The translations under genes were made by a program, and so were the position numbers. The notes beneath the pieces are model-generated. The model was given only the letters and a program-made list of their open reading frames with translations. It made no database searches and was not told the DNA's origin. From Salinivibrio sp. ES.052 (GTDB lineage: Bacteria > Pseudomonadota > Gammaproteobacteria > Enterobacterales > Vibrionaceae), in contig NZ_FSRI01000001.1 in the NCBI RefSeq assembly GCF_900141775.1, positions 1,458,251 to 1,522,250 on the forward strand: a stretch of 64,000 bases of DNA. Reading direction: 5' to 3'. Positions 1 to 64,000 of this stretch are shown here, in pieces; the first letter of the stretch is position 1, and each line of letters opens with the position of its first letter.

Positions 1-414
1 CATCAAACCAATACCCATACCGGCAGCAAACAGCATCGCAAACCACGCGCCATAGCTATAATCCGGTTTTGCCTCAGTACCACCGAGTCGTACTTTACCA
101 AGTGGGGACACAATCAAAACAAGACAGGCAACGACAAAAATATTACCCGCAGAAAGGAAGAACCAGTCTAGGTTTGAAGTGAGCCATCCACGTAGGTCAC
201 CAAAAACAGGGCCAATCTGGTTTTGAAACGCCAGGGTGACAAAAATGAAGGCCATAATGGCCAGCCCTGAAATCATAAATACTCGGTTGTGAATATCAAA
301 ACCAAACGGGCCGAGTTTTAGCGCTACGTTATCCTGACCGACCTGGTAATCAGTATCGATCGGGTTAACCTTCCCATCTGGTGTCATCATATCTTCATGG
401 CTTTTATCGCTCAC
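1..414 (-). CDS. BCCT family betaine/choline/carnitine transporter, N-terminal part
   Basis: The reading frame runs off the left edge of the window, so only the first 138 codons are seen. It begins with GTG at 414-412, preceded by AAGGAGTT at a good distance. After a hydrophilic N-terminus of about 40 residues come two membrane segments, and the visible end reads FAAGMGIGLM, the conserved BCCT stretch around the first transport helices. BCCT proteins import trimethylammonium osmolytes such as choline or glycine betaine, driven by sodium or protons. The downstream bet/cho operon fits an osmoadaptation role, but the substrate cannot be read from this fragment. Confidence 0.85.
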   Translation of the reverse strand, partial: MSDKSHEDMMTPDGKVNPIDTDYQVGQDNVALKLGPFGFDIHNRVFMISGLAIMAFIFVTLAFQNQIGPVFGDLRGWLTSNLDWFFLSAGNIFVVACLVLIVSPLGKVRLGGTEAKPDYSYGAWFAMLFAAGMGIGLM

Positions 415-932
415 GAGTTAACTCCTTAGTCCGTTTATTCGGAAGCCTGTGAGTGTTGGTGGTGGACTCATTATTTATTGATATTCAAGCCATCTTTAAC
501 ATCAATAAAAGACCAGCGCTCACCACACAATCGATAATATTAACACATCTCTAAAAAAATTTAATTAGGCCCCTAACCAAATGTTTATTTTGTGACCAGC
601 AACTAAGAAAAAACATCCCTCATTGCCCCGTCCCTACTGGCTTAACAAGTCATTTGAACTCTTTATTTCAGAACAATAAACAATCGTGTCATTAAGGAAA
701 TTGACACAACAATGAGATCTTAGAAATCATAGCTGTATTTCCTGATGTTGTGCATAAAAAATAGCCTCTTTTCGACAGAGACTTTTGATGTATGTCTCAA
801 CGCACCCATTGTTAAGTTAAATAGACAGGCAATTATCCTTCCACCTAAACCGTCACGCAATATTCAAACGCCACCACAAACGACGTAGCAATACCGACAC
901 AAATGCAACAAAATGAAAACATAAAACAAAAA

Positions 933-948
933 AGTGACTCTTGTCACA
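933..948 (+). promoter_or_regulatory. Candidate CRP binding site upstream of nupC
   Basis: AGTGACTCTTGTCACA matches the CRP consensus TGTGA-N6-TCACA at 9 of 10 conserved positions. CRP, often with CytR, controls nucleoside transporters in enteric and Vibrio species, so the site is plausible. It overlaps the proposed -35 element rather than sitting at the classical -41.5 position, so activation is not certain. Confidence 0.45.
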
Positions 949-968
949 ATTAAAAAACTGCGTACAAT
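941..968 (+). promoter_or_regulatory. Candidate sigma-70 promoter for nupC
   Basis: TTGTCA at 941-946 and TACAAT at 963-968 are separated by 16 bp. They lie about 50 bp before the chosen nupC start and overlap the CRP-like palindrome. Confidence 0.45.
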
Positions 969-1017
969 ACCTCCGCAATCGTTTTCCACCTCAAGTTTAA
1001 CGTTTGCGGAGCTTACC

Positions 1018-2244
1018 ATGCAGTTAGGCATTGGCCTTTTGGGGATCACTGTCCTCTTCCTTGTCGCGGTCGCGTTTTCTGAAAACCGCCGAGCGATCAA
1101 CTGGCGAACCGTTGGAGGCGCTTTTCTCATCCAAGTCGCTTTTGCAGGCTTTATTATTTCAGTGCCTGTTGGTCAAAAACTTCTCGCCTCCGCGTCGCGC
1201 GTCGTCTCTTCCATTATTAGCTACGGTGACATTGGTGCCGCGTTTTTATTTGGCGATCTCGCTAAGTTCAAGCTGGGTTTTATCTTCGCATTCAACGTCC
1301 TACCAACTATTGTCTTTTTTTCAGCCCTGATAGCGGTGCTTTATCATCTCGGGATTATGACGTGGGTCATCCGATCAATCGGTGGTGCTCTTCGTTATGT
1401 TCTAGGTACATCACGTACGGAATCAATGTCTGCCACCGCCAATATCTTTGTCGGATCTGTCGAAGCACCGCTGGTTGTTAGGCCTTTTTTAGCCACCATG
1501 ACGCGGTCTGAACTTTTTGCGGTCATGGTGGGCGGTTTAGCATCAGTTGCAGGCGGAACCATGGTCGGTTACGCCGGTCTAGGTGTAGAAATGAAGTACC
1601 TGATTGCCGCTGCTTTCATGTCAGCACCAGCAGGACTGATGATGGCGAAAATCATGGTCCCACAAACTGAGGAACCGATGAGCCAAGCACAGCATCAATC
1701 TGTTGAGGACGCACAAGATAAGCCTGTCAACCTAATTGATGCTGGCACACAAGGTGCTTTGAGTGGCTTACAAATCGCGATGGCCGTAGGTGCCAGTTTA
1801 TTGGCCGTGATCAGCATGATTGCACTCATTAATGGTGGCTTGGGCAAGCTTGGCCCTATTATAAATCTGCCTCAGCTAAGCCTCGAGTGGCTATTTGGTT
1901 ATCTCTTCGCGCCTGTAGCTTGGTTGATTGGCATACCTTGGCAAGAAGCCATGGCCGCAGGCACCTTAATCGGTAAAAAAATTGCCGTTAATGAGTTTGT
2001 CGCTTTTGCCGATTTTATGAACTTAAAAGACCAGTTATCCGCCCATAGCCAAGCCATTGTGACATTTGCACTCTGTGGGTTTGCTAACCTTACCTCGATT
2101 GCGATGCTGATGGGAGGTCTAGGCGGCATCGTTCCAGAGCGCCGTGGTGATATTGCCAAACTCGGCATGCGTGCCATTCTTGCCGCGACACTGGCTAACC
2201 TAATGAGCGCAACCCTCGCGGGATTATATCTATCACTTTGCTGA
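1018..2244 (+). CDS. nupC: Concentrative nucleoside transporter (NupC/CNT family)
   Basis: This 408-residue integral membrane protein matches the length of NupC (about 400). It has the CNT layout: N-terminal helices followed by a conserved core with GSVEAPLVVRPF, MTRSELFAVMVGG and, near the end, CGFANLTSIAMLMGGLGGIVP. CNT proteins import nucleosides with a cation. I chose ATG 1018, which has GGAG eight bases upstream; the frame stays open further upstream, but the protein family starts here. The yjjG nucleotidase gene follows 142 bp downstream on the same strand, so the pair may serve nucleoside salvage. Confidence 0.9.
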   Translation: MQLGIGLLGITVLFLVAVAFSENRRAINWRTVGGAFLIQVAFAGFIISVPVGQKLLASASRVVSSIISYGDIGAAFLFGDLAKFKLGFIFAFNVLPTIVFFSALIAVLYHLGIMTWVIRSIGGALRYVLGTSRTESMSATANIFVGSVEAPLVVRPFLATMTRSELFAVMVGGLASVAGGTMVGYAGLGVEMKYLIAAAFMSAPAGLMMAKIMVPQTEEPMSQAQHQSVEDAQDKPVNLIDAGTQGALSGLQIAMAVGASLLAVISMIALINGGLGKLGPIINLPQLSLEWLFGYLFAPVAWLIGIPWQEAMAAGTLIGKKIAVNEFVAFADFMNLKDQLSAHSQAIVTFALCGFANLTSIAMLMGGLGGIVPERRGDIAKLGMRAILAATLANLMSATLAGLYLSLC

Positions 2245-2294
2245 CTCACATACGCCCTTTCATCAACCGCAAACCACTCAGCCATAAACGGACT

Positions 2295-2318
2295 CTCACC
2301 ATGGACGGTGAGCCCTTT
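2295..2318 (+). terminator. Weak possible terminator after nupC
   Basis: A six-base stem CTCACC/GGTGAG with a six-base loop is followed by CCCTTTCT. The stem is short and the T-run is interrupted, so termination would be weak. Confidence 0.3.
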
Positions 2319-2386
2319 CTTCTACTCGAAGGATCCCCCAAAAGTCTGTTACACTCTTTTTACTTCATATAAAGAGAGTTAGACCA

Positions 2387-3070
2387 ATGCGATATCCTTG
2401 GGTGCTTTTTGATGCCGACGAAACCCTCTTCCACTTTGATGCTTTCGCAGGCCTCCAGCGACTGTTCTCGCACTATGATGTCGACTTTGATCGCCAAGCT
2501 TTCGCTGAATATTCAGACTATAACCAACCTTTATGGGTGCAATACCAAAATGGTGAAATCGACGCCAAGACTCTACAAACCGAGCGTTTCACCCTGTGGG
2601 GACACCGTCTTAACGTGGCACCTACCACGTTAAATCAAGGCTTTTTAGAAGCCATGGCCGATATTTGTGAGCCGCTTCCAGGAGCACATGCGCTCATCAA
2701 TGCGATTAAGCCTCATGCACATATTGGTATCATTACTAACGGATTTACCGCTCTCCAGGATATCCGCTTAGAGAAAACAGGGTTAAAGTCTGCCATTTCG
2801 ACACTGGTCATTTCGGAACAAGTAGGGATTGCGAAACCGGATCCTCGGATCTTTGAACACGCCTTTGAAAAAATGGGTCACCCGCCAAAAGAAAAAATAT
2901 TAATGGTTGGCGATAATCCCCACTCTGATGTGCTGGGAGGAATGCGTGCAGGGATTGATACCTGCTGGCTTAATATAGATAACACGCCGGCGCCAACGGA
3001 GATCACCCCGACTAGACAGGTTGAGTCACTGTATGAACTAAAAGCGTGGTTAATGTCGCCCACGACATAA
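2387..3070 (+). CDS. yjjG: HAD-family pyrimidine 5'-nucleotidase YjjG
   Basis: The 227-residue protein has the four HAD motifs: DADET at residues 9-13 (nucleophile and acid aspartates), IITNG, the lysine in AKPDP, and GDNPHSD. The FDADETLFHFD opening is characteristic of YjjG, which dephosphorylates dUMP, UMP and dTMP and protects against odd pyrimidine nucleotides. An upstream AAGAGAG serves as ribosome binding site. It follows nupC and ends in front of a strong hairpin terminator. Confidence 0.9.
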   Translation: MRYPWVLFDADETLFHFDAFAGLQRLFSHYDVDFDRQAFAEYSDYNQPLWVQYQNGEIDAKTLQTERFTLWGHRLNVAPTTLNQGFLEAMADICEPLPGAHALINAIKPHAHIGIITNGFTALQDIRLEKTGLKSAISTLVISEQVGIAKPDPRIFEHAFEKMGHPPKEKILMVGDNPHSDVLGGMRAGIDTCWLNIDNTPAPTEITPTRQVESLYELKAWLMSPTT

Positions 3071-3081
3071 ATCGTCACATA

Positions 3082-3111
3082 AAAAAAGAGAGCGATTATG
3101 CTCTCTTTTTA
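3082..3111. terminator. Bidirectional rho-independent terminator
   Basis: The stem GAGAGC (3088-3093) pairs with GCTCTC (3100-3105) around a six-base loop. It is flanked by an A-run on the left and a T-run on the right, so it can stop yjjG from the left and the small secreted protein gene from the right. Confidence 0.85.
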
Positions 3112-3135
3112 TCATCAATCGCTCATCGTTGAGAC

Positions 3136-3441
3136 TTAGCTGTGATCGCCACGGACAAAGGCCGCTTTTTCAGCGCGCTCGCCTTGGTCAGTGTTCGCAA
3201 TATAGTTTACTGTACGGCTGTTCTGGTTTTGGGCGTGAATGAATACGCGACCAGACTCGTCAGTCACTTTTGCATCAAGGCCTGATTCACTGGTGACTTT
3301 TGCCCCCTTAACGGCTTGGCCTTGTTCCGTGACCGTCACCCAAGCGCCCCCTTCAGCAGGGTTCACATCGAGGTTTAGACCACTAGCCATCACAGACGTT
3401 GAAGCTAATGTTAGGGCAAAGACTGCAGCAAGTTTTTTCAT
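3136..3441 (-). CDS. Small secreted protein of unknown function
   Basis: The 101-residue product starts with a typical signal peptide (about residues 1-19, ending SVMA), so the mature protein of about 80 residues should be periplasmic or exported. The mature part contains GQAVKGAKVTSESG and TDESGRVFI, a pattern seen in carboxypeptidase-regulatory-like beta-sandwich domains. GAGGAAAT precedes the ATG. I do not recognise a characterised homologue. It converges on yjjG with a shared terminator. Confidence 0.7.
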   Translation of the reverse strand: MKKLAAVFALTLASTSVMASGLNLDVNPAEGGAWVTVTEQGQAVKGAKVTSESGLDAKVTDESGRVFIHAQNQNSRTVNYIANTDQGERAEKAAFVRGDHS

Positions 3442-3857
3442 GGTTATTTCCTCTTTCGTAACGGGTTGAATGCTATTAAACGCGAACCGCGCCGGTGATT
3501 TGTCACCTCAATGTCTCTATTTCGAAAACATGTGTCTGGAAGCCAGAAGCGTTGCTTTCAGTGGGTCGACAAATGGTCTGCGCTGTCGCCTTAGGACAAG
3601 CACTAGACTACGCCCGAGAAAGTGTGCGGACAATCACAATTATACGAATGACTCGTTCGAAAAATTTCACATGAATATCAGTGAAATCAGGCGTAAAAAG
3701 GAAAACCCTACCCAACAATACCTCTCGCTAAGTGATCGGCTTCTCGTTTGCCTTCGTTTTGTTCAAAGCAGTACATCAATCAGTCCCAAGTAGTCATCCG
3801 CGGATTGCACAGTCGCAGTTTGGCGTGGTGGGGAGCTAAATAGCAAAAGGGAGAACA
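3442..3857. other. Intergenic region between divergent small secreted protein genes
   Basis: About 415 bases separate two divergent exported-protein genes. A 107-codon frame on the plus strand here has a composition unlike its neighbours and no ribosome binding site, so I do not call it. No repeat, RNA gene or clear regulatory palindrome was found. Confidence 0.5.
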
Positions 3858-4355
3858 ATGATGTTAAGACACGCAATGACCAAGTTCGCAGTGATAACGA
3901 CATTCCTAGCTGGTATGGGAACAGCGGTTGCGGCTCACCACAAAGGTGAGCATGATATTGTTGATACCGCAATGAAGAACGACGATTTTTCAACACTTGT
4001 GGCTGCGGTCAAGGCCGCTGATCTCGTCGAGACCTTGAAAGGCGACGGACCATTTACTGTTTTTGCCCCCACCAATGCGGCCTTCGACAAGTTGCCAGAG
4101 GGGACAGTGGAAACCCTGCTCAAACCAGAAAATAAAGATAAATTGACCGAAATACTGACCTATCACGTCGTGCCAGGAAAAGTCACCGCCGAACAGGTGA
4201 TGGGCATGTCATCCGCCACCACCGTACAGGGGAGTGATGTGATGATTAAAACATCTTATGGCAAGGTAAAAGTGGATAACGCAACGGTCATCAAACCCGA
4301 TGTGATGACCTCTAACGGTATTATTCACGTCATTGACTCGGTGATAATGCCGTAA
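3858..4355 (+). CDS. Secreted fasciclin (FAS1) domain protein
   Basis: The 165-residue product has a signal peptide (to about residue 25, ending AVAA) and one FAS1 domain filling the rest. The diagnostic motifs are present: [24 protein letters not shown] and the C-terminal [16 protein letters not shown]1 proteins are extracytoplasmic and are usually linked to adhesion or protein-protein contacts; the bacterial role is generally unknown. Two ATG codons lie side by side (3858 and 3861); the second has the better spacing to AAGGGAG. A strong terminator follows. Confidence 0.88.
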
Positions 4356-4393
4356 AATAGCGCACAGTGATTTATGGGTCGGTCGTGAGATTA

Positions 4394-4422
4394 AAAAGGC
4401 CTGCTAGAGAAGCAGGCCTTTT
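4394..4422. terminator. Bidirectional rho-independent terminator
   Basis: The 12-bp perfect stem AAAAGGCCTGCT / AGCAGGCCTTTT with loop AGAGA lies between the convergent fasciclin gene and the choV end of the osmoprotection operon. Confidence 0.9.
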
Positions 4423-4455
4423 GTATGGTGAGACGAAGGGCTGACTCGTGGTGAG

Positions 4456-5658
4456 TTAGGCCGCTTTGTCTGTATCGTTTTTCTGAAACTTACCCAGTAA
4501 GGCATGATAAAAATCATGATCGGAAAGCGTACCGAGCAATTGGCCATTCTCGACCAATAACACTGGGGTATTGGTGTTGTAACGAATTTCAATCGCGTCA
4601 CGCATCTCAATATCCGGTGACGCCACGACAATGGTGTTATCACTGATTTGTGACAAGTCCAAAATGTCTTTTTTCCACTCTGCCACACGTAACGCTTGAT
4701 TATCCGCGGTCGCGGAGAAAGTACCATTATTCTCAGCCGTCACCCAGATTTCACGCTGATCACACACTTTCCAACGATTATCAGTATGCGTCAAGTTATC
4801 AACCGTTTTCATCATTGAGCGACCCTTTAGGACATTCAATGGGTTAGTATGGGCGACAAAGTCACGGACATAGTCAGTTTCTGGACGTAAAACGATGTCT
4901 TCCGGCTTACCGTGCTGGATCAATTGGCCGGATTCCATAATTGCAATGTTATTGCCAATCTTAAGCGCTTCATCCAGATCGTGGCTCACGAATAAAATGG
5001 TTTTATTCAGTTTTTTCTGGATTTCTAAAAGCTCGTCTTGTAACTGTGCTCGGATCAAAGGATCGAGTGCAGAGAAAGGTTCATCCATTAACAGTATATC
5101 GCTGTCCATGGCAAAGGCCCGAGCGAGACCTACACGTTGCTGCATACCACCAGAGAGTTCATGAGGATACTGATACGCCCACTCTCCCAAGCCAACCAGT
5201 TCTAGCTTCTCAAGCGCTTGCTTGCGGCGTTCTTTTTTCGTGATGCCTTTCATTTCCAGGCCAAACGCCACATTATCGACCACAGTCATCCATGGCATCA
5301 GCGCAAATTTCTGGAATACCATAGAAGCGCGATTGGTCCGTAAATGACGCAAGGTTTGCGAATCAACACTTGCCATATCCACCATTTGGTCACCATCACG
5401 AACTTCAAGGCTACCCCGGCTAATGGGATTCAAGCCGTTAACGGCGCGTAACAAGCTTGATTTTCCTGAGCCAGACAGGCCCATCAGTACACAAATTTCG
5501 CCTTCTTTCACATTTAAAGAGACGTTATCGACACCAACCACTTGGCCAGTTTTTTCGATAATTTCTGACCGAGTCAGGCCTTTATCAAGCAGATCTAGGG
5601 CTGGCTGTACATTATCGCCAAATACCACATCTAAATTTTTAATTGCGATTGCGTCCAT
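4456..5658 (-). CDS. choV: Choline/glycine betaine ABC transporter ATPase ChoV (ProV family)
   Basis: The 400-residue protein has Walker A GLSGSGKSS, the signature LSGGMQQRVGLARA, Walker B ILLMDEPFSALDP and the switch SHD. A C-terminal CBS-like extension of about 120 residues is typical of ProV/OpuAA-type ATPases, where it senses ionic strength. The start at 5658 (MDAIAIKN) is preceded by GGGGGAAA. The frame extends upstream, but that would overlap choW. It is the last gene of the betI-betB-betA-choX-choW-choV operon, 10 bp after choW, and energises choline uptake. Confidence 0.9.
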   Translation of the reverse strand: MDAIAIKNLDVVFGDNVQPALDLLDKGLTRSEIIEKTGQVVGVDNVSLNVKEGEICVLMGLSGSGKSSLLRAVNGLNPISRGSLEVRDGDQMVDMASVDSQTLRHLRTNRASMVFQKFALMPWMTVVDNVAFGLEMKGITKKERRKQALEKLELVGLGEWAYQYPHELSGGMQQRVGLARAFAMDSDILLMDEPFSALDPLIRAQLQDELLEIQKKLNKTILFVSHDLDEALKIGNNIAIMESGQLIQHGKPEDIVLRPETDYVRDFVAHTNPLNVLKGRSMMKTVDNLTHTDNRWKVCDQREIWVTAENNGTFSATADNQALRVAEWKKDILDLSQISDNTIVVASPDIEMRDAIEIRYNTNTPVLLVENGQLLGTLSDHDFYHALLGKFQKNDTDKAA

Positions 5659-5668
5659 GGTTTCCCCC

Positions 5669-6511
5669 TTATTCGTTGCCTTGGTTTGGTGCTTTACACA
5701 AGCGGTCAAGAATGATGGCTACCAATACAATCGCTAGACCTGCTTCAAAACCTTGAGAAATATTCACTGTGTTTAGTGCTCGTACAACCGGCTTACCCAG
5801 GCCATCTGCACCGACCAATGCCGCGATAACCACCATAGACAGTGACAACATAATGCACTGGGTGACACCCGTCATAATGCTTGGCAAGGCCGCTGGGAGT
5901 TCCACTTTAAATAACAGTTTCATGCGAGTGGCACCAAATGCACGCCCGGCTTCGACCAACTCTTCCGGTACACGTGTGATCCCGAGATACGTCAAACGGA
6001 TCGGTGCCGCAATGGCGAAAATAATGGTCGAGATTAAACCAGGTACAATCCCCAAGCCAAACAACACCAAGGTTGGAATGAGGTATACAAACGGAGGCAC
6101 AGTTTGCATCAAGTCAAGCATTGGCCGCATCAAGGTGTAAACCAAAGGCCGGTGTGCCGCCATTATCCCCATCGGTATGCCAATTAATACGGAAATCGTT
6201 GTCGCGGCAAAAACCAGAACAAAGGTTTCCAGCATCTCTTGCCAGTAGCCCAGGTTGAGGATCAACAAGAGCGCACTCACAACAAAAATCACGATGGAAA
6301 TCCGACGTTGCAGGTACCAAGCAAGGGCTGCCGTCATAAGGATAGGCCCTGCCGCTGGCATCCATTTAAAGATGTCGACCAGTAACGTGATGCTGGTATC
6401 CAAGCCGATAGAGATCGCATCAAAAAAGCCGGCGGCATTCATGGTTAGCCAGTCAACACCATTTTCCATCCATTGACCGAGTGGGATCTTGTTATCTGTA
6501 ATAATATTCAC
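5669..6511 (-). CDS. choW: Choline/glycine betaine ABC transporter permease ChoW (ProW family)
   Basis: The 280-residue inner-membrane protein has about six to seven membrane segments. It carries the binding-protein-dependent permease loop EAGRAFGATRMKLLFKVELPAA, which contacts the ATPase (residues about 190-210). The segment DLMQTVPPFVYLIP is typical of ProW/OpuAB permeases. It lies between choX and choV in the bet/cho operon. A GC-rich hairpin separates it from choX and may lower its expression relative to the binding protein. Confidence 0.9.
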   Translation of the reverse strand: MNIITDNKIPLGQWMENGVDWLTMNAAGFFDAISIGLDTSITLLVDIFKWMPAAGPILMTAALAWYLQRRISIVIFVVSALLLILNLGYWQEMLETFVLVFAATTISVLIGIPMGIMAAHRPLVYTLMRPMLDLMQTVPPFVYLIPTLVLFGLGIVPGLISTIIFAIAAPIRLTYLGITRVPEELVEAGRAFGATRMKLLFKVELPAALPSIMTGVTQCIMLSLSMVVIAALVGADGLGKPVVRALNTVNISQGFEAGLAIVLVAIILDRLCKAPNQGNE

Positions 6512-6523
6512 AATAAAACCTTA

Positions 6524-6545
6524 GGGGCGGCGTTCACACCGCCCT
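6524..6545 (-). other. GC-rich hairpin between choX and choW
   Basis: GGGCGG (6525-6530) pairs with CCGCCC (6539-6544), extended by one more pair after a mismatch, with a four-base loop. There is no T-run, so it is more likely an mRNA-stabilising or attenuating hairpin between the binding-protein and permease genes than a full terminator. That role is inference. Confidence 0.5.
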
Positions 6546-6564
6546 CTCCTCTACACTTTTTTAT

Positions 6565-7524
6565 TTACGCTTCAGTCTTTTTTAGGTATTCAGTGACCGC
6601 TTCAACGGCGTCTTCACCGTCAACCGTGGTGACACCGTCTAGCCACTTGTTCAACACACTTGGGTTGTTACGTAACCATTCACGTGCAGCCATCTGTGGC
6701 TTCTCACCGTCGTTGAGAATTTTGCCCATCATTTCGTTTTCCATCTTGAGACTAAACTCAAGATTCTCGAGCATTTGGCCCACGTTCGCGCACTGCTCTA
6801 CATAGCCATTACGCACGTTGGTATGCACCGTTGCGCCGCCGTAGTTAGGGCCGAAGTATTCGTCTGCGCCAGACAGGTACTTCATATCAAAATTGCTGTT
6901 CATTGGGTGTGGGGCCCAGCCTAGGAAGGCAACCCATTTATCACGACGTACCGCACGTGACACTTGTGACACCATGCCGGCTTCACTTGACTCGATCAGA
7001 CGGAAATCACCCAGATCAAAATCATCGGTATCAATCATTTTTTGAATTTGACGATTGCCGTCGTTACCTGGCTCGATGCCATAAATGCGTGAGTCAAACT
7101 TATCAGCATATTCCGCGATATCTGCGACACTCGTAACACCCGCATCGTAAACATACTTAGGCACGGCTAGCGTATATTTTGCACCTGTCAGATTGGCGCG
7201 AATGCTGTCGATAGAGCCATCTTCAAGGTACTTTTTAATATCGCCTGTTTGTGTTGGCATCCAGTTACCGAGGAATACGTCGATGTCGCCCGATGCCAGT
7301 GATGAAAAAGTCACAGGCAGTGACAGTAAATCTGTCTCTGTGGTATAGCCCATGCCTTTCAGCACTTCAGTGGTGATAGCCGTCGTTGAGGTGACATCAG
7401 TCCAACCGATATCCGAGAAACGCACGGTTTCACACTGATTGGCTGCGGCGCCAAACGCCATCATTGAGCTTAAGCCAGCCACGGTCATCAGCGTTTTGGT
7501 GGTTTTACGTTTGTTCATTGACAT
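6565..7524 (-). CDS. choX: Periplasmic choline-binding protein ChoX
   Basis: The 319-residue product has a signal peptide (about residues 1-28) and the OpuAC-type glycine betaine/choline-binding fold. The ligand cage of Sinorhizobium ChoX (Trp43, Asp45, Trp90, Tyr119, Asn156, Trp205) is matched with a constant offset of two: W41, D43, W88, Y117, N154, W203. The aromatic box grips the quaternary ammonium; the acidic and Asn residues hold the choline hydroxyl. This points to choline rather than betaine as ligand. AAGGAAAT precedes the ATG. It sits directly after betA in the operon. Confidence 0.9.
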   Translation of the reverse strand: MSMNKRKTTKTLMTVAGLSSMMAFGAAANQCETVRFSDIGWTDVTSTTAITTEVLKGMGYTTETDLLSLPVTFSSLASGDIDVFLGNWMPTQTGDIKKYLEDGSIDSIRANLTGAKYTLAVPKYVYDAGVTSVADIAEYADKFDSRIYGIEPGNDGNRQIQKMIDTDDFDLGDFRLIESSEAGMVSQVSRAVRRDKWVAFLGWAPHPMNSNFDMKYLSGADEYFGPNYGGATVHTNVRNGYVEQCANVGQMLENLEFSLKMENEMMGKILNDGEKPQMAAREWLRNNPSVLNKWLDGVTTVDGEDAVEAVTEYLKKTEA

Positions 7525-7568
7525 CTTAATTTCCTTGTAATGCTTACTGATTAGTTTCTAGTGTGTGC

Positions 7569-9269
7569 TCACCCTTGGGTGGCATCGTCACTCTGCGCGT
7601 TTTGATTGCGTTGCTTGTTCTGCCACTCAGCCGCAATCCATACTGGCACCTGCTCAGCAGGTAAGAGTGGTTTTTCAAGGATCATGTCAGCGGCGCGCTC
7701 CGCTACCATGATAGTTGGGGCATTGAGGTTGCCGTTTGGAATCGTCGGGAAGACCGATGAATCCACCACTCGCAACCCTTGAATTCCACGTACACGGCAT
7801 TGCTCATCAAGCACCGCCATGACGTCGTCTTCCGCACCCATTTTGCAGGTACACGATGGGTGATACGCGCTTTCCACGTTCTCTTTCACCCAGCGGTCAA
7901 TCGCTTCATCAGACTGAACATCATTGCCCGGCTGAATCTCATCGCCGCGGAATGTATCCATCGCGTTTTGATCCATGATTTCACGGGTTAAACGAAGGGT
8001 GTCACGCCAATCTTGGCGATCTTGCTCGGTGGTAATGTAATTAAATAAGATTGATGGTTTATCATGCGGATCCGCTGATTTGATCCGAACATGACCGCGG
8101 CTCTCTGGCTTGTTAGGGCCGACATGCACCTGAAAACCATGGCCATCAAACGCGGCTTTGCCGTCATAACGCATTGCGGCAGGCAAGAAGTGATACTGCA
8201 CGTTTGGCCACTTCAACCCTTCGCGAGAGCGAATAAAGGCGCAAGACTCAAAATGGTTGGTCGCGCCCAGACCTTTACGGGTCAGGATCCACTCAGTACC
8301 AATCATGCCTTTGCTGATAAGACCCAGTTTGCTGTTCAGCGTGATTGGTTGCTTACAGTGAAACTGGAAGTAAACCTCTAGGTGGTCTTGCAAGTTTTCA
8401 CCTACGCCCGGCAGCTCGTGCTGAACATCAACCCCTGCGCTTTCAAGCACGTCACGCGCACCAATCCCGGATAGTTGCAGAAGCTGAGGAGAGCCCACTG
8501 AGCCGGCGCTGGAGATCACTTCTTTATCGGCCATTACATGCTCGATGTTGCCGCCTTTCTCAAATTCCACACCCACAGCACGCTTGCCTTCTAGCAAGAT
8601 CCGGCGCGTCACCACCCCTTTTTTCAAAGTGAGGTTGCTACGCTTCAAGGCACGGCGCAGATAAGCGTTCGACGTAGAGGCACGCACGCCTTTATCGACG
8701 GTCATGTGCATGGGGCCAAAGCCTTCTTGCTGATAACCGTTGTAATCGTTGGTTTCGGGATAGCCTGCTTCGACACCCGCATCAATAAAGGCTTGATACA
8801 GCGGGTTGAGTTTCATGTCGTTACCGTTACATGTGCCCACAGGCCCCTGACCGCCACGATAGGTATCGGCACCGCCAGACCAGGTTTCTGCACGCTTGAA
8901 ATACGGTAAACAACTTGCGTAATCCCAACCATTGGCACCGTGCTCAACCCATTCTTCATAGTCACAAGCGTGACCACGGACATACACCATGCCGTTAATC
9001 GATGAACTGCCTCCCAGCACCTTGCCACGTGGACAATGCAGTTGGCGCCCATCAAGGCCTGGCTCAGGCAAGGATTCAAACTGCCATGCATAGCGTTTGG
9101 TATTCATTGGAATCGACAAAGCCGTCGGCATCTGAATAAAGATGCTCTTATCAGTACCACCTGCTTCAAGCAGCAACACTTGATGTTGACCCGACTCGGT
9201 CAGCCGATCAGCCAATGCGCAGCCGGCCGAACCCGCGCCGACGATAATATAATCGTAGCGTTGTGACAT
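7569..9269 (-). CDS. betA: Choline dehydrogenase BetA
   Basis: This 566-residue GMC-family flavoprotein oxidises choline to betaine aldehyde and can carry out the second step too. Visible motifs are the FAD-binding GAGSAG at residues 11-16, the GMC signature 1 [20 protein letters not shown], signature 2 around [12 protein letters not shown], and the catalytic histidine region [11 protein letters not shown] near the C-terminus. Its length agrees with E. coli BetA (556). It follows betB by 20 bp and precedes choX, so choline uptake and oxidation are co-transcribed. Confidence 0.95.
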
Positions 9270-9289
9270 ATTGGTCGCTCCGTTAAAAA

Positions 9290-10750
9290 TTAGGCGTAAG
9301 GACTGGCGAAGTCGCCAAGCTCAATGAATACACTCTTGGTTTGGGTATAGTGCGTGAGGGTTTCGACACCATTTTCACGACCAACGCCTGAGTGCTTGTA
9401 ACCACCGACTGGCATCTCTGCGGGTGAATCACCCCAGGTGTTTACCCAGCAAATACCCGCTTCAAGCTGATGAATAACTCGGTGGGCACGTGATAGGTTC
9501 TGAGTAAAGATACCTGCCGCGAGGCCATAGTGCGTGTTGTTAGCGCGTGCTACCACTTCATCTTCGTCAGAGAAACGCAGTACCGACATCACAGGGCCAA
9601 AGATTTCTTCACGCACATGGGCCATGCTGTCGTCACAATCAGTGAAAATGGTGGGTGCCACAAAGTTACCTTTGTCTAAACCATTCTCAGTGACACGGTA
9701 ACCACCAGCTAGCAAGGTCGCGCCGCTTTGTTTTGCGGTTTCAATCGCCGTCATCACTTTATGAAGATGCTCGGTTGAAATCAGTGCCCCCACTTGGGTA
9801 TTCATATCGGTCGGGTCACCAATGACGAGCTTTTCAGTACGCGCTTTTAGCTGCTCAACAAAGGCATCGTAAATGCTGTCATGCACAAACACACGCGTGC
9901 CGTGCGTACAGACTTCGCCTTGGGTATAAAAGTTAGCAACCATGGCGGCGGACACTGCGTTATCAAGATCCGCATCATCAAACACGATACAAGGTGATTT
10001 TCCACCTAATTCCATCGTGACGGATTTCAGTGTTTTGGCCGCATCACCCATCACGGTTTTGCCTGTGCCGACTTCACCGGTAAACGATACTTTGGCGATC
10101 TCTGGATGCGCGGTCAGCATTTGCCCGACACGATAGTCACCCTGAACCACGTTAAATACACCAGCAGGCATACCTGCCTCAGCAAAGATCTCTGCCAGTT
10201 TCAGTGCGGTCAAGGGCGTTTCTTCTGATGGCTTAAAGACCATCGCATTACCCGCGGCCAATGCTGGTGCTGACTTCCACATCGCAATCTGAATAGGATA
10301 ATTCCACGCACCAATACCGGCACAAACACCCAACGGCTCGCGTCGTGTATAGAAGAATTGGTTGTCTGATAACGGCTGTTGCTCACCCTGCATAGAAGGA
10401 ACCAGGTTAGCAAAGTATTCAATAGCATCCGCACCGGTGACCACGTCAACCTCGACCGCTTCTTGCATCGGCTTACCGGTGTCTAGTACTTCAAGTTTCG
10501 CCAGTTCATCATTGCGCTCACGTAGCAGCGCAACCGCTTTCAGCAAAATACGGCTACGTTCCATGGCGGTCATACGCGACCACACGGCGAAGCCCTGCTT
10601 CGCGGCATCGACCGCAGCTTGTACATCGTCTGCCGAGGCCTGGCCAATTTGCGCCAACGTTTCACCCGTTGCCGGGTTGACTGTTGCAAACTGCTCGCCG
10701 CTCGTTGCGGTGGTTAGCTGGCCATTAATAAAAAGCGTTTTCGCATCCAT
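9290..10750 (-). CDS. betB: Betaine aldehyde dehydrogenase BetB
   Basis: The 486-residue NAD(P)-dependent aldehyde dehydrogenase converts betaine aldehyde to glycine betaine. The catalytic glutamate E247 lies in MELGGKSP and the nucleophile C281 in [12 protein letters not shown]; the cofactor-loop [10 protein letters not shown] is present. I place the start at 10750 ([10 protein letters not shown]), which has AGGA eight bases upstream; the longer frame has no such support. Length agrees with E. coli BetB (490). It lies between betI and betA. Confidence 0.95.
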
Positions 10751-10804
10751 GATTAATCCTGAATTCTTGTCTATTCGTATGTGCATGTAAGGCTATAAGC
10801 GGTC

Positions 10805-11407
10805 TTAGCGCTGAGGGCGACCATAAAAGGTCAGTTGCTTATCTAAATAATCATTGATGATGGTGCGTGCGTTATTGGCATCAATACCTTTAGGGTTCAA
10901 TGCACCACGCAACCAAATACCATCAATCAATGCGGCAATTCCCTGAGCGACCATCGCAGCCTGCTCTTCTGGCAATAGTGCGCGAAGCTCTATTCGCAAA
11001 TGAGACAGCAAGCGTTTTTCGTTCACACGTTGTAAACGATGTAACTCATTGTCATGCATGGCATAAGACCAAAACGCCAACCAGGTTTTAACCACATCAG
11101 ACTTTGCCTGAAACCCTTCAAAGTTCGCGTTGATGATCGCGTTGATACGCACTTGGTGATGATGACGAGGGATCTCACGCAATGCACCGATCACTGTTGC
11201 TGACAGCTCGCGTAGAACCACACGCATCGTCTCTTCCAGTAAGCCATGCTTACCACCAAAATAGTGGTTAATAATGCCTGTTGATACGCCGGCTTCCTTA
11301 CTAATCAAAGAAATACTTGCCGCATGTAGCCCCACCCGACCAATCACCGTCATCGTGGCTTTAACTAACTGCGGTTTTCGTACTTCCGGCATCCCTACCT
11401 TAGGCAT
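10805..11407 (-). CDS. betI: TetR-family repressor BetI
   Basis: The 200-residue protein has an N-terminal TetR helix-turn-helix (about residues 20-65, with [16 protein letters not shown]) and a BetI-type ligand-binding C-terminal domain. BetI represses bet genes and is relieved by choline. The start at 11407 has GGAG six bases upstream. It is the first gene of the six-gene osmoprotection operon, and a candidate operator lies about 20 bp upstream. Confidence 0.93.
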
Positions 11408-11424
11408 TTTGTCTCCATTCATTT

Positions 11425-11444
11425 TTAATTGAACGATTAGTTAA
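11425..11444. promoter_or_regulatory. Candidate BetI operator
   Basis: TTAATTGAACGATTAGTTAA is an imperfect inverted repeat whose left half (ATTGAACG) resembles known BetI sites. It lies just upstream of betI, where autorepression would be expected. The right half is degenerate. Confidence 0.4.
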
Positions 11445-11881
11445 AGATAATCTTACACGCTAATCATTAGATCTCAAATATTATTTTTAACCAATTTGCT
11501 ACACCTAACCCCACCAAAAAACAGCTAGATAAAGACAAAACAATGATTTAGGTCAATTCTAGCCACACTGATTCCACGACTAATATTTTGTGTTGATAGC
11601 ACTATTTATGACCAAGGCGACGAAAAAACACACAACCCTACTCCCTAAACCAGGGATTAATAAGAGCCATAAAGAAGATCATTTCGTTACTGACTGTATG
11701 TAAAGAAGACTGGATAACTTTGAAAAAGACGATTTAAGCGGCAAAAATGCGGAAATTAGCGACAAATGCCTACACAGTATAAGCATTAAAGCACACTTAC
11801 TCCTATAGACATCAAATAACATCAAGAGAAAGGACTGACACCAATGGGCAAACAGACAAACAAATGAGGTGTAATAGTTAA

Positions 11882-11901
11882 CACCCTAAACGTTTAGGGT
11901 G
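11882..11901. repeat. Perfect 20-bp palindrome followed by a T-run
   Basis: CACCCTAAACGTTTAGGGTG is a perfect inverted repeat. Five bases later there is a run of seven T on the plus strand. It could be a regulator binding site or the terminator of an unrecognised plus-strand transcript. Confidence 0.6.
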
Positions 11902-12010
11902 ACAAGTTTTTTTATTGATAGGCTTGGCTGAAAGAGTCAATGTCAGGATAGAGAGGAGGTAACGTGATGTAATGCTTTGGTGACGTGACTCACCAGATAA
12001 GAAAAGGCAT

Positions 12011-12046
12011 AAGAAAGCGCTCAGACGTTATAAAAAGTCTGAGCGC
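12011..12046 (-). terminator. Probable terminator of the cydAB operon
   Basis: The 10-bp perfect stem GCGCTCAGAC / GTCTGAGCGC (12017-12046) has a 10-base loop and lies just downstream of cydB. On the minus strand it is followed by TTTCTTATG, a moderate T-run. Confidence 0.7.
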
Positions 12047-12070
12047 CTCGGTGGTTACATTAACGTGGTA

Positions 12071-13069
12071 TTAATCGTAGTTAAGCTCAGTTGCTTTACC
12101 CGAGAACACTCGGTAGACAAACAAGGTATACAAAAAGATCATCGGCAAAACGAACATCGCGCCGTAACCGACAATCAGTAATGTCCCTGTTGCACTCGCC
12201 GCTTCTTGTGCCGTCATCACCCCTGGCACAATGTCAGGGAAGAAGCTATACGCCAACCCGAAAAAGCTTAACGCGAAGAGACAGATAGCGCCAATAAATG
12301 GGAATTGGTATCCCACGTCATTCTCAACCGGCACATGGCGTAAATAGCGATCGACCAACAACATGATCACTAAACATACCAACGGAACCGGTGCGAGTAG
12401 CAAAATCTCAGGAAAGCCAAACCAACGCTCAGCCACGGTATTGCTAACCAACGGGTTAACGATACTAATGGCTAACACACCCAGTGCCGCCAACCAGCCT
12501 CCGCGACGAGACCACTTAGCGGCGCGCTTTTGTAAGTCACCCTCGGTTTTCATCACCAACCAAGTCCCACCAATATAGATGTAGGCGGCGGTAACACAAA
12601 GACCACTTAGCAGCGCAAACAAGTACGCACCTGTGCTGTCATCAAACGCCAGTACATAGCGACCAATCATGTAGCCTTGCGTCATAGACGCGATAAAGGA
12701 ACCGGCTTTAAAGCAGCGGTCCCAAAGGTCTTTGCGCTCCGGCTTCACTTTGGCTCGAAAATCAAACGACACGCCGCGCAAAATAAGACCCGCCAACATC
12801 ACGGACGTGGGCAAATACAACTCGGTCAAAATCAGGCTATGTGCAGTCGGAAATGCAATCAACAATATCCCGACGGCCAGCACTAACCACGTTTCGTTGG
12901 CATCCCAAAAAGGCCCAATGGATGCAATCATCCGATCACGTTGCGCTTGGTTACAGCGGGGAAGCAACATACCAACCCCTAAATCGTACCCATCTAATAC
13001 CGCATACATAAATACCGTAAACCCAAAGAGCAATAGATAGATCTCTGGTAAATGAGGAGTGATGGTCAT
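12071..13069 (-). CDS. cydB: Cytochrome bd-type ubiquinol oxidase subunit II
   Basis: This 332-residue membrane protein with about eight helices shows the subunit II pattern FMYAVLDGYDLGVGML near the N-terminus and WDANETWLVLAVG. It is shorter than E. coli CydB (379) and resembles the cyanide-insensitive CioB type. It overlaps the end of cydA by four bases (ATGA), showing translational coupling. Together with CydA it reduces oxygen at the expense of ubiquinol without pumping protons. Confidence 0.9.
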   Translation of the reverse strand: MTITPHLPEIYLLLFGFTVFMYAVLDGYDLGVGMLLPRCNQAQRDRMIASIGPFWDANETWLVLAVGILLIAFPTAHSLILTELYLPTSVMLAGLILRGVSFDFRAKVKPERKDLWDRCFKAGSFIASMTQGYMIGRYVLAFDDSTGAYLFALLSGLCVTAAYIYIGGTWLVMKTEGDLQKRAAKWSRRGGWLAALGVLAISIVNPLVSNTVAERWFGFPEILLLAPVPLVCLVIMLLVDRYLRHVPVENDVGYQFPFIGAICLFALSFFGLAYSFFPDIVPGVMTAQEAASATGTLLIVGYGAMFVLPMIFLYTLFVYRVFSGKATELNYD

Positions 13070-14415
13070 ACGTTCACCTCTTTGGTTGGCTGTGCATTGC
13101 TTGCGTCGTCGAATTGATACTCTGGCAAACGTTTTTTCGCCAAGAAGAAAAGGGTGCGAATGTACGCGATCATTAGCACCGCATAGAGCGTGAGATAGAT
13201 AGTCAACGAAATCCCCACATTGGCACTGGAGACTGTCGTGACTGCATCAGCAGTTTTCAGCACGCCTTGCACTAGCCAAGGCTGACGGCCAATTTCCGTC
13301 ACATACCAGCCAGAAAGCGTAGCGACCCAACCAGAGAAGGTCATTGCCACCAAACCTATTAGGTGCCATTGGGGCATCGGGTGGTTACGCCACACACGAT
13401 AAGCCGTAAACCAGCTCACCAGCAGCATTAGTACACCCACACCCACCATGATCCGGAAACCAAAGAACAGTGGCTTTACCGGTGGATGATAATCAAAGCT
13501 TTCCAAGCCTTTAATTTCACCATCGAGTTTGTGGGTTAGAATCAAACTGGCCAGGTTCGGGATCCCGACTTCATAGTCGTTTGATCGCGTTTCTTCGTTA
13601 GGCACCGCGAACAATAGCAAAGGTGCCCCTTGTTCGGTCTCCCACACACCTTCCATCGCCGCAATTTTCTGTGGCTGGTGCTCCAGGGTGTTTAACCCGT
13701 GCATGTCCCCCACAAAAATTTGTAACGGGATTAAGATAGCCGCGGCCGTTATCCCGACTTTCAGTGGCTTATCCGCCACATTGGATGTCGGTGACTTCAG
13801 TTTTTGATACGCCGAGATCCCGGCAATCAAGAACGAGGCGGTGAGGCCAGACGCCAGCAGCATGTGGCTCAAACGGTATGGCATCGATGGATTAAAAATC
13901 ACCTCAAACCAGCTGGTTGGGTGAACAACCCCTTCAATGATCTCAAAGCCAGTCGGTGTGTGCATCCAACTATTGAGGACTAAAATCCAGAATGCAGAAA
14001 TGGTGGTCCCAATCGCCACCAACAACGTGGCCAATGTGTGCACCCAGTTTGGCACACGGTTTTTACCAAACAGCATGATACCGAGGAAAGTCGCCTCCAT
14101 GAAAAAGGCGGTCATGACCTCGTAACCCAACAACGGCCCCGCGATATTACCCACTTTTTCCATAAAGCCAGGCCAATTGGTACCGAACTGGAAGCTCATG
14201 GTGATCCCAGAGACCACCCCCAGCGCAAACGTCAGTGCAAAAATTTTGACCCAGAAATAATACGTATCGAGCCAAATTTGTTCACCCGTACGGTTGTGTC
14301 TAAATTTAAAAAATACCAGCATCCAACCAAGTGCAATCGTGATGGTGGGAAACAGGATGTGGAAGCTGATATTGGCCGCAAACTGGATCCGCGACAACAT
14401 GAATGTATCTAACAT
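13066..14415 (-). CDS. cydA: Cytochrome bd-type ubiquinol oxidase subunit I
   Basis: The 449-residue haem-binding subunit has H19 (a haem b595/d ligand region), E99 and E107 in GYEVMTAFFMEATFLG, H184 in RLSHMLLASG, and the GRQPW motif near the C-terminus. The Q-loop is short compared with E. coli CydA (522), which places it with CIO/bd-II-like oxidases. It lies 18 bp after a GbsR-like regulator gene and is coupled to cydB. No cydX-like small gene is visible after cydB. Confidence 0.92.
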   Translation of the reverse strand: MLDTFMLSRIQFAANISFHILFPTITIALGWMLVFFKFRHNRTGEQIWLDTYYFWVKIFALTFALGVVSGITMSFQFGTNWPGFMEKVGNIAGPLLGYEVMTAFFMEATFLGIMLFGKNRVPNWVHTLATLLVAIGTTISAFWILVLNSWMHTPTGFEIIEGVVHPTSWFEVIFNPSMPYRLSHMLLASGLTASFLIAGISAYQKLKSPTSNVADKPLKVGITAAAILIPLQIFVGDMHGLNTLEHQPQKIAAMEGVWETEQGAPLLLFAVPNEETRSNDYEVGIPNLASLILTHKLDGEIKGLESFDYHPPVKPLFFGFRIMVGVGVLMLLVSWFTAYRVWRNHPMPQWHLIGLVAMTFSGWVATLSGWYVTEIGRQPWLVQGVLKTADAVTTVSSANVGISLTIYLTLYAVLMIAYIRTLFFLAKKRLPEYQFDDASNAQPTKEVNV

Positions 14416-14433
14416 GACATTACCCTCAGGAGT

Positions 14434-14997
14434 TTAACTACCCGATTCTTCGTTGGATTTGCTGTGAAACAACTTGCCCGACAGCTCAAGGAGCTTGCCG
14501 ACGCTGCTGCCCAGCTTCATCAAATTTTTCAGATGTTCAGGTTTCATTTGCTGAACATCATCAAACCAATGGTTAAACAGCTCTAAAAGATCGTGGATCT
14601 CATGCAGCTGCGTCACCGCGTGACTGTCTGCGTCATCCTCACTTCGCATGAAATGCGAGCGCAGCATGGATAAGGTAGGGTCGACTTCCCGCTTCTTCCT
14701 TTCGGCGAGAACTTGCTGCGCCAACTCCCAAATAGTGCCATTAGGCACAAAGTAATCCTTTCTATCACCGGGAGTACGCTGAGAGCGGATCAAGTGCCAG
14801 CCTTGTAACTCTTTGGTTGCCATACTGACATTGCCACGAGAAATAGTGAGCGCAGAGACAATATCGTCAGCACTTAGCGGGTGCTCACTAAGCACGATCA
14901 GCGCAAGCATCTCGCCGACCGAGCGATTAAAGCCCCAACGGCTACCCATTTCACCGAAGTGCATAACGACATTTCGTAACTCTTGTGACAGCTCCAT
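14434..14997 (-). CDS. GbsR/MarR-family transcriptional regulator
   Basis: The 187-residue protein has a winged helix-turn-helix of the GbsR subgroup of MarR (COG1510 type), with LALIVLSEHPLSADDIVSALTISRGNVSMATKEL at about residues 31-64. A predicted helical C-terminal half follows. GGGAGATCAAG precedes the ATG. It is the first gene of a three-gene operon with cydA and cydB, so it probably controls that oxidase. Bacillus GbsR senses choline, but nothing here shows that ligand. Confidence 0.82.
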   Translation of the reverse strand: MELSQELRNVVMHFGEMGSRWGFNRSVGEMLALIVLSEHPLSADDIVSALTISRGNVSMATKELQGWHLIRSQRTPGDRKDYFVPNGTIWELAQQVLAERKKREVDPTLSMLRSHFMRSEDDADSHAVTQLHEIHDLLELFNHWFDDVQQMKPEHLKNLMKLGSSVGKLLELSGKLFHSKSNEESGS

Positions 14998-15415
14998 CTT
15001 GATCTCCCTCGCAGTACGTCTGAGAAATAATACGGAGTTTCTTTGTGGGGGATCAATGAAAATTTGGAAATTTCAGAAATTATTGAAAATAGAAAAGCGA
15101 AGTTGTAACTAAAGGTAAGGAGAGATTGTAAATACGTTACACTAACGAGCGATAAAACATGATCGAAGTCACACAGAGTACGTATGCATCAGGAGAAAAG
15201 AAAGGGCCAAAACACACATAGATACACAATTGTGGGATTTATAAACAGAGCGTCTCTCAACAGAAATGGTTTTTGATACTGGAACCACGATTTGGGAGGG
15301 GTACTATCACGTGAAAAACACCACAAGGTTCTACACTTGTAAATGTGCGCAGTCTTATAACTATTCAACATGACGCGCCTATCATTAATACCTGAACAAA
15401 AGGAAGTTTGCTGTC
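14998..15415. other. Divergent promoter region, GbsR-like gene and chemoreceptor gene
   Basis: About 420 AT-rich bases between divergent genes. It must hold the promoters of the cydAB operon and of the soluble chemoreceptor. A minus-strand 60-codon frame here looks random. No clear motif was found. Confidence 0.5.
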
Positions 15416-16711
15416 ATGTTCAAAACGACGCAGCGAGAGCTGGACACCTGTCGCTCCGAAAAAGCCGCTCTCCAAGCAGAACTCGATGCTATCAATACGC
15501 ATATTGCAACCATTACATTTACACCCGACGGTATCATCACCGGTGTTAACGACAAACTCTTAAGTATTATTGGCTACGCCCGCGATGAGGTCATCGGCCA
15601 GCATCACCGCACTGTATGCTTTGACGAGACCAGTCAGGCACCCAGCTATCGGCAGTTTTGGCAATCACTCGCGCAAGGAAAGTCACAAAAAGGGGTTTTT
15701 CGTCGCCGCCATCAATCCGGGCAAGAAATTTGGCTGGAAGCGACTTATGTGCCAATCAAAGATGCCAGCGGCAATGTAGTCAGTATTCGCAAGTTAGCCG
15801 CTGATGTCACCAAACAGCACCAGGATTCACGCCGACAAGAAGCAATATTAACGGCCATTAACCGCTCACTCGCGGTGATTGAATTTGAGCCAGATGGTTC
15901 CATTATCCGCGCAAATGATAACTTTCTCGCTGCAGTGGACTACCAAGATAACGAGATTAAGGGCCAACATCACCGTATGTTCTGTGATCAGGGCTTTTAC
16001 GATGAGAACCCTGATTTCTGGGCGGATCTAGCGCGTGGGCAATTCACTTCTGGGCAATATTTGCGCCGCGATAAATATGGCAACGAAGTTTGGTTAGAAG
16101 CCACCTATAATCCCGTTTTTGATGCAGAAGGGAACGTTCATCGGGTGATCAAGTTCGCCACCGCCATCACCGATACGGTGAAACGAAACCAAGCAGTCAA
16201 CCAGGCCGCAGAGCTCGCACAAGCGTCTTCCGAACAAACACTCAGCCATAGTGAGAATGGCAGAGCCCTGTTACAAGAAGCGGTGAAATTATCACAAAAC
16301 GTTACGGAGCAAGCCGTTGAGGCGGCGAACCAAGTCAATCAATTAAGCGAACACGCACAAAGCATTGAAAACATAGTAACCACCATTAAACAGATAGCAG
16401 AGCAAACGAACCTCTTAGCTCTCAACGCAGCCATTGAAGCCGCACGAGCCGGCGAGCAAGGACGTGGGTTTGCGGTGGTCGCCGATGAGGTCCGCGGGTT
16501 ATCACAACGCACCAGCAAATCCACCACCGAAATTGCGGATGTGGTCGATGAAAACCTGCAACTCATTAAAGGAGTCAGTGAGGCGATGGAAAGAGTCACT
16601 GAGCAATCTTCAATGGGGCAAGAAAAAGTGACCGCTGCCGACACTGTGATGGCTGATATTCATGCTGGTGCAGAAGAAGTGTCGGCCACCGTTCACCGCC
16701 TCACCCATTAA
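15416..16711 (+). CDS. Soluble PAS-PAS methyl-accepting chemotaxis protein (BdlA-like)
   Basis: The 431-residue protein has no membrane segment. Two similar PAS domains (about residues 25-135 and 150-258) each end with an EIWLEA/EVWLEA..Y strand and PAC-like segment. They are followed by a short MCP signalling domain with the conserved hairpin tip [18 protein letters not shown]. This architecture and length match Aer-2/BdlA-type cytosolic receptors; Pseudomonas BdlA (417 aa) controls biofilm dispersion. The PAS ligand (haem, FAD or none) is not obvious. An HD-GYP gene follows after 53 bp on the same strand. Confidence 0.87.
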
Positions 16712-16764
16712 AAGCACGCCTACAGCATCAGAGAATGATGGGCGAAAACGGATAAGGAAACACG

Positions 16765-18156
16765 ATGCAGACCCGGCGAAGTGACACGACAGAGTTGAAG
16801 TTATCGGAGCTTATCCTCGCTTTGAGCACAGCGCTGGACATGACGGAAGGACAACCACCCGAACACTGTATGCGCTGTGCTTGGTTGGGGATGAAGATCG
16901 CTGATGCATTGCGGCTAAATGATCAGGAGCGTCACGACCTTTTCTATACTCTGCTGCTCAAAGATGCAGGCTGCAGTAGTAATGCGGCGCGCATCTGTGA
17001 GCTGTATCTCACCAATGATTTGACCTTTAAGCAAAGCTATAAAGTGGTCGATGGTAGTTTATCCAGTGTGCTCAATTTCGTGCTTAAAAATACTGGGGTT
17101 AAGCAAGGCTTTATGCAAAAGCTCTCGACCACACTTGATATCATCCGTAACGGTGATATGTATGCACAAGAGCTAATTGAAACCCGGTGTACCCGTGGTG
17201 CCGATGTCGCGCGCGATCTGCGTTTCAACGAAACCGTCGCTGAAGCCATCTATGCGCTTGATGAGCACTATGATGGAGGCGGCCGTCCAGACCAATTACA
17301 AGCAAACCAAATCCCCTTTTTTTCACGCATCGCACTGATGACACAAGTGATTGATGTGTTCCGAACAGAGTCAGGAATCGATGCCGCACTCAATGAACTA
17401 AAAAACCGTCGCGGCACTTGGTTTGATCCCGAGCTCGTCGATACCTTTTTGCTTGTGGCTCGCGATCCACAATTTTGGCAGCAACTGGATAGCCCTACGT
17501 TAAAAGAAGAAGTGCTGTCGATGACGCCTGCCGACACATGCATTTGGGTTGACGATGATTATATGGATGACATCGCGGCTGCCTTTGGGCGTATTGTTGA
17601 TGCCAAAAGCCCTTTTACCTCAGGTCATAGTGAACGTGTTGCTGTATACGCCAGCTTAATTGCTGACGAGTTAGACATCAGTGAGCAGGATAAGAAATGG
17701 TTAAAGCGTGGCGCTTTGCTGCATGACATTGGCAAATTAGGGGTGAGTAATGACGTGCTCGACAAGCCAGGCAAACTTGATGACGATGAGTGGGAGCATG
17801 TCAAACGACATGCAGCGTTGAGCAAAACGATTTTGTCTCAGATTCACCAGTTTGAGCACCTTGCCAACTTCGCCAGTGCCCACCATGAAAAGCTCAACGG
17901 CTGCGGATATCCAGAGGGGATACAAGGCGATGAAATCTCCCTGCTCACACGCATTATTACCACCGCAGATATTTTTGATGCCATCACCGCTGAGCGACCC
18001 TATCGTGGTGCTATCCCGATGAACAAAGCCTTATCTATCATGAAAGAAGAAACAGGCACAGCAATCGACGCACGCTGCTTACAGGCTTTAATCGCGGGGT
18101 TAGAGCGTCTACCTGAACACTTTATTGTTCATGACGATACATTGATCACATCATAG
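16765..18156 (+). CDS. Tandem HD / HD-GYP cyclic dinucleotide phosphodiesterase
   Basis: The 463-residue protein carries two HD-type domains. The N-terminal one is degenerate: LLLKDAG stands where HD is expected, and EHYDGGGRP replaces the GYP segment. The C-terminal domain (about residues 280-455) is intact, with HSERV, HDIGKLGV, and HHEKLNGCGYPEG, which is the HD-GYP signature. HD-GYP enzymes hydrolyse c-di-GMP, and some Vibrio members act on 3',3'-cGAMP. The substrate cannot be decided from sequence. AAGGAA lies upstream of ATG 16765. It appears co-transcribed with the soluble chemoreceptor. Confidence 0.9.
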   Translation: MQTRRSDTTELKLSELILALSTALDMTEGQPPEHCMRCAWLGMKIADALRLNDQERHDLFYTLLLKDAGCSSNAARICELYLTNDLTFKQSYKVVDGSLSSVLNFVLKNTGVKQGFMQKLSTTLDIIRNGDMYAQELIETRCTRGADVARDLRFNETVAEAIYALDEHYDGGGRPDQLQANQIPFFSRIALMTQVIDVFRTESGIDAALNELKNRRGTWFDPELVDTFLLVARDPQFWQQLDSPTLKEEVLSMTPADTCIWVDDDYMDDIAAAFGRIVDAKSPFTSGHSERVAVYASLIADELDISEQDKKWLKRGALLHDIGKLGVSNDVLDKPGKLDDDEWEHVKRHAALSKTILSQIHQFEHLANFASAHHEKLNGCGYPEGIQGDEISLLTRIITTADIFDAITAERPYRGAIPMNKALSIMKEETGTAIDARCLQALIAGLERLPEHFIVHDDTLITS

Positions 18157-18315
18157 GCACGCCCTATCACGTATATAGGTTAACTCCATTTTCTTTTTTT
18201 ATCTCGGATAGTTACTCTATCCACATCGTTCGGAACAACACCGTTTCCAGTGCTTGACGCTCGCGACTATGCGATGGGTCAAACACCTTGATTTTGCCAC
18301 TTAAGGAGGCATTAG

Positions 18316-18792
18316 ATGAGTAAACAAGCAGCATTGATCGGACTAGACAGCAGCAAAGCCGCAGATCTAGGCGCACGTTTGGATACGCTATTGGCGAATT
18401 ACCAAGTGCTGTACACGAATGTGCGTGGTTTTCACTGGAACATTAAAGGCAACGACTTTTTCGAACTACACATTAAATTTGAGGAGATCTACACGGATCT
18501 TCAAACCAAAATCGATGAAGTGGCCGAGCGCATTCTCACCATCGGTGGCACAGCCGAGCACCGCTTCAGCGAATATCTCAAGGTCAGTGAAATCAAAGAG
18601 CACGCACCAGAGGCGAACGGCCAAGCGGGCTTACGCGCCATTGTTGATGGGTTTAGTGTATTAATTGGCTTACAACGCGACATCATGAACCTCGCCGGTG
18701 AAGCCAACGACGAAGGGACATCCGCGTTGATGAGCGATTACATTCGCGAACAAGAAAAACTGCTTTGGATGTTCAACGCTTACCTTAACTGA
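18316..18792 (+). CDS. dps: Dps-family ferritin-like DNA protection protein
   Basis: The 158-residue protein has the Dps ferroxidase ligands in their usual spacing: H40 (RGFHWNIKG), H52, D67 and E71 (IDEVAERI). Dps proteins form dodecamers that oxidise and store iron using hydrogen peroxide and protect DNA in stress. TAAGGAGG precedes the ATG. It stands alone between the HD-GYP gene and a strong terminator. Confidence 0.92.
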   Translation: MSKQAALIGLDSSKAADLGARLDTLLANYQVLYTNVRGFHWNIKGNDFFELHIKFEEIYTDLQTKIDEVAERILTIGGTAEHRFSEYLKVSEIKEHAPEANGQAGLRAIVDGFSVLIGLQRDIMNLAGEANDEGTSALMSDYIREQEKLLWMFNAYLN

Positions 18793-18826
18793 TCAACACT
18801 CAGTATAAGAATCGGTAATCCATAAT

Positions 18827-18857
18827 AAAGAGGCCCGCGTGAATGCGGGCTTCTTTG
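18827..18857. terminator. Bidirectional terminator between dps and vxrC
   Basis: The stem AAAGAGGCCCGC / GCGGGCTTCTTT (one G-T pair) with a six-base loop separates the convergent dps and vxrC genes. Confidence 0.85.
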
Positions 18858-18873
18858 TGCACGGTTAACCCCC

Positions 18874-19737
18874 TCACTCATTCTTAACGGATCGAGTCAG
18901 TGGCAACGCCAACCACTCAACATATTTCACTTTGATCGCGCCTTGATACTCAAAGTGGCTGACGGTTGCACTGAAGTGCTCGGCATTGTCAGGCGATGTT
19001 GATGGGAGTTTTATCATCGTTGGCGCGTGGGAGGTTTCTGAGCGACCGGACACATAAATCGGCGTTTGCTCAACCCAGCGATAGGCATCGTCAAGCCACA
19101 GCCAGTGCGCAGCTGCCGGCGAGCAACTCGAAGGCGTATCGGGTAAATCGAACGACAGTTGTTTTTCGGGATGGCCAATCAGCTTTACCCATGGCCGACG
19201 AGGCAGCCCATACACCACCAAACTATAGTGCTGACCACCCATTGTTAATTCATAAACACCCGGGATAATTGGAGTGAGTAATCGATCTGACTCTATTTCT
19301 TGATAACCGCTTTTCGCGTTCAAGATCTCATTGAGCACCGTTTCTCCGGTTGGATCAGTGAGTGTCAGCAGCGTGTTACGCTCGACCTCCTCTGCGGAGA
19401 GCTTAATTTCATAACCAATACTTGACGCGCCTGCCCAGCGCATAAAAGCAATAGTCAGCCCTTGAGGGACCCCTTTGCCATTGGGCTCCGTTAACTGTTG
19501 GCCACAATCTGTTTGATTGATGATCGCGTGCTTTATCTTAGACCAACGCTCAGTCGGTATTGTCTGCTGAGACAAAGCAAACATAAGCTCTTGCCACGCC
19601 ACCTTTGGTCGATCAGCCAACAATGCTTGGTAGGTTTCTTGCATCGGAGTTTTAGGGAGCCATGCTTGCTCAGCTCGGACATTAACGCTTAGTACCATGC
19701 ATACAATGACCAGTAACCGGTATCTATTTATCTTCAT
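18874..19737 (-). CDS. vxrC: VxrC-like periplasmic protein (DUF2861)
   Basis: The 287-residue product has a signal peptide (about residues 1-22, ending NVRA) and no other membrane segment. It lies directly after the VxrA/VxrB genes, overlapping vxrB by four bases, which is the order of the Vibrio vxrABC cluster. DUF2861 proteins have no known enzymatic activity. In Vibrio cholerae the cluster controls cell-wall homeostasis and type VI secretion. The identification rests on context as well as sequence. Confidence 0.8.
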   Translation of the reverse strand: MKINRYRLLVIVCMVLSVNVRAEQAWLPKTPMQETYQALLADRPKVAWQELMFALSQQTIPTERWSKIKHAIINQTDCGQQLTEPNGKGVPQGLTIAFMRWAGASSIGYEIKLSAEEVERNTLLTLTDPTGETVLNEILNAKSGYQEIESDRLLTPIIPGVYELTMGGQHYSLVVYGLPRRPWVKLIGHPEKQLSFDLPDTPSSCSPAAAHWLWLDDAYRWVEQTPIYVSGRSETSHAPTMIKLPSTSPDNAEHFSATVSHFEYQGAIKVKYVEWLALPLTRSVKNE

Positions 19738-20378
19738 TGCGCCACCAACCTGTACCCCACCCCGCGGTGAGTTTCGATAGCCAGGTCGGGAATTTTTTGC
19801 CGCAAACGCAATACATGATTATCCACGGTACGCGTCGTCGGAAAGGCTTGATAGCCCCAGATTTTATTCAGTAGCTCCTCTCGGTGGAAAACTCGCCCTT
19901 GGTTTTGCAAAAGTAACAACAGTAAATCAAACTCTTTGGGCTTTAGCGTGACCGCTTCGTCTTGCCAATATACCGCGCGTGATCCTGGCTCAACCTTAAT
20001 CTCGCCGTAGAGCAATTGGCTTTCTCCAAGAGGGCGAAGCTGTGCATAAATACGGGCCAGCAACTCTTGATGCGCAAAGGGTTTAACCACATAGTCTTTG
20101 GCCCCTGCCATTAAGCCTTCAACACGTTGCTCTACTTCTATTTTTGCGGTCAACACAATGACAGGCAACGCTTTCAAAGCCAGCCAAGTGGGCAAATGTG
20201 CCAAGCTATCGCCATCCGCAAGTTGCCGATCTAAGATCACTAAGTCGGCGTGATACCAATGCTTCTCAACCTTTGCGCTTTCCATCAGCCAAGTACAACT
20301 GAAGCCTTGGTTTTCCAAAAACTGGCGTAAGCCCTCACCCAGTAATTTATCGTCCTCAATCAATAACAAATGGCTCAT
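19734..20378 (-). CDS. vxrB: OmpR-family response regulator VxrB (WigR)
   Basis: The 214-residue regulator has a receiver domain (acidic residues D9, D10; phospho-acceptor D50 in LVILDRQL; lysine in YVVKPF) and a C-terminal OmpR/PhoB winged helix with the TRTVDNHVLRLRQK recognition region. The start at 20378 has GGAG eight bases upstream and overlaps the vxrA stop by four bases; the same kind of overlap joins it to vxrC. It should be phosphorylated by VxrA under envelope stress. Confidence 0.9.
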   Translation of the reverse strand: MSHLLLIEDDKLLGEGLRQFLENQGFSCTWLMESAKVEKHWYHADLVILDRQLADGDSLAHLPTWLALKALPVIVLTAKIEVEQRVEGLMAGAKDYVVKPFAHQELLARIYAQLRPLGESQLLYGEIKVEPGSRAVYWQDEAVTLKPKEFDLLLLLLQNQGRVFHREELLNKIWGYQAFPTTRTVDNHVLRLRQKIPDLAIETHRGVGYRLVAQ

Positions 20379-21772
20379 TGGGGTAACTCCAAGATGCAGC
20401 AAGTCGGATGCCGTTTGAGCAATAGCTTTCCGCCCATTTGACGCATTAAACGCGCCACCAAAAATAACCCGATCCCCATATTGTGTTCAGATTTTGGCGC
20501 TTTACAACGTCGCCATAATCGCTGCCACCATGAAGGAAACATACCATCATCATAGACACAAACACGCACGCGCTTACCGACACAGACTCGGATCCAAACC
20601 GTTTCTCCGCCATGCTGATGTGCATTTTTAATCAGGTTTTCCAAGCAAATAGATAACCAGTAAAACGGTAAGGTTAGCGTGCGGTCGTCTTCTAGCACAT
20701 AGTCAATGCCAAAGGGTTCACACACATGATCGAGCCAATCAGAGACTAATGCGGTTTGGGTCTTAAATTGTTCACTCTTGTCAGTGCTCAAATACCCTTT
20801 GCTGGTTTCGGTCAGTTGACTCAATCTTTGATGATCGGCCAGTAACCGCCATAACACATCTTGCGCATCTTCGCTTAAGTGATCGAATTGATTTCGCAGC
20901 ATTTCGACCGTTAACCCTAAGCTCGCAATCGGCGTGCGCAACTCATGCGTCAGTAGTTGAAGAATAAATTGCCGTTCTCGACGCTGTTGATAGCGATCGT
21001 AAAGGCTACGAGCAAGCCCGACCACCAAGGCGATAAAGATCATGACCAGTACTGCGGTAAACACACCTTGATAGGCTGGATGCAACTGGTTACAGATATT
21101 GCCGTAGCGATAATCGCACCCCGTCGCGTCGGTCGACAGGCTCAGTCGATAGTGTTCAGCAATGGGCGACCACACCGATTGGGGCAACACCTTCCAACCC
21201 AATTCCCCATTCAACCACAGCTGATGATCATCTAGGTACGCTCGGTAACCACTGAGTAACGCGTCACGCCCCTGAGCACTCAGGGCGCTTAATGCTTGGT
21301 GCAGCGGATGCTGTGTATTATCAAGTGTTAGGCGTTGGGTTATCTCTGGTGGCGGCGATGCCATAGGATGCTCAGCGAGGTAGCGGTCAGCGTAACTGCC
21401 TCCTGCGGGGTGCAATAGTGGGTTTTCGACAAACCATACCGGCGGCAGTGACCTCCCGCTGCACAGTGCGAGCTCAAAACGCTGAGCAATCAATAAATGT
21501 GGATCAACAATGCGGGGGTTGGCCTGACACCGTTGCACAACCTGATGCAACGCAGCGAGATCTTGCCAGTCGAAACGCTCAAAGCCTGGATACTGCGCTT
21601 GGCTTTCCAAGAGATTTTGCGAATAGGCATTAAGCGATGGCTGAGCTACCACCAAGGTACCCGCTTGCCACGCTTCATCATAAAAGCCTTTGAGTTGCGT
21701 TTGCAGCTCACTGGCTGCCGATTGGCTGCTTAATAAAGCGAACAGTAACGCAACTAACGCTCGAAAAACCAA
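20375..21772 (-). CDS. vxrA: Sensor histidine kinase VxrA (WigK)
   Basis: The 465-residue kinase has a signal peptide, a periplasmic sensor region (about 22-235, the DUF3404 type of VxrA), one membrane helix at 236-254, an H-box with H276 in LTHELRTP, and an ATPase domain (ENLIKNAHQHGG, NMGIGLFLV). It starts with TTG at 21772 behind a strong GGGGAGAG site. VxrA/WigK responds to cell-wall damage in Vibrio. The left end of the Tn7-like remnant lies 165 bp upstream of its start codon. Confidence 0.9.
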   Translation of the reverse strand: MVFRALVALLFALLSSQSAASELQTQLKGFYDEAWQAGTLVVAQPSLNAYSQNLLESQAQYPGFERFDWQDLAALHQVVQRCQANPRIVDPHLLIAQRFELALCSGRSLPPVWFVENPLLHPAGGSYADRYLAEHPMASPPPEITQRLTLDNTQHPLHQALSALSAQGRDALLSGYRAYLDDHQLWLNGELGWKVLPQSVWSPIAEHYRLSLSTDATGCDYRYGNICNQLHPAYQGVFTAVLVMIFIALVVGLARSLYDRYQQRRERQFILQLLTHELRTPIASLGLTVEMLRNQFDHLSEDAQDVLWRLLADHQRLSQLTETSKGYLSTDKSEQFKTQTALVSDWLDHVCEPFGIDYVLEDDRTLTLPFYWLSICLENLIKNAHQHGGETVWIRVCVGKRVRVCVYDDGMFPSWWQRLWRRCKAPKSEHNMGIGLFLVARLMRQMGGKLLLKRHPTCCILELPQ

Positions 21773-21936
21773 TCGACTCTCCCCAGACCTATCATTGCGA
21801 CTCCTGATTAAATCATAGCTAAGCGGTAAAGGGGTGTGTCACCCGAGTGTCAACATCACCGTTCATCAAGGGGACAACGTATCGCATGAATACATCATAA
21901 GAGGGGCACACGGCGAAGCATAAGAAAAAAAGAAGA

Positions 21937-22018
21937 TGTTGCCAACACCATAAACCTTCAAAGCTAAAAATTGAGAACAATGGTTTACGATATTTATGAC
22001 ACCATAAGTTTGCAAATT
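21937..22018 (+). repeat. Left end of the Tn7-like remnant with TnsB-site-like repeats
   Basis: It begins TGTTGCCAACACCATAAA. A first ACACCATAA copy lies at 21945-21953 and a second, ACACCATAAGTTTGCAAA, at 21999-22016 (preceded by TG), so the CCATAA cores are 54 bp apart. Widely spaced transposase sites are usual for Tn7 left ends. Confidence 0.7.
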
Positions 22019-22139
22019 CGTTTAGTACTGAAGATGCAATTGTGTAGCCTTTAAATCTTTGTCTCTTATAAGATTTAAGTCAAAAACAACAAGCGCATTA
22101 CATAGTAAACTCAATCACTCAGTATGAAGGGAGAAGATT

Positions 22140-23072
22140 ATGCCAGGCGCTTTTGCTCATATCACTGCAGTTAACGTTGCTTCTGCGAACAACGTTTTGA
22201 TGTCTCTAAAAATGTCCCTAGCAGCAAAAAAGGCTTTAGCTCAAAACAAAAGGTATTTGGAGCTAGGTTGCGTCAGCCCTGATTATCCTTATCTGGTTCT
22301 GATGGATTCAGCCCAAAACAAATGGGCTGACGAAATGCATTACAACAATGTCGGCAAGTTGATAAGTGCTCTCGTTCAGCAAGTGAAATCAGTAAATAGC
22401 GAACATCACGAAAAAGCCTTTGCATGGTTATGTGGCTTCGTCTCACACGTCGCTGCTGATATTACCATTCATCCCGTGGTTGAGATGAAAGTTGGTCCTT
22501 ATGCTAAAAACGCTAAAGCCCACCGTGTTTGTGAAATGAATCAGGATGCCTATATCTGGTCTTCTCGATTGAGGCTGGGCGATATTGGCATGGCTGATCG
22601 TGTAAAAGAAAACATAGGCAGCTGCGTAGATATCAACAACGACAGTGCCATTGATCCAATTATCAACGACATCTGGCACATCGCACTCAATGCTGCCTAC
22701 CCAGACTACGCCAGTGAATGTCAGCCAAACATCAACGCTTGGCATCAGGGTTTCCAAACAGTTGTAGATAACGCCGAGGAATCCCATCGATTGTTTCCTT
22801 GGGCTCGGCATGTTGCTTCACAACAGGGCTTAACCTACCCCCTTCCCGGTGAAGTCGATACAACTTTTATCGAAAGCCTCGAAACGCCCGATGGTGCTAA
22901 ACACTATGACGAGATTTTTGATAAGGCCGTCGACACAGTCCAGTTATTTTGGGAGAAAGCCGCAGCAGCTGTGTTTGAAGACGCCGAAACAGACTTCTTC
23001 AAAAATTGGAATTTAGATACAGGTCGCTGTGAAAACGGCCAGCTGACAGCTTGGGGGAATCAATGCGATTAA
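22140..23072 (+). CDS. Zinc-dependent phospholipase C-like protein, transposon cargo
   Basis: The 310-residue protein shows the metal-ligand layout of the zinc-dependent phospholipase C / S1-P1 nuclease fold: H7 near the N-terminus, D48 in SPDYP, H67 in DEMHY, and the cluster HVAADITIH (H103, D107, H111) with H128 further on. No signal peptide is evident, so it may be cytoplasmic, unlike secreted phospholipases. AAGGGAG precedes the ATG. A lipoprotein gene overlaps its end by 10 bases. The substrate is unknown; it is an intact gene inside a decayed Tn7-like element and probably acquired with it. Confidence 0.7.
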   Translation: MPGAFAHITAVNVASANNVLMSLKMSLAAKKALAQNKRYLELGCVSPDYPYLVLMDSAQNKWADEMHYNNVGKLISALVQQVKSVNSEHHEKAFAWLCGFVSHVAADITIHPVVEMKVGPYAKNAKAHRVCEMNQDAYIWSSRLRLGDIGMADRVKENIGSCVDINNDSAIDPIINDIWHIALNAAYPDYASECQPNINAWHQGFQTVVDNAEESHRLFPWARHVASQQGLTYPLPGEVDTTFIESLETPDGAKHYDEIFDKAVDTVQLFWEKAAAAVFEDAETDFFKNWNLDTGRCENGQLTAWGNQCD

Positions 23073-23491
23073 TCACTGCTCTTGTAATGCTTATGGCTAT
23101 AGCGTCTTGCTCCACGCAAGCTAAATACTCGAATGAAGTGATGTATGACATGGCATCTATTCTTAAAGATGTATCCCAAGCTGTTGACGGTGAGCTTAAG
23201 TGGGGAAATACCGAAGGACTCAGCCAAGAAAAGATTATCTCAAATGCCACCTTGACCAACCCCAGTCAACTACCAGAGCTCGAAGTGCTCGCCAAAGAAG
23301 CGAAAGTGACTAACTATCGATTACTACAGGAGTTTCAAGGGGGCAATGCGGTCATGCTGATATGTGACGGTGACGTGGCACTTATGGAGGACGCTGGCTG
23401 CAACGCCGAATTTGACAAGATCTATTGGAAGTCGCCGAGACCAAATACCTGTAGCATTAACCTTGATGCCGCAGCACTTTGCTCAAACTAA
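23063..23491 (+). CDS. Small predicted lipoprotein of unknown function, transposon cargo
   Basis: The 142-residue product begins MRLITALVMLMAIASC, a short lipoprotein signal with lipobox IASC (Cys16), so it should be lipid-anchored in the envelope. The mature part is mostly polar, with four further cysteines in its second half (ICDGD, AGCNAE, NTCSIN, ALCSN) that could form disulfides. ATG 23063 has GGGGGAA upstream and lies within the end of the phospholipase-like gene, suggesting coupled translation. I do not recognise the family. It ends within 10 bases of the dead tnsA stop on the opposite strand. Confidence 0.65.
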   Translation: MRLITALVMLMAIASCSTQAKYSNEVMYDMASILKDVSQAVDGELKWGNTEGLSQEKIISNATLTNPSQLPELEVLAKEAKVTNYRLLQEFQGGNAVMLICDGDVALMEDAGCNAEFDKIYWKSPRPNTCSINLDAAALCSN

Positions 23492-24092
23492 AGCCTTATT
23501 GAGGGTAAGCCTGTCCTTGCCCTTCAATTCTGCCTGCAATTGCCCACGAGACATTAACGCCAGCGCTTTGGCTTTTCGCACCCCGATAGACACATGAATC
23601 CGTTGTGGTAGAAGGCTAACCCACTTGATGTCACCACTTTGAGCAACTGTACTTGCATAACATTTATGCCAACAATACCTGTATAACAGTGCAACAGCTT
23701 TAGATTGTATAGGACTGAATTAACTCTGATTTGGTTATCGGTTACCAGTTAAAGAGGACATCCCAAAGACTTCGCTACAGCCATCTTGCCGACAAACTTC
23801 CGACGATACTCATCCCCGTCAATTTAACTGGCAGGCTTTATCTCCAGAAATGCCTCACTCCCACCTTTATAGCTAACCCAAAAATCTGGCGTTTAAGGCA
23901 ACTTTTTGCCTTCAAATTGATAGTAAAAACCTTCTGGCTGAGCCTCGAAACACACAATTTCTTTGCAATATTCGAGTGAAAGCAGGTATCGAACTCTAAT
24001 GAGGATTCAACGGTAAGAATGGTACTGTTCTTTAAGCTTCAGAACTTAAAGTGATTTTTGACGCGGGAGTGCTTTAGATTGCGACGATACAT
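23483..24092 (-). pseudogene. tnsA: tnsA pseudogene (Tn7-like transposase endonuclease subunit)
   Basis: Read on the minus strand from ATG 24092, the frame gives MYRRNLKHSRVKNHFKF, a stop, then STILTVESSLEFDTCFH, a frameshift near 23977, then LEYCKEIVCFEAQPEGF, YYQFEGKKLP, stop, TPDFWVSYKGGSEAF, LEIKPAS, stop, and EYRRKFVGKMAVAKSLG. This is the TnsA N-terminal nuclease pattern with its catalytic Glu (SSLE), Asp (TPDF) and EIK lysine. Stops are TGA 24039-24041 and TAA at 23893-23895, 23824-23826 and 23749-23751. After a second frameshift (about 23640-23680) the tail KALALMSRGQLQAEL resembles the TnsA C-terminal domain. It is near full length but non-functional. Confidence 0.85.
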
Positions 24093-24134
24093 GGGCGTTT
24101 ACCACATGTTGTTTTATTACAAATAAATGTAGTT

Positions 24135-24179
24135 GTGCAAGTTTATGATGCTAATTGCAAACTTATGGTGTCAGAAAGA
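24135..24179 (-). repeat. Right end of the Tn7-like remnant with two TnsB-site-like repeats
   Basis: Read inward on the minus strand from 24179 it starts TCTTTCTGACACCATAAG. Copy one, ACACCATAAGTTTGCAAT, is at 24171-24154; copy two, CATCATAAACTTGCAC, is at 24150-24135. The CATAA cores are exactly 20 bp apart. Closely packed sites are typical of the Tn7 right end, the end next to the attachment gene. Confidence 0.7.
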
Positions 24180-24191
24180 GAAAGTCACAAA

Positions 24192-24305
24192 GGGCGGAGA
24201 CCTCCCCAGCTACATCCCGGCACACACGTCCCAAGCGCGAGCTGCTTCCTTCCGGACCTGACCCAGTACACAAGATAGTGTTGCGGGAGAACCAAGGAGG
24301 CCTCC
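24192..24305 (-). ncRNA. ffs: 4.5S RNA of the signal recognition particle
   Basis: On the minus strand this 114-base gene carries the universally conserved SRP core GGTCCGGAAGGAAGC with its GGAA tetraloop, and the opposite bulge segment GTGCCGGGATGTAGC. The 5' end GGAGGCCTCC pairs fully with the 3' GGAGGTCTCC (one G-U pair). The length equals that of E. coli 4.5S RNA. It binds Ffh and targets nascent membrane proteins to FtsY. A good promoter lies upstream. The 3' end abuts the Tn7-like right end. Confidence 0.96.
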
Positions 24306-24340
24306 ATCGATATGTCGTTAAGCTTGCTTAACTGCGGGGC

Positions 24341-24369
24341 ATTATGTGGCATGGCCGAATGCAATGCAA
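24341..24369 (-). promoter_or_regulatory. Promoter of ffs
   Basis: On the minus strand TTGCAT (24369-24364) and CATAAT (24346-24341) are spaced by 17 bp. A GC-rich discriminator GCCCCGC follows, as is common for stable RNA genes under growth-rate control. Transcription should start near 24334, giving a leader of about 29 bases that is trimmed away. Confidence 0.7.
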
Positions 24370-24421
24370 GAAGGATTCAATATCTCGGTGATTAACTGTT
24401 GATCTTCTAAGCAATTGTTCT

Positions 24422-25153
24422 TTATTCGTCATCAGGATCGTCCATAAGTAAGTACTCTCCAACCCAAATAGCTGCAAGCATAGCAGCCCATGCCACCAGT
24501 AAAGACATGGTTAACTGCCAGGGGGCAACCCAGGTAATCACCAAAAACGGTATCCCAGGCAATACATGCAACGCAAGATGGCGAGAACGCGCAAAATGAG
24601 GAGTCATCCCTACCCATTGCAGTAACCAAATCATGGCCACGATCGAGGCACTCCACAGTGCGGATGGCCACCCCACGGTTACGGCTAAAATGGGTAACAC
24701 CAACCAAGCACCGTGTCGCGGCGGTTGATAGCCAGGCCAATAAATAATCGCGAGCCATACCCCGAGTAATGCCACGATTTGAAGCGCCAATAGCCAAGGT
24801 GAACCCCCTAATTTTGCTTCAGACTGCAACGCCATCATGCCTGCAAACATGGCAATCATCACAGCCCCCAATAGGTATTTAACGTGTGGGTGCCTATCAG
24901 GGTTAAACCATAACGACAATGCAGGCAAAAGCAATAAAGTACTGGCCGCCAGTAACGCCGGTAATTGGGGCAATGCATAAGCAAACGCCGTCATCGCCAG
25001 GACCAATAACCAACTAGCCACTTTTTCGGGATAGAAGAAGAATAACGAGGGGGCAACGATCGCCAAACCATGCAGCGAATAATCAGCACTGATACCCGCT
25101 GCGACCGCTATCGTTGCAACCAATGAGGGCCATATAAACGAGGTGATCCGCAT
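24422..25153 (-). CDS. Predicted inner-membrane protein of unknown function
   Basis: The 243-residue product is almost entirely hydrophobic, with about eight predicted membrane segments and a short acidic C-terminus (MDDPDDE). The start at 25153 (MRITSFIW) has AAGGAG five bases upstream. I do not recognise a family. It lies between ffs and ybaY, where E. coli has ybaZ, and could be co-transcribed with ybaY, whose stop is 41 bp upstream of this start. Confidence 0.65.
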   Translation of the reverse strand: MRITSFIWPSLVATIAVAAGISADYSLHGLAIVAPSLFFFYPEKVASWLLVLAMTAFAYALPQLPALLAASTLLLLPALSLWFNPDRHPHVKYLLGAVMIAMFAGMMALQSEAKLGGSPWLLALQIVALLGVWLAIIYWPGYQPPRHGAWLVLPILAVTVGWPSALWSASIVAMIWLLQWVGMTPHFARSRHLALHVLPGIPFLVITWVAPWQLTMSLLVAWAAMLAAIWVGEYLLMDDPDDE

Positions 25154-25194
25154 GCACACTCCTTGTGCGGTGATTAGCACCTTTAGTGTAGCGA

Positions 25195-25614
25195 TTAGTC
25201 GCTAGCACGTACCAGCATTAGCGTAGGATCATAGGTGTGATTCGTATCCGTGATCACTTTATTGACAGTGTTAGTGATAAATAAAAGACGCTCACTCACA
25301 TCCACTTGTGCAGTGATCACATAATCATGCGAGGCAGAAATTTGGCGAGGATCATAGTTGAGAGAAAAATGCAGGGGGACTTGTTGCCCTTCAGTCACAA
25401 ACGATTGACGACTGATTACCTTGCCTGGTGCATTCATATTTTTCATTTCCACCAAACGGACCGTCACACTGGCATCGTCAGGTAAGGCAAGGCGTTCACG
25501 GTAGACTAGCCCTCCTGAAATACTAGCCAAATCATTAGGCTGGCTATTCCCTGAACAGGCAGTAAACACTAAGGCAGTGAATAAGGCGAATAACAGAAAC
25601 GTTAGTTTCTTCAT
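25195..25614 (-). CDS. ybaY: YbaY-family lipoprotein
   Basis: The 139-residue product has a lipoprotein signal with lipobox FTAC (Cys20) and a single YbaY domain of beta strands (SISGGLVYRERLALPDDASVTVRL, then YDPRQISASHDYVITAQV). The domain is found in outer-membrane lipoproteins of unknown function. Its position beside tesB and near ffs matches the E. coli order ffs-ybaZ-ybaY-tesB, which supports the assignment. Confidence 0.85.
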   Translation of the reverse strand: MKKLTFLLFALFTALVFTACSGNSQPNDLASISGGLVYRERLALPDDASVTVRLVEMKNMNAPGKVISRQSFVTEGQQVPLHFSLNYDPRQISASHDYVITAQVDVSERLLFITNTVNKVITDTNHTYDPTLMLVRASD

Positions 25615-25698
25615 TAAAGAATCCTCACTGAAGCGCGTTCAAATGCGGCAAAAACACTAAGGTTATGATAGCTTGAACAATAACAATGGAAGCATAGC

Positions 25699-26577
25699 AT
25701 GAATCAAGGACTTATGAGCCAACCACTAAAAGAACTCTTACAACTGCTGCAGCTTGAGCGATTAGACACAGGCCTCTACCGCGGCCAAAGTGAGAACCTT
25801 GGGCTACCCCAAGTGTATGGCGGGCAAGTGATTGGACAAGCGCTATCCGCCGCGAAAACCTCGGTAGACCCCGTTCGCTTTTTGCATTCATTCCACAGTT
25901 ATTTTCTGCGTCCAGGCGATCCTGAACAGCCGATCATCTATGATGTTGAGATACTCAGAGACGGAAAAAGTTTCAGTACACGGCGAATAAAAGCCGTACA
26001 GTACGGGAAGCCGATTTTTTATCTCACCGCTTCTTATCAAGAAGAGGAAGAAAGCTTTGAGCATCAAAACACCATGCCGACAGACGTGCCAGCGCCCGAG
26101 ACCTTGCGCTCGGAGCAGTCACTTGTCAATGATATCGCTCACAAGCTTCCCCCTAATGTGGTCAAAGCCTTTGGGGGTGATAAGCCCATTGAGGTACGTC
26201 CCGCGACGGTGATCAACCCACTTAAGCCCCATGCCGCGCCGGCTAAGCAATATCTGTGGATCCGCGCCAATGGTGAAGTCGGGGACGATTTTCATGTCCA
26301 CCAGTATTTACTCGGCTATGCCGCCGATTGGGGCTTTTTGGTCACGGCGTTGCAGCCTCACGCAGTGACGCTGCTTACGCCGGGCATGAAAGTGGCCACC
26401 ATTGATCACTCGATGTGGTTCCATCGTCCGTTTAGAATGGATGAGTGGCTGCTGTTTGCCATCGAAAGCCCCTCCGCCAGTGGTGCGCGTGGCTTTGTAC
26501 GCGGCGAACTTTTTAATCAGCAAGGCGATCTTATCGCCTCAGCGACCCAAGAAGGCTTGATGCGTAAGATCTCCTAA
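25699..26577 (+). CDS. tesB: Acyl-CoA thioesterase II TesB
   Basis: The 292-residue protein has the two hotdog domains of TesB, opening [20 protein letters not shown] and [15 protein letters not shown]. The catalytic Asp lies in [11 protein letters not shown], with [11 protein letters not shown] and a C-terminal QEGLMR. It hydrolyses medium- and long-chain acyl-CoA. ATG 25699 has GGAAG at a good distance; ATG 25714 matches the E. coli N-terminus and is an alternative. It is transcribed divergently from ybaY and ends at a bidirectional terminator. Confidence 0.93.
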
Positions 26578-26615
26578 CCATCAACGTCTCGAGCGTGAGT
26601 GAGTCTGAGCAACAC

Positions 26616-26640
26616 AAAAAGGGGCATTGCGCCCCTTTTT
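26616..26640. terminator. Bidirectional terminator between tesB and mdlB
   Basis: The stem AAAAAGGGGC / GCCCCTTTTT with loop ATTGC is perfect and flanked by A- and T-runs. Confidence 0.9.
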
Positions 26641-26665
26641 GATTGCTTCACTCATGGCTGGACCG

Positions 26666-28426
26666 CTACACCTGCGCCTCTTCCTCCAGTGCGGCTAAAT
26701 GCGCGCTGGCTTGCTGGAGTTGATACATCTGCCAGTAGCGACCTTGCTGACGCAGCAGGCTTTGATGACGCCCTTGCTCAATCACGCGGCCACGATGCAA
26801 GACGAGGATGTTATCGGCCTCGGCAATGGTCGATAAGCGGTGCGCAATCACCACCACTGTCATCTGTTGGCGTAACCGATTCAGCGCCTGTTGCACAAGC
26901 TCTTCAGTACCGGAGTCGATATTGGCGGTGGCTTCATCAAGGATCAGAATTTTAGGCTGACGCACTAACACGCGCGCCAGAGCCAACAGCTGGCGCTGAC
27001 CGGCAGAAAAGGTCATTCCGCCCTCACCAAGTAAGATATCCAGCCCCGCTGGCAACCCTTTCACGTAATCTGCCAACGCCACTTGTTCGAGCGCATGCCA
27101 GATTTTTTCATCGTCCAGCGTCTGCCCCAGCGCGATGTTTTCTCGCAAACTCCCGGTCAGCATGTGCGGGTCTTGTTGCACCATGGCAACGCCCTCACGC
27201 AAGCTTTGATGACTCAAGCTTTCGATCGGTAATCCACCCAGCGTCAGCGTCCCCTCACCTGCGCGATAAAACCCCATCAGTAACGACGCCAAAGTTGATT
27301 TACCGCTGCCCGTATGTCCCACCAACGCAAGAAAGCCGCCCGCAGGGACGTCTACATTCACGTCTGACAACACCGGTGTTTCACCATCATAGGAAAACGA
27401 TACATTCTGCAGTGCAATGGCTCCATCAGGGATCGGCGTGGTGTCATGGCCATATTGCTCAGGCGGCGTATCCATCATTTCGAAAAGCCGCTCACCGGCC
27501 GAGATAGCCTGCTGAAGCAGTGACAGTTGCTGCATCATTTCAATCAATGGCTCGGTGATCCGCCCCAAATAGCTTAAAAAGGCGTACAGCACCCCGACCC
27601 CAATTACTGCTGTGCCGCTAAAACCGAAGATCGCCACCAAAGACAGCAACGCGGCCCCTGCCAATAAATCAATCAAAGGGCGAAGATAGATCCCGTTCAG
27701 GCGTTGAATAGTCACCATGGCATCTAGGTGATCCGCAGTCATATCACTGAATCGCGAGGAGAACGCCCGCTCTTGCTGCATTAGCTGAATCAAATTCATG
27801 CCGAGCACAGATTCGTTCATCACCCCGTTGATGTCTGCGAGTCGATCTCGCGCCCGACGATACGCAGGCGCTGAACGTTTTTGATAGCGCGCCATCACCA
27901 GCACCACACACGGCAGTAGCACCAACACCACCATTGTCAGTTGCACACTGAGCATCAGCATCGCCACCAGCATCACACCAATCAGTGCGATGTTACGTAA
28001 AAAGGTAGAAAGCACCGACACATACAGCTCTTTTAACGACTCGGTGTCATTGGTCAAGCGCGATACAATCCGCCCCATTGGCACGTAATCAAAGGCTGAC
28101 AGAGGCTGTTTAATCACGTTGGCGAACACCGCTTTACGAATACGTTGAATGATGGCCACCGCCATGGTGTTAAAACGCAGCTCGTACTGATACTGAAAGC
28201 CCGCGGAGACAATGGTCGATACGATATAACCCACCGCCAGTGCCCACATGATCACCGCCGGATAATGGTCTTTGGCGACATAATTATCGAGAAAGATTTG
28301 CACCAAATAAGGCCCCGTCACTTCGGCCACAGCCGCCACCAGCAAGAAAACCGTGGCAATCACAAATTGACGCCTGTCGCGGCGCATGTAGGTTAGCAAT
28401 CGAAATAAGATCTCTCGCTTAGTCAT
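26666..28426 (-). CDS. mdlB: Multidrug-type ABC exporter half-transporter MdlB
   Basis: The 586-residue protein has an N-terminal exporter membrane domain of six helices (about 20-310) and a C-terminal ATPase domain with Walker A GHTGSGKST, a signature region at FSAGQRQLLALARVL, Walker B ILILDEATANID and switch IAHRLST. It overlaps the end of mdlA by eight bases, and GAGGAA precedes its ATG at 28426. MdlA and MdlB form a heterodimer whose substrate is unknown. The tesB-mdlBA-decR order matches the E. coli region apart from the missing amtB/glnK. Confidence 0.92.
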   Translation of the reverse strand: MTKREILFRLLTYMRRDRRQFVIATVFLLVAAVAEVTGPYLVQIFLDNYVAKDHYPAVIMWALAVGYIVSTIVSAGFQYQYELRFNTMAVAIIQRIRKAVFANVIKQPLSAFDYVPMGRIVSRLTNDTESLKELYVSVLSTFLRNIALIGVMLVAMLMLSVQLTMVVLVLLPCVVLVMARYQKRSAPAYRRARDRLADINGVMNESVLGMNLIQLMQQERAFSSRFSDMTADHLDAMVTIQRLNGIYLRPLIDLLAGAALLSLVAIFGFSGTAVIGVGVLYAFLSYLGRITEPLIEMMQQLSLLQQAISAGERLFEMMDTPPEQYGHDTTPIPDGAIALQNVSFSYDGETPVLSDVNVDVPAGGFLALVGHTGSGKSTLASLLMGFYRAGEGTLTLGGLPIESLSHQSLREGVAMVQQDPHMLTGSLRENIALGQTLDDEKIWHALEQVALADYVKGLPAGLDILLGEGGMTFSAGQRQLLALARVLVRQPKILILDEATANIDSGTEELVQQALNRLRQQMTVVVIAHRLSTIAEADNILVLHRGRVIEQGRHQSLLRQQGRYWQMYQLQQASAHLAALEEEAQV

Positions 28427-30179
28427 GGCGCGGTTCCTCATCGGCTTCCAATGCCGCTTCCAGCTGCTGATATTGGTGCATTTCTTGATACCATCCTGGC
28501 TGTTGAATCAATTGGCGATGCTGGCCACGCTCTCGGATTTGCCCGTGGCTGAGTACCACAATTTCATCGGCGTTTTCGAGTGCCGATAAGCGGTGGGCTA
28601 TCACAATCGTGGTACGGGTGTGCTGATGCTGTTGCAGGTTCTGCAAAATGCGGTGCTCGGTGTCACCGTCAACGGCTGACAAGGCATCATCCAAAATCAA
28701 GCACTCCGCTTCCACCAACAAAGCGCGGGCAATGGAAATACGCTGCTTTTGACCGCCAGATAAGGTGATCCCTTTTTCACCGACTGCGGTTTGATACCCG
28801 TGCGGCAGCTGACGGATGTCTTCATCAATACAGGCAAGTTTCGCCGCCTGTTCGATTTCCGCTTGGGTCGCATCCGGACGACCAAGAGCGATGTTTTCCG
28901 CAATCGAGCGCGAAAACAAAAACGGCGTTTGCGTCACTACCGCAAAACGTTGTCGCCATGACGACAAATCAGCCTCCGCTATCGACACATCACCATAGCG
29001 AATATCGCCCTTTTCAAGCTGGGTCAGATGAAGCAGCAACTGCAATAAAGTTGATTTGCCACTGCCGACTGGGCCGGCAATCCCCAGCATGGCCCCAGGC
29101 GGGAGCGTCACATGGATGTCGTTAAGCGCAAAACTGTCATCCGGTTGCCACTTAAACTGCTCAATGGCCAGCGTCAACGGCTGCATGGTGTCAGGCAACG
29201 GCGTGTCACCACCAACAATGTCCGGCTGTTCTTGCAGCAACGCATCAATCCGCGTCCAAGCGGCACGCCCACGCTCAATGATATTAAACAGCCACGCCAC
29301 TGCGAGCATCGGCCAAATCATCAAGCCTTGATACAAGGTAAATGCGGTAAGATCCCCAAGCGAAATCTCACCAGTGGCGACCATGTAGCCGCCGCCAGAC
29401 ACGGTTAGGAAAAACGAAGCACCAATGGTGCCTTGGATCACCGGCGAAAACAGCGCATCCACCCGCGCCACCGCGAGGTTTTTCTCCCCGGTACGATCGG
29501 CAACTTGATTAAACTGATTCATCTGGTGCTGCTCTAAGCCGAATGCGCGCACCATACGCACCGCCGACAGTGAGGACTGACTCACTTCTGACAGCTCAGA
29601 AAACGCCGCTTGCGACTCGGTGAAGGTGTGATGCAAACGGCGACCAAAGCGATTGACCAGCACCGCCATCACCGGCATCGGTAACAGGGCTAAGAGTGTG
29701 AGCTGCCAGCTAATTTGGCTCACCATCACAATGAGCACGGCGACGCCTGTGATAATAGAATCCCCAGCGGTCAGGACCCCTTCACCGGCCGTCATTACCA
29801 CCGCTTTCACATCATTGGTGGAACGCGCCATGATATCGCCACTCGGATAGCGACGGAAAAAATGCGGGGATTGGCGGGTAAAGTGATCATAAAGCCGATT
29901 GCGCAGCACAGTGCCAAGTTCAGCCGCGGCACCAAACAGCCACACTCGCCACACAATGCGTAGCACATACACCACCACCCAAATGGCCAGCATGCCTGCG
30001 AGTAGCCACATCAGTAGCTCAGTCGAAATCTCTCCCGCGACCACGCCATCAACCACATGGCCCACGGCCATCGGAGGGATAAGCTCGAAGACAGAGACAA
30101 ATACCAAAATAATCATGGCACCGACATAACGACGCCATTCACGTTTAAAAAACCAGCCTAACTGCCAAAACACCTTCAT
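28419..30179 (-). CDS. mdlA: Multidrug-type ABC exporter half-transporter MdlA
   Basis: The 586-residue partner of MdlB has six N-terminal helices, Walker A GPVGSGKST, signature LSGGQKQRISIARAL, Walker B LILDDALSAVD (Asp in place of the usual catalytic Glu after Walker B, typical of one half of heterodimeric exporters) and switch IAHRLSA. AAGGAGA precedes ATG 30179. It follows decR by 42 bp on the same strand and is coupled to mdlB. Confidence 0.92.
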   Translation of the reverse strand: MKVFWQLGWFFKREWRRYVGAMIILVFVSVFELIPPMAVGHVVDGVVAGEISTELLMWLLAGMLAIWVVVYVLRIVWRVWLFGAAAELGTVLRNRLYDHFTRQSPHFFRRYPSGDIMARSTNDVKAVVMTAGEGVLTAGDSIITGVAVLIVMVSQISWQLTLLALLPMPVMAVLVNRFGRRLHHTFTESQAAFSELSEVSQSSLSAVRMVRAFGLEQHQMNQFNQVADRTGEKNLAVARVDALFSPVIQGTIGASFFLTVSGGGYMVATGEISLGDLTAFTLYQGLMIWPMLAVAWLFNIIERGRAAWTRIDALLQEQPDIVGGDTPLPDTMQPLTLAIEQFKWQPDDSFALNDIHVTLPPGAMLGIAGPVGSGKSTLLQLLLHLTQLEKGDIRYGDVSIAEADLSSWRQRFAVVTQTPFLFSRSIAENIALGRPDATQAEIEQAAKLACIDEDIRQLPHGYQTAVGEKGITLSGGQKQRISIARALLVEAECLILDDALSAVDGDTEHRILQNLQQHQHTRTTIVIAHRLSALENADEIVVLSHGQIRERGQHRQLIQQPGWYQEMHQYQQLEAALEADEEPRHD

Positions 30180-30221
30180 GAGGTCTCCTTTTTATCCCCG
30201 CCTTTTTATCATCAGAACGAC

Positions 30222-30689
30222 CTATCGGATCGGTAAGGCGGTGGTGTACTTAAGCGCTTCCATGGCGAATGTTGATGTCACATTATTCAGACTTGGCACA
30301 GAATTGACCAGCTTTTTATAAAAATGATCAAATCGAGTCATATCAGCCACCTGCACCTTCATCATGTAATCATATTCTCCCGCCATACGGTAGAATTCCA
30401 TCACCTCTGGGAACTCGGTCACCACCTCGGTAAAGGTCTTGTACCACCGCTCACTGTGATCATTAGTTTTGATGTGGACGAAGGCGGTAAACGCGAGGCC
30501 AACGGTTTCGGGATCAAGCAATGCCACCCGACCACGGATCACCCCTTGTGATTCCAGCCGTTTCAGCCGCTTCCAACAGGGAGTCGTGGTTAGATTAACC
30601 CGTTCGGCCAACGCAGCCACAGACCAGTTGGCATCTTCCTGCAGCGCCGCGAGTAAAGTGCGATCTATCTCATCTAAAGTGATAGCCAT
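30222..30689 (-). CDS. decR: Lrp/AsnC-family regulator DecR (YbaO)
   Basis: The 155-residue protein has the N-terminal Lrp helix-turn-helix ([45 protein letters not shown]) and a C-terminal RAM ligand domain. The CWKRLKRLE segment and position upstream of mdlAB match E. coli DecR, which senses cysteine and activates cysteine-desulfidase genes. Divergently transcribed 130 bp away is a PLP enzyme of the cysteine synthase fold, a likely target here. Confidence 0.85.
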
Positions 30690-30819
30690 AAAAAATTATT
30701 TCCACCAATCGTTATATAGGAGTTTATTTTTCTCTTTTGTTGGCATTATAGAGCAAAAATAGCAAGGTTTTTATCCCACGCTTTGCGTAAACTGGTGCTA
30801 ATTACGCATTCGGAGACGC

Positions 30820-31884
30820 ATGATGACAACCCCACATCCTTGCCATACTTGGGTCGGTAACGCGATTCGCCTCATTGAAGCCGACTTTAAACGCTCTGCA
30901 GATACTCATTTAATTAAGCTCGATCTCCCTAGCTTTACGGACATTGATATCTATCTGAAAGACGAGAGCACTCACCCGACCGGCAGTTTGAAGCACCGCT
31001 TGGCGCGTTCTTTGTTTTTGTACGGCTTATGTAATGGTTGGATTGATGAGCACACCACCATCATTGAAAGCTCATCGGGCAGCACCGCCATTTCCGAAGC
31101 GTATTTTGCTCGCCTGATCGGCTTGCGTTTTATTGCCGTGGTGCCGAAAAACACCGCGTGTAAGAAGATTGAGCAAATCCGTTTTTATGGCGGTGAAGCG
31201 CACTTTGTCGAGCGCTCAGATCAGATCTATGCCGAGTCTCGTCGCCTTGCTAAGGAGCTCAATGGCCATTACATGGACCAGTTTACGTATGCCGAGCGAG
31301 CGACCGACTGGCGTAGCAATAACAACATTGCCAACCGCATTTTTGATCAAATGCAGTACGAGCGCTTTCCGATCCCTCGCTGGATTGTGATGAGCCCGGG
31401 CACCGGTGGCACCTCAGCGACCATTGGCCGCTACATTCGTTATCGTTGCCAACCCACTCAGCTGATGGTGGCCGATGCTGAGCATTCGGTGTTTCACGAT
31501 TACTACCTCACCGGCGACAGCGCACTGACCACCGATAAAAGCAGTCGCATTGAAGGGATTGGACGGCCACGTGTCGAGCCCAGCTTTATTCCCGGCGTGA
31601 TTGATAGAATGACCACAGTGCCGGACACTCACAGTATCGCCACCATTCACTGGTTAGAAAGCCAGCTTGGCCGCAAAGCCGGCGCGTCCACCGGTACCAA
31701 CCTGTACGGCGTCTTGATGTTGGCAAATGAAATGCGCGCCAACGGCGAAAAAGGCTCTATTGTCACCTTGCTATGTGACAGCGGCGAGCGCTACCTAGAC
31801 ACCTACTACAACCCTGATTGGGTACGCGAGCACATTGGGGATCTCGACCAAGCGACTCATGATTTACAGACCTTGTTGGGGTAA
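30820..31884 (+). CDS. PLP-dependent cysteine synthase-fold enzyme, possible L-cysteine desulfhydrase
   Basis: The 354-residue protein is a fold-type II PLP enzyme: catalytic lysine K58 in PTGSLKHR, the substrate loop ESSSGSTA, the phosphate-binding [12 protein letters not shown] and LLCDSGERY near the end. The length and the GSTA loop place it with the Cds1-type subgroup rather than biosynthetic CysK. Cds1 breaks cysteine into pyruvate, ammonia and sulfide. The divergent decR gene supports a cysteine-detoxification role, which is inference. Two adjacent ATGs (30820, 30823) are possible starts. Confidence 0.8.
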
Positions 31885-31898
31885 TAGGCACAACAGCC

Positions 31899-32588
31899 TT
31901 ATGGTTTGTGGTAGCGACGCTCCGGGCGACCGACGCTACCATAAGCCACCTCAGCGCAAAGCTCATCTCTTCCGACCATATATTCCAAGTAACGACGCGC
32001 TGTTGTTCGGCTTGCGCCAATTTGCTGCCCAACCTGCTCGGCATTTAGCGCTATCGTGGGAGCATTTAAAACCTCACGAATTTTATTCAGTGTAATCGCG
32101 TCTATGCCTTTTGGTAGTCGCGGTGAATAAGGTTCGCTCTTCTCCTTTACGCCCGACGCCAGTAGACCATCAACTTGGCTTTGAATGAGTGAATCCATAT
32201 TTGCAAGCTTTTGAACATGCGTAGAATATTGGTTTAAAGACGTTTTTAATCGCTCGAAAACAACGGGCTTTAAAATATAATCAAATATACCGTTGTGCAT
32301 GGCGGTGCGAAGAGTCTCTACCTCCTTAGCTGCCGTCACCAATATCACATCTGTATGCGCACTCTTGGCGCGCAATTCCCTCAGTAACTCCAGACCTGTG
32401 CCCTTGGGGAACTGATTGTCGAGAAGCAGTAATTGAGGTCGAAATACATCAAGCAAGTCTCTTGCATCATCCAAGTCATGGGCAATTCCCACTACATCAA
32501 ACCCTTCGATTTTATCGATAAAGCGACGCTGAATCTCTGCAATTTTCGGATCGTCTTCTGCAATGACAATACTGATTAATTCTGTCAT
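31899..32588 (-). CDS. CitB/DcuR-type response regulator
   Basis: The 229-residue regulator has a receiver domain with acidic residues E11-D13, phospho-acceptor D57 in LLLLDNQFP, and the lysine in YILKPV. A C-terminal helix-turn-helix follows (AEQVGQQIGASRTTARRYLEYM), as in CitB, DcuR and DctR regulators of di- and tricarboxylate use. The start at 32588 overlaps the kinase stop by four bases. Together with the kinase it probably controls the divergent tctCBA genes. Confidence 0.88.
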   Translation of the reverse strand: MTELISIVIAEDDPKIAEIQRRFIDKIEGFDVVGIAHDLDDARDLLDVFRPQLLLLDNQFPKGTGLELLRELRAKSAHTDVILVTAAKEVETLRTAMHNGIFDYILKPVVFERLKTSLNQYSTHVQKLANMDSLIQSQVDGLLASGVKEKSEPYSPRLPKGIDAITLNKIREVLNAPTIALNAEQVGQQIGASRTTARRYLEYMVGRDELCAEVAYGSVGRPERRYHKP

Positions 32589-34258
32589 GTGTTGTCCTGA
32601 TATGGATGTTGATCGAGCTCTTGCCATTTAGCTCTAGGTATATAAACCGTAAAGCGGCTTCCTGATAATCTACCTTGCTTATCACGCATATTCGGCTCAA
32701 CTGTTACGATACCACCTAGGTGTGCAACTTGACGCTGAACTAAATCCAAGCCAATGCCATGACCATCGGTCTCTTTTGTTGTGTAACCACGCGTGAATAT
32801 CGCCTCTGCTTGTTGGTGAGATAGACCTGCCCCCTGATCATTCACTTCGAAAATAAGCTCTTTACCGTAGTCAGAAAAACTCAGTGTGACTTGGCCATCG
32901 GGACCATAATGGTCCAGCGTTGCTTCTAGGGCGTTATCAACGAGGTTACCTAAAATACTGACCAGCTGCTCACGCGGCAAAGCCTCTGGCAAATCCTGCA
33001 TATGGCTTTCTTTATCAACGGTTAATCGTAAACCTAACTCTCTTGCTCGATTATATTTACCCAACAGGCATCCCGCCAGAATGCTATCTGAAGTGACCTG
33101 CATCACCCGTTGAATAAAGGATTGGTGGCCTGAGGTTTCCTGGCCGATCATTCGCAACGCCTCATTTGTCGCCCCCATGTGGATCAGTCCAGCAAGAGTA
33201 TGTAATTTGTTGTTGTACTCATGTGCTTGGCTGCGCAAGGACTCCGCATACTGTTTGATTCGCGTCAGCTTACGGCTTACCAAATCCACCTCGTCTTTCA
33301 ACCTAAAGCTAGACACGACCCCCGTGATGAGACCGTTTTGCCGCAATGGAATCCGGTTAACAATAAGATTGTGATGATGAAGCCAAATCTCTTGATCAAA
33401 ATCAGGCTCTCCCTCCACCAGTACAGTTTCCATTCCGGTGTCGGGTAATACATCCGTAATATGACGACCAATGTAGGGTTGGTCTTCTGGTAACGCCAGT
33501 GTCTTTATGGCTGCATGGTTAAATGTGGTGATATGCCCAGATTGGTTAATCGCAACAATCCCTTCGCGAACAGTTTCTAATGTCACATTACGCTCCTGAA
33601 ACAGACGCGCAATTTGCTCAGGCTCGAGATTGAAAATCGCTCGACGAAAATGATTAGCGAATAAGATCGCGGTAATAACACTAAAGATAAAGGCTGCGAG
33701 GATGGCGAAGAACATTGTACTGGTGTGATGTATGACGATTGCATCAACAGTGTCTAGTAAGTACCCCACCGAGACAATGCCGATAATCGATTTCCCGTCA
33801 GGACTGAAAATAGGCGCCTTCCCGCGCACAGACCAACCCACACTTCCCTCGGCTTGCGCAATGTACGCTTGACCATGAATCAGCGCAGGGGCATTGGTAT
33901 CTCCGTCATCATCGGCCATCGATTTCCCTAAACGATCAGGTAAAGGGTGAGCAAGCCGAATCCCCACCTCATTGCCAAACACGACAAACCGTGCTTGAGC
34001 CGAACGTGCGAGAGCAACACTTAAAGGTTGCAAAAATGTTGAGTTCTCTTTTGATACGGCTTCAACCACATCAGGCATCGCCGCGATCGTCATCGCGACC
34101 CGCATCGCTTGCTGACCAATTTGCTCATTAAGGACTCTATCGAGGTAATTGATAGCAAAGTAGCCAAGCGTCCCTGTTTGTAGGATGGCAATCACACCTA
34201 AAATCAATACCATGCGCTGCTTTAGCTTCAAGCGACGCAATGAGAGAAACTGACGCAT
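32585..34258 (-). CDS. CitA/DcuS-type sensor histidine kinase
   Basis: The 557-residue kinase has a helix at about 16-36, a periplasmic PAS-like (CitA/DcuS) sensor to about 178, a second helix at 180-202, a cytoplasmic PAS (about 222-320), an H-box with H346 in SQAHEYNNKLHTLAG, and an ATPase domain (NLVDNALEA, GHGIGLDL). The HEYNNKLH box is characteristic of carboxylate-sensing kinases. It is divergent from tctC, so citrate or another tricarboxylate is the probable signal. Confidence 0.9.
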   Translation of the reverse strand: MRQFLSLRRLKLKQRMVLILGVIAILQTGTLGYFAINYLDRVLNEQIGQQAMRVAMTIAAMPDVVEAVSKENSTFLQPLSVALARSAQARFVVFGNEVGIRLAHPLPDRLGKSMADDDGDTNAPALIHGQAYIAQAEGSVGWSVRGKAPIFSPDGKSIIGIVSVGYLLDTVDAIVIHHTSTMFFAILAAFIFSVITAILFANHFRRAIFNLEPEQIARLFQERNVTLETVREGIVAINQSGHITTFNHAAIKTLALPEDQPYIGRHITDVLPDTGMETVLVEGEPDFDQEIWLHHHNLIVNRIPLRQNGLITGVVSSFRLKDEVDLVSRKLTRIKQYAESLRSQAHEYNNKLHTLAGLIHMGATNEALRMIGQETSGHQSFIQRVMQVTSDSILAGCLLGKYNRARELGLRLTVDKESHMQDLPEALPREQLVSILGNLVDNALEATLDHYGPDGQVTLSFSDYGKELIFEVNDQGAGLSHQQAEAIFTRGYTTKETDGHGIGLDLVQRQVAHLGGIVTVEPNMRDKQGRLSGSRFTVYIPRAKWQELDQHPYQDNT

Positions 34259-34357
34259 TGTGGTGGCGAGCTCCTTTCACCCAAGCATTCTCATGTTCTG
34301 TTAGTTTATCTGCGTTATGTTTTTATTGCAGTGAACAATATGAACAAAACCACCAAA

Positions 34358-34383
34358 ACATTTTTTATTCACATTATTTTTAC
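34358..34383. promoter_or_regulatory. Tandem 13-bp direct repeat upstream of tctC
   Basis: ACATTTTTTATTC and ACATTATTTTTAC lie head to tail between the kinase gene and tctC. CitB-type regulators bind AT-rich direct repeats, so this is a possible operator. The region is AT-rich, and chance similarity cannot be excluded. Confidence 0.3.
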
Positions 34384-34452
34384 AATATATGAAATGCTCA
34401 ACAACAGCATTAGAGTCCTCATGAGGAAGCAATCAATACATGAGGAATCACA

Positions 34453-35430
34453 ATGTTCAAGCAATATCGAAAAGGTAAATCAACAGCCATCATCGCAGGT
34501 GTGATAGCAGCCGCGCTAAGCATTAACGTCCAAGCGAGCGTCGACAACATTCATTTTCTAGTACCAGGTGGCGCGGGTGGTGGTTGGGACAGCACAGCAC
34601 GTGGCGTCGGGGAAGTACTTTCTAAATCTGAGCTTGTCGAACAGGTTTCGTACGAGAACATGTCCGGCGGTGGCGGAGGTAAGGCCATTGCGTACCTGAT
34701 CCAAACCGCTGAGCAATCTACCGACACGTTAATGGTTAACTCCACACCGATTGTGATCCGCTCTCTTGCCAAAGTTTTTCCGCAATCGTTTCGTGATTTG
34801 ACCCCAGTAGCGGCCACTATTGGTGATTATGCTGCGTTCGTTGTACCCAAAGACTCAAAATACCAAAGCTTTACCGATCTTGTGGAGCAATACAACAACG
34901 ATCCTCGTTCCGTTTCTGTTGCCGGTGGGTCAGCGCGCGGCAGTATGGATCATTTAGTGGCAGCGCTTGCATTTAAAGCAGGTGGCGGCGACCCACGACA
35001 AGTCAAATACCTCGCCTATGATGCCGGAGGAAAAGCCATGGCAGGGTTGCTATCAGGCGAAACTCAGGTGCTCTCAACCGGTTTAAGTGAAGCGTTGACG
35101 CTTGCAGCAGCAGGTGAAGTTCGTATCCTCGCGATGACAGGGGAAGAGCGCTCTCCCGTTGCACCCAATGTGCCTACCCTCAAAGAGCTGGGCTACGACG
35201 CGACGTTTGTCAACTGGCGTGGCTTTTTTGGCTCCCCAGAAATCAGTCAAGCACGTGCGAAAGAGTATGCACAAGTACTGGGTGAGATGTATGACACACC
35301 TGAATGGAAATCCGTGCGCGATCGATACGGCTGGACCGAAATCTATAAGCCTGGCGACGAATTCATGCACTTTCTTGAACAACAAGAAAAAGAAATCGGC
35401 GCCTTGATGACTGAGCTTGGTTTCATGTAA
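34453..35430 (+). CDS. tctC: Tripartite tricarboxylate transporter periplasmic binding protein TctC
   Basis: The 325-residue product has a signal peptide (about 1-29, ending NVQA) and the TctC/Bug fold: VPGGAGGGWDSTARGVGEVL near the start binds ligand, followed by MSGGGGGKA and GGSARGSMDH in the middle. It delivers citrate or a related carboxylate to TctAB. It is the first of the tctCBA genes and is divergent from its likely regulators. Confidence 0.9.
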   Translation: MFKQYRKGKSTAIIAGVIAAALSINVQASVDNIHFLVPGGAGGGWDSTARGVGEVLSKSELVEQVSYENMSGGGGGKAIAYLIQTAEQSTDTLMVNSTPIVIRSLAKVFPQSFRDLTPVAATIGDYAAFVVPKDSKYQSFTDLVEQYNNDPRSVSVAGGSARGSMDHLVAALAFKAGGGDPRQVKYLAYDAGGKAMAGLLSGETQVLSTGLSEALTLAAAGEVRILAMTGEERSPVAPNVPTLKELGYDATFVNWRGFFGSPEISQARAKEYAQVLGEMYDTPEWKSVRDRYGWTEIYKPGDEFMHFLEQQEKEIGALMTELGFM

Positions 35431-35508
35431 TCGCCTTACCGCAGCGTCGCCATGCTTCTTGGCGCGCTGCTTCTCCATTTTATTGGTTCATCTAGAGAGG
35501 GAGCTCCA

Positions 35509-35982
35509 ATGACGATAACCAAAGACCATATCGGCGGCCTAATATTTCTGAGCTTTTCGCTTGCTTACGGTTATTACGCTAATCAAATAGCGCTTATTCC
35601 TGGCGATGAGTTTCAGCCCTTTCATGCCCGCACCCTCCCCAACTTTCTTGCCGTATTAGGGAGTGTGCTCGCGCTACTACAGTTGCTCACCGCCACAAAA
35701 AGTCGACACTCAACGCTTTCATTAGCCGGCTACGATTTTTGGCTCATGAGCAAACTCTTATTATTGATGGTCGCGTTTTCGCTTGCACTGAAATGGGTCG
35801 GTTTTTTGGTATCCACCGCGCTGTTTCTTGCTGGCGGTTATTGGTTGCTTGGTGAGCGGCGCCCCAAAGTTATTCTCTTGGCCTCCGTCCCTTTTGCTAT
35901 CAGCTTCTGGTTTTTATTGACCCAAATGCTCGATATCTATCTAGCTCCTGGTCAACTTTTTCGCCTAGCACAAGGAGGGTAA
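35509..35982 (+). CDS. tctB: Tripartite tricarboxylate transporter small permease subunit TctB
   Basis: The 157-residue membrane protein has four predicted helices, matching TctB. ATG 35509 has AGAGAGGGAG upstream; the frame is open further upstream, but without a good start. It lies between tctC and tctA, three bases from the latter, and has the C-terminal helix pattern (FAISFWFLLTQMLDIYL) seen in this subunit. Confidence 0.85.
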   Translation: MTITKDHIGGLIFLSFSLAYGYYANQIALIPGDEFQPFHARTLPNFLAVLGSVLALLQLLTATKSRHSTLSLAGYDFWLMSKLLLLMVAFSLALKWVGFLVSTALFLAGGYWLLGERRPKVILLASVPFAISFWFLLTQMLDIYLAPGQLFRLAQGG

Positions 35983-35985
35983 GCG

Positions 35986-37530
35986 ATGTTTGATGGAATT
36001 ATGTCTGGGCTTGGTACTGCTATCATGCCCTTCAACTTACTCATGGTAATTGTTGGCTGCTTTGCCGGCACCTTTATAGGGATGTTACCCGGACTCGGCC
36101 CCATTTCAGCGATTGCCCTAATGATCCCGATCACTTACGGGCTCGACCCATCATCCGGTATTATTCTGATGGCTGGCGTTTACTACGGTGCCGTTTTTGG
36201 CGGATCGACTTCCTCCATTCTTATCAACGCTCCGGGATGTGCCAGTACCGTTGTGACCGCGTTTGACGGTTATCCATTGGCGCAACAAAAACAAGCTGGA
36301 AAAGCCTTGGCGCTTGCCGCCTATTCCTCTTTCACCGGTGGCACGATCGGCGCCATCATCTTACTCTTTGCCGCGCCTGCGCTAGCAAAAGTATCTTTGA
36401 GTTTTCAATCCAGTGACTACTTTGCACTTATGGTGCTGGGACTCACTGCTGTGGCTGCATTTTCCGGTAAAGGGCGCGTGCTTAAAGCCATGATGATGAC
36501 TGTCTTTGGCCTGATGATCGCGACAGTTGGCATTGATGTGATGTCAGGCAGCCCACGATTTACCTTTGGAAATGTCGATTTAATTGATGGTATCAGCTTC
36601 TTATTACTAGCAATGGCAACCTTTGCATTAACGGAAGTTGTGATGACAGTGCTGAGGGGGGAGCACAAAGAAAAAGACGCGCAGATCGATATGACCTCAC
36701 TCGGCAGCATGAAGCTAAGCAAAGAAGAAATAAAACACGTCGCCCCGACCGTCGGTCGTTCATCATTTTTTGGCTTTCTTGTTGGCGTATTACCCGGCGC
36801 AGGCGCAACGATCGCCGCCTTTTTAAGCTATGGCATGGAAAGAAACTTTGCGCCTAAGGCACTTAAAGAAAGATTTGGGCGCGGAGCGTTGCGTGGGCTT
36901 GCCGCCCCAGAGTCTGCTAACAATGCCGCCTCGACAGGATCCTTTGTTCCTCTACTTACGCTTGGTATTCCGGGCTCTGGCACGACCGCCATTATGCTCG
37001 GGGCACTAATCGCTTATGGCATTCAACCCGGTCCACGCCTTTTTATCGACAATCCTGATGTGTTCTGGTCCGTGATTATCTCGATGTACTTCGGTAATCT
37101 GGTTTTGTTAATTCTCAACCTACCGCTGATCCCTTACATCTCTCGTCTGTTGGTGATCCCACGCCCCGTTTTAATCCCATTGATATTGTTTTTCTCCATC
37201 ACGGGCGTTTATCTGGTCAGTTTTAATGCCTTCGATATCCAAATGATGGTCGTCATCACCATCATCGCCACCTTTTTGAAACTGCTAGACTTTCCAATGG
37301 CTCCCATGCTTTTAGGGTTTATTCTAGGCGATATATTGGAGAAAAATCTTAGCCGTACACTGACACTGACGGATGGTAGCTATGCATTCCTATGGGAAAG
37401 GCCACTAACACTTACCATCATGCTGTTAGCGGTACTCGCTTTGTTACTGCCTGGCTTTATCGCCGTCTGGGATAAAAAACGAGGTAAGAAAAGCAGTACA
37501 ACCCAAGCGACCGAGCACGCGACAGATTGA
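35986..37530 (+). CDS. tctA: Tripartite tricarboxylate transporter large permease subunit TctA
   Basis: The 514-residue membrane protein has about 11-12 helices and the TctA motifs GMLPGLGPISAIALMIPITYGLDP, YYGAVFGGSTSSILINAPG, and in the second half FFGFLVGVLPGAGATIAAFLSYG and GIPGSGTTAIMLGAL. The repeated GxLPGxG motif lines the translocation path. It forms the sodium- or proton-coupled uptake complex with TctB and TctC. AAGGAGG lies upstream. Confidence 0.93.
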   Translation: MFDGIMSGLGTAIMPFNLLMVIVGCFAGTFIGMLPGLGPISAIALMIPITYGLDPSSGIILMAGVYYGAVFGGSTSSILINAPGCASTVVTAFDGYPLAQQKQAGKALALAAYSSFTGGTIGAIILLFAAPALAKVSLSFQSSDYFALMVLGLTAVAAFSGKGRVLKAMMMTVFGLMIATVGIDVMSGSPRFTFGNVDLIDGISFLLLAMATFALTEVVMTVLRGEHKEKDAQIDMTSLGSMKLSKEEIKHVAPTVGRSSFFGFLVGVLPGAGATIAAFLSYGMERNFAPKALKERFGRGALRGLAAPESANNAASTGSFVPLLTLGIPGSGTTAIMLGALIAYGIQPGPRLFIDNPDVFWSVIISMYFGNLVLLILNLPLIPYISRLLVIPRPVLIPLILFFSITGVYLVSFNAFDIQMMVVITIIATFLKLLDFPMAPMLLGFILGDILEKNLSRTLTLTDGSYAFLWERPLTLTIMLLAVLALLLPGFIAVWDKKRGKKSSTTQATEHATD

Positions 37531-37555
37531 TAAAACGCACAAAAGTATTAATGCG

Positions 37556-38050
37556 CTAGTCCGTATCTTTATCTATCCGCGTCTGCAGGGCATCAAACTT
37601 GTCGTGCAGGCGCATTAGTTCAAGCTCGAGTTTTAGATTGATTTCGTAGGTGGCTTTTTGCTCCATCCTGTCTTTTGCCGCTTGGCGGTTTTGCGACATC
37701 ATGATGATCGGCGCTTGGAAAGCCGCCAGACTGGATAACCCAAGGTTCAGTAAAATAAAGGGATAGGGATCGAATGACGCGTCTCCCACTAACCAAACCG
37801 TATTCACGACAATCCAGCCTATGATGAATGCGAAGAAAAGTCCGATAAATGACCAAGAACCGCCAAATGAGGCAATTTTATCCGCCACCATTTGCCCGGT
37901 GGTCAGACTTTCGTGAAAAGACTTGTTGACGTTCTCAGACACTGCGGTGCTATTGGCAATGCTTTCAATAACTTTTTGTTCTCCCGAGCTAAGGCTACCA
38001 AATGGCTGGCCGAGCAAAGCTTTGGCTAAGTTCTCGAAATATTTTTTCAT
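37556..38050 (-). CDS. DUF1003 membrane protein
   Basis: The 164-residue product has two central membrane helices in the DUF1003 pattern (FGGSWSFIGLFFAFIIGWIVVN and DPYPFILLNLGLSSLAAFQAPIIMMSQNRQ). A soluble N-terminal segment precedes them and a charged C-terminal helix that may form a coiled coil follows. The start at 38050 has GGAG seven bases upstream. Function is unknown. It is convergent with tctA. Confidence 0.8.
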   Translation of the reverse strand: MKKYFENLAKALLGQPFGSLSSGEQKVIESIANSTAVSENVNKSFHESLTTGQMVADKIASFGGSWSFIGLFFAFIIGWIVVNTVWLVGDASFDPYPFILLNLGLSSLAAFQAPIIMMSQNRQAAKDRMEQKATYEINLKLELELMRLHDKFDALQTRIDKDTD

Positions 38051-38173
38051 CTGTGACTCCATGTCAACGTGCACGATACCAATAAGGCATCGTGCAGACT
38101 TAATCATTAAGCGATTGAAATAGAGTAGATTAACTTAGAGGCTTAGCAAGCAGAGTATCCTTTATCATACAAA

Positions 38174-39568
38174 CTAAATCCGGCGGGCGCGAATAGTGCG
38201 ACCTTTAACTTTTCCATCATTGAGTTTACGCAATGCGGCTTTGACGCAGGATTGTGACACAGCAATAAACGCCACATTGTCGAGCACATTGATTTTTCCG
38301 ACCTGCTTACCGTCAATGCCTTCTTGGCCGGTCAGCGCGCCCAAAATATCACCCGCGCGTACTTTTTGTTTCTTGCCTGAGTCAATCATCAAGGTTGCCA
38401 TCTCAGGTTGATAAGGCGCGGTGTCGAGCAGGTGCTGCGGCGGCAGGGCTTCGGGGAGAAAATCGCGGTCATACTGATCGCCAATCAATGCTAGTTTATA
38501 GTGCTCAGCATCGCCATATAGCGAACACGCCACGCCTTTTTTGCCCGCACGACCGGTACGGCCGACGCGGTGAACGTGGGTTTGCGGATCGTGGGCGAGT
38601 TGATAGTTGATCACCATATCCATGTCATCAATATCTAAGCCTCGCGCAGCGACATCGGTCGCCACCAGTACAGAGGCACTTTTGTTGGCAAATTTTACCA
38701 AGGTGCGCTCTCGGCCACGCTGTTCAATATCGCCATGCAAGGCGACGGCGCTAAAACCATCGTCTTCTAAATCGTCACACACTTGTTGTGTTTGTGCTTT
38801 GGTATTACAAAATACCACACAGCTTTGCGGTTGAAAGTTCAGTAACAGTAACTTTAACGCCTGATAACGCTGCTTGTTATCATCGACCTTGTAAACGTGT
38901 TGTGTGATCGTGCTCTGCGTTTGCGTGTCTTCCACTTTCACCGATACAGGGTGACTTAACACACGCTGAGCGATGGTCTTTATTGCCGGCGGGAAGGTGG
39001 CGCTGAACAGTAAGGTTTGACGCTGCGTGGGTACGTCCGCAATGATGGCATCCAAGGTATCTTGGAAGCCCATATCCAGCATCTGATCGGCTTCATCCAA
39101 CACCAAGGTCTCAACATCATCAAGGCGCAAGGTGCCTTTGCGTAAATGATCATCCACACGCCCCGGAGTGCCGACAATAATGTGTGCACCATGCTCCAGC
39201 GAGCCAATTTGTGGGCCAATCGATACACCACCACACAGCGTCAGTACTTTGACGTTATGGCGGCCACGCGCCAACTTACGCATATCTTCAGCCACTTGCT
39301 CGGCCAGTTCGCGCGTGGGGCATAACACCAGTGACTGAATCCGAAAACGTTTCACATTCAGTTTGGCTAACACGCCAAGGCTAAACGCCGCCGTTTTCCC
39401 CGAGCCTGTTTTTGCTTGGGCAATAATGTCTTTGCCACTGAGCACAGACGGTAAGCTCTGCGCCTGAATCGGAGTCATTTCGGTGTAACCCAGCGTCGCC
39501 AAGTTATCGAGTAAATCAGCAGGTAACGCGAGCGAGGAAAAAGCAGTATCAGTCAAAGTCGTATCCAC
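38174..39568 (-). CDS. dbpA: ATP-dependent RNA helicase DbpA
   Basis: The DEAD-box helicase of about 464 residues has all core motifs: Q motif (TEMTPIQAQSLP), AKTGSGKT, PTRELAEQ, GTPGR, DEAD, SAT, ARGLD, HRVGRTGRAG. A C-terminal domain (about the last 75 residues, KKQKVRAGDILGALTG) resembles the RNA-binding domain with which DbpA recognises hairpin 92 of 23S rRNA during 50S assembly. The start is uncertain: I use GTG 39568, since upstream residues do not look like DbpA. Confidence 0.88.
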   Translation of the reverse strand: MDTTLTDTAFSSLALPADLLDNLATLGYTEMTPIQAQSLPSVLSGKDIIAQAKTGSGKTAAFSLGVLAKLNVKRFRIQSLVLCPTRELAEQVAEDMRKLARGRHNVKVLTLCGGVSIGPQIGSLEHGAHIIVGTPGRVDDHLRKGTLRLDDVETLVLDEADQMLDMGFQDTLDAIIADVPTQRQTLLFSATFPPAIKTIAQRVLSHPVSVKVEDTQTQSTITQHVYKVDDNKQRYQALKLLLLNFQPQSCVVFCNTKAQTQQVCDDLEDDGFSAVALHGDIEQRGRERTLVKFANKSASVLVATDVAARGLDIDDMDMVINYQLAHDPQTHVHRVGRTGRAGKKGVACSLYGDAEHYKLALIGDQYDRDFLPEALPPQHLLDTAPYQPEMATLMIDSGKKQKVRAGDILGALTGQEGIDGKQVGKINVLDNVAFIAVSQSCVKAALRKLNDGKVKGRTIRARRI

Positions 39569-39794
39569 AGCAAAAGTAAACCAGGCCAAGCAAGGCCAAA
39601 AAGGGGACGTATCATACCAGAGTCTGATTGCTGCCACATTAACCAATTAGCACCACACACTTGATAACCGCTTTGTCGCCTCATGTATTTTGTTACGTAA
39701 TTGTTAGACCAAGCTCCGTATTTACCTTTGCGCGGCTTGTCTTGTCATTGTGCTTGGTGTGCAATCAAGACACACAATTAAGGAGGATTGTCTT

Positions 39795-40226
39795 GTGGCA
39801 AATATCCCAGTAGAAAACTACCCGCTCTCTCATACGCAGGCGATTGTCTGGAACGACATGGATGCCCTGCAACACATCAATAACACCGTGTACTTTCGCT
39901 ATTTTGAAGATGTACGTGTGGTGATGCTTGAAAAACTGGAAGTATTCGAGCTAGCCAAACGGCTGCATGTAGGCCCCGTGGTCGCCTCAACCCGCTGCGA
40001 TTATCGCGCCCCTTTGGTGTATCCAGATACCATCACCACCGTCGCTTGGGTCGAGGATATTCAAGAAAAGCGCTATGCGATGAAGTATGAAATCTACAGT
40101 CACAATCAAGAACGCTGTGTGGCCGAGGGCGAGGCCTTGATTGTCTATTGCGATTTTAAAACCGGTAAAAGCTGCCCTATCCCAGCCGAGACGCTCGAAG
40201 GGTTAAAAGCCTTTGTGGCGAAATAG
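39795..40226 (+). CDS. Hotdog-fold acyl-CoA thioesterase (4-hydroxybenzoyl-CoA thioesterase type)
   Basis: The 143-residue protein has the YbgC/4HBT pattern WNDMDALQHINNTVYFRYFEDVR, in which the Asp of MDALQHINN is the usual catalytic residue, and a long central helix. It probably hydrolyses acyl-CoA, substrate unknown. GTG 39795 is eight bases after a strong AAGGAGGA, so the upstream in-frame codons are unlikely to be translated. Confidence 0.85.
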   Translation: MANIPVENYPLSHTQAIVWNDMDALQHINNTVYFRYFEDVRVVMLEKLEVFELAKRLHVGPVVASTRCDYRAPLVYPDTITTVAWVEDIQEKRYAMKYEIYSHNQERCVAEGEALIVYCDFKTGKSCPIPAETLEGLKAFVAK

Positions 40227-40231
40227 TAACT

Positions 40232-40756
40232 TTATTCCAAACTAATCTCTTCAGGCTCGCCCACTCTGGTCACGGACGGCGCGCCTGGGGCGTTCCAGCG
40301 AAACAAGGTGATATGCCAAGTGCTGGGATCTTTTCGCGACGGGTCAATTAAGCCAATTTCATTACCACTTCTCAGCGTATCGGCCACCAACCAACTGGAT
40401 GATGATTCGCCTTTTACTAAGGAGGCTTGCCAATCAATGCTGGATAAGGCTTTGTATTGCTGAAGTTCAGGATGACGCAAATCCACCAGCTCACAGGGGT
40501 CAACCTGATACCGCACAAGCACGCGTGGCGTTGTGATCTGGCTGGCGTACTTTTGCATTGCCACGCGCGCACTCTCTACACTCTCGGTCAAATACAGCGC
40601 ACTTTCGCCCTGACGATTATACCGACCGTTCGGTCTGTCTTTACTTTCTCGCATCAAGGCAGCGTCGATGTGCTCAGGGTGACACACTCTGACAAAAATA
40701 CCCGAGATAGGCGTGCGGCACAGAAAGGGGATAGCTTGCGGTTCAAGTCCGTCCAT
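40232..40756 (-). CDS. RES-domain protein
   Basis: The 174-residue protein shows the RES pattern: GRYNRQGESALYLTESVESARVAM (Arg and Tyr of the active site), a central strand with YQVDPCELVDL, and WLVADTLRSGNEIGLIDPSRK. RES proteins are ADP-ribosyltransferase-like enzymes; many are toxins that destroy NAD and are paired with a Xre-type antitoxin. No antitoxin gene is seen next to it, so it may be a solitary enzyme. The start at 40756 has AGGA about 13 bases upstream, which is weak. Confidence 0.75.
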   Translation of the reverse strand: MDGLEPQAIPFLCRTPISGIFVRVCHPEHIDAALMRESKDRPNGRYNRQGESALYLTESVESARVAMQKYASQITTPRVLVRYQVDPCELVDLRHPELQQYKALSSIDWQASLVKGESSSSWLVADTLRSGNEIGLIDPSRKDPSTWHITLFRWNAPGAPSVTRVGEPEEISLE

Positions 40757-40938
40757 GACTTGTGAATGTCCTTTATAAATCAACCATCAAGGCGTAGCTT
40801 AGCAAACAAAGAGGGGGGCAAATTGCGTGCTGACTAACGGATTGCATCATCGCGTCTGGCTTGCTGTCGATACCGCACAGGGGTACCATCCGTGCTCTGT
40901 GTAACACTGGGTAAGTAGCACCGCCAAAGGACAAACTG

Positions 40939-41634
40939 ATGAAAAAAGCCGTTGTGGTATTTAGCGGAGGACAGGATTCAACCACCTGTTTGATTCAAGC
41001 GCAGGCAGCGTACGACGAAGTGCATTGCCTCACGTTCGACTATAACCAGCGCCACAAACAAGAAATTGATGTTGCCCGTGAGATTGCTGCAAACCGCAAC
41101 GTCAGTGCGCACAAGGTACTGGATGTTGGTTTGCTCAATGAATTGGCGATTAGCTCGCTCACACGCGACAACATTCCCGTTTCCAATGCGCTGAACGAAA
41201 ACGGCCTGCCCAATTCCTTTGTGCCGGGACGTAATATCTTGTTTTTGACTTTAGCGGGTATCTACGCCTATCAAATTGGCGCTGAGGCGGTGATCACCGG
41301 TGTCTGCGAAACTGACTTTTCTGGCTACCCTGATTGTCGCAATGATTTTATTCAATCAATGCAGCAAGCCCTTGAGCAAGGCATGGACAGAAAACTCGCG
41401 TTGGTCACACCACTGATGTGGCTGAATAAAGCCGAGACTTGGGCACTGGCCGACCAGTATCACGCCCTCGATTTTGTGCGCGACCACACCCTAACCTGTT
41501 ATAACGGTATTAAAGGCACGGGCTGTGGTGAGTGTCCAGCCTGTCACTTACGTCAGCGTGGCTTAGATGAGTACCTCGCCAACCAAGCGGACGTTCAAGC
41601 CACACTGCAGCGAAAACAAGCCGAAAACGCGTAA
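40939..41634 (+). CDS. queC: 7-cyano-7-deazaguanine synthase QueC
   Basis: The 231-residue enzyme converts 7-carboxy-7-deazaguanine to preQ0 in queuosine synthesis. The ATP pyrophosphatase loop SGGQDSTT is at residues 9-16, followed by [10 protein letters not shown], the substrate loop [13 protein letters not shown], and the zinc cysteines in [13 protein letters not shown] near the C-terminus. The length equals that of other QueC proteins. No preQ1 riboswitch is evident upstream. A strong terminator follows. Confidence 0.95.
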
Positions 41635-41666
41635 CTGCGCGCATCCACTGGCAGCGACAAGAAATA

Positions 41667-41698
41667 AAAAACCGCCTCACAATGAAGAGGCGGTTTTT
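41667..41698. terminator. Bidirectional terminator between queC and the RND permease gene
   Basis: The 12-bp perfect stem AAAAACCGCCTC / GAGGCGGTTTTT with an eight-base loop serves both convergent genes. Confidence 0.9.
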
Positions 41699-41719
41699 GT
41701 ATCGAGAATACAACAGCGG

Positions 41720-44700
41720 TTATTTATGCGGCTCATCATGCGGATGGGTATCAAACTCACCATGACTGGCCCGATGCACAGTTTCCACCGCGAGCGCTTT
41801 ATCCAACTGCTGTGCCACATACTCAGGCGAGTGAGTATGAATGGAGAGCAGACGATACATCGCAGGGATTACCAACAAGGTAACAAAGGTCGCAAAGGCC
41901 ATGCCGGTGAAGATCACCGTTCCAACCGCGATACGACTTTCCGCCCCCGCACCGGTGGAGAGGATCAGTGGGATCATCCCTGCCAAGGTGGTAAACGCCG
42001 TCATCAGAATCGGTCGCAAGCGACGGACTGACGCATCGATAATCGCTTTTTCAAATGCAATGCCACGGTCACGCAGTTGGTTAGCAAACTCCACGATCAA
42101 AATACCGTTTTTAGTCACCATCCCAATCAGCATAATCAAACCAATTTGGCTGTAGATATTGATCCCTTGGTTGGTCAGCCATAGGCCTAAAAAGCCGCCT
42201 AGCATCCCCATAGGCACCGTCAACATCACCACCAAGGGGTTAATAAAGCTTTCAAATTGCGCCGCTAACACCAAGTACGAAACCAAGAGCGCTAACCCAA
42301 ACACCACCAGCACACTGGTTTGGTTGTCACGAAAATCTTTCGACTCCCCTGAATAGCCCACCGAGATATCGGCCGGCAGGTTCTCAGCCGCGATTTTATC
42401 CAGATAATCAAGCGCTTGACCCAGTGTCACATCCTCGCCTAAGTGCGCCGATAAAGTGATCGACTTTTGCTTGTTAGTATGGCTTAAACGCTGCGCGGAC
42501 GCTGTTTCTTCCACCGTAGTCACTGCATCGAGCGAAACCAACTTGCCGCTGCGGCTACGCATATAAATACGGGTAAGATCCCCTTTGCTGCTAAAGGCCT
42601 TTTCATCGCCGCGCACATACACATCGTATTCTTCACCGCGATCCACATAGCTGGTCTGTGCCCGGCCACCAAGCATCACCTCTAAGGTATCGGAAACATC
42701 CCGCACCGAAATCCCAAGTTCAGCGGCGCGACGACGGTCTACTTTGACCACTAGCTCAGGGGTATTTTGGTTGTAGTCGTAATCGGGGCTGTCAATCATG
42801 CCCGCCTCGCGACCCATTTCGCCCAGCTTCTCGGCCCAGCGATGAAGCTCAGGGTAGTCCGGACCACTTAATACAAACTGCACGGGCTCTGAACTGCCAC
42901 CCCCAAAGCCGGGCGCAAACGGGAACACTTGCACATCTGGCACACCGTTTAACACCTGACGCACTTCTCCGAGAATGGCTTGAGCGGAGCGATCGCGCTC
43001 ATCCCAATCCGGCAATAGCATGATCACAAAGCCTGTTTGATCGCCGGCCCGACCACCAAACGCTGGTGTTTGTAAGCTGACCGAGCTCAGAGTCCCCGCA
43101 TCGACCAAAGGCATTAAGCGCTGCTCAATTTGCTCGATATTGCCCACCATACGGTTGTACGCGGTACCTTCTGCCCCCTTCACAAATGCCAACAGTACCC
43201 CGCGATCTTCTTGTGGCACTAATTGCGACGGTAAGTGCTGCATCAATACGCCACTGCCGCCAATACAAAGTAGAATCACTACAGGTGCTACCCAACGCCA
43301 ACGCAGTACATGCCCCAACGCGCGTCGATAGTAACTTTCAAGCACATCAAACCCACGGGTGATCACGCGATTCACAGGACTGGATGTTACATTTAAGCGT
43401 AGCAATTTACTGCCAAGCACCGGCGTGAGCGTCAACGCGATTAAGGACGAACAGAGCACGGTGACGGCGAGCATCACTGCAAACTCGGTGAACAACTTAC
43501 CAATCATGCCATCCATGTAGGTAATGGGGAGGAACACCATCACCAACACCGCGGTGGTGGCGATCACTGCAAAACCCACCTCCCGTGCGCCACGGTAAGC
43601 GGCCACCAAGGGTTTATCGCCTTGTTGTAAGTGGTGGAAGATATTTTCGACCACCACAATGGCATCATCCACCACCAAGCCAATCGCCAAAATCAACGCC
43701 ATCAAGGTCAGCAGATTGATTGAGAACCCAAGAGCAGAGGCCACAATAAACGCCGAAATCAAGGATACGGGCACAGTCACGGCCGGGATGAGTGTCGCAC
43801 GTGCTTGGCCAATAAAGATATACAGCACCAATACCACCAATGCGCCCGTTATAAATAAGGTGCTATACACCTCTTCAATCGAGCGCTCGATAAACACAGT
43901 GGTGTCATAGTCCACCCATAAGCGCGTGCCTTCAGGCAGAAAGGCCTGCATTTCATCGACCAGCTTATGCGCCCGATCAGAAATATCGAGTGGGTTAGCG
44001 TCTGATTGCGGGATCAGCGCCAAACTTAAATTATTGATGCCGTTGTTTTTGTAGGTGGCATCTTCGTTACGTGAGCCAATCGCCACCTCCGCCACATCCG
44101 ACAAGTAAATCGCAGTGCCGTTCGCCGTGGTGCGTACCACCAGTTGGTTAAAATCCGCCGCATCACGATACAAACGATCGCTACGCACCGGCATGGTCAT
44201 CACGTCATTACGAATTTCTCCACCCGGGCTCTCTAAGTTTTCATCACGTAATGCGTCAAGAATATCTTGGGTGGTGACACCATGCCCCGCCATTTGGGTG
44301 GGATCCAGCTTCACATACATCACCTTATACAGCGCGCCGTATAAATCGACGGAGCTCACCCCAGAGATCAAACTGAACCTGTCTTCCAGCGTACGCTGCG
44401 CGTATTCCGTGAGTTGGTTGCGGTCCATCTCAGACGAGGCCAAGTTGATATAGACAGCCGCTTCACCGGTGCCGTTGTCTTTATACACAATCGGATCGTT
44501 GGCATCATCAGGCAGTCCCCCTTGTGCGCGCGCCACGGCATCGCGCACATCGCTCACCCCTTCGGTCAGCGGGTGATCCAGCTTAAATTCCACCGTTACG
44601 CGCGATGAACCGTTACGACTGACAGATGTGATTTCATCAATACCACTGATCCCAGACAGTTCATCCTCAATTAACTGAGTGACCTGGCTTTCCATAATAC

Positions 44701-44869
44701 TGGCCGAGGCCCCTGAGTAACCGGTATAAATACTCACCACCGGGCTATCGATATCTGGCATCTCACGCACAGAGAGAGTCGAAAACGACACAGCACCAAA
44801 GACACATAACAGCAAACTTAAAACAATCGCCATCACTGGCCGTTTTACAGAGACATCAGACAACCACAT
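41720..44869 (-). CDS. RND-family multidrug efflux permease (HAE-1 type)
   Basis: The 1049-residue inner-membrane pump has the RND layout: helix 1, a large periplasmic loop, six helices, a second loop, and five helices. Helix 4 carries the proton-relay pair in LAIGLVVDDAIVVVENI. Further motifs are FSINLLTLMALILAIG and, at the end, GAGAESRIAVGTVIFTGM. It exports drugs or toxic compounds with a periplasmic adaptor and a TolC-like channel. Its ATG directly follows the stop of the adaptor gene, so the two are co-translated. The particular Vibrio Vex/Vme orthologue cannot be fixed here. Confidence 0.9.
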   Translation of the reverse strand: MWLSDVSVKRPVMAIVLSLLLCVFGAVSFSTLSVREMPDIDSPVVSIYTGYSGASASIMESQVTQLIEDELSGISGIDEITSVSRNGSSRVTVEFKLDHPLTEGVSDVRDAVARAQGGLPDDANDPIVYKDNGTGEAAVYINLASSEMDRNQLTEYAQRTLEDRFSLISGVSSVDLYGALYKVMYVKLDPTQMAGHGVTTQDILDALRDENLESPGGEIRNDVMTMPVRSDRLYRDAADFNQLVVRTTANGTAIYLSDVAEVAIGSRNEDATYKNNGINNLSLALIPQSDANPLDISDRAHKLVDEMQAFLPEGTRLWVDYDTTVFIERSIEEVYSTLFITGALVVLVLYIFIGQARATLIPAVTVPVSLISAFIVASALGFSINLLTLMALILAIGLVVDDAIVVVENIFHHLQQGDKPLVAAYRGAREVGFAVIATTAVLVMVFLPITYMDGMIGKLFTEFAVMLAVTVLCSSLIALTLTPVLGSKLLRLNVTSSPVNRVITRGFDVLESYYRRALGHVLRWRWVAPVVILLCIGGSGVLMQHLPSQLVPQEDRGVLLAFVKGAEGTAYNRMVGNIEQIEQRLMPLVDAGTLSSVSLQTPAFGGRAGDQTGFVIMLLPDWDERDRSAQAILGEVRQVLNGVPDVQVFPFAPGFGGGSSEPVQFVLSGPDYPELHRWAEKLGEMGREAGMIDSPDYDYNQNTPELVVKVDRRRAAELGISVRDVSDTLEVMLGGRAQTSYVDRGEEYDVYVRGDEKAFSSKGDLTRIYMRSRSGKLVSLDAVTTVEETASAQRLSHTNKQKSITLSAHLGEDVTLGQALDYLDKIAAENLPADISVGYSGESKDFRDNQTSVLVVFGLALLVSYLVLAAQFESFINPLVVMLTVPMGMLGGFLGLWLTNQGINIYSQIGLIMLIGMVTKNGILIVEFANQLRDRGIAFEKAIIDASVRRLRPILMTAFTTLAGMIPLILSTGAGAESRIAVGTVIFTGMAFATFVTLLVIPAMYRLLSIHTHSPEYVAQQLDKALAVETVHRASHGEFDTHPHDEPHK

Positions 44870-45991
44870 TTAGCTGGCCTCCGTCTCAGACGCGGTATCA
44901 TCGATACGGCTTTGGTCATCACCTTGATCTTTTGGCCGTTCTGCATTTAAAACAGACACTTGTGCACCATCACGCATATTAACCAAACCTTGCACCACAA
45001 TATGCTGACCAGGTTCAAGCCCTTTACTCACCACTACTTGGTTATCAATCCGTGCACCCAGTGTAATTTCAGTACGATGGGCGATACCTTCGTCATCCAC
45101 GCGAAACACATAACGGCGTGTTCCTGAGTATTGCAGGGCTTGTACGGGCACGATCACCGCCTGCTGTTTCGGCAGCGTCAATTTGGCTTCCATCAACATA
45201 CCCGGCTGCAATTTTCTTTCGGGGTTGTTCAGCGCCACGCGTGCACTTACTGAAAGCGCATCCAGGTTGACACGCGAATCCACGACACTGATTTTGCCGG
45301 TAAAGGCCTGATCTGGCCAAGCTTGTGACGTCACAGTCACCGGCATTTGAGGGTATAAACGGCTAAAGTACTGCTCTGGGACTTGTATGTCTAAGTTCAT
45401 GCGCGAGAGATTATCCAGGCTGAATAAGGTTTCACCCACATCTACACGCTGACCGACGCTAAGATCAAACAATCCTATCCGCCCTGAAAATGGCGCAACC
45501 AATCGGTGATCATCTAAATCAGATTGCGCAGATTGCAAACGGGCCTTGGCAATATTGACACTGGCTTGCTGTGCTTCTAGTTCGGTTTGTGTCAACGCAC
45601 CACGCTGCGCGAGTTTGGTGTACTCTTTTAGCTTACGCTGTTCATCATTGAGGTAAGCCGACGCTTCCAATACGGCGGCTTGTGCTTTCGCGCGATTAAA
45701 GGTGACCAAAGGCGCGCCTTTTTGCACCGTCTCGCCCGGTTTTACGTGCACGGTTTCAATGCGTGCCGACACCTCTGATTCGATATTAATCTGCTGGTGG
45801 GCTTTGACATTCCCTACCAACGACAACGACGGCGCAATCGGTTTGGTTTCAACTTGTGCCGTCATCACGTCCACAGAGCGCGCACTTGGCGCTGGCGCCG
45901 CAGCGTCTTCGCTCACCGGCTTCGATCCGCCCCACAGCCAGAAAGCAATCCCCGCCAACATAACGACGCCTAATAGCATCCCTTTTTTCAT
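44870..45991 (-). CDS. RND efflux periplasmic adaptor (membrane fusion protein)
   Basis: The 373-residue adaptor has an N-terminal membrane anchor (about 3-21) rather than a lipoprotein signal. It then has a lipoyl-like half (VGNVKAHQQINIESEVSARIETVHV), a helical hairpin (about 110-165) rich in Gln and Ala, the second lipoyl half (LVAPFSGRIGLFDLSVGQRV), and beta-barrel and membrane-proximal domains. It bridges the RND pump to an outer-membrane channel. It is the first gene of a two-gene unit; no regulator gene adjoins it. Confidence 0.9.
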   Translation of the reverse strand: MKKGMLLGVVMLAGIAFWLWGGSKPVSEDAAAPAPSARSVDVMTAQVETKPIAPSLSLVGNVKAHQQINIESEVSARIETVHVKPGETVQKGAPLVTFNRAKAQAAVLEASAYLNDEQRKLKEYTKLAQRGALTQTELEAQQASVNIAKARLQSAQSDLDDHRLVAPFSGRIGLFDLSVGQRVDVGETLFSLDNLSRMNLDIQVPEQYFSRLYPQMPVTVTSQAWPDQAFTGKISVVDSRVNLDALSVSARVALNNPERKLQPGMLMEAKLTLPKQQAVIVPVQALQYSGTRRYVFRVDDEGIAHRTEITLGARIDNQVVVSKGLEPGQHIVVQGLVNMRDGAQVSVLNAERPKDQGDDQSRIDDTASETEAS

Positions 45992-46234
45992 TGCATCACA
46001 CCTTATGTTTTTAATAGCACTAGTGTACTGATCTACTTTTTTTTGTCCTTAAAGAATTGTAAAGACGTTGTTTTTTATAGTTATTACATACAAATCTGAG
46101 AGTTAACTAGACGGAGTTAAGACTGTGAGAAATCAAGCAGGTTTCAAAAAACGATAAAAACTACACTTACTATCCGATTTAGTCCCCAAGGCGTTGAAAA
46201 AAGCACCAACCAACAGCTGAGATAGAGAAAACCC

Positions 46235-46262
46235 TTTACAGAGCCAATCGGTTTGGTAAGAT
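46235..46262 (+). promoter_or_regulatory. Promoter of the tRNA-Tyr cluster
   Basis: TTTACA (46235-46240) and TAAGAT (46257-46262) are spaced by 16 bp and followed by the GC-rich discriminator TCGCCTCG, typical of stringently controlled tRNA promoters. The first tRNA starts at 46278. Confidence 0.6.
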
Positions 46263-46277
46263 TCGCCTCGTTCTCGT

Positions 46278-46362
46278 GGTGGAGTTCCCGAGCGGTCAAA
46301 GGGATCAGACTGTAAATCTGACGGCTCAGCCTTCGAAGGTTCGAATCCTTCCTCCACCACCA
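46278..46362 (+). tRNA. tRNA-Tyr (GTA), copy 1
   Basis: An 85-base class II tRNA with acceptor GGTGGAG/CTCCACC, anticodon GTA at 46312-46314, a long variable arm and encoded CCA. It differs from copies 2 and 3 by one base in the D arm (AGCGG instead of AGTGG) and one in the T loop (TTCGA instead of TTCAA). Confidence 0.97.
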
Positions 46363-46384
46363 ACTTTACAAAGCAAGACTCCGT

Positions 46385-46469
46385 GGTGGAGTTCCCGAGT
46401 GGTCAAAGGGATCAGACTGTAAATCTGACGGCTCAGCCTTCGAAGGTTCAAATCCTTCCTCCACCACCA
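46385..46469 (+). tRNA. tRNA-Tyr (GTA), copy 2
   Basis: Same 85-base structure as copy 1, with anticodon GTA and encoded CCA. It is identical to copy 3. The 22-base spacer before it is repeated exactly before copy 3, so the array arose by tandem duplication of a 107-base unit. Confidence 0.97.
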
Positions 46470-46491
46470 ACTTTACAAAGCAAGACTCCGT

Positions 46492-46576
46492 GGTGGAGTT
46501 CCCGAGTGGTCAAAGGGATCAGACTGTAAATCTGACGGCTCAGCCTTCGAAGGTTCAAATCCTTCCTCCACCACCA
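46492..46576 (+). tRNA. tRNA-Tyr (GTA), copy 3
   Basis: Identical to copy 2, with anticodon GTA and encoded CCA. A rho-independent terminator starts six bases after it and closes the transcription unit. Confidence 0.97.
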
Positions 46577-46581
46577 TATTT

Positions 46582-46608
46582 AAGGGCCAGCATCTGCTGG
46601 CCCTTTTT
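46582..46608 (+). terminator. Terminator of the tRNA-Tyr cluster
   Basis: The stem GGGCCAGC / GCTGGCCC with loop ATCT is followed by five T. Confidence 0.9.
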
Positions 46609-46629
46609 CGTTCTATCTGTTCCTATTAA

Positions 46630-47598
46630 CTAGCCATTTAAAGCAGCACGACCATGCGGTAGCCATAAATCTTGCTCAGGGCCTTTGGGAACAATGCGCG
46701 TTGGGTTGATGTTGCCGTGGCTATAATAGTAATGGGTTTTAATATGATGCATGTCGACCGTGTCAGCCACGCCTGGCACTTGGAATAACTCTTTCATATA
46801 ACAAAATAAATTGCAGTAATCAGCGATACGTTGCTTGTTACACTTAAAGTGGCCCACATAGACAGGGTCAAAACGAATCAAAGTCGTGAACAGCCGCCAA
46901 TCGGCTTCAGTGATCTGATCGCCTGCCAAATATCGATTGCGGCTTAAATGATCGTCCAATACCGTTAATGCGCTAAAAAGTTGATCAAACGCATCTTCGT
47001 ATGCGTCTTGCTCAGTGGCAAACCCGCATTTATAAACGCCATTATTCACGTTCGGGTAAACAAACTCATTCCACTGATCGATCGCCGCGCGCAAGTTTTC
47101 TGGGTAGTAATCGTCATAATTACCCGTAATGGCATTAAACGCCGAGTTAAACATCCGAATGATATCGGCCGATTCATTACTAACAATCGTCTGGGTTTGC
47201 TTATCCCATAAAATCGGCACGGTGACTCGACCCGTGTAGTCAGACTTCGCTTTGGTATATAGCTGATGTGCGTAGTCAAAACCATATAAAGGCTCTGGCT
47301 CTGAGAAAGTCCAACCATGCTCCAGCATTTCAGGCGCGACGACCGTAACCGCTATATGAGGCTCAAGTCCTTTTAAATGGCGCATAATCAGGGTGCGATG
47401 CGCCCACGGACAGGCGAGAGAGACAAACAGATGGTATCGGCCCGATTCAGCGTGAAAGCCCGCATCACCACTTGCGCCAGCTTGCCCATCAGCGGTCACC
47501 CAATGGCGAAACCCCGCATCTTCACGAACAAAACGACCACCCGACGACTTGGTGTCATACCACACATCATGCCAAACACCGTCAATTAGTTTTCCCAT
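46630..47598 (-). CDS. yqjG: Glutathionyl-hydroquinone reductase YqjG
   Basis: The 322-residue GST-family enzyme has its catalytic cysteine C63 in SLACPWAHRT, the same position as in E. coli YqjG. A C-terminal helical domain contains ITEADWRLFTTLIRFDPVYVGHFKCN, the family signature. It removes glutathione from glutathionyl-hydroquinones. The start at 47598 has AAGGAGGA upstream; the longer hydrophobic N-terminus of the open frame is not part of the family. It is convergent with the tRNA-Tyr cluster. Confidence 0.92.
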   Translation of the reverse strand: MGKLIDGVWHDVWYDTKSSGGRFVREDAGFRHWVTADGQAGASGDAGFHAESGRYHLFVSLACPWAHRTLIMRHLKGLEPHIAVTVVAPEMLEHGWTFSEPEPLYGFDYAHQLYTKAKSDYTGRVTVPILWDKQTQTIVSNESADIIRMFNSAFNAITGNYDDYYPENLRAAIDQWNEFVYPNVNNGVYKCGFATEQDAYEDAFDQLFSALTVLDDHLSRNRYLAGDQITEADWRLFTTLIRFDPVYVGHFKCNKQRIADYCNLFCYMKELFQVPGVADTVDMHHIKTHYYYSHGNINPTRIVPKGPEQDLWLPHGRAALNG

Positions 47599-47868
47599 AT
47601 GTCCTCCTTTTGCTGCCACCAGTATAAGAAGCATCAATGAGAAAGTCGGCAGACCCACTTGTTGGAGTTATTCGAAAAAGCTGATCAAGTGCTTATTTTA
47701 AACCGTGTATTCATTTCTCCCGTGCTCTTTTTCGTTGTCATATCGAATAAAGACCCACCTCTGCATAAAACTTGTCAATATAAACCCAGATATTTCACCC
47801 CATTTCCAAGCTGAAAATGATAAAGCCGCTATAGTAAAAGAGTCTTGTCATCACAGTATGGGCTTATA

Positions 47869-49797
47869 ATGAAATGGATGTATAACCTTAAAATGCGACT
47901 GAAACTCATGATCGCATTTGGTATTTTGGTATTATTAACCGCTCTGGTCACGCTGAATGCTGTTACTGGCGTTGCCCAACTCAATGACGAAGTCTCGGCC
48001 GCTGATGACCTCAATCGGATCGTCAAATACATAAAAGAAGTGCGGATCACCGAAAAGAATTTCATCTTACGCAGCGATAGCCGTTATGTATCTGAAATAA
48101 AACAACTGACCGACACTATCAATCAGCAAACGGCAACCACCAAAGCAAAAGTCAGCGATAAAGAAACACAAACCCTACTGACGAAAATCATGGCAGAAAA
48201 CAAAGCTTACCAAGCTGCCATGGACCAGTATGTAGCGCAATTTGATAAGCTCGAACAAGCCGAGTCGAGTATGCGCGATCAAGCGCGGCGCGTTGAGCAG
48301 GCACTGATCGATATTCGCCAAACACAAAAAGATAAAGTCGAACGCTACCTCGCCCAAGGGCGATCGCCAGACGAGATCATCGCTACGCTGAAAGTCGCCG
48401 ATGAGGCAAATCGCTTAATTAAATGGATGCTCGAATCTCGTCGTGCAGAAAAAAACTTCATCCTTTCTAGCGACGGACAATTTACCGATGCGATCAATAC
48501 AACCTTGATCGATATGAGTAACCTCATCAACACCCTACCGGACGAGATTGATACCTCACGAGTGAGCCAAGGGGTAGAAGCCTATCGCAACGCTTTCCAA
48601 ACCTATGTGAACGCCTATCAGCAGCGCCGCTCAATTAATGACACCATGTTAACCAAGGCCAGAGCGGTGGAAGATCTCGCCGAGAAAGGCCGCGACATGG
48701 GGAAACAGAAACTGGCTAAAAACGAACAAACCATGTTAGTGACCAACCTCGTACTAGCGGGCGTTGCCATTACGATCGGTGTCGCTGTCTCGTGGCTGAT
48801 GACCGCGATGATCGTGCCACCTTTACAACGAGCGGTCGAAGCTAGCCAGAAAATTGCCAATGGCGATTTGAGTGTGAATATCGCCACCGATAGAAAAGAC
48901 GAAATTGGTGAGCTACTCGGATCCATTTCCACCATGTCGACCCGCCTAAAAACAATGATTGGTGATTTGTCTGACAACATCACCCGCATCGCCAACTCTT
49001 CAGAGGAGCTATCTTCGCTGACTAACGAAACCTCCAACGGGGTTAAAACACAGAAACAAGATATTGAACAAGTTGCCGCGGCTGCCACACAAATGAGCGC
49101 CTCAGCGCAAGAAGTGGCCCATAAAGCGGAAGCAACCTCGGACTCGGCACATCAAGCTAACGACCAAGCACAGCGCGGTAATACTTTAGTAGGCACCACT
49201 GTGACAGGTATTTCGACACTGGCTGATGCTATTGGGCAATCTGAGTCAGTGATCAACACCGTCAAAGATGATAGCGAGAACATTGCCTCTATTTTGGATG
49301 TCATTAAAGGCATCTCGGATCAAACTAACTTACTGGCACTTAATGCGGCGATTGAAGCCGCACGGGCAGGTGAGCAAGGCCGAGGCTTTGCGGTGGTTGC
49401 GGATGAAGTCCGTTCACTGGCACAAAAAACCCAAGAGTCGACTGTCGAGATCGAGAAAATGATCGAAACCCTCAAAGCAGGCGCCGAGTCGGCGGTGAGT
49501 GAAATGGTGAAAAGTAAACAGCAAGTCGGAGAAGTGGTTGAACAAACCGAACAAGTGCGTGAAGCCCTTGAATCCATTTCGTCAGAAATTAGCAATATCA
49601 CGGAAATGAACACTCAAATAGCACAAGCCGTGAAAGAGCAAGGACACGCGGCGGAAGATGTCAGCCAACGCATGAATACCATTCAAGATGTGGCCGACCA
49701 AACGTCGCAAGCGTCCGAGCAGACCTCGGTGGCCAGTCAAGACTTGGCATCAGTCGGTGAAGAGCTGCGTCGCCTCAGTACCGTGTTTAAATGGTAA
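47869..49797 (+). CDS. Methyl-accepting chemotaxis protein with HBM sensor domain
   Basis: The 642-residue receptor has helix 1 at about 10-30, a mostly helical periplasmic region to about 285, helix 2 at about 288-308, a HAMP domain, and a full-length MCP domain with the tip [18 protein letters not shown]. The sensor contains two copies of the pattern REKNFIL.SD ([13 protein letters not shown] and [13 protein letters not shown]), the hallmark of the helical bimodular domain. HBM receptors such as McpS bind TCA intermediates or acetate; the ligand here is unknown. ATG 47869 lacks a clear ribosome binding site. Confidence 0.88.
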
Positions 49798-49800
49798 CCG

Positions 49801-49832
49801 AAATGCCACCCAGTCCACTGGGTGGCATTTTT
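49801..49832. terminator. Terminator between the chemoreceptor gene and arsJ
   Basis: The stem AAATGCCACCCAG / CTGGGTGGCATTT with loop TCCA is perfect, with T- and A-runs on its sides. Confidence 0.9.
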
Positions 49833-49854
49833 CACAGGTCTGTCATGACGAAGG

Positions 49855-51081
49855 CTACAGAGGTTGCGGTTGACGATTCGGTAACCACAGTGAAATCACC
49901 GTGGTGATCAGTAAAAATACAAACGACACCCAAAGACACGCGGCGAGTCCCCAGACTTGAAAAACCCAACCGGATAACACGGTGCCAATTAAGCGTCCCA
50001 TCGCATTTGCCATGTAATAAAAGCCCACATCTAGCGACACCCCATCGCCATTAGCATAGCTGACAATCAAGTAGGAATGCAGCGAGGAATTAACGGCAAA
50101 AATGGCCCCGAACACCATGAGACCAACGATAATCACCCCTTGCGGATACCACTGCTCACCAATCGCGTAAGCAATCGCACCGGTCACTACAGCGAGCGCC
50201 AATGCCCAACCTAACGCTGCTTTGCCGCCAGGCGAATGGCCAGATTGGCGCCCAGTAATTTTCGGGGCAACGCCTTGCACCACGCCGTAACCAATCACCC
50301 AAACCGCAAGGAACCCCCCGACCATACTGTGGCTCCAGCCAAAGGTGGTGCCAAGATAAATCGGTAACGCCACCACAAACCAGACATCTCGGGCGCCAAA
50401 GAGGAACATCCGTGCGGCGGAGAGAATGTTCACGCTGCGCGATTTAGAAAAGATTTCCGAAAACTTGGGCTGACTTTTGGCTTTCCCCAAATCGGCATGG
50501 AGCGATACCAGACTGCCGATAAACACCAAGACCAATACACCCGCCATGGCTGCCACTGCGTACTGAAAGCCAATCAGAGAGAGCAGTGCGCCACCAACAA
50601 AAAAGCCCACACCTTTGAGTGCATTCTTCGAACCCGTCAAGATCGCAATCCACTTAAACAACGCTCCCTGTGCGTCGTCAGGCACTAAGGTTTTAATCGC
50701 GCTTTTAGCGCTCATTTTATTCAGATCTTTCGCAATCCCAGACAAGGCTTGAGCAGCCATCACCCAGGGAATGGTGAGCCAAACGGCTGGCACGGCTAAC
50801 ATGGCAAGCGCGATAATTTGCATGCCAAGGCCAATATTCATGGTGCGATTGAGGCCTAAACGCGCACCGAGCCATCCACCGATAAGGTTGGTGACCACCC
50901 CGAAGAATTCGTAAAACAAAAACAGCGAGGCGATTTCTAACGTGCCGTAGCCCAACTCATAAAAATACAGCACCACCAGCATCCGCAGTGCGCCGTCGGT
51001 GATGGTAAAATTCCAATAGTTAAAGGTGACCAGCATATACTGGCGCACGGATTGGCTTAATTGAGCAAACATAGTGGTCAT
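49855..51081 (-). CDS. arsJ: Organoarsenical efflux MFS transporter ArsJ
   Basis: The 408-residue major facilitator has about 11-12 helices. The family pattern includes YMLVTFNYWNFTITDGALRMLVVLYFYELGY at the N-terminus and DLNKMSAKSAIKTLVP in the central loop. ArsJ exports 1-arseno-3-phosphoglycerate, which the neighbouring GAPDH makes from arsenate. Its location directly downstream of a GAPDH gene and an arsR gene is the standard ArsJ context. ATG 51081 is chosen; ATG 51072 is also possible, and no strong ribosome binding site separates them. Confidence 0.92.
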   Translation of the reverse strand: MTTMFAQLSQSVRQYMLVTFNYWNFTITDGALRMLVVLYFYELGYGTLEIASLFLFYEFFGVVTNLIGGWLGARLGLNRTMNIGLGMQIIALAMLAVPAVWLTIPWVMAAQALSGIAKDLNKMSAKSAIKTLVPDDAQGALFKWIAILTGSKNALKGVGFFVGGALLSLIGFQYAVAAMAGVLVLVFIGSLVSLHADLGKAKSQPKFSEIFSKSRSVNILSAARMFLFGARDVWFVVALPIYLGTTFGWSHSMVGGFLAVWVIGYGVVQGVAPKITGRQSGHSPGGKAALGWALALAVVTGAIAYAIGEQWYPQGVIIVGLMVFGAIFAVNSSLHSYLIVSYANGDGVSLDVGFYYMANAMGRLIGTVLSGWVFQVWGLAACLWVSFVFLLITTVISLWLPNRQPQPL

Positions 51082-51145
51082 CGATTCACATACAAAAAAG
51101 GGCGATGCGGCACGGGGCACGCATCGCTACCCTATAAAAAAGCGA

Positions 51146-52153
51146 TTACTGATCAACGCCGCCGACGTTGCGCACCAACTCAGCGGTGCGCGTGGCATAC
51201 CCCATTTCGTTGTCATACCACGCATAGATTTTGACCATACGCTTACCCACCACCATGGTGGATAAACCATCGACAATGGTGGAGCGCTGATCGCCACGGT
51301 AATCAATCGAGACTAACGGACGCGCCTCAAAGCCAAGAATGCCGTTGAGCTCGCCGTCCGCGGCTTCTTGCAGCAGGGCGTTCACCTCATCAGCAGTGGT
51401 ATCGGTTTCCACGTCAAAGATCACATCCGTCAGCGACGCATTGGCGAGTGGTACACGCACCGCATGGCCATTAATCTTGCCTTTTAGATCCGGGAAAATT
51501 TCCACGATGGCGGTCGCCGATCCTGTGGTGGTCGGGATCAAGCTCATACCGCACGCGCGGGCACGACGTAAGTCTTTATGCGGCGCATCTAAAATCGTTT
51601 GAGTATTGGTTAAATCATGAATGGTGGTGAAGGTCGACTGCGCAATTCCCAGTTTTTCATGGATCACTTTCACAATCGGAGCCAAGCAGTTCGTGGTACA
51701 CGACGCTGCGGTAACGATTCGATGTTTACTCGGTTCAAATATCGCGTCATTCACTCCCACCACAATATTCGCCACTCGCTCATCTTTGACTGGCGCAGAG
51801 ACAACCACACGCTTTACGCCTTGGTCCAAGTATTTTTGCAGCAAATCCGCGTCACGGTGTTTTCCTGTGGCCTCAATCACCACATCGCAGCCTGACCAAT
51901 CGACTGCATCAATCGCTTTTTCTTGGCTTGTCGTCAGTGTTTGACCGTTAATCTGGATACGGTTGCCTTCGGTATTCACCGCGTGATACCAGCGCCCTTG
52001 TACCGAGTCAAACTCCAGCAAATGCGCCAGCGTTTCCGTATCTCCCGCCACATCATTAATGTGCACAAATTCGAGCTCTGGCCAATCAAATGCGGCCCGC
52101 AGTGCCAAGCGGCCGATACGACCAAACCCATTGATCCCGACTTTAATTGTCAT
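51146..52153 (-). CDS. ArsJ-associated glyceraldehyde-3-phosphate dehydrogenase
   Basis: The 335-residue enzyme has the NAD-binding [17 protein letters not shown] at the N-terminus, the catalytic cysteine in [10 protein letters not shown], and the C-terminal [16 protein letters not shown]. In the ars setting this dehydrogenase uses arsenate instead of phosphate, giving unstable 1-arseno-3-phosphoglycerate for export by ArsJ. AAGGAGAAGG precedes ATG 52153. It follows arsR by 11 bp and precedes arsJ. Confidence 0.93.
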
Positions 52154-52164
52154 TGCCTTCTCCT

Positions 52165-52506
52165 TTACACGCAGCAGGTGGGGCGAGACGCCATCTTGGC
52201 AAGCCGCGTGATATCTTCTTGATAAGTATCTTTTAGGCAGTTGGAGTCCACCAGCCCTTGAATTTGTTTGCGCATCCAGCCGGGTAAATCGGCAGCTAAA
52301 CGATAAAACACCCACTGCCCTTGGCGCGTATCAACCAACACACCGCAGGCACGTAATTGCGCCAAGTGGCGTGAAATCTTCGGCTGCGAGGTGTCCAGCG
52401 CTTCGGTGAGCTCGCACACACATAACTGCCCTTCACGAGCAATTAACAGCAAACACCGCACGCGCGTTTCATCGGCCAATAATTTGAAAAACTGGTGAGG
52501 CAACAT
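52165..52506 (-). CDS. arsR: ArsR-family repressor of the GAPDH-arsJ unit
   Basis: The 113-residue repressor has the ArsR winged helix with the arsenic-binding CVC pair in [22 protein letters not shown], as in E. coli-type ArsR. A C-terminal CC pair (PTCCV) could be a further ligand. It would dissociate from DNA on binding As(III). The start at 52506 has GAGAG upstream. Overlapping palindromes at 52534-52555 lie just upstream as its probable operator. Confidence 0.9.
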
Positions 52507-52533
52507 AGGCTCTCTCATAACGCTTTACTAAAT

Positions 52534-52555
52534 GCATATATGGATATGCGCATAT
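52534..52555. promoter_or_regulatory. Candidate ArsR operator, overlapping palindromes
   Basis: GCATATATGGATATGC (6-4-6 inverted repeat) overlaps ATATGCGCATAT (perfect 12-bp palindrome). They lie 28 bp upstream of the first arsR start, in the gap after acr3. Confidence 0.55.
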
Positions 52556-52612
52556 TAATAGACCCAAACATGCATGCAACTGGGACAGGCAGGAATTCAT
52601 AAAAGCTTCATA

Positions 52613-53674
52613 TTAAATCGTATAACGCCGCTTCATCCTTAGCGCGACATTCACCAAGGCAATCAATACGGGCACTTCTACCAGTGGCCCTATCACCCCC
52701 GCAAAGGCTTGATCAGAGTGAATGCCAAATACCGCGATCGCCACCGCAATGGCTAACTCAAAGTTATTGCCAGATGAAGTAAACGCAATTGACGCATTAC
52801 GGTCATACGGGATCCCCAATTTTTTGCCCACAAAGAAGCTAATAAAGAACATCAACACAAAGTAGGTCACTAGCGGTACAGCGATACGCAACACATCAAG
52901 CGGCAACGCAATAATCGCTTCCCCTTTGAGGCTAAACATCAACACAATGGTCGCCAACAAAGCGATTAACGTCATCGGTGAGATACGTGGCAGAAAGACA
53001 TCTTCGTACCATTGCTCACCCTTTTTAGCGACCAACACGGCTCGTGATAGGTAACCCGCTACAAAAGGGATACCCAAGTAAATCAGCACACTTTGTGCGA
53101 TTTCCCCCATGGTGACATCCACCACAAAACTTTGTAGGCCCAGCATGGGGGGTAAAACGGTGATAAATAGCCATGCCATCACACTGTAAGTCAGGATCTG
53201 AAATAAACTATTCAGTGCCACTAGGGCTGCGCCATACTCTTTGTTACCGCCACTGATATCGTTCCACACCAAGACCATGGCGATACAACGGGCAAGACCA
53301 ATCAATATCACTCCCGCCATGTAGCCTGGCTCATCACGTAAAAACAGCACCGCCAGTGTGAACATCAGAATAGGGCCTACCACCCAGTTCATGATCAGCG
53401 ACAGCGTGATGGCTTTTTTATCGCGCGTGACCGAGCCCAATAAACGATAATTCACTTTTGCCAATGGCGGATACATCATTAAGATCAAGCCAATCGCCAG
53501 CGGTACATTGGTGCTGCCGACCGATAAGCGCTCACTGAGGGTCGCCACTTCTGGATAAACCCACCCTATACTGACCCCTATGGCCATAGCGAGAAAAATC
53601 CATACCGTTAAATACCGATCAAGCCACCCCATCTTTTGGGCGGCCGACGGCGCACAGGTTTCAGATTGAGTCAT
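52613..53674 (-). CDS. arsB/acr3: Arsenite efflux permease Acr3
   Basis: The 353-residue membrane protein has ten predicted helices and the Acr3 motifs: the essential cysteine C130 in [14 protein letters not shown], preceding [12 protein letters not shown], and later [21 protein letters not shown] and [11 protein letters not shown]-like [12 protein letters not shown]. Acr3 exports As(III) using the proton gradient. It follows the second arsR gene by 64 bp and forms the arsenite branch of the cluster. Confidence 0.94.
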
Positions 53675-53738
53675 ATTACAAATCCTTGGTGATTACTGAC
53701 GTTGAATAACAGGCACCCATCATGATGCGAGAGGTTAA

Positions 53739-54080
53739 CTATTGATGATCCTCACAAGCCGTCTTTCCCTGCATCACAGGCGTGACAGGGCTCAGAAGCG
53801 AGGGATTATTGATGGCAGTGGTGCGCAAAACACCGCTCATCCACTCAGGTAAGGCTGGATGCAATTGGTAGTAGACCCACTTTCCTCGACGCTCTCCGAC
53901 AACCAATTGGTGCTTACGTAGCTCCGCCAAATGCCGAGAAATCTTTGGTTGGCTTAGGGCTAACGCCTCCATCAGATCACATACGCATAGTTCACCGTGC
54001 TCTGACAGCAGCAAGAGAGAGGTGAGCCGAGTGGGCTCAGATAAGGCCTTGTAAAAAGTGAGTGTGTGACACATCTGCAT
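53739..54080 (-). CDS. arsR: ArsR-family repressor of acr3
   Basis: The 113-residue repressor shares the CVC metal site ([22 protein letters not shown]) and the following recognition helix with the other ArsR 1.2 kb away, and has a further C-terminal cysteine. The start is 54080 or 54074; a GAAAGAGAAA purine run precedes them. It is the first gene of the arsR-acr3 unit and has a near-perfect 24-bp palindrome 13 bp upstream. Confidence 0.9.
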   Translation of the reverse strand: MQMCHTLTFYKALSEPTRLTSLLLLSEHGELCVCDLMEALALSQPKISRHLAELRKHQLVVGERRGKWVYYQLHPALPEWMSGVLRTTAINNPSLLSPVTPVMQGKTACEDHQ

Positions 54081-54092
54081 TTTCTCTTTCCG

Positions 54093-54116
54093 ATATATAC
54101 GATTAATCATATATAT
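54093..54116. promoter_or_regulatory. Candidate ArsR operator upstream of arsR-acr3
   Basis: A 24-bp inverted repeat centred on GATTAATC is flanked by ATATAT-type arms, with a single mismatched pair. Its position immediately upstream of arsR is as expected for an autorepression site. Confidence 0.65.
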
Positions 54117-54517
54117 GAAAAATCATATGTCAAATGACGTACAGTATGCAGACAGGTAACGTATCACGAGCAAATACACCTATTTAGCGACGAATCCGTG
54201 GTTATCTAAAAAACCCTTTACATCGTCATAAAATGCTGTAGTGTGACCAAAGCTCTAGATACGGAGCATCAAAAGACATCAAGTCAAAGTCGAGACAGAC
54301 CACGCTATTTCCCGCATAGACTCTCTGCAGCAATCCACTTTCGCTTTTTTCCTAGATTGATAACCCGTTAACTGAACACTTTGCTATAAACCGTTCGTTG
54401 GCATCACTTTATCTACTGTGATGCGGAATCGACATGGGCTGACTCATTAGCGGCACATGCGATTGATTGCAACACGCGATAACTCGCCACGAACCTTTAA
54501 ACCTATGGAGATCCAAT
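54117..54517. other. Intergenic region between the ars cluster and small ORFs
   Basis: About 400 bases holding the arsR-acr3 promoter at the left. A minus-strand frame of 112 codons (54447-54785) overlaps the two small plus-strand ORFs and has no supporting start. Nothing else was seen. Confidence 0.5.
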
Positions 54518-54631
54518 ATGGCTGCAACAAACGGCAGACTGCGTCACTGGTATCATTTACGCCGTGCGCAAACACAACCACAAACACCATCAACCACATT
54601 AAAATCAGTAAGGAACGCCATTGATAGTTAA
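54518..54631 (+). CDS. Possible 37-residue small protein
   Basis: ATG 54518 is preceded by GGAG at seven bases. It encodes a basic, Gln/Thr/Pro-rich peptide (MAATNGRLRHWYHLRRAQ at the start). Its stop overlaps the TTG start of the next small frame (ATTGATAGTTAA), as in coupled genes. No homologue is recognised and it could be chance. Confidence 0.3.
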   Translation: MAATNGRLRHWYHLRRAQTQPQTPSTTLKSVRNAIDS

Positions 54632-54821
54632 TTTTTCTCTTCCTAACCTTGCCAACTGGCAAGTCGCGATTCATCAGTTCAATGGGGATATTATCCTCAA
54701 GCATTTGCTTCATCGTCTTCCAGTTTTGTCTCAACCTACCCTGCGTTTTGACCCCCGCACCCAAGAAGGCGCGATTTTTAGTCAAGGTGAGTGCTTAGGC
54801 GCCTTTTCGATCGCAAGCTAA
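54621..54821 (+). CDS. Possible 66-residue small protein
   Basis: TTG 54621 has AAGGAA nine bases before it. The product (IVNFSLPNLANWQVAIHQFN at its start, GAIFSQGECLGAFSIAS at its end) has a protein-like alternation of hydrophobic and polar residues and no internal low-complexity stretch. No ATG is available in frame. Function is unknown; xthA starts 134 bp downstream. Confidence 0.4.
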   Translation: MIVNFSLPNLANWQVAIHQFNGDIILKHLLHRLPVLSQPTLRFDPRTQEGAIFSQGECLGAFSIAS

Positions 54822-54955
54822 CCTCCCCTTTTATTCACGTACCGCGCATTCTCGTCACTTTTCGCCGAGCATTGCATTGAGGCCGCCTTTCCGTTCATTG
54901 AACGAAGCTGGTAAAGTGTCTTGCTATTAACAAGACAACAAAGGCAGCCTCACAC

Positions 54956-55759
54956 GTGAAAATCATCTCCTTTAATATCAACGGTATTCGTGCGCGTTTA
55001 CATCAACTACAAGCCTTGATTGAAAAGCATCAACCTGACGTGATCGGGTTGCAAGAAACCAAGGTGCATGATGATGCCTTCCCGCTCGCCGACGTCGAAG
55101 CAATGGGTTATGAAGTGCACTTTCATGGCCAAAAAGCCCATTATGGCGTGGCAATGCTATGTAAAAAGTCCCCTATCAGCGTGCAAAAAGGCTTTCCTAC
55201 TGATGACGAGGACGCTCAACGCCGGATGATCATGGCGACCTTTGAAGACGAAAACGGCAAGCCAATCACTGTGCTCAACGGTTACTTCCCGCAAGGGGAA
55301 AACCGCAGCCATGAAACCAAATTCCCCGCCAAGCGTAAGTTTTATCAAGACTTAATGACCTATTTAGCTGGCCGTGATCCGAGCGAGCAGTTGGTGGTGA
55401 TGGGCGATATTAATATCAGCCCGAAAGACGATGATATCGGCATTGGTGAGCAAAATGCCAAACGCTGGTTACGCACCGGCAAGTGCTCATTCTTGCCCGA
55501 AGAGCGTGAGTGGCTGGGCACTCTGATGGACTGGGGGTTTGTTGACACCTTCCGTGCCCTGCATCCAAGCGTGAACGATCAGTTCTCGTGGTTTGACTAC
55601 CGATCGCGCGGCTTTGATGATAACCGTGGCCTACGCATTGATGTGGTGTTAGCCACCCAAGATCTTGCCAGCCGCTGTATTGATGCGGGGATTGACTACG
55701 AGCTGCGCGGGATTGAAAAGCCCTCCGATCACGCGCCAATTTGGGCCACCTTTAAATAA
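54956..55759 (+). CDS. xthA: Exodeoxyribonuclease III
   Basis: The 267-residue enzyme matches E. coli Xth (268) and keeps its catalytic residues: N7 (SFNINGIR), E34 (LQETK), D151 and N153 (GDINISP), the LRIDVVLAT strand and the final histidine in SDHAPIW. It is an AP endonuclease and 3'-5' exonuclease for base-excision repair. The start is GTG 54956; AAGG lies 12 bases upstream. A strong terminator follows. Confidence 0.95.
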
Positions 55760-55809
55760 GCCCCCGATTGGCACCGAAAGCGTGCTTAACAATGCCGCTT
55801 AATAGTATT

Positions 55810-55842
55810 ACGCCGCAGCACGGCCATGCTGCGGCGTTTTTC
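55810..55842. terminator. Terminator between xthA and the amino acid transporter operon
   Basis: The 11-bp stem ACGCCGCAGCA / TGCTGCGGCGT with loop CGGCCA is followed by a T-run. It serves xthA and possibly the convergent operon. Confidence 0.85.
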
Positions 55843-55890
55843 GTTGATAGCGATAAGTCTGTGCTTATAGCGACGAGCCTGTAGTGAGCA

Positions 55891-56568
55891 CTAACTTAAT
55901 GGCCGCATATGACGTAAGAAGCGACGCTCGGCCAATCGGAACATCCAGAGGATGCTAAATGTCAGCGCCATATAAAATACACCGGCGGTCAAAAACGATT
56001 CAAACGGTGCATAATAGCGCGAATTCACAATCCGAGCCGCCCCAGTGAGATCAACAATGGTGATAATGCCCGCTACGGCTGAGCCATGTAGCATAAACAC
56101 CACTTCGTTACTGTACGCCGGCAACGCACGACGCATCGCACTGGGCAAAATGATCCGTGAAAAGGCTTTATAAGGACTCATGCCATAGGCAATCGCCGCT
56201 TCCACTTCCCCTTTGGGCAAGCCATTGATGGCGCCACGAATAATTTCAGCGGTGTACGCGGCAGTGTTGAGAACGAACGCGACGAGCGCACAAAACCATG
56301 CATGTTGCCACAACGAGTCTTCAACATTGACCACTTGGCTTAACCCGTAGTAAATCAAATACAATTGGATCAGCAACGGTGTACCACGGAAAAAGTAGAT
56401 AAACGCCCAAGCTGGATAACGCCACAAAGGGAATTGTGCATTGCGTGCCACCGCCACGGGTACCGCGACGAGTAAGCCAATCACTAGCGCTGACGCCACA
56501 AGCCAAACCGTGGTCCAGAGTCCATCAAGATAAATCGGCCAGGTCTCAAGTACTAACGAAAAATCCAT
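55891..56568 (-). CDS. hisM: Basic amino acid ABC transporter permease (HisM/AotM type)
   Basis: The 225-residue permease has about five helices and the family loop EAAIAYGMSPYKAFSRIILPSAMRRALP that docks on the ATPase. The segment FRGTPLLIQLYLIYYG is typical of polar amino acid permeases. GTAGG lies before ATG 56568; the HisQ-type gene ends seven bases upstream. It is the last gene of the four-gene unit P-J-Q-M and imports Arg, Orn, Lys or His; the exact specificity is not proven. Confidence 0.87.
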   Translation of the reverse strand: MDFSLVLETWPIYLDGLWTTVWLVASALVIGLLVAVPVAVARNAQFPLWRYPAWAFIYFFRGTPLLIQLYLIYYGLSQVVNVEDSLWQHAWFCALVAFVLNTAAYTAEIIRGAINGLPKGEVEAAIAYGMSPYKAFSRIILPSAMRRALPAYSNEVVFMLHGSAVAGIITIVDLTGAARIVNSRYYAPFESFLTAGVFYMALTFSILWMFRLAERRFLRHMRPLS

Positions 56569-56574
56569 GTGCAC

Positions 56575-57315
56575 CTACCGCGTATGAATACTAAAGCGAC
56601 GCTCCATCCAGCGCAGCCCGGTGGTCGAGATGCTGGTAAAGAGCAAGAAAATGAGCGCAACGGTAAAGTAAAAAGTAAATGGCATCTGGGTCGAGCCGGC
56701 TGCCAATGCGCCTTTACGCACCATATCATCGAGGCCAATAATGGAGACCAATGCGGTGGTTTTTAATAGCACCAGCCAGTTGTTGCCAAAACCGGGTAAC
56801 GCATGACGGATCATCTGCGGTAATAAAATTCGACGAAACGCCAGACTGCTACTCATCCCATAAGCACGTGCGGCTTCCATTTCACCGGAGTCCACCGCCA
56901 TGATAGCGCCACGGAAGGTTTCCGCCATGTAAGCACCAAAGATAAACCCGATGGTTAGGATCCCGGCAATAAATGGGCTCACATCAATATAGTCAGGTAA
57001 ATAAGATGTCCAGTCGTGATTGGGATTTTGACCGGCCATGTATTCGTTCAGCCACTCATTCATGCCATATAAGCTGTTATTCAACAGCATTTGACCGCCG
57101 TAAAAAATCAGCATCATTAGCACCAGATCAGGGATCCCGCGTATGACCGTGGTATAGACCGTCGCTATCCCACGCAGCCAGCCAAATTTGGAGAGTTTCG
57201 CCAGTGCGCCCAGCATACCCAGTAGCATGGCAAGACCTAACGAGAGCAGCGCAACCTGAAGGGTCACCCATGCGCCTTCAAGCAGGGACCACTCGTAACC
57301 TTTCAAATCAATCAT
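56575..57315 (-). CDS. hisQ: Basic amino acid ABC transporter permease (HisQ/AotQ type)
   Basis: The 246-residue permease has about five helices, the segment TTVIRGIPDLVLMMLIFYGGQ and the ATPase-contact loop EAARAYGMSSSLAFRRILLPQMIRHALP. It pairs with the HisM-type subunit to form the membrane channel. Compared with other HisQ proteins it has a small insertion after the third helix (NEYMAGQNPNHDWTSYLPDY). It lies between the binding protein and HisM genes. Confidence 0.87.
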   Translation of the reverse strand: MIDLKGYEWSLLEGAWVTLQVALLSLGLAMLLGMLGALAKLSKFGWLRGIATVYTTVIRGIPDLVLMMLIFYGGQMLLNNSLYGMNEWLNEYMAGQNPNHDWTSYLPDYIDVSPFIAGILTIGFIFGAYMAETFRGAIMAVDSGEMEAARAYGMSSSLAFRRILLPQMIRHALPGFGNNWLVLLKTTALVSIIGLDDMVRKGALAAGSTQMPFTFYFTVALIFLLFTSISTTGLRWMERRFSIHTR

Positions 57316-57353
57316 ATGATTCGGGCAGCACTTTCATGCTGCCCGCCTGCCTA

Positions 57354-58130
57354 TTACTCGCCGTAAACGTCGTAATCAAAGTACTTGGCAGCAATCTCGT
57401 CATACACGCCTTTTTCACGCAACGAATCGATCGCTTGGTTAAGCTTCTTGGTCAGTTCTTTGTCTTGCTTACGTGTCGCAATCCCAAAGCCGTCACCAAA
57501 CCACTCAGGGTCAGTGAGCGATGGACCAATAAACTCAAACTCATCGCCGCCGTCTTTATCGAGCAAACCTTGTTGCAATGCAGAAGCATCACCCAAAATG
57601 GATTCAATACGGCCCGCTTTTAGATCAAGATAAGCTTCATCAAAGGTGCCATAACGGACGATATCAACCGCGTCGCCATAGTTATCAGTCAGGTATTTGT
57701 CGTGGGTGGTTGCACGTTGTACACCGATTTTCACACCCTCTAAGCCTTCTTTGGTAAAGGTCAGATCCGTGCCTTTTTCGGCCACAAATTTGTTAGGGAT
57801 CAGCGCATACTTGTTGGTGAAATCAACTTTTCGCTTACGCTCTTCTGTGATCGACATCGCCGCGATGATGGCATCGTATTTACGTGCCAGCAGTGATGGA
57901 ATAATGCCATCCCAATCCTGGGCCACAATCTTACACTTGGCTTGCATTTCCTCACACAGCGCATTGGCCATATCGACATCAAAGCCTTTGAGGTCACCTT
58001 CATTGGTGGTCCAGCTAAAAGGAGGATAGGCGCCTTCAATACCAAAACGTACGACCTTCCAATCCTTGGCTGCAACGGAGGTTGACCCAACCGCGGCCAT
58101 CACGGCGGCGGCAACTAGCCATTTTTTCAT
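57354..58130 (-). CDS. Periplasmic basic amino acid-binding protein (HisJ/ArgT/AotJ type)
   Basis: The 258-residue product has a signal peptide (about 1-21, ending SVAA) and a type II periplasmic binding fold: RFGIEGAYPPFSW, GFDVDMANALCEEM, WDGIIPSLLARKYDAIIAAMSIT, VGVQ-type IGVQRATTHDKYL. The Asp in GFDVD and Arg in SITEERKRKVDF are the usual ligand carboxylate and amine contacts. AGGAAA precedes ATG 58130. It feeds HisQM-HisP; the candidate ARG boxes upstream favour arginine or ornithine. Confidence 0.88.
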   Translation of the reverse strand: MKKWLVAAAVMAAVGSTSVAAKDWKVVRFGIEGAYPPFSWTTNEGDLKGFDVDMANALCEEMQAKCKIVAQDWDGIIPSLLARKYDAIIAAMSITEERKRKVDFTNKYALIPNKFVAEKGTDLTFTKEGLEGVKIGVQRATTHDKYLTDNYGDAVDIVRYGTFDEAYLDLKAGRIESILGDASALQQGLLDKDGGDEFEFIGPSLTDPEWFGDGFGIATRKQDKELTKKLNQAIDSLREKGVYDEIAAKYFDYDVYGE

Positions 58131-58214
58131 TTTCCTGTCTCCTGTCGTTTTACGATGTTGTGTGGGCATCTGCCCAATTGCATGGTTATGCTATTGATAA
58201 CTCTATTTAATTAA

Positions 58215-58985
58215 TCAGTATATGGAGGAGATAAACTGCTGCAGGCGCTCTGACTCTGGCGCATCAAACAGCTCTTTCGGGTTGCCCTGCTCTTCCACCA
58301 ACCCTTGATGCAAGAACATCACATGGTTCGACACATCGCGAGCAAAACTCATCTCATGCGTGACCACCAGCATCGTCCGCCCTTCCTCCGCTAACGAACG
58401 CATCACACCGAGGACTTCGCCTACTAGCTCAGGGTCAAGCGCGGACGTTGGCTCATCAAACAACAACACTTCTGGTTCGACAGCCAACGCGCGGGCTATC
58501 GCAGCACGTTGTTGCTGGCCGCCAGAAAGGTGTCCAGGATAGTAATCGCGTCGCTCGTAAAGCCCCACACGATGCAATAATGCCTCCGCTTCTTCAATCG
58601 CCTGCGCTTTGGGCACCCCAAGCACGTGAACCGGGGCTTCAATCACGTTTTGCATCACCGTCATATGTGACCACAAGTTAAACCCCTGAAAAACCATCGC
58701 TAGGCGCGAGCGAATACGCTGAACTTGTTTATCACTAACGGGAATAGGCTCTCCGGCACGGTTATTTTTCATTTTGATCAACTCGCCATTGACCCAAATT
58801 TCGCCGCCAGTTGGGGTTTCTAATAAATTGATACAGCGTAGGAACGTGCTTTTTCCTGACCCAGATGAGCCGATGATTGAGATGACGTCGCCACGGTGAG
58901 CGTCAAGAGAAATGCCTTTGAGAACTTGATGTTGGCCAAAGCTTTTTTTGAGTGACTTAACCTGTAGCGCTACTGCATCCGTCAT
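58215..58985 (-). CDS. hisP: Basic amino acid ABC transporter ATPase (HisP/AotP type)
   Basis: The 256-residue ATPase has Walker A GSSGSGKST, signature LSGGQQQRAAIARALA, Walker B VLLFDEPTSALDPELVGEVL and switch VTHEMSFARDVS. The insertion between Walker A and the Q-loop (NRAGEPIPVSDKQVQRIRSRLAMVFQGFNLWSHMTV) is the one found in HisP. GGAG lies before ATG 58985. It is the first gene of the unit and has a candidate pair of ARG boxes about 100 bp upstream. Confidence 0.9.
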   Translation of the reverse strand: MTDAVALQVKSLKKSFGQHQVLKGISLDAHRGDVISIIGSSGSGKSTFLRCINLLETPTGGEIWVNGELIKMKNNRAGEPIPVSDKQVQRIRSRLAMVFQGFNLWSHMTVMQNVIEAPVHVLGVPKAQAIEEAEALLHRVGLYERRDYYPGHLSGGQQQRAAIARALAVEPEVLLFDEPTSALDPELVGEVLGVMRSLAEEGRTMLVVTHEMSFARDVSNHVMFLHQGLVEEQGNPKELFDAPESERLQQFISSIY

Positions 58986-59391
58986 GCGCTAACTCCTATC
59001 ATCCGTGAAATCTACTGTGTTGAGTTTATGGACTGAAAATATCACCCCTTCCTATAATGAGCAACATTTTGTTAACCTCCATAAGGCTGTTATCATAGTC
59101 AATATTACTGCATAAAAAGTCAAACAAAAAATTAACTACTGAAAAAAACAACAAAGGCTTGGTTGGTGTAGGCTCACAAACTTATCGGCCAGTGTCCCAT
59201 AAGTATAGGGGGTCAAGAGCGGAAGACGGCTGTTTTTCACTTATCAAGCGAATATCAATTCGCGTTGTAGGGAGGGGATAGAGATGCACTATTTTTATTT
59301 AATCGAGATATAAATATGTGACAAAAACTGTGAACACGCTGACATGCCCTCTATATAACGATACAAGAACATCTGCAATACTAGACAGAAC
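58986..59391. other. Promoter region upstream of the amino acid transporter operon
   Basis: About 400 bases between hisP and the 3' end of the TPR gene. It holds the candidate ARG boxes at 59086-59124 and a small inverted repeat GCGAAT-ATCA-ATTCGC at 59248-59263. No gene is seen. Confidence 0.55.
59086..59124. promoter_or_regulatory. Candidate tandem ARG boxes (ArgR binding)
   Basis: TGCATAAAAAGTCA (59109-59122) matches the ARG box core TGAAT-N4-ATTCA at 8 of 10 fixed positions. A weaker copy, TGTTATCATAGTCA (59088-59101), lies exactly one 18-bp box plus three bases upstream, the standard double-box spacing. Confidence 0.5.
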
Positions 59392-60621
59392 TTAAGACGT
59401 ACGCACCTCTCGCTGTTTTGCGCGCTTCGCTTTAAGAAGCTGCAACGTTTTACGCCAGCGCTCTGCAAGCCCTGATGGATCGCGCGCTTCCCACTGATCT
59501 AGCGCGTACTCTGCAAGCGCATAATCACCCGCTTTGATCGCACTGATCGATAACCATTGCCACAACATTCGATCATCTTTCAAGCCGTATGATAGCGCCA
59601 CTTGTGCCGTATCAATAACCTCTTTCCAATGGCTTAACTGGTAAGCCAGCATCACTTGCAGTTTTAACGTCTGCTTGTCTGGCTCAGTCAAATTCACCTC
59701 ACTGATACGATTGAGTGCAGCAACACGTTGACGGTCTTCAATCAGGTAGCGCACCATTAACAGTTGTTCATCTCTGGTCGGAACACGACCAAGCTGCTGT
59801 AAGCCTTGTCGCCAGTACAATAACGCTTGCTTCGGCTCATCGTCATCCAGGGATGATAAGGAGAGCGTACGGTACAGCGCAATATCCGCGTTGGCACGCG
59901 CAAGATACTGTCGCGCGGCTGAATGGGATCCGGCTTTAGCATGGGCACGCGCGGCTTGTTCTAACCACTTGGGCGCGATCGTCATATCACTGGTAAGTCT
60001 ATCAAAGGTCGCTGCTGCCGATTCATAACGCGACAATGCCATCTCGCTCAGTGCTTTAGTTTGTAGCGTAAAACCATCAACCGCGTCTAATGTTTGAAGC
60101 TGCCGCGCATAATCGATCGCTACATCAAATCGAGACAGCGAATAAGCAGATTGCATCGCAAGACGCCCCGATGACGGTTGTAACGTATGCTGCTCGCTAA
60201 GTTGTCGGGCGTAGTTCAACACCTCCTTGTATTGATTGACGCGAAAGGCCAAACTGATCACCGCCGCGAGAGCATCGGCTTCACTCTCTTTATTGAGCGC
60301 GTTCAGCCCTAACGCCTCCTGATAAGCACGGTAGGCGGCGGCTCGTTGCCCAAGATAGAGGTGCGCGATGCCTTGTAGACGCCACAGCTCTGCACGTTGT
60401 GAGGGTGAGAGTGCCTGTTCACCTTGCTGAGTGAGTAAGCCCTCCGTATCAGAAACGGCTTGCTGATAGCGGCCCTCTTCAATGGATTCACTTACTGTCC
60501 CAATATCGGCCGCCTGTACCTGCGCGAGAGGCAATAGCAAACATAGCATCACTGCATACCTGCAATAGACAGGGATGATCGTTCGATAATCCGTGAAGGA
60601 GGGAAATAATCGCCGCACCAT
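59392..60621 (-). CDS. Exported TPR-repeat protein
   Basis: The 409-residue product has a hydrophobic segment at about residues 23-38 ending VQA, probably a signal peptide with a long basic N-region, followed by helical TPR-like repeats across the whole length (for example LWRLQGIAHLYLGQRAAAYRAYQEAL). ATG 60621 has GGA six bases upstream; a start nearer to the hydrophobic segment is possible. TPR proteins scaffold complexes; no specific partner is shown. It is divergent from the DUF3360 gene. Confidence 0.75.
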   Translation of the reverse strand: MVRRLFPSFTDYRTIIPVYCRYAVMLCLLLPLAQVQAADIGTVSESIEEGRYQQAVSDTEGLLTQQGEQALSPSQRAELWRLQGIAHLYLGQRAAAYRAYQEALGLNALNKESEADALAAVISLAFRVNQYKEVLNYARQLSEQHTLQPSSGRLAMQSAYSLSRFDVAIDYARQLQTLDAVDGFTLQTKALSEMALSRYESAAATFDRLTSDMTIAPKWLEQAARAHAKAGSHSAARQYLARANADIALYRTLSLSSLDDDEPKQALLYWRQGLQQLGRVPTRDEQLLMVRYLIEDRQRVAALNRISEVNLTEPDKQTLKLQVMLAYQLSHWKEVIDTAQVALSYGLKDDRMLWQWLSISAIKAGDYALAEYALDQWEARDPSGLAERWRKTLQLLKAKRAKQREVRTS

Positions 60622-61048
60622 GAAGATCCATTTTTAGAGGACAATACTTCGACTATAACCTATCTTTTTTATTCACTACAGCGCACTTAAAGGCGTTGTC
60701 TTTATTTATTGACACAGGTTCAAGCGACACACCACTGGAGGATACACCTAAACAACATTATCTTGCTGTTTTGTGGCACATATTTATCGCCAACATCAGT
60801 AATTTAATTACAAAATAGCCGATTTAATGGCATGATAGTCGCGACAACAGGTCTAAAACCTCGGCATAAGCTGCCGTAGCACGTAAAAAAATTACACGGT
60901 AATGATCTAAGTCAACATTCGTGAACCACCCTGTTGTTAGCATGCTGATAACGAAACAGAACACGGCCACAAGGCCAGCGTTAAAAACAAACCAAGACTG
61001 GCTAAGTCGCTGTTTCGAAAGCTTTTGCTTTCTGTAGACGAGGAACTT
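60622..61048. other. Divergent promoter region, TPR gene and DUF3360 gene
   Basis: About 430 AT-rich bases. A minus-strand 96-codon frame (60824-61114) runs antisense into the DUF3360 start and is judged a chance frame. No clear motif was found. Confidence 0.5.
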
Positions 61049-62560
61049 ATGGCAACACATGCTCAAGACCGCAGTGTGAGTCACGATGAAAAGAGCGAAT
61101 ATCAAAAGAAGCACAAACCGGCTTCTTCATTTGCCTCCCGCGCTGACTACCTGAATCACGAACTACAAATTATGCGTCCGCGCCGTTGGGGCTTAAACCT
61201 GCCTGGCCGTGACTTCCGTTTTGAACTTGAGGATCTTGTTCCCGCACTCGCTGGTACCATCGGCATCATCGCAATGTATTCTGCGGTAATGATGTCATGG
61301 GCTGAGGGGCTTACCGCAGCGTGGGATCATATCACTTTGGGTAAAGCGTTTGCCGTTGAGGTCGCTCGCGTTGAAATGCTAATCCCTGCCCTGCTTTTTT
61401 GTGTCCTTTTGTGCGGGTTTATCAATCCACGTGCTAACTTGGCCGGTAACCACGGTCCAATGATCCCGCTTGTGGGTACCATCGCATTAGCCGGTGCGCA
61501 TCCATTAGCATTGGGGATTTTGATTGGTGCCTTCGGCTTGATACTGAGTTACCTTAAAGGCGGCTCTAAATTAGTGAACCTAACGAGCCAGGGGGTGGCT
61601 GGTGGTTTGCTGATATTCTTGGGCTTTGGTGGTGCCAAAGGCCAAATTGAGAGCCTACTGGCCTGGGGTGCTGACATTAACATGGGCTATATTTCCATTT
61701 TAATTCTGGCCGTATCGATTGTGATTTATGCCTTTTTGGCACGGATCGGTAAACGCTGGTTAGCGATTCCCGTTTGTGCGGTCACTGGCGGCTTAATTGC
61801 GACCGCTCTGGGTGCTGGTTCATCATTAGACTTTGTCACTCAACCTGGCGTGCCAAACCTCAACCCTGTTTACTGGTGGGGTTCAACCGAGCAAGGTTGG
61901 CAGATGGGTTTACCTAACCTCTCGCACTTTCTCGCATCGTTGCCATTTGCGCTGCTCGCTGTCGCCATGTGGTCGCCCGACTTTCTCGGTCACCGTATTT
62001 TTCAGGAACTTAATTACCCGAAAAAGGCCGAAAAGGTATTGATGGATGTTGATGACACCATGACCGGTTGCTCTATCCGCCAAATTGTCGGTGCATCTGT
62101 CGGTGGCGGTAACATCACCTCATCGTGGGGCACTTATATGATCCCAGCGGCGATTGCGCGTCGTCCGATCCCTGGTGGGGCCATTGTCTTGGGTCTGTTA
62201 TGTATTGCAGTCGCGTTAATTGGCTATCCAATGGACGTGGCAACCTGGCCACCAGTGATGACCATTGCGCTCTTATCAGGCGTATTCCTGCCATTGCTTG
62301 AGGCAGGTATGCAAATGGTGAAAGACGCCAAGTCGAGTCAATCAGCCGGTATTTGTATTTTCGCTTCCATGGCTGTTAACCCAGTCTTTGGTTGGGCAGT
62401 CACTATGCTCTTGGACAACAACGGCCTTATCGGTGATAAAGAGCGTCCTCAAACGCTATCTACCGTTGACCGTCTGGTGATTCCAACCGCCACAGTGATC
62501 ATTTGTATTGCTGCCATGTTGGCAGTCGGAATGATTCCCGGCATTCCATCTTTATTGTAA
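61049..62560 (+). CDS. DUF3360 family membrane protein, permease-like
   Basis: The 503-residue product has a hydrophilic N-terminus of about 60 residues and then about 12 helices. Features such as NPRANLAGNHGPMIPLVGTIALAGAHPLALGILIGAFG and SQGVAGGLLIFLGFGGAKGQIE recall the nucleobase/sulfate (NCS2/SulP) permease fold. The substrate is unknown. GAGGAAC lies before ATG 61049. It ends 134 bp before pflB on the same strand, where enteric bacteria carry the formate channel gene focA. Confidence 0.8.
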   Translation: MATHAQDRSVSHDEKSEYQKKHKPASSFASRADYLNHELQIMRPRRWGLNLPGRDFRFELEDLVPALAGTIGIIAMYSAVMMSWAEGLTAAWDHITLGKAFAVEVARVEMLIPALLFCVLLCGFINPRANLAGNHGPMIPLVGTIALAGAHPLALGILIGAFGLILSYLKGGSKLVNLTSQGVAGGLLIFLGFGGAKGQIESLLAWGADINMGYISILILAVSIVIYAFLARIGKRWLAIPVCAVTGGLIATALGAGSSLDFVTQPGVPNLNPVYWWGSTEQGWQMGLPNLSHFLASLPFALLAVAMWSPDFLGHRIFQELNYPKKAEKVLMDVDDTMTGCSIRQIVGASVGGGNITSSWGTYMIPAAIARRPIPGGAIVLGLLCIAVALIGYPMDVATWPPVMTIALLSGVFLPLLEAGMQMVKDAKSSQSAGICIFASMAVNPVFGWAVTMLLDNNGLIGDKERPQTLSTVDRLVIPTATVIICIAAMLAVGMIPGIPSLL

Positions 62561-62565
62561 TAAAT

Positions 62566-62586
62566 CACCCCGCTTTCGGGCGGGGT
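62566..62586 (+). other. GC-rich hairpin between the DUF3360 gene and pflB
   Basis: ACCCCGC pairs with GCGGGGT around a short loop. There is no T-run after it on either strand, so it may be a processing or attenuation hairpin between two co-oriented genes rather than a terminator. Confidence 0.45.
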
Positions 62587-62694
62587 ATCCGGATAAAATC
62601 GATGGGTCGCAGGCGTCAGCCATATTGACACAACACTATGACTGGACCTGGCCCCAACACATATCTTTTTGAAAAGACTACAGGTAGGTGCAAC

Positions 62695-64000
<1,306 letters not shown>

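Follow-up and report, generated by a model that had tools for sequence, protein, structure and literature searches.

What kind of element lies between vxrA and ffs, the 4.5S RNA gene, in Salinivibrio sp. ES.052, and what is left of it? We addressed this question in a window of 64,000 nucleotides, the whole stretch of DNA that was analysed, in which a sequence-only reading had proposed a degenerate Tn7-like transposon at positions 21937-24179. Comparison with complete transposons makes it nearly certain that this 2.24-kb element is what remains of a type I-F3 CRISPR-associated Tn7-like transposon (CAST), one of those that attach at ffs. Its reading as a gutted CAST, whose movement genes and guide are gone and whose two passenger genes are intact, is secure. 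From left to right it contains a gene of the phospholipase C family, a lipoprotein gene and, on the opposite strand, a tnsA pseudogene, with ffs lying beyond its right end. The two intact cargo genes (22140-23491) and the recombination history described below were absent from the earlier reading.

Intact CASTs are present at ffs in Enterovibrio coralii CAIM 912 (17,940 bp), Enterovibrio sp. ZSDZ42 (18,072 bp) and Grimontia indica AK16 (15,888 bp). These parents, of 15.9-18.1 kb as against 2.24 kb for the relic, carry tnsABC-tniQ-cas8/5-cas7-cas6, an array and an atypical ffs guide. The intact Enterovibrio/Grimontia elements (L073-L076) resemble the relic in their ends, their spacing from the ffs protospacer, their 5-bp duplication, the orientation of tnsA and their phospholipase/lipoprotein cargo; unlike it, they keep tnsB, tnsC, tniQ, cas8/5, cas7, cas6, the array, the guide and an internal second 4.5S gene.

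The left end of the relic (21937-22007, + strand) begins at 21937 with TGTTGCCAACACCATAA and the right end (24143-24179, - strand), read on the reverse strand, begins at 24179 with TCTTTCTGACACCATAAG. Exact ACACCATAA boxes, which resemble TnsB sites, occur at 21945 (+), 21999 (+) and 24171 (-), with a degenerate box at 24151, and the inverted arms 21993-22015 and 24155-24177 (23 nt) show 96% complementarity. These termini correspond to those of the intact relatives, TGTTGCC[AG]ACACCATAA and TGTTTCTGACACCATAAG. The left end, with its TGT terminus, is intact and is 71-89% identical over 79-133 bp to the left ends of the E. coralii, G. indica and Enterovibrio sp. CASTs, while at the right terminus TGT has become TCT. 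The right terminus is mutated in all three Salinivibrio relics, those of the window, S. siamensis and S. proteolyticus, and the right-end boxes are lost in the latter two. In the window the flanks read GAAGA on the left (21932-21936) and GAAAG on the right (24180-24184), an imperfect, decayed duplication which counts against the explanation preferred below; in S. siamensis the same GAAGA stands on both sides of a 2213-bp copy, a perfect 5-bp duplication. The parents are likewise flanked on both sides by GAAAC (E. coralii), CGAAA (Enterovibrio sp. ZSDZ42) and AGAAC (G. indica).

The ffs gene itself occupies 24201-24297 on the - strand (Rfam RF00169, 64.1 bits). The CRISPR array of each parent finishes with an atypical repeat and a spacer matching ffs. 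The guides read from four intact CASTs agree with the window at 22-24 of the 32 bases of 24228-24259 (- strand), with mismatches at positions 6, 12, 18, 24 and 30, that is at every sixth base, among others. Nowhere in the window does any of these guides find a better match than here. The target lies 48 bp from the element end, compared with 48-49 bp in the parents, and the PAM is TC, as reported for 96.6% of ffs users (PMC12774636); ffs is one of the four usual I-F3 attachment genes (PMC11406308). Guide target, PAM and distance thus agree with the insertions of the parents and with published I-F3 behaviour at ffs, which supports a CAST ancestry. One base within the guide target sets the window ffs apart from its counterparts in S. 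siamensis and S. proteolyticus: read on the ffs strand, it has CTCGCG where they have CCCGCG.

The tnsA pseudogene (23523-24092, - strand), detected by tblastn, is nearly full length, frameshifted and interrupted by stops, its last codons having gone with a deletion. It is 79% identical to the TnsA of a Photobacterium I-F3 CAST over residues 1-39 and 45% over residues 40-157, and 82% identical to Grimontia TnsA over residues 38-161 with three in-frame stops; at the DNA level it matches the tnsA genes of I-F3 CASTs on Photobacterium and Aeromonas plasmids. When 330 genomes of the family were searched with Grimontia TnsA, the Enterovibrio/Grimontia elements matched at 82-100% and all matches other than these and the relic were at about 50% or less over the full length. 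A tblastn search of the window with seven CAST proteins returned TnsA only, with no match for TnsB, TnsC or TniQ; Cas8/5, Cas7, Cas6 and a guide-bearing array are absent as well. By its inverted TnsB-box ends, its 5-bp duplication (perfect in S. siamensis), its ffs spacing and PAM and the TnsA by its right end, the element belongs to the ffs group of I-F3 CASTs as a matter of ancestry; it is not a functional CAST, which would need TnsB, TnsC and TniQ together with Cas8/5, Cas7, Cas6 and a guide array. In the source genome the only Cas7f-like match, 25% identical, belongs to a separate, canonical-looking type I-F CRISPR operon with an array outside the window (G000:C6:880109-881050, L130). A Cas7f-like match is found in all three relic carriers (broken in S. 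proteolyticus) and in one of five non-carriers, numbers too small to mean much. The window also holds three tandem tRNA genes with similar scores at 46278-46573.

The features on which the sequence-only reading had built its case are all recovered here: inverted ends with TnsB-site-like boxes, correct to the exact base and matching the termini of intact relatives; a dead tnsA reading inward from the right end; a position just past the 3' end of ffs, where intact I-F3 CASTs also sit; the lack of tnsB, tnsC and tnsD/tniQ, borne out by tblastn and by comparison with intact CASTs; and kinship with CRISPR-associated transposons.

How the element lost its machinery can be read at a single joint. On either side of this joint the window aligns with E. 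coralii and G. indica at 84-88% identity, and the BLAST blocks from the two sides overlap by exactly seven bases, at 23523-23529. This 7-bp repeat, TTCAATT, is present at both breakpoints in E. coralii, and the relic lacks about 11.5 kb that E. coralii has in between, comprising the 3' end of tnsA, tnsB, tnsC, tniQ, cas8/5, cas7, cas6, the array, the ffs guide and the second 4.5S gene. Around the joint the parental order (tnsA ... cas6, array, lipoprotein, phospholipase, left end) is preserved. The parents hold an additional 2.5-4.1 kb between the left end and the phospholipase gene, which is not in the window. The same joint is found in the window, in S. siamensis and in S. proteolyticus, and the tnsA stop codon at 23749-23751 is common to all three.

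Of the eight members of the genus searched, three carry the segment, S. siamensis and S. proteolyticus among them; the ffs-side flank is common to all eight. In the five element-free congeners only a short interval, without the segment, lies between vxrA and ffs, and these empty sites show that it is an insertion and rule out an ancestral intergenic sequence. The uninterrupted vxrA-ffs interval that the earlier reading had proposed to look for thus exists in congeners, and its concern that the repeats might belong to a non-Tn7 family is answered by ends of a Tn7-like family. No TnsB was found in the eight congeners, the G. indica positive control having worked, and a search for DNA of the short form elsewhere found none.

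We propose that the ffs of an ancestral Salinivibrio was the target of an I-F3 CAST from the Enterovibrio/Grimontia ffs family, which integrated 48 bp downstream of the sequence recognised by its guide and duplicated GAAGA. A deletion between two TTCAATT repeats would then have removed about 11.5 kb, with the transposase core, Cascade, the array and the guide, leaving behind the two ends, most of tnsA and the pair of phospholipase-C-like and lipoprotein genes. The tnsA gene and the ends have decayed, with loss of self-movement and probably of movement in trans too, the cargo pair being meanwhile retained by selection, and the relic would later have spread or been exchanged among Salinivibrio species by homologous recombination through its flanks. 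We hold this account as a whole, from insertion and deletion to decay, cargo retention and recombination, with very high confidence. Within it, the ancestry, the site, the joint, the gene loss, the decay and the intactness of the cargo are shown by the sequences; we infer that the insertion preceded the deletion, an order that the sequence itself does not record.

The reverse order would describe a miniature, non-autonomous CAST derivative that was itself mobile: the 2.2-kb form would have arisen by deletion before a full CAST, with its ffs guide, moved it in trans. The presence of both ends, the perfect duplication around the S. siamensis copy and the past contact between the relic and a Grimontia-type element seen in the S. 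proteolyticus mosaic (see below) are all compatible with such a history, which we nevertheless consider improbable. The window and S. siamensis share the left flank and the duplication, so that one insertion suffices; short-form DNA was found only at ffs, in three of the eight congeners; and the right terminus is mutated in all three copies, with the right-end boxes lost in two. An element mobile in trans would be expected to show two functional-looking ends and several copies with different duplications, whereas here the right terminus is mutated and a single site is occupied. The sequence-only reading had left the choice between an internally deleted relic and a short element moved in trans. 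A single insertion and a single deletion joint account for every carrier, the right end is mutated in its outermost bases, and no copy of the short form was found elsewhere; the internally deleted relic is therefore favoured and movement in trans is not needed.

The patchy presence in three of eight genomes, and a phospholipase gene whose dS in S. proteolyticus is lower against Grimontia (0.16) than against the window (0.47), might instead suggest that separate CASTs arrived and decayed independently in each Salinivibrio species. The identical joint and the shared tnsA stop in all three copies make this very unlikely; the shared joint leads us to reject independent decay, and the odd phospholipase gene is explained by one crossover near 23087. 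Even less credible is descent from a Tn7-like transposon outside the CASTs, such as one carrying a DNA-binding TnsD. The window retains no CRISPR component, as such an origin would have it, but the TnsA relic is 82% identical to the TnsA of intact I-F3 CASTs, the cargo is 88-90% identical and adjoins cas6 in those elements, and the guide geometry is exact; we reject this origin on the identity of TnsA and cargo with intact I-F3 CASTs.

The cargo is the part of the element that has remained intact. Gene 1 (22140-23072, + strand) encodes a 310-residue protein of the zinc-dependent phospholipase C family (Pfam PF00882, E 2.1e-25), 88-90% identical to the cargo protein encoded beside cas6 in three intact CASTs. 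Gene 2 (23063-23491, + strand), whose start overlaps the end of gene 1, encodes a small lipoprotein of 142 residues, 85-87% identical to the product of the partner gene in intact CASTs; its lipobox was read from the sequence, and it has no Pfam, NCBIfam or PADLOC match. Across the 1352 bp of the cargo block there are zero indels in any pair of the three relic copies; the tnsA alignment of the window with S. siamensis, over 505 bp, contains 10 indel events. The dN/dS of the phospholipase gene ranges from 0.09 to 0.23 among the three copies (window-S. siamensis 0.23, window-S. proteolyticus 0.11), and that of the lipoprotein gene is 0.11 and 0.16 for the same two pairs. To judge from these substitution patterns, the pair is under purifying selection in all three relics. 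Scans for promoters and terminators gave fewer hits than shuffled sequence.

Most of 40 loci, from Vibrionaceae, Shewanella, Pseudoalteromonas, Neptuniibacter and other groups, have the two genes together; these loci include chromosomal ones and CASTs. In several Vibrio they sit amid what look like ordinary chromosomal genes and are thus not CAST-specific, and in Photobacterium sp. GJ3 they have no CAST genes nearby. In Shewanella (L039, L040) the pair lies about 3 kb from the cas6 of a distant I-F3-like locus. The pair may be a recurrent CAST cargo. A defence function was considered and set aside, with no match in PADLOC or NCBIfam and none to solved structures at E 0.01. A lipid-cleaving enzyme with a membrane-anchored partner is a natural guess, the usefulness and enzymatic activity of the cargo being presumed.

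Recombination appears to have shaped the distribution of the relic. The vxrA gene of S. siamensis is nearly the same as that of an element-free congener (G003; dS 0.03), whereas its vxrA-ffs spacer, from the vxrA promoter region to the element, and the element itself match the window and not G003; gain by recombination is the simplest account of this combination. The claim rests on the spacer swap and not on divergence alone, since between the window and S. siamensis the cargo, with a dS of 0.19, is only modestly less diverged than the flanking thioesterase gene (dS 0.31); divergence of the flanks is a weak proof of transfer, as two flanking genes disagree. The S. proteolyticus copy, which has lost its left end, has a sharp breakpoint near 23087, at the phospholipase/lipoprotein boundary (L017, matching window 22040-23087). 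To the left of it the sequence is 90-99% identical to Grimontia/Enterovibrio elements and to the right, within the cargo block, 96-99% identical to S. siamensis. The copy is a mosaic with a Grimontia-type element, so such an element met the relic at least once. Recombination seems to have carried the relic from one Salinivibrio species to another, in a direction that we infer. Tentatively, and at somewhat less than even odds in our view, the cargo could have been domesticated: having outlived its CAST and being kept by selection, it would now pass from one Salinivibrio species to another through ordinary homologous recombination spanning the ffs site, and would exchange segments with intact CASTs that deliver this cargo to the same location.

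Published I-F3b CASTs at ffs, such as that of Aeromonas salmonicida (compare L019; PMC12774636, PMC11406308), share the target gene, the TC PAM and the TnsA family with the relic. The A. salmonicida element differs in being complete; identity between its TnsA and the TnsA of the parents is only 52-54%, and no phospholipase cargo was seen in L019. The Tn7-like elements with a mini type I-F system at the SRP-RNA locus of Vibrio cholerae and V. parahaemolyticus (PMC6360697) are likewise downstream of the SRP RNA gene with the right end by tnsA; they differ in size (20-35 kb), end sequences and cargo. CAST relics are not rare in Vibrionaceae, our tnsA survey having returned many fragments elsewhere in the family, several of them with stops. 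A literature search found no published description of the Salinivibrio relic, which we rate as an unusually well-documented new case of an already known phenomenon. It offers a clear, sequence-readable example of the death of a CAST, in which one short-repeat deletion strips the machinery, the ends still mark the exact RNA-guided insertion and the cargo stays under selection. Moreover, the exchange between the relic and a Grimontia-type element at a shared attachment site suggests a route for the remodelling of CAST cargo.

A further outcome of the comparison is a second 4.5S/SRP RNA gene, carried inside elements that insert beside the 4.5S RNA gene. It lies between the array and the cargo of the parent CASTs, at L073:11889-11985 (+), L074:6380-6476 (-) and L075:8964-9060 (-), with Rfam RF00169 scores of 59-64 bits against a cut-off of 40; a fourth copy, near 7285 (-) in L107, was seen by core motif and alignment only. 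A literature search found no report of an internal 4.5S gene in CASTs, and other sampled ffs CASTs have the host 4.5S copy only, in the stretch read. The internal gene keeps the SRP core and is strongly divergent from the host ffs, and by eye its outer stem still pairs. The element's own guide matches it at 17-20 of 32 bases, compared with 24 of 32 for the hosts' ffs. Such an internal copy might serve as a spare for the gene beside which the transposon inserts.

Follow-up and report, generated by a model that had tools for sequence, protein, structure and literature searches.

A probable deletion relic of a type I-F3 CRISPR-associated transposon beside ffs in Salinivibrio, and relatives that carry a second SRP RNA gene

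Tn7 has the proteins TnsABC, makes a 5-bp target duplication and sets its TnsA-type right end by a conserved gene. For CRISPR-associated transposons (CASTs) of type I-F3, the primary paper on homing by crRNA is reportedly Petassi 2020, in Cell. According to a review, crRNAs direct I-F3b elements to ffs and rsmJ, and I-F3a elements to guaC and yciA (PMC11406308). The PAM is TC at 96.6% of ffs sites (PMC12774636), and SRP-RNA insertions occur in Vibrio, including the elements of V. cholerae and V. parahaemolyticus (PMC6360697). The same review describes an I-F3 branch with a second TniQ, in which one TniQ recognises the att site directly, at parE (PMC11406308). A preliminary description of the DNA studied here had grouped guaC, yciA and ffs with glmS as targets of TnsD/TniQ, but the review lists those three as crRNA-recognised I-F3 sites (PMC11406308).

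With the two-TniQ branch at parE the elements described below have the I-F3 machinery in common, but their target is ffs, and a Pfam TniQ scan of two genomes with full elements found one TniQ in each (G059 and G328). With Tn7, which TnsD directs to glmS, they share TnsABC, the 5-bp duplication and the TnsA-type right end by a conserved gene, whereas the site would be chosen by a crRNA and TniQ-Cascade here and is chosen by the gene-reading TnsD in Tn7. With type I-F3b CASTs at ffs, which include relatives of the element on the Aeromonas salmonicida plasmid pS44-1 (Tn6900/AsCAST), they share the order tnsABC-tniQ-cas8/5-cas7-cas6-array, an ffs-like spacer and a right end that adjoins ffs. In contrast to the published elements of this type, the copy studied here is a deletion relic, and its nearest full relatives add a second SRP RNA gene beside the array.

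A decayed element beside ffs and its full relatives

The window, by which we mean the whole stretch of 64,000 nucleotides of Salinivibrio sp. ES.052 that was analysed, carries ffs on the minus strand, where 24297-24201 matches Rfam RF00169 with 64.1 bits against a cut-off of 40; this is the sole SRP RNA match in the genome. The 3′ end of the gene lies at about 24192 (CCGCCC), the hexamer being presumably the mature 4.5S end, by analogy with the 4.5S RNA of E. coli. Next to it, 21937-24179 is a decayed Tn7-like element whose two ends are still present, with a broken tnsA and a pair of intact cargo genes between them (Table 1). The right terminus at 24179 reads TCTTTCTGACACCATAAG on the minus strand (TGTTTCTG in relatives); 12 bp separate it from CCGCCC and 80 nt from the start of the protospacer. 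The left terminus at 21937 reads TGTTGCCAACACCATAAAC, and an inverted repeat of 23 nt (96%) joins 21993-22015 and 24155-24177. The position of the right end just past the ffs 3′ end had been described before, at 13 bp by another counting convention, and the ends and the tnsA pseudogene bear out the earlier view that the element is Tn7-like with its right end (tnsA side) facing ffs. Repeated TnsB-like sites, named by resemblance, are present at the ends. The 5-bp flanks, GAAGA on the left and GAAAG on the right, agree at three of five positions and are, on comparison with the TCTTC found on both sides in the sister species G004, a degraded target duplication; the duplication is perfect in G004 and in five relatives. 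Elsewhere in the window, 46278-46573 holds a tandem trio of tRNA genes with a start-to-start spacing of 107 bp.

Table 1. Features of the relic, its target and its flank, in positions of the window
Feature	Position	Strand	Basis or remark
Chromosomal flank: histidine-kinase-like ORF, beyond ffs at the empty site	20375..21772	-	ORF; function by eye; flank conserved in G001, G002, G005
Left copy of target duplication (GAAGA)	21932..21936		TCTTC on the minus strand in G004
Transposon left end	21937..22016	+	Terminus TGTTGCCAACACC at 21937; TnsB-like sites at 21945, 21999
Cargo: zinc-dependent phospholipase C-like protein, intact	22140..23072	+	Pfam PF00882, 2.1e-25; 89% to G059
Cargo: small lipoprotein-like ORF (by eye), intact	23051..23491	+	87% to the gene past the array in G059
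Internal deletion junction between tnsA and cargo	23489..23521		Same junction in G004, G007; G059 gene order
tnsA pseudogene, frameshifted, final codons lost at the deletion junction	23522..24092	-	Three tblastn pieces to G059 TnsA, 60-85%
Transposon right end, TnsB-like sites (named by resemblance)	24110..24179	-	Terminal TG mutated to TC
Right copy of target duplication, degenerate (GAAAG vs GAAGA)	24180..24184		Perfect TCTTC/TCTTC in G004
ffs, 4.5S / small SRP RNA gene, homing target	24192..24305	-	RF00169 at 24201-24297; single long hairpin fold, z -2.6; no other match in the genome
Protospacer of the lost guide (inferred, 32 nt), with PAM TC at 24260-24261	24228..24259	-	Placed by homology with relatives; its start is 80 nt from the right terminus

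For the Tn7-type proteins TnsA, TnsB and TnsC, the tnsA pseudogene alone remains in the window. Missing at the internal junction are tnsB, tnsC, tniQ, cas8/5, cas7, cas6 and the CRISPR array; no tniQ, cas gene or array was seen elsewhere in the window, and no TniQ was found in its genome with the Pfam TniQ model. In five comparisons with the window copy, dN/dS was 0.11-0.23 for the phospholipase C-like gene and 0.10-0.15 for the lipoprotein-like ORF, which had no match in a Pfam search; across all 15 pairs of the six copies of each gene it was 0.09-0.23, tnsA decaying meanwhile. By these ratios the two cargo genes look to be under purifying selection.

The missing genes are found in relatives. 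When tnsA and the right end were searched for across the family (329 genomes), 24 genomes matched, that of the window among them, and one genus group supplied six of these matches (G056, G058, G059, G061, G066 and G020). TnsA, TnsB, TnsC, TniQ, Cas8/5, Cas7 and Cas6 were matched in Enterovibrio coralii (G056, with cas7 split over two frames), Enterovibrio sp. ZSDZ42 (G058), Grimontia indica AK16 (G059), Enterovibrio sp. ZSDZ35 (G066) and G328, whose element is divergent (TnsA 39%). The tnsA and right-end DNA of the window is 87-90% identical to that of four relatives and 78% to that of a fifth. In G059, whose proteins match Pfam TniQ, Csy2, Csy3 and Csy4, the order is ffs, right end, TnsA, TnsB, TnsC, HTH, TniQ, Cas8/5, Cas7, Cas6, array, lipoprotein, phospholipase. 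The genes for the lipoprotein and the phospholipase correspond to the cargo of the window, and the pair lies beyond the array in G056 and G058 as well, but not in G066. The spans, in the orientation of the analysis, are 2504-18391 (G059), 1954-19255 (G066), 1674-19613 (G056), 2245-20316 (G058) and about 2196-34413 (G328), each with a perfect 5-bp duplication (GTTCT, GTTTT, GTTTC, TTTCG and CCATT, respectively). The elements adjoin ffs in G056, G058, G059 and G066, and the distance check proposed earlier gave the same place in the ffs-homing relatives, 12, 12, 12 and 13 bp past the gene; G020 is another relic, at the same place and distance.

A spacer that matches ffs follows a repeat in all five full relatives and is the last spacer in G056, G058, G059 and G066. 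The guides of these four are 32 nt long and mismatch the host ffs at all five every-sixth positions (6, 12, 18, 24, 30), at which type I Cascade tolerates mismatch, and at only three (G059, G066, G056) or four (G058) of the other 27; the 20-nt guide of G328 mismatches its host only at 12 and 18. Against the ffs of the window the four guides have 3-5 mismatches among the 27 (G059 4, G066 3, G056 4, G058 5). For a wider view, 75 Cas7 loci were drawn from species genomes with the Cas7 of six elements, in each of which an ffs-like spacer was recognised by eye. In 55 of the 75 a repeat is followed directly by an ffs-type spacer, a sample that is not a census since all its queries had such spacers; with 200 permuted motifs as a control, the mean was 0.8 loci and the highest count 23.

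We conclude that 21937-24179 is very probably what a deletion has left of a CRISPR-associated Tn7-like transposon of type I-F3, which by its target belongs to the ffs-homing branch (I-F3b), and we infer that the window copy formerly had the genes and the guide of its relatives; with no array in the window, its own guide cannot be read. To judge from the relatives, a crRNA would be made from the last CRISPR spacer of the element, TniQ-Cascade would pair it with a protospacer inside ffs (PAM TC) to give an R-loop, after which TnsC and TnsAB would bring in the transposon, right end leading, at a point about 48 bp beyond where the guide ends. Taken alone, the relic is unremarkable: its class is known from print, and this copy has decayed.

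A second SRP RNA gene inside five elements

An RF00169 search of the 329 genomes, with strict filters under which weak copies may be lost, gave a match in 325 and two matches in five, namely G056, G058, G059, G066 and G328. These five represent two lineages, and in every one the additional copy is part of the element, placed beyond the array and just past the guide. A covariance model run over 77 sources returned 14 matches, four of them the element copies of G056, G058, G059 and G066 and ten the ffs genes at right ends; a repeated Rfam scan excluded L040, L038 and L039. Of the searches for plasmid relatives of the element copies, one found none and another gave 16 records, 14 over the SRP part and two (H6, H21) over the array part. 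G061, with its element on short contigs, yielded no second copy. We found no description of a second SRP RNA gene in ffs CASTs in the literature searched, the coverage of which was partial.

The element copies take up the 4.5S RNA fold, at z values between -3.1 and -7.0 (-2.6 and -4.5 for two host copies). Those of the four Enterovibrio and Grimontia elements are identical to their own host copy at 69-75 of 118 aligned columns (58-64%) and conserve almost all stem pairs. When 13 host and element copies were aligned, standard pairs filled 99.5% of the pair cells, and in 13 of the 34 pairs both sides had changed; none of 500 shuffles reached either figure, the structure being derived from the same alignment and host-to-host changes being included. 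Between elements the copies are 93-97% identical, as against 40-79% at the fourfold sites of five tns and cas genes. The neighbouring cargo genes are nearly as alike (88-90% in three elements), so that part of the likeness of the copies reflects recent exchange, and the conservation of the copies relative to cargo is modest (three pairs, P 0.0017, 0.012 and 0.19). No consensus promoter was found directly upstream of the G059 element copy.

The G328 copy, at 24636-24732, represents a whole ffs locus: 258 bp, some 140 of them upstream, share 83% identity with the locus of the host, and its downstream part is 81% identical over 140 bp to the sequence beyond the left end of the element. A GCCGC...GCGGC hairpin followed by a T run is present in both of these downstream stretches, so that the insertion parted the host ffs from that hairpin and the inner copy has one.

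In all five elements, four of which share descent, the element copy is a poorer target for the guide than the host copy. Outside the every-sixth positions, the mismatches go from 3 in the host copy to 12 in the element copy in G059 and G066, from 3 to 9 in G056 and from 4 to 9 in G058 (of 27), and from 0 to 4 in G328 (20 nt, 17 of them outside every-sixth positions). Within the seed (1-8), the host copy has no mismatch in G059, G056 and G328 and one at position 3 in G066 and G058, and the element copy is mismatched at 3 and 4 in G059, G066 and G056, at 4 in G058 and at 3, 4 and 5 in G328. The seed argument was dropped for G058, which has one seed mismatch in each copy; only the whole-guide count (4 vs 9) favours it there. 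The CAGA change was also rejected as a sole mark of escape from the guide, being found in 12 of 81 distinct pattern-matched SRP sequences, seven of them outside elements; the carriers are the five element copies, the G066 host copy, L189, L013, L020, L022, L060 and L065. The change from G to A at position 3 is present in seven sequences outside elements, and the pairing rules still allow the crRNA a G-T wobble where G has become A. In the host ffs of G066 (L079, 18069-18165), the seed is changed from AGG to AGA under the guide of its own element.

The second gene could well be a passenger without function that is carried along with the array. Among the ffs-type loci, 50 extend for 1 kb or more past the spacer; no such gene was found in 46 of these, the other four having element copies (G328 lies outside the 75 loci), so homing does not need it; the G328 copy took in a whole locus whose flank has diverged about as much as its RNA part, and the modest conservation of the other four relative to cargo also suits a passenger. 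Against this stand the 4.5S-like fold, the stem pairs kept in four elements in spite of low identity to the host copy, the likeness between elements far above that of fourfold sites, and the same position just past the guide in two lineages. The guide region of the element copies may simply have drifted with the rest of the gene.

More tentatively, and with considerable doubt, some CASTs that home to ffs might bring with them a rescue copy of this essential gene, at which their guide RNA is aimed. The R-loop formed by crRNA and TniQ-Cascade inside ffs would threaten the gene, and so would the insertion, which in G328 cut ffs off from a terminator-like hairpin. The SRP RNA gene of the element, changed under the guide and with its stems kept by paired changes, would stay expressed. 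The relic in the window would then descend from a rescue-carrying group and would since have lost the segment.

Descent of the relic in the genus

Seven other species of the genus were compared with the window. The same relic with the same junction is present in G004 and G007. The site is empty in G001, G002 and G005, where the left flank of the window resumes 150-153 nt after the ffs core as against 2399 nt in the window; the insertion has thus separated ffs from its former downstream sequence, as had been stated. G003 and G006 lack the relic and have unlike sequence at the site, about 70 bp longer by blastn coordinates. Their sequence between ffs and the kinase gene (L039 and L038, respectively) differs from that of the empty-site species, with repeated ACAACnAACTGAT motifs in G006, and this extra sequence is possibly the trace of another Tn7-like element. 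It had also been suggested that 4.5S RNA termination may now depend on transposon DNA. A simple scan for intrinsic terminators found none, either over 21800-24400 or where the site is empty in G005, a silence that says little since the same scan missed the plain hairpin with a T run in G328.

The relic of G007 (L034/L035) is mixed. Its phospholipase gene has a dS of 0.155 to that of Grimontia vs 0.474 to that of the window, its lipoprotein gene has a dS of 0.265 to that of the window vs 0.555 to that of Grimontia, and its left end is Grimontia-like by eye. On these values, the G007 relic likely recombined later with an incoming element. The deletion probably predates the split of the three relic-bearing species.

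The 2.2-kb unit might instead be a non-autonomous mini-element, mobilised in trans by a full element and inserted separately in the three species. In favour of this, both ends are retained and both cargo genes are intact, but one junction at one place is common to the three species, the terminal TG of the window copy is mutated, and the differences in G007 are likely due to the later recombination. Vertical descent of a single deleted copy is simpler, and we consider mobilisation in trans improbable.

Guide length and the choice of the insertion site

Among the 55 loci with an ffs-type spacer, the stem of the next repeat starts 23-25 nt past the guide start in 24 and 37-39 nt past it in 17, and a strict stem finder placed none in 14; these two distance classes point to short (about 20 nt) and long (about 32 nt) guides. 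Short ffs guides are found in L189, L190, L211, G328 and 21 more loci; for L170, L185 and G328 the assignment to a class was made by eye. In the literature searched we found natural I-F3 guides of such short length discussed nowhere.

The right terminus was measured in 16 ffs insertions, nine with long guides, three relics and four with short guides. The termini of L185, L170, L164, G082, G081, L189, L190 and L211 were placed by eye, without a checked duplication, and the count leaves out L218 (terminus not placeable), G087, G021 and G007, whose right end lies at 13-14 bp by eye. From the protospacer start, the terminus of long-guide elements lies at 80 nt in G059, G066, G056, L185 and L164, at 81 nt in G058 and L170 and at 79 nt in G082 and G081; in the relics without a guide (G020, G004 and the window) it lies at 80 nt, and in short-guide elements at 68 nt in L189, L190 and G328 and at 69 nt in L211. 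The PAM is TC in all eight elements of one set and in nine of the ten of another, in which L185 has CC. Insertion is constant at about 48 bp past the guide end over both classes, with a shift of about 12 bp with guide length, and the 80 nt of the window agree with this if the guide length is as assumed. The gap past the ffs end is 10-17 bp in long-guide elements and relics (n = 12) and 1-3 bp in short-guide elements (n = 4). The insertion point thus tracks the length of the guide and not the end of ffs, which argues that the guide RNA chose the site.

One relative appeared to lie elsewhere. The right end of the G061 element (TnsA 97% to G059) adjoins Mu-like prophage genes (Pfam Mu DNA-binding, Mu-transpos_C and GemA) and not ffs; on its contig (L133), genes for a MuA-like transposase, an AAA/TniB-like protein, GemA and an endolysin-like protein occupy 1111-10252, and the transposon right end is at 14264. 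The 14 bp before the G061 right terminus are the 14 bp after its own ffs, on another contig, and occur once in each stretch. G061 would accordingly be an ffs insertion later split by the prophage, although the contigs do not prove it, and an insertion at an unrelated locus is rejected with less certainty than the reading of ffs by a TnsD.

It is highly improbable that a TnsD/TniQ-type protein bound ffs DNA and fixed the distance past the gene as TnsD of Tn7 does at glmS. In favour of this, the right end adjoins the gene at a distance that hardly varies within one lineage, two TniQ matches (one under the cut-off) occur in G061, and an I-F3 branch does use a second TniQ, though at parE (PMC11406308). 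Against it, ffs spacers are present in the relatives, the two full-element genomes scanned gave a single TniQ each, and the distance from the ffs end varies over 1-17 bp where that from the guide end holds at about 48. The preliminary description had proposed such a protein, to be judged by the distance from ffs and by relatives at unrelated loci. Of this, site-specific homing to ffs stands and a protein that reads the SRP RNA gene does not; the near-constant distance was borne out within the lineage and failed over the 16 insertions, and the right end of G061 beside Mu-like genes is an apparent exception to a single locus, read here as a split ffs insertion. That interpretation was half right, being supported in part, and the mechanism is to be replaced by RNA-guided homing of a type I-F3b CAST.

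Natural ffs insertions in two guide-length classes allow RNA-guided and protein-guided homing to be separated by sequence alone, and suggest that TniQ-Cascade may work with guides of about 20 nt in nature. The feature that we did not find described in the literature searched, a resident SRP RNA gene beside the guide, belongs to the group of relatives and not to the relic. A transposon with its own version of the essential RNA gene that it targets bears on how harm is avoided to a host whose ffs it must bind, and if the rescue reading is true, it would be a natural counterpart of the recoded rescue genes in engineered gene drives.
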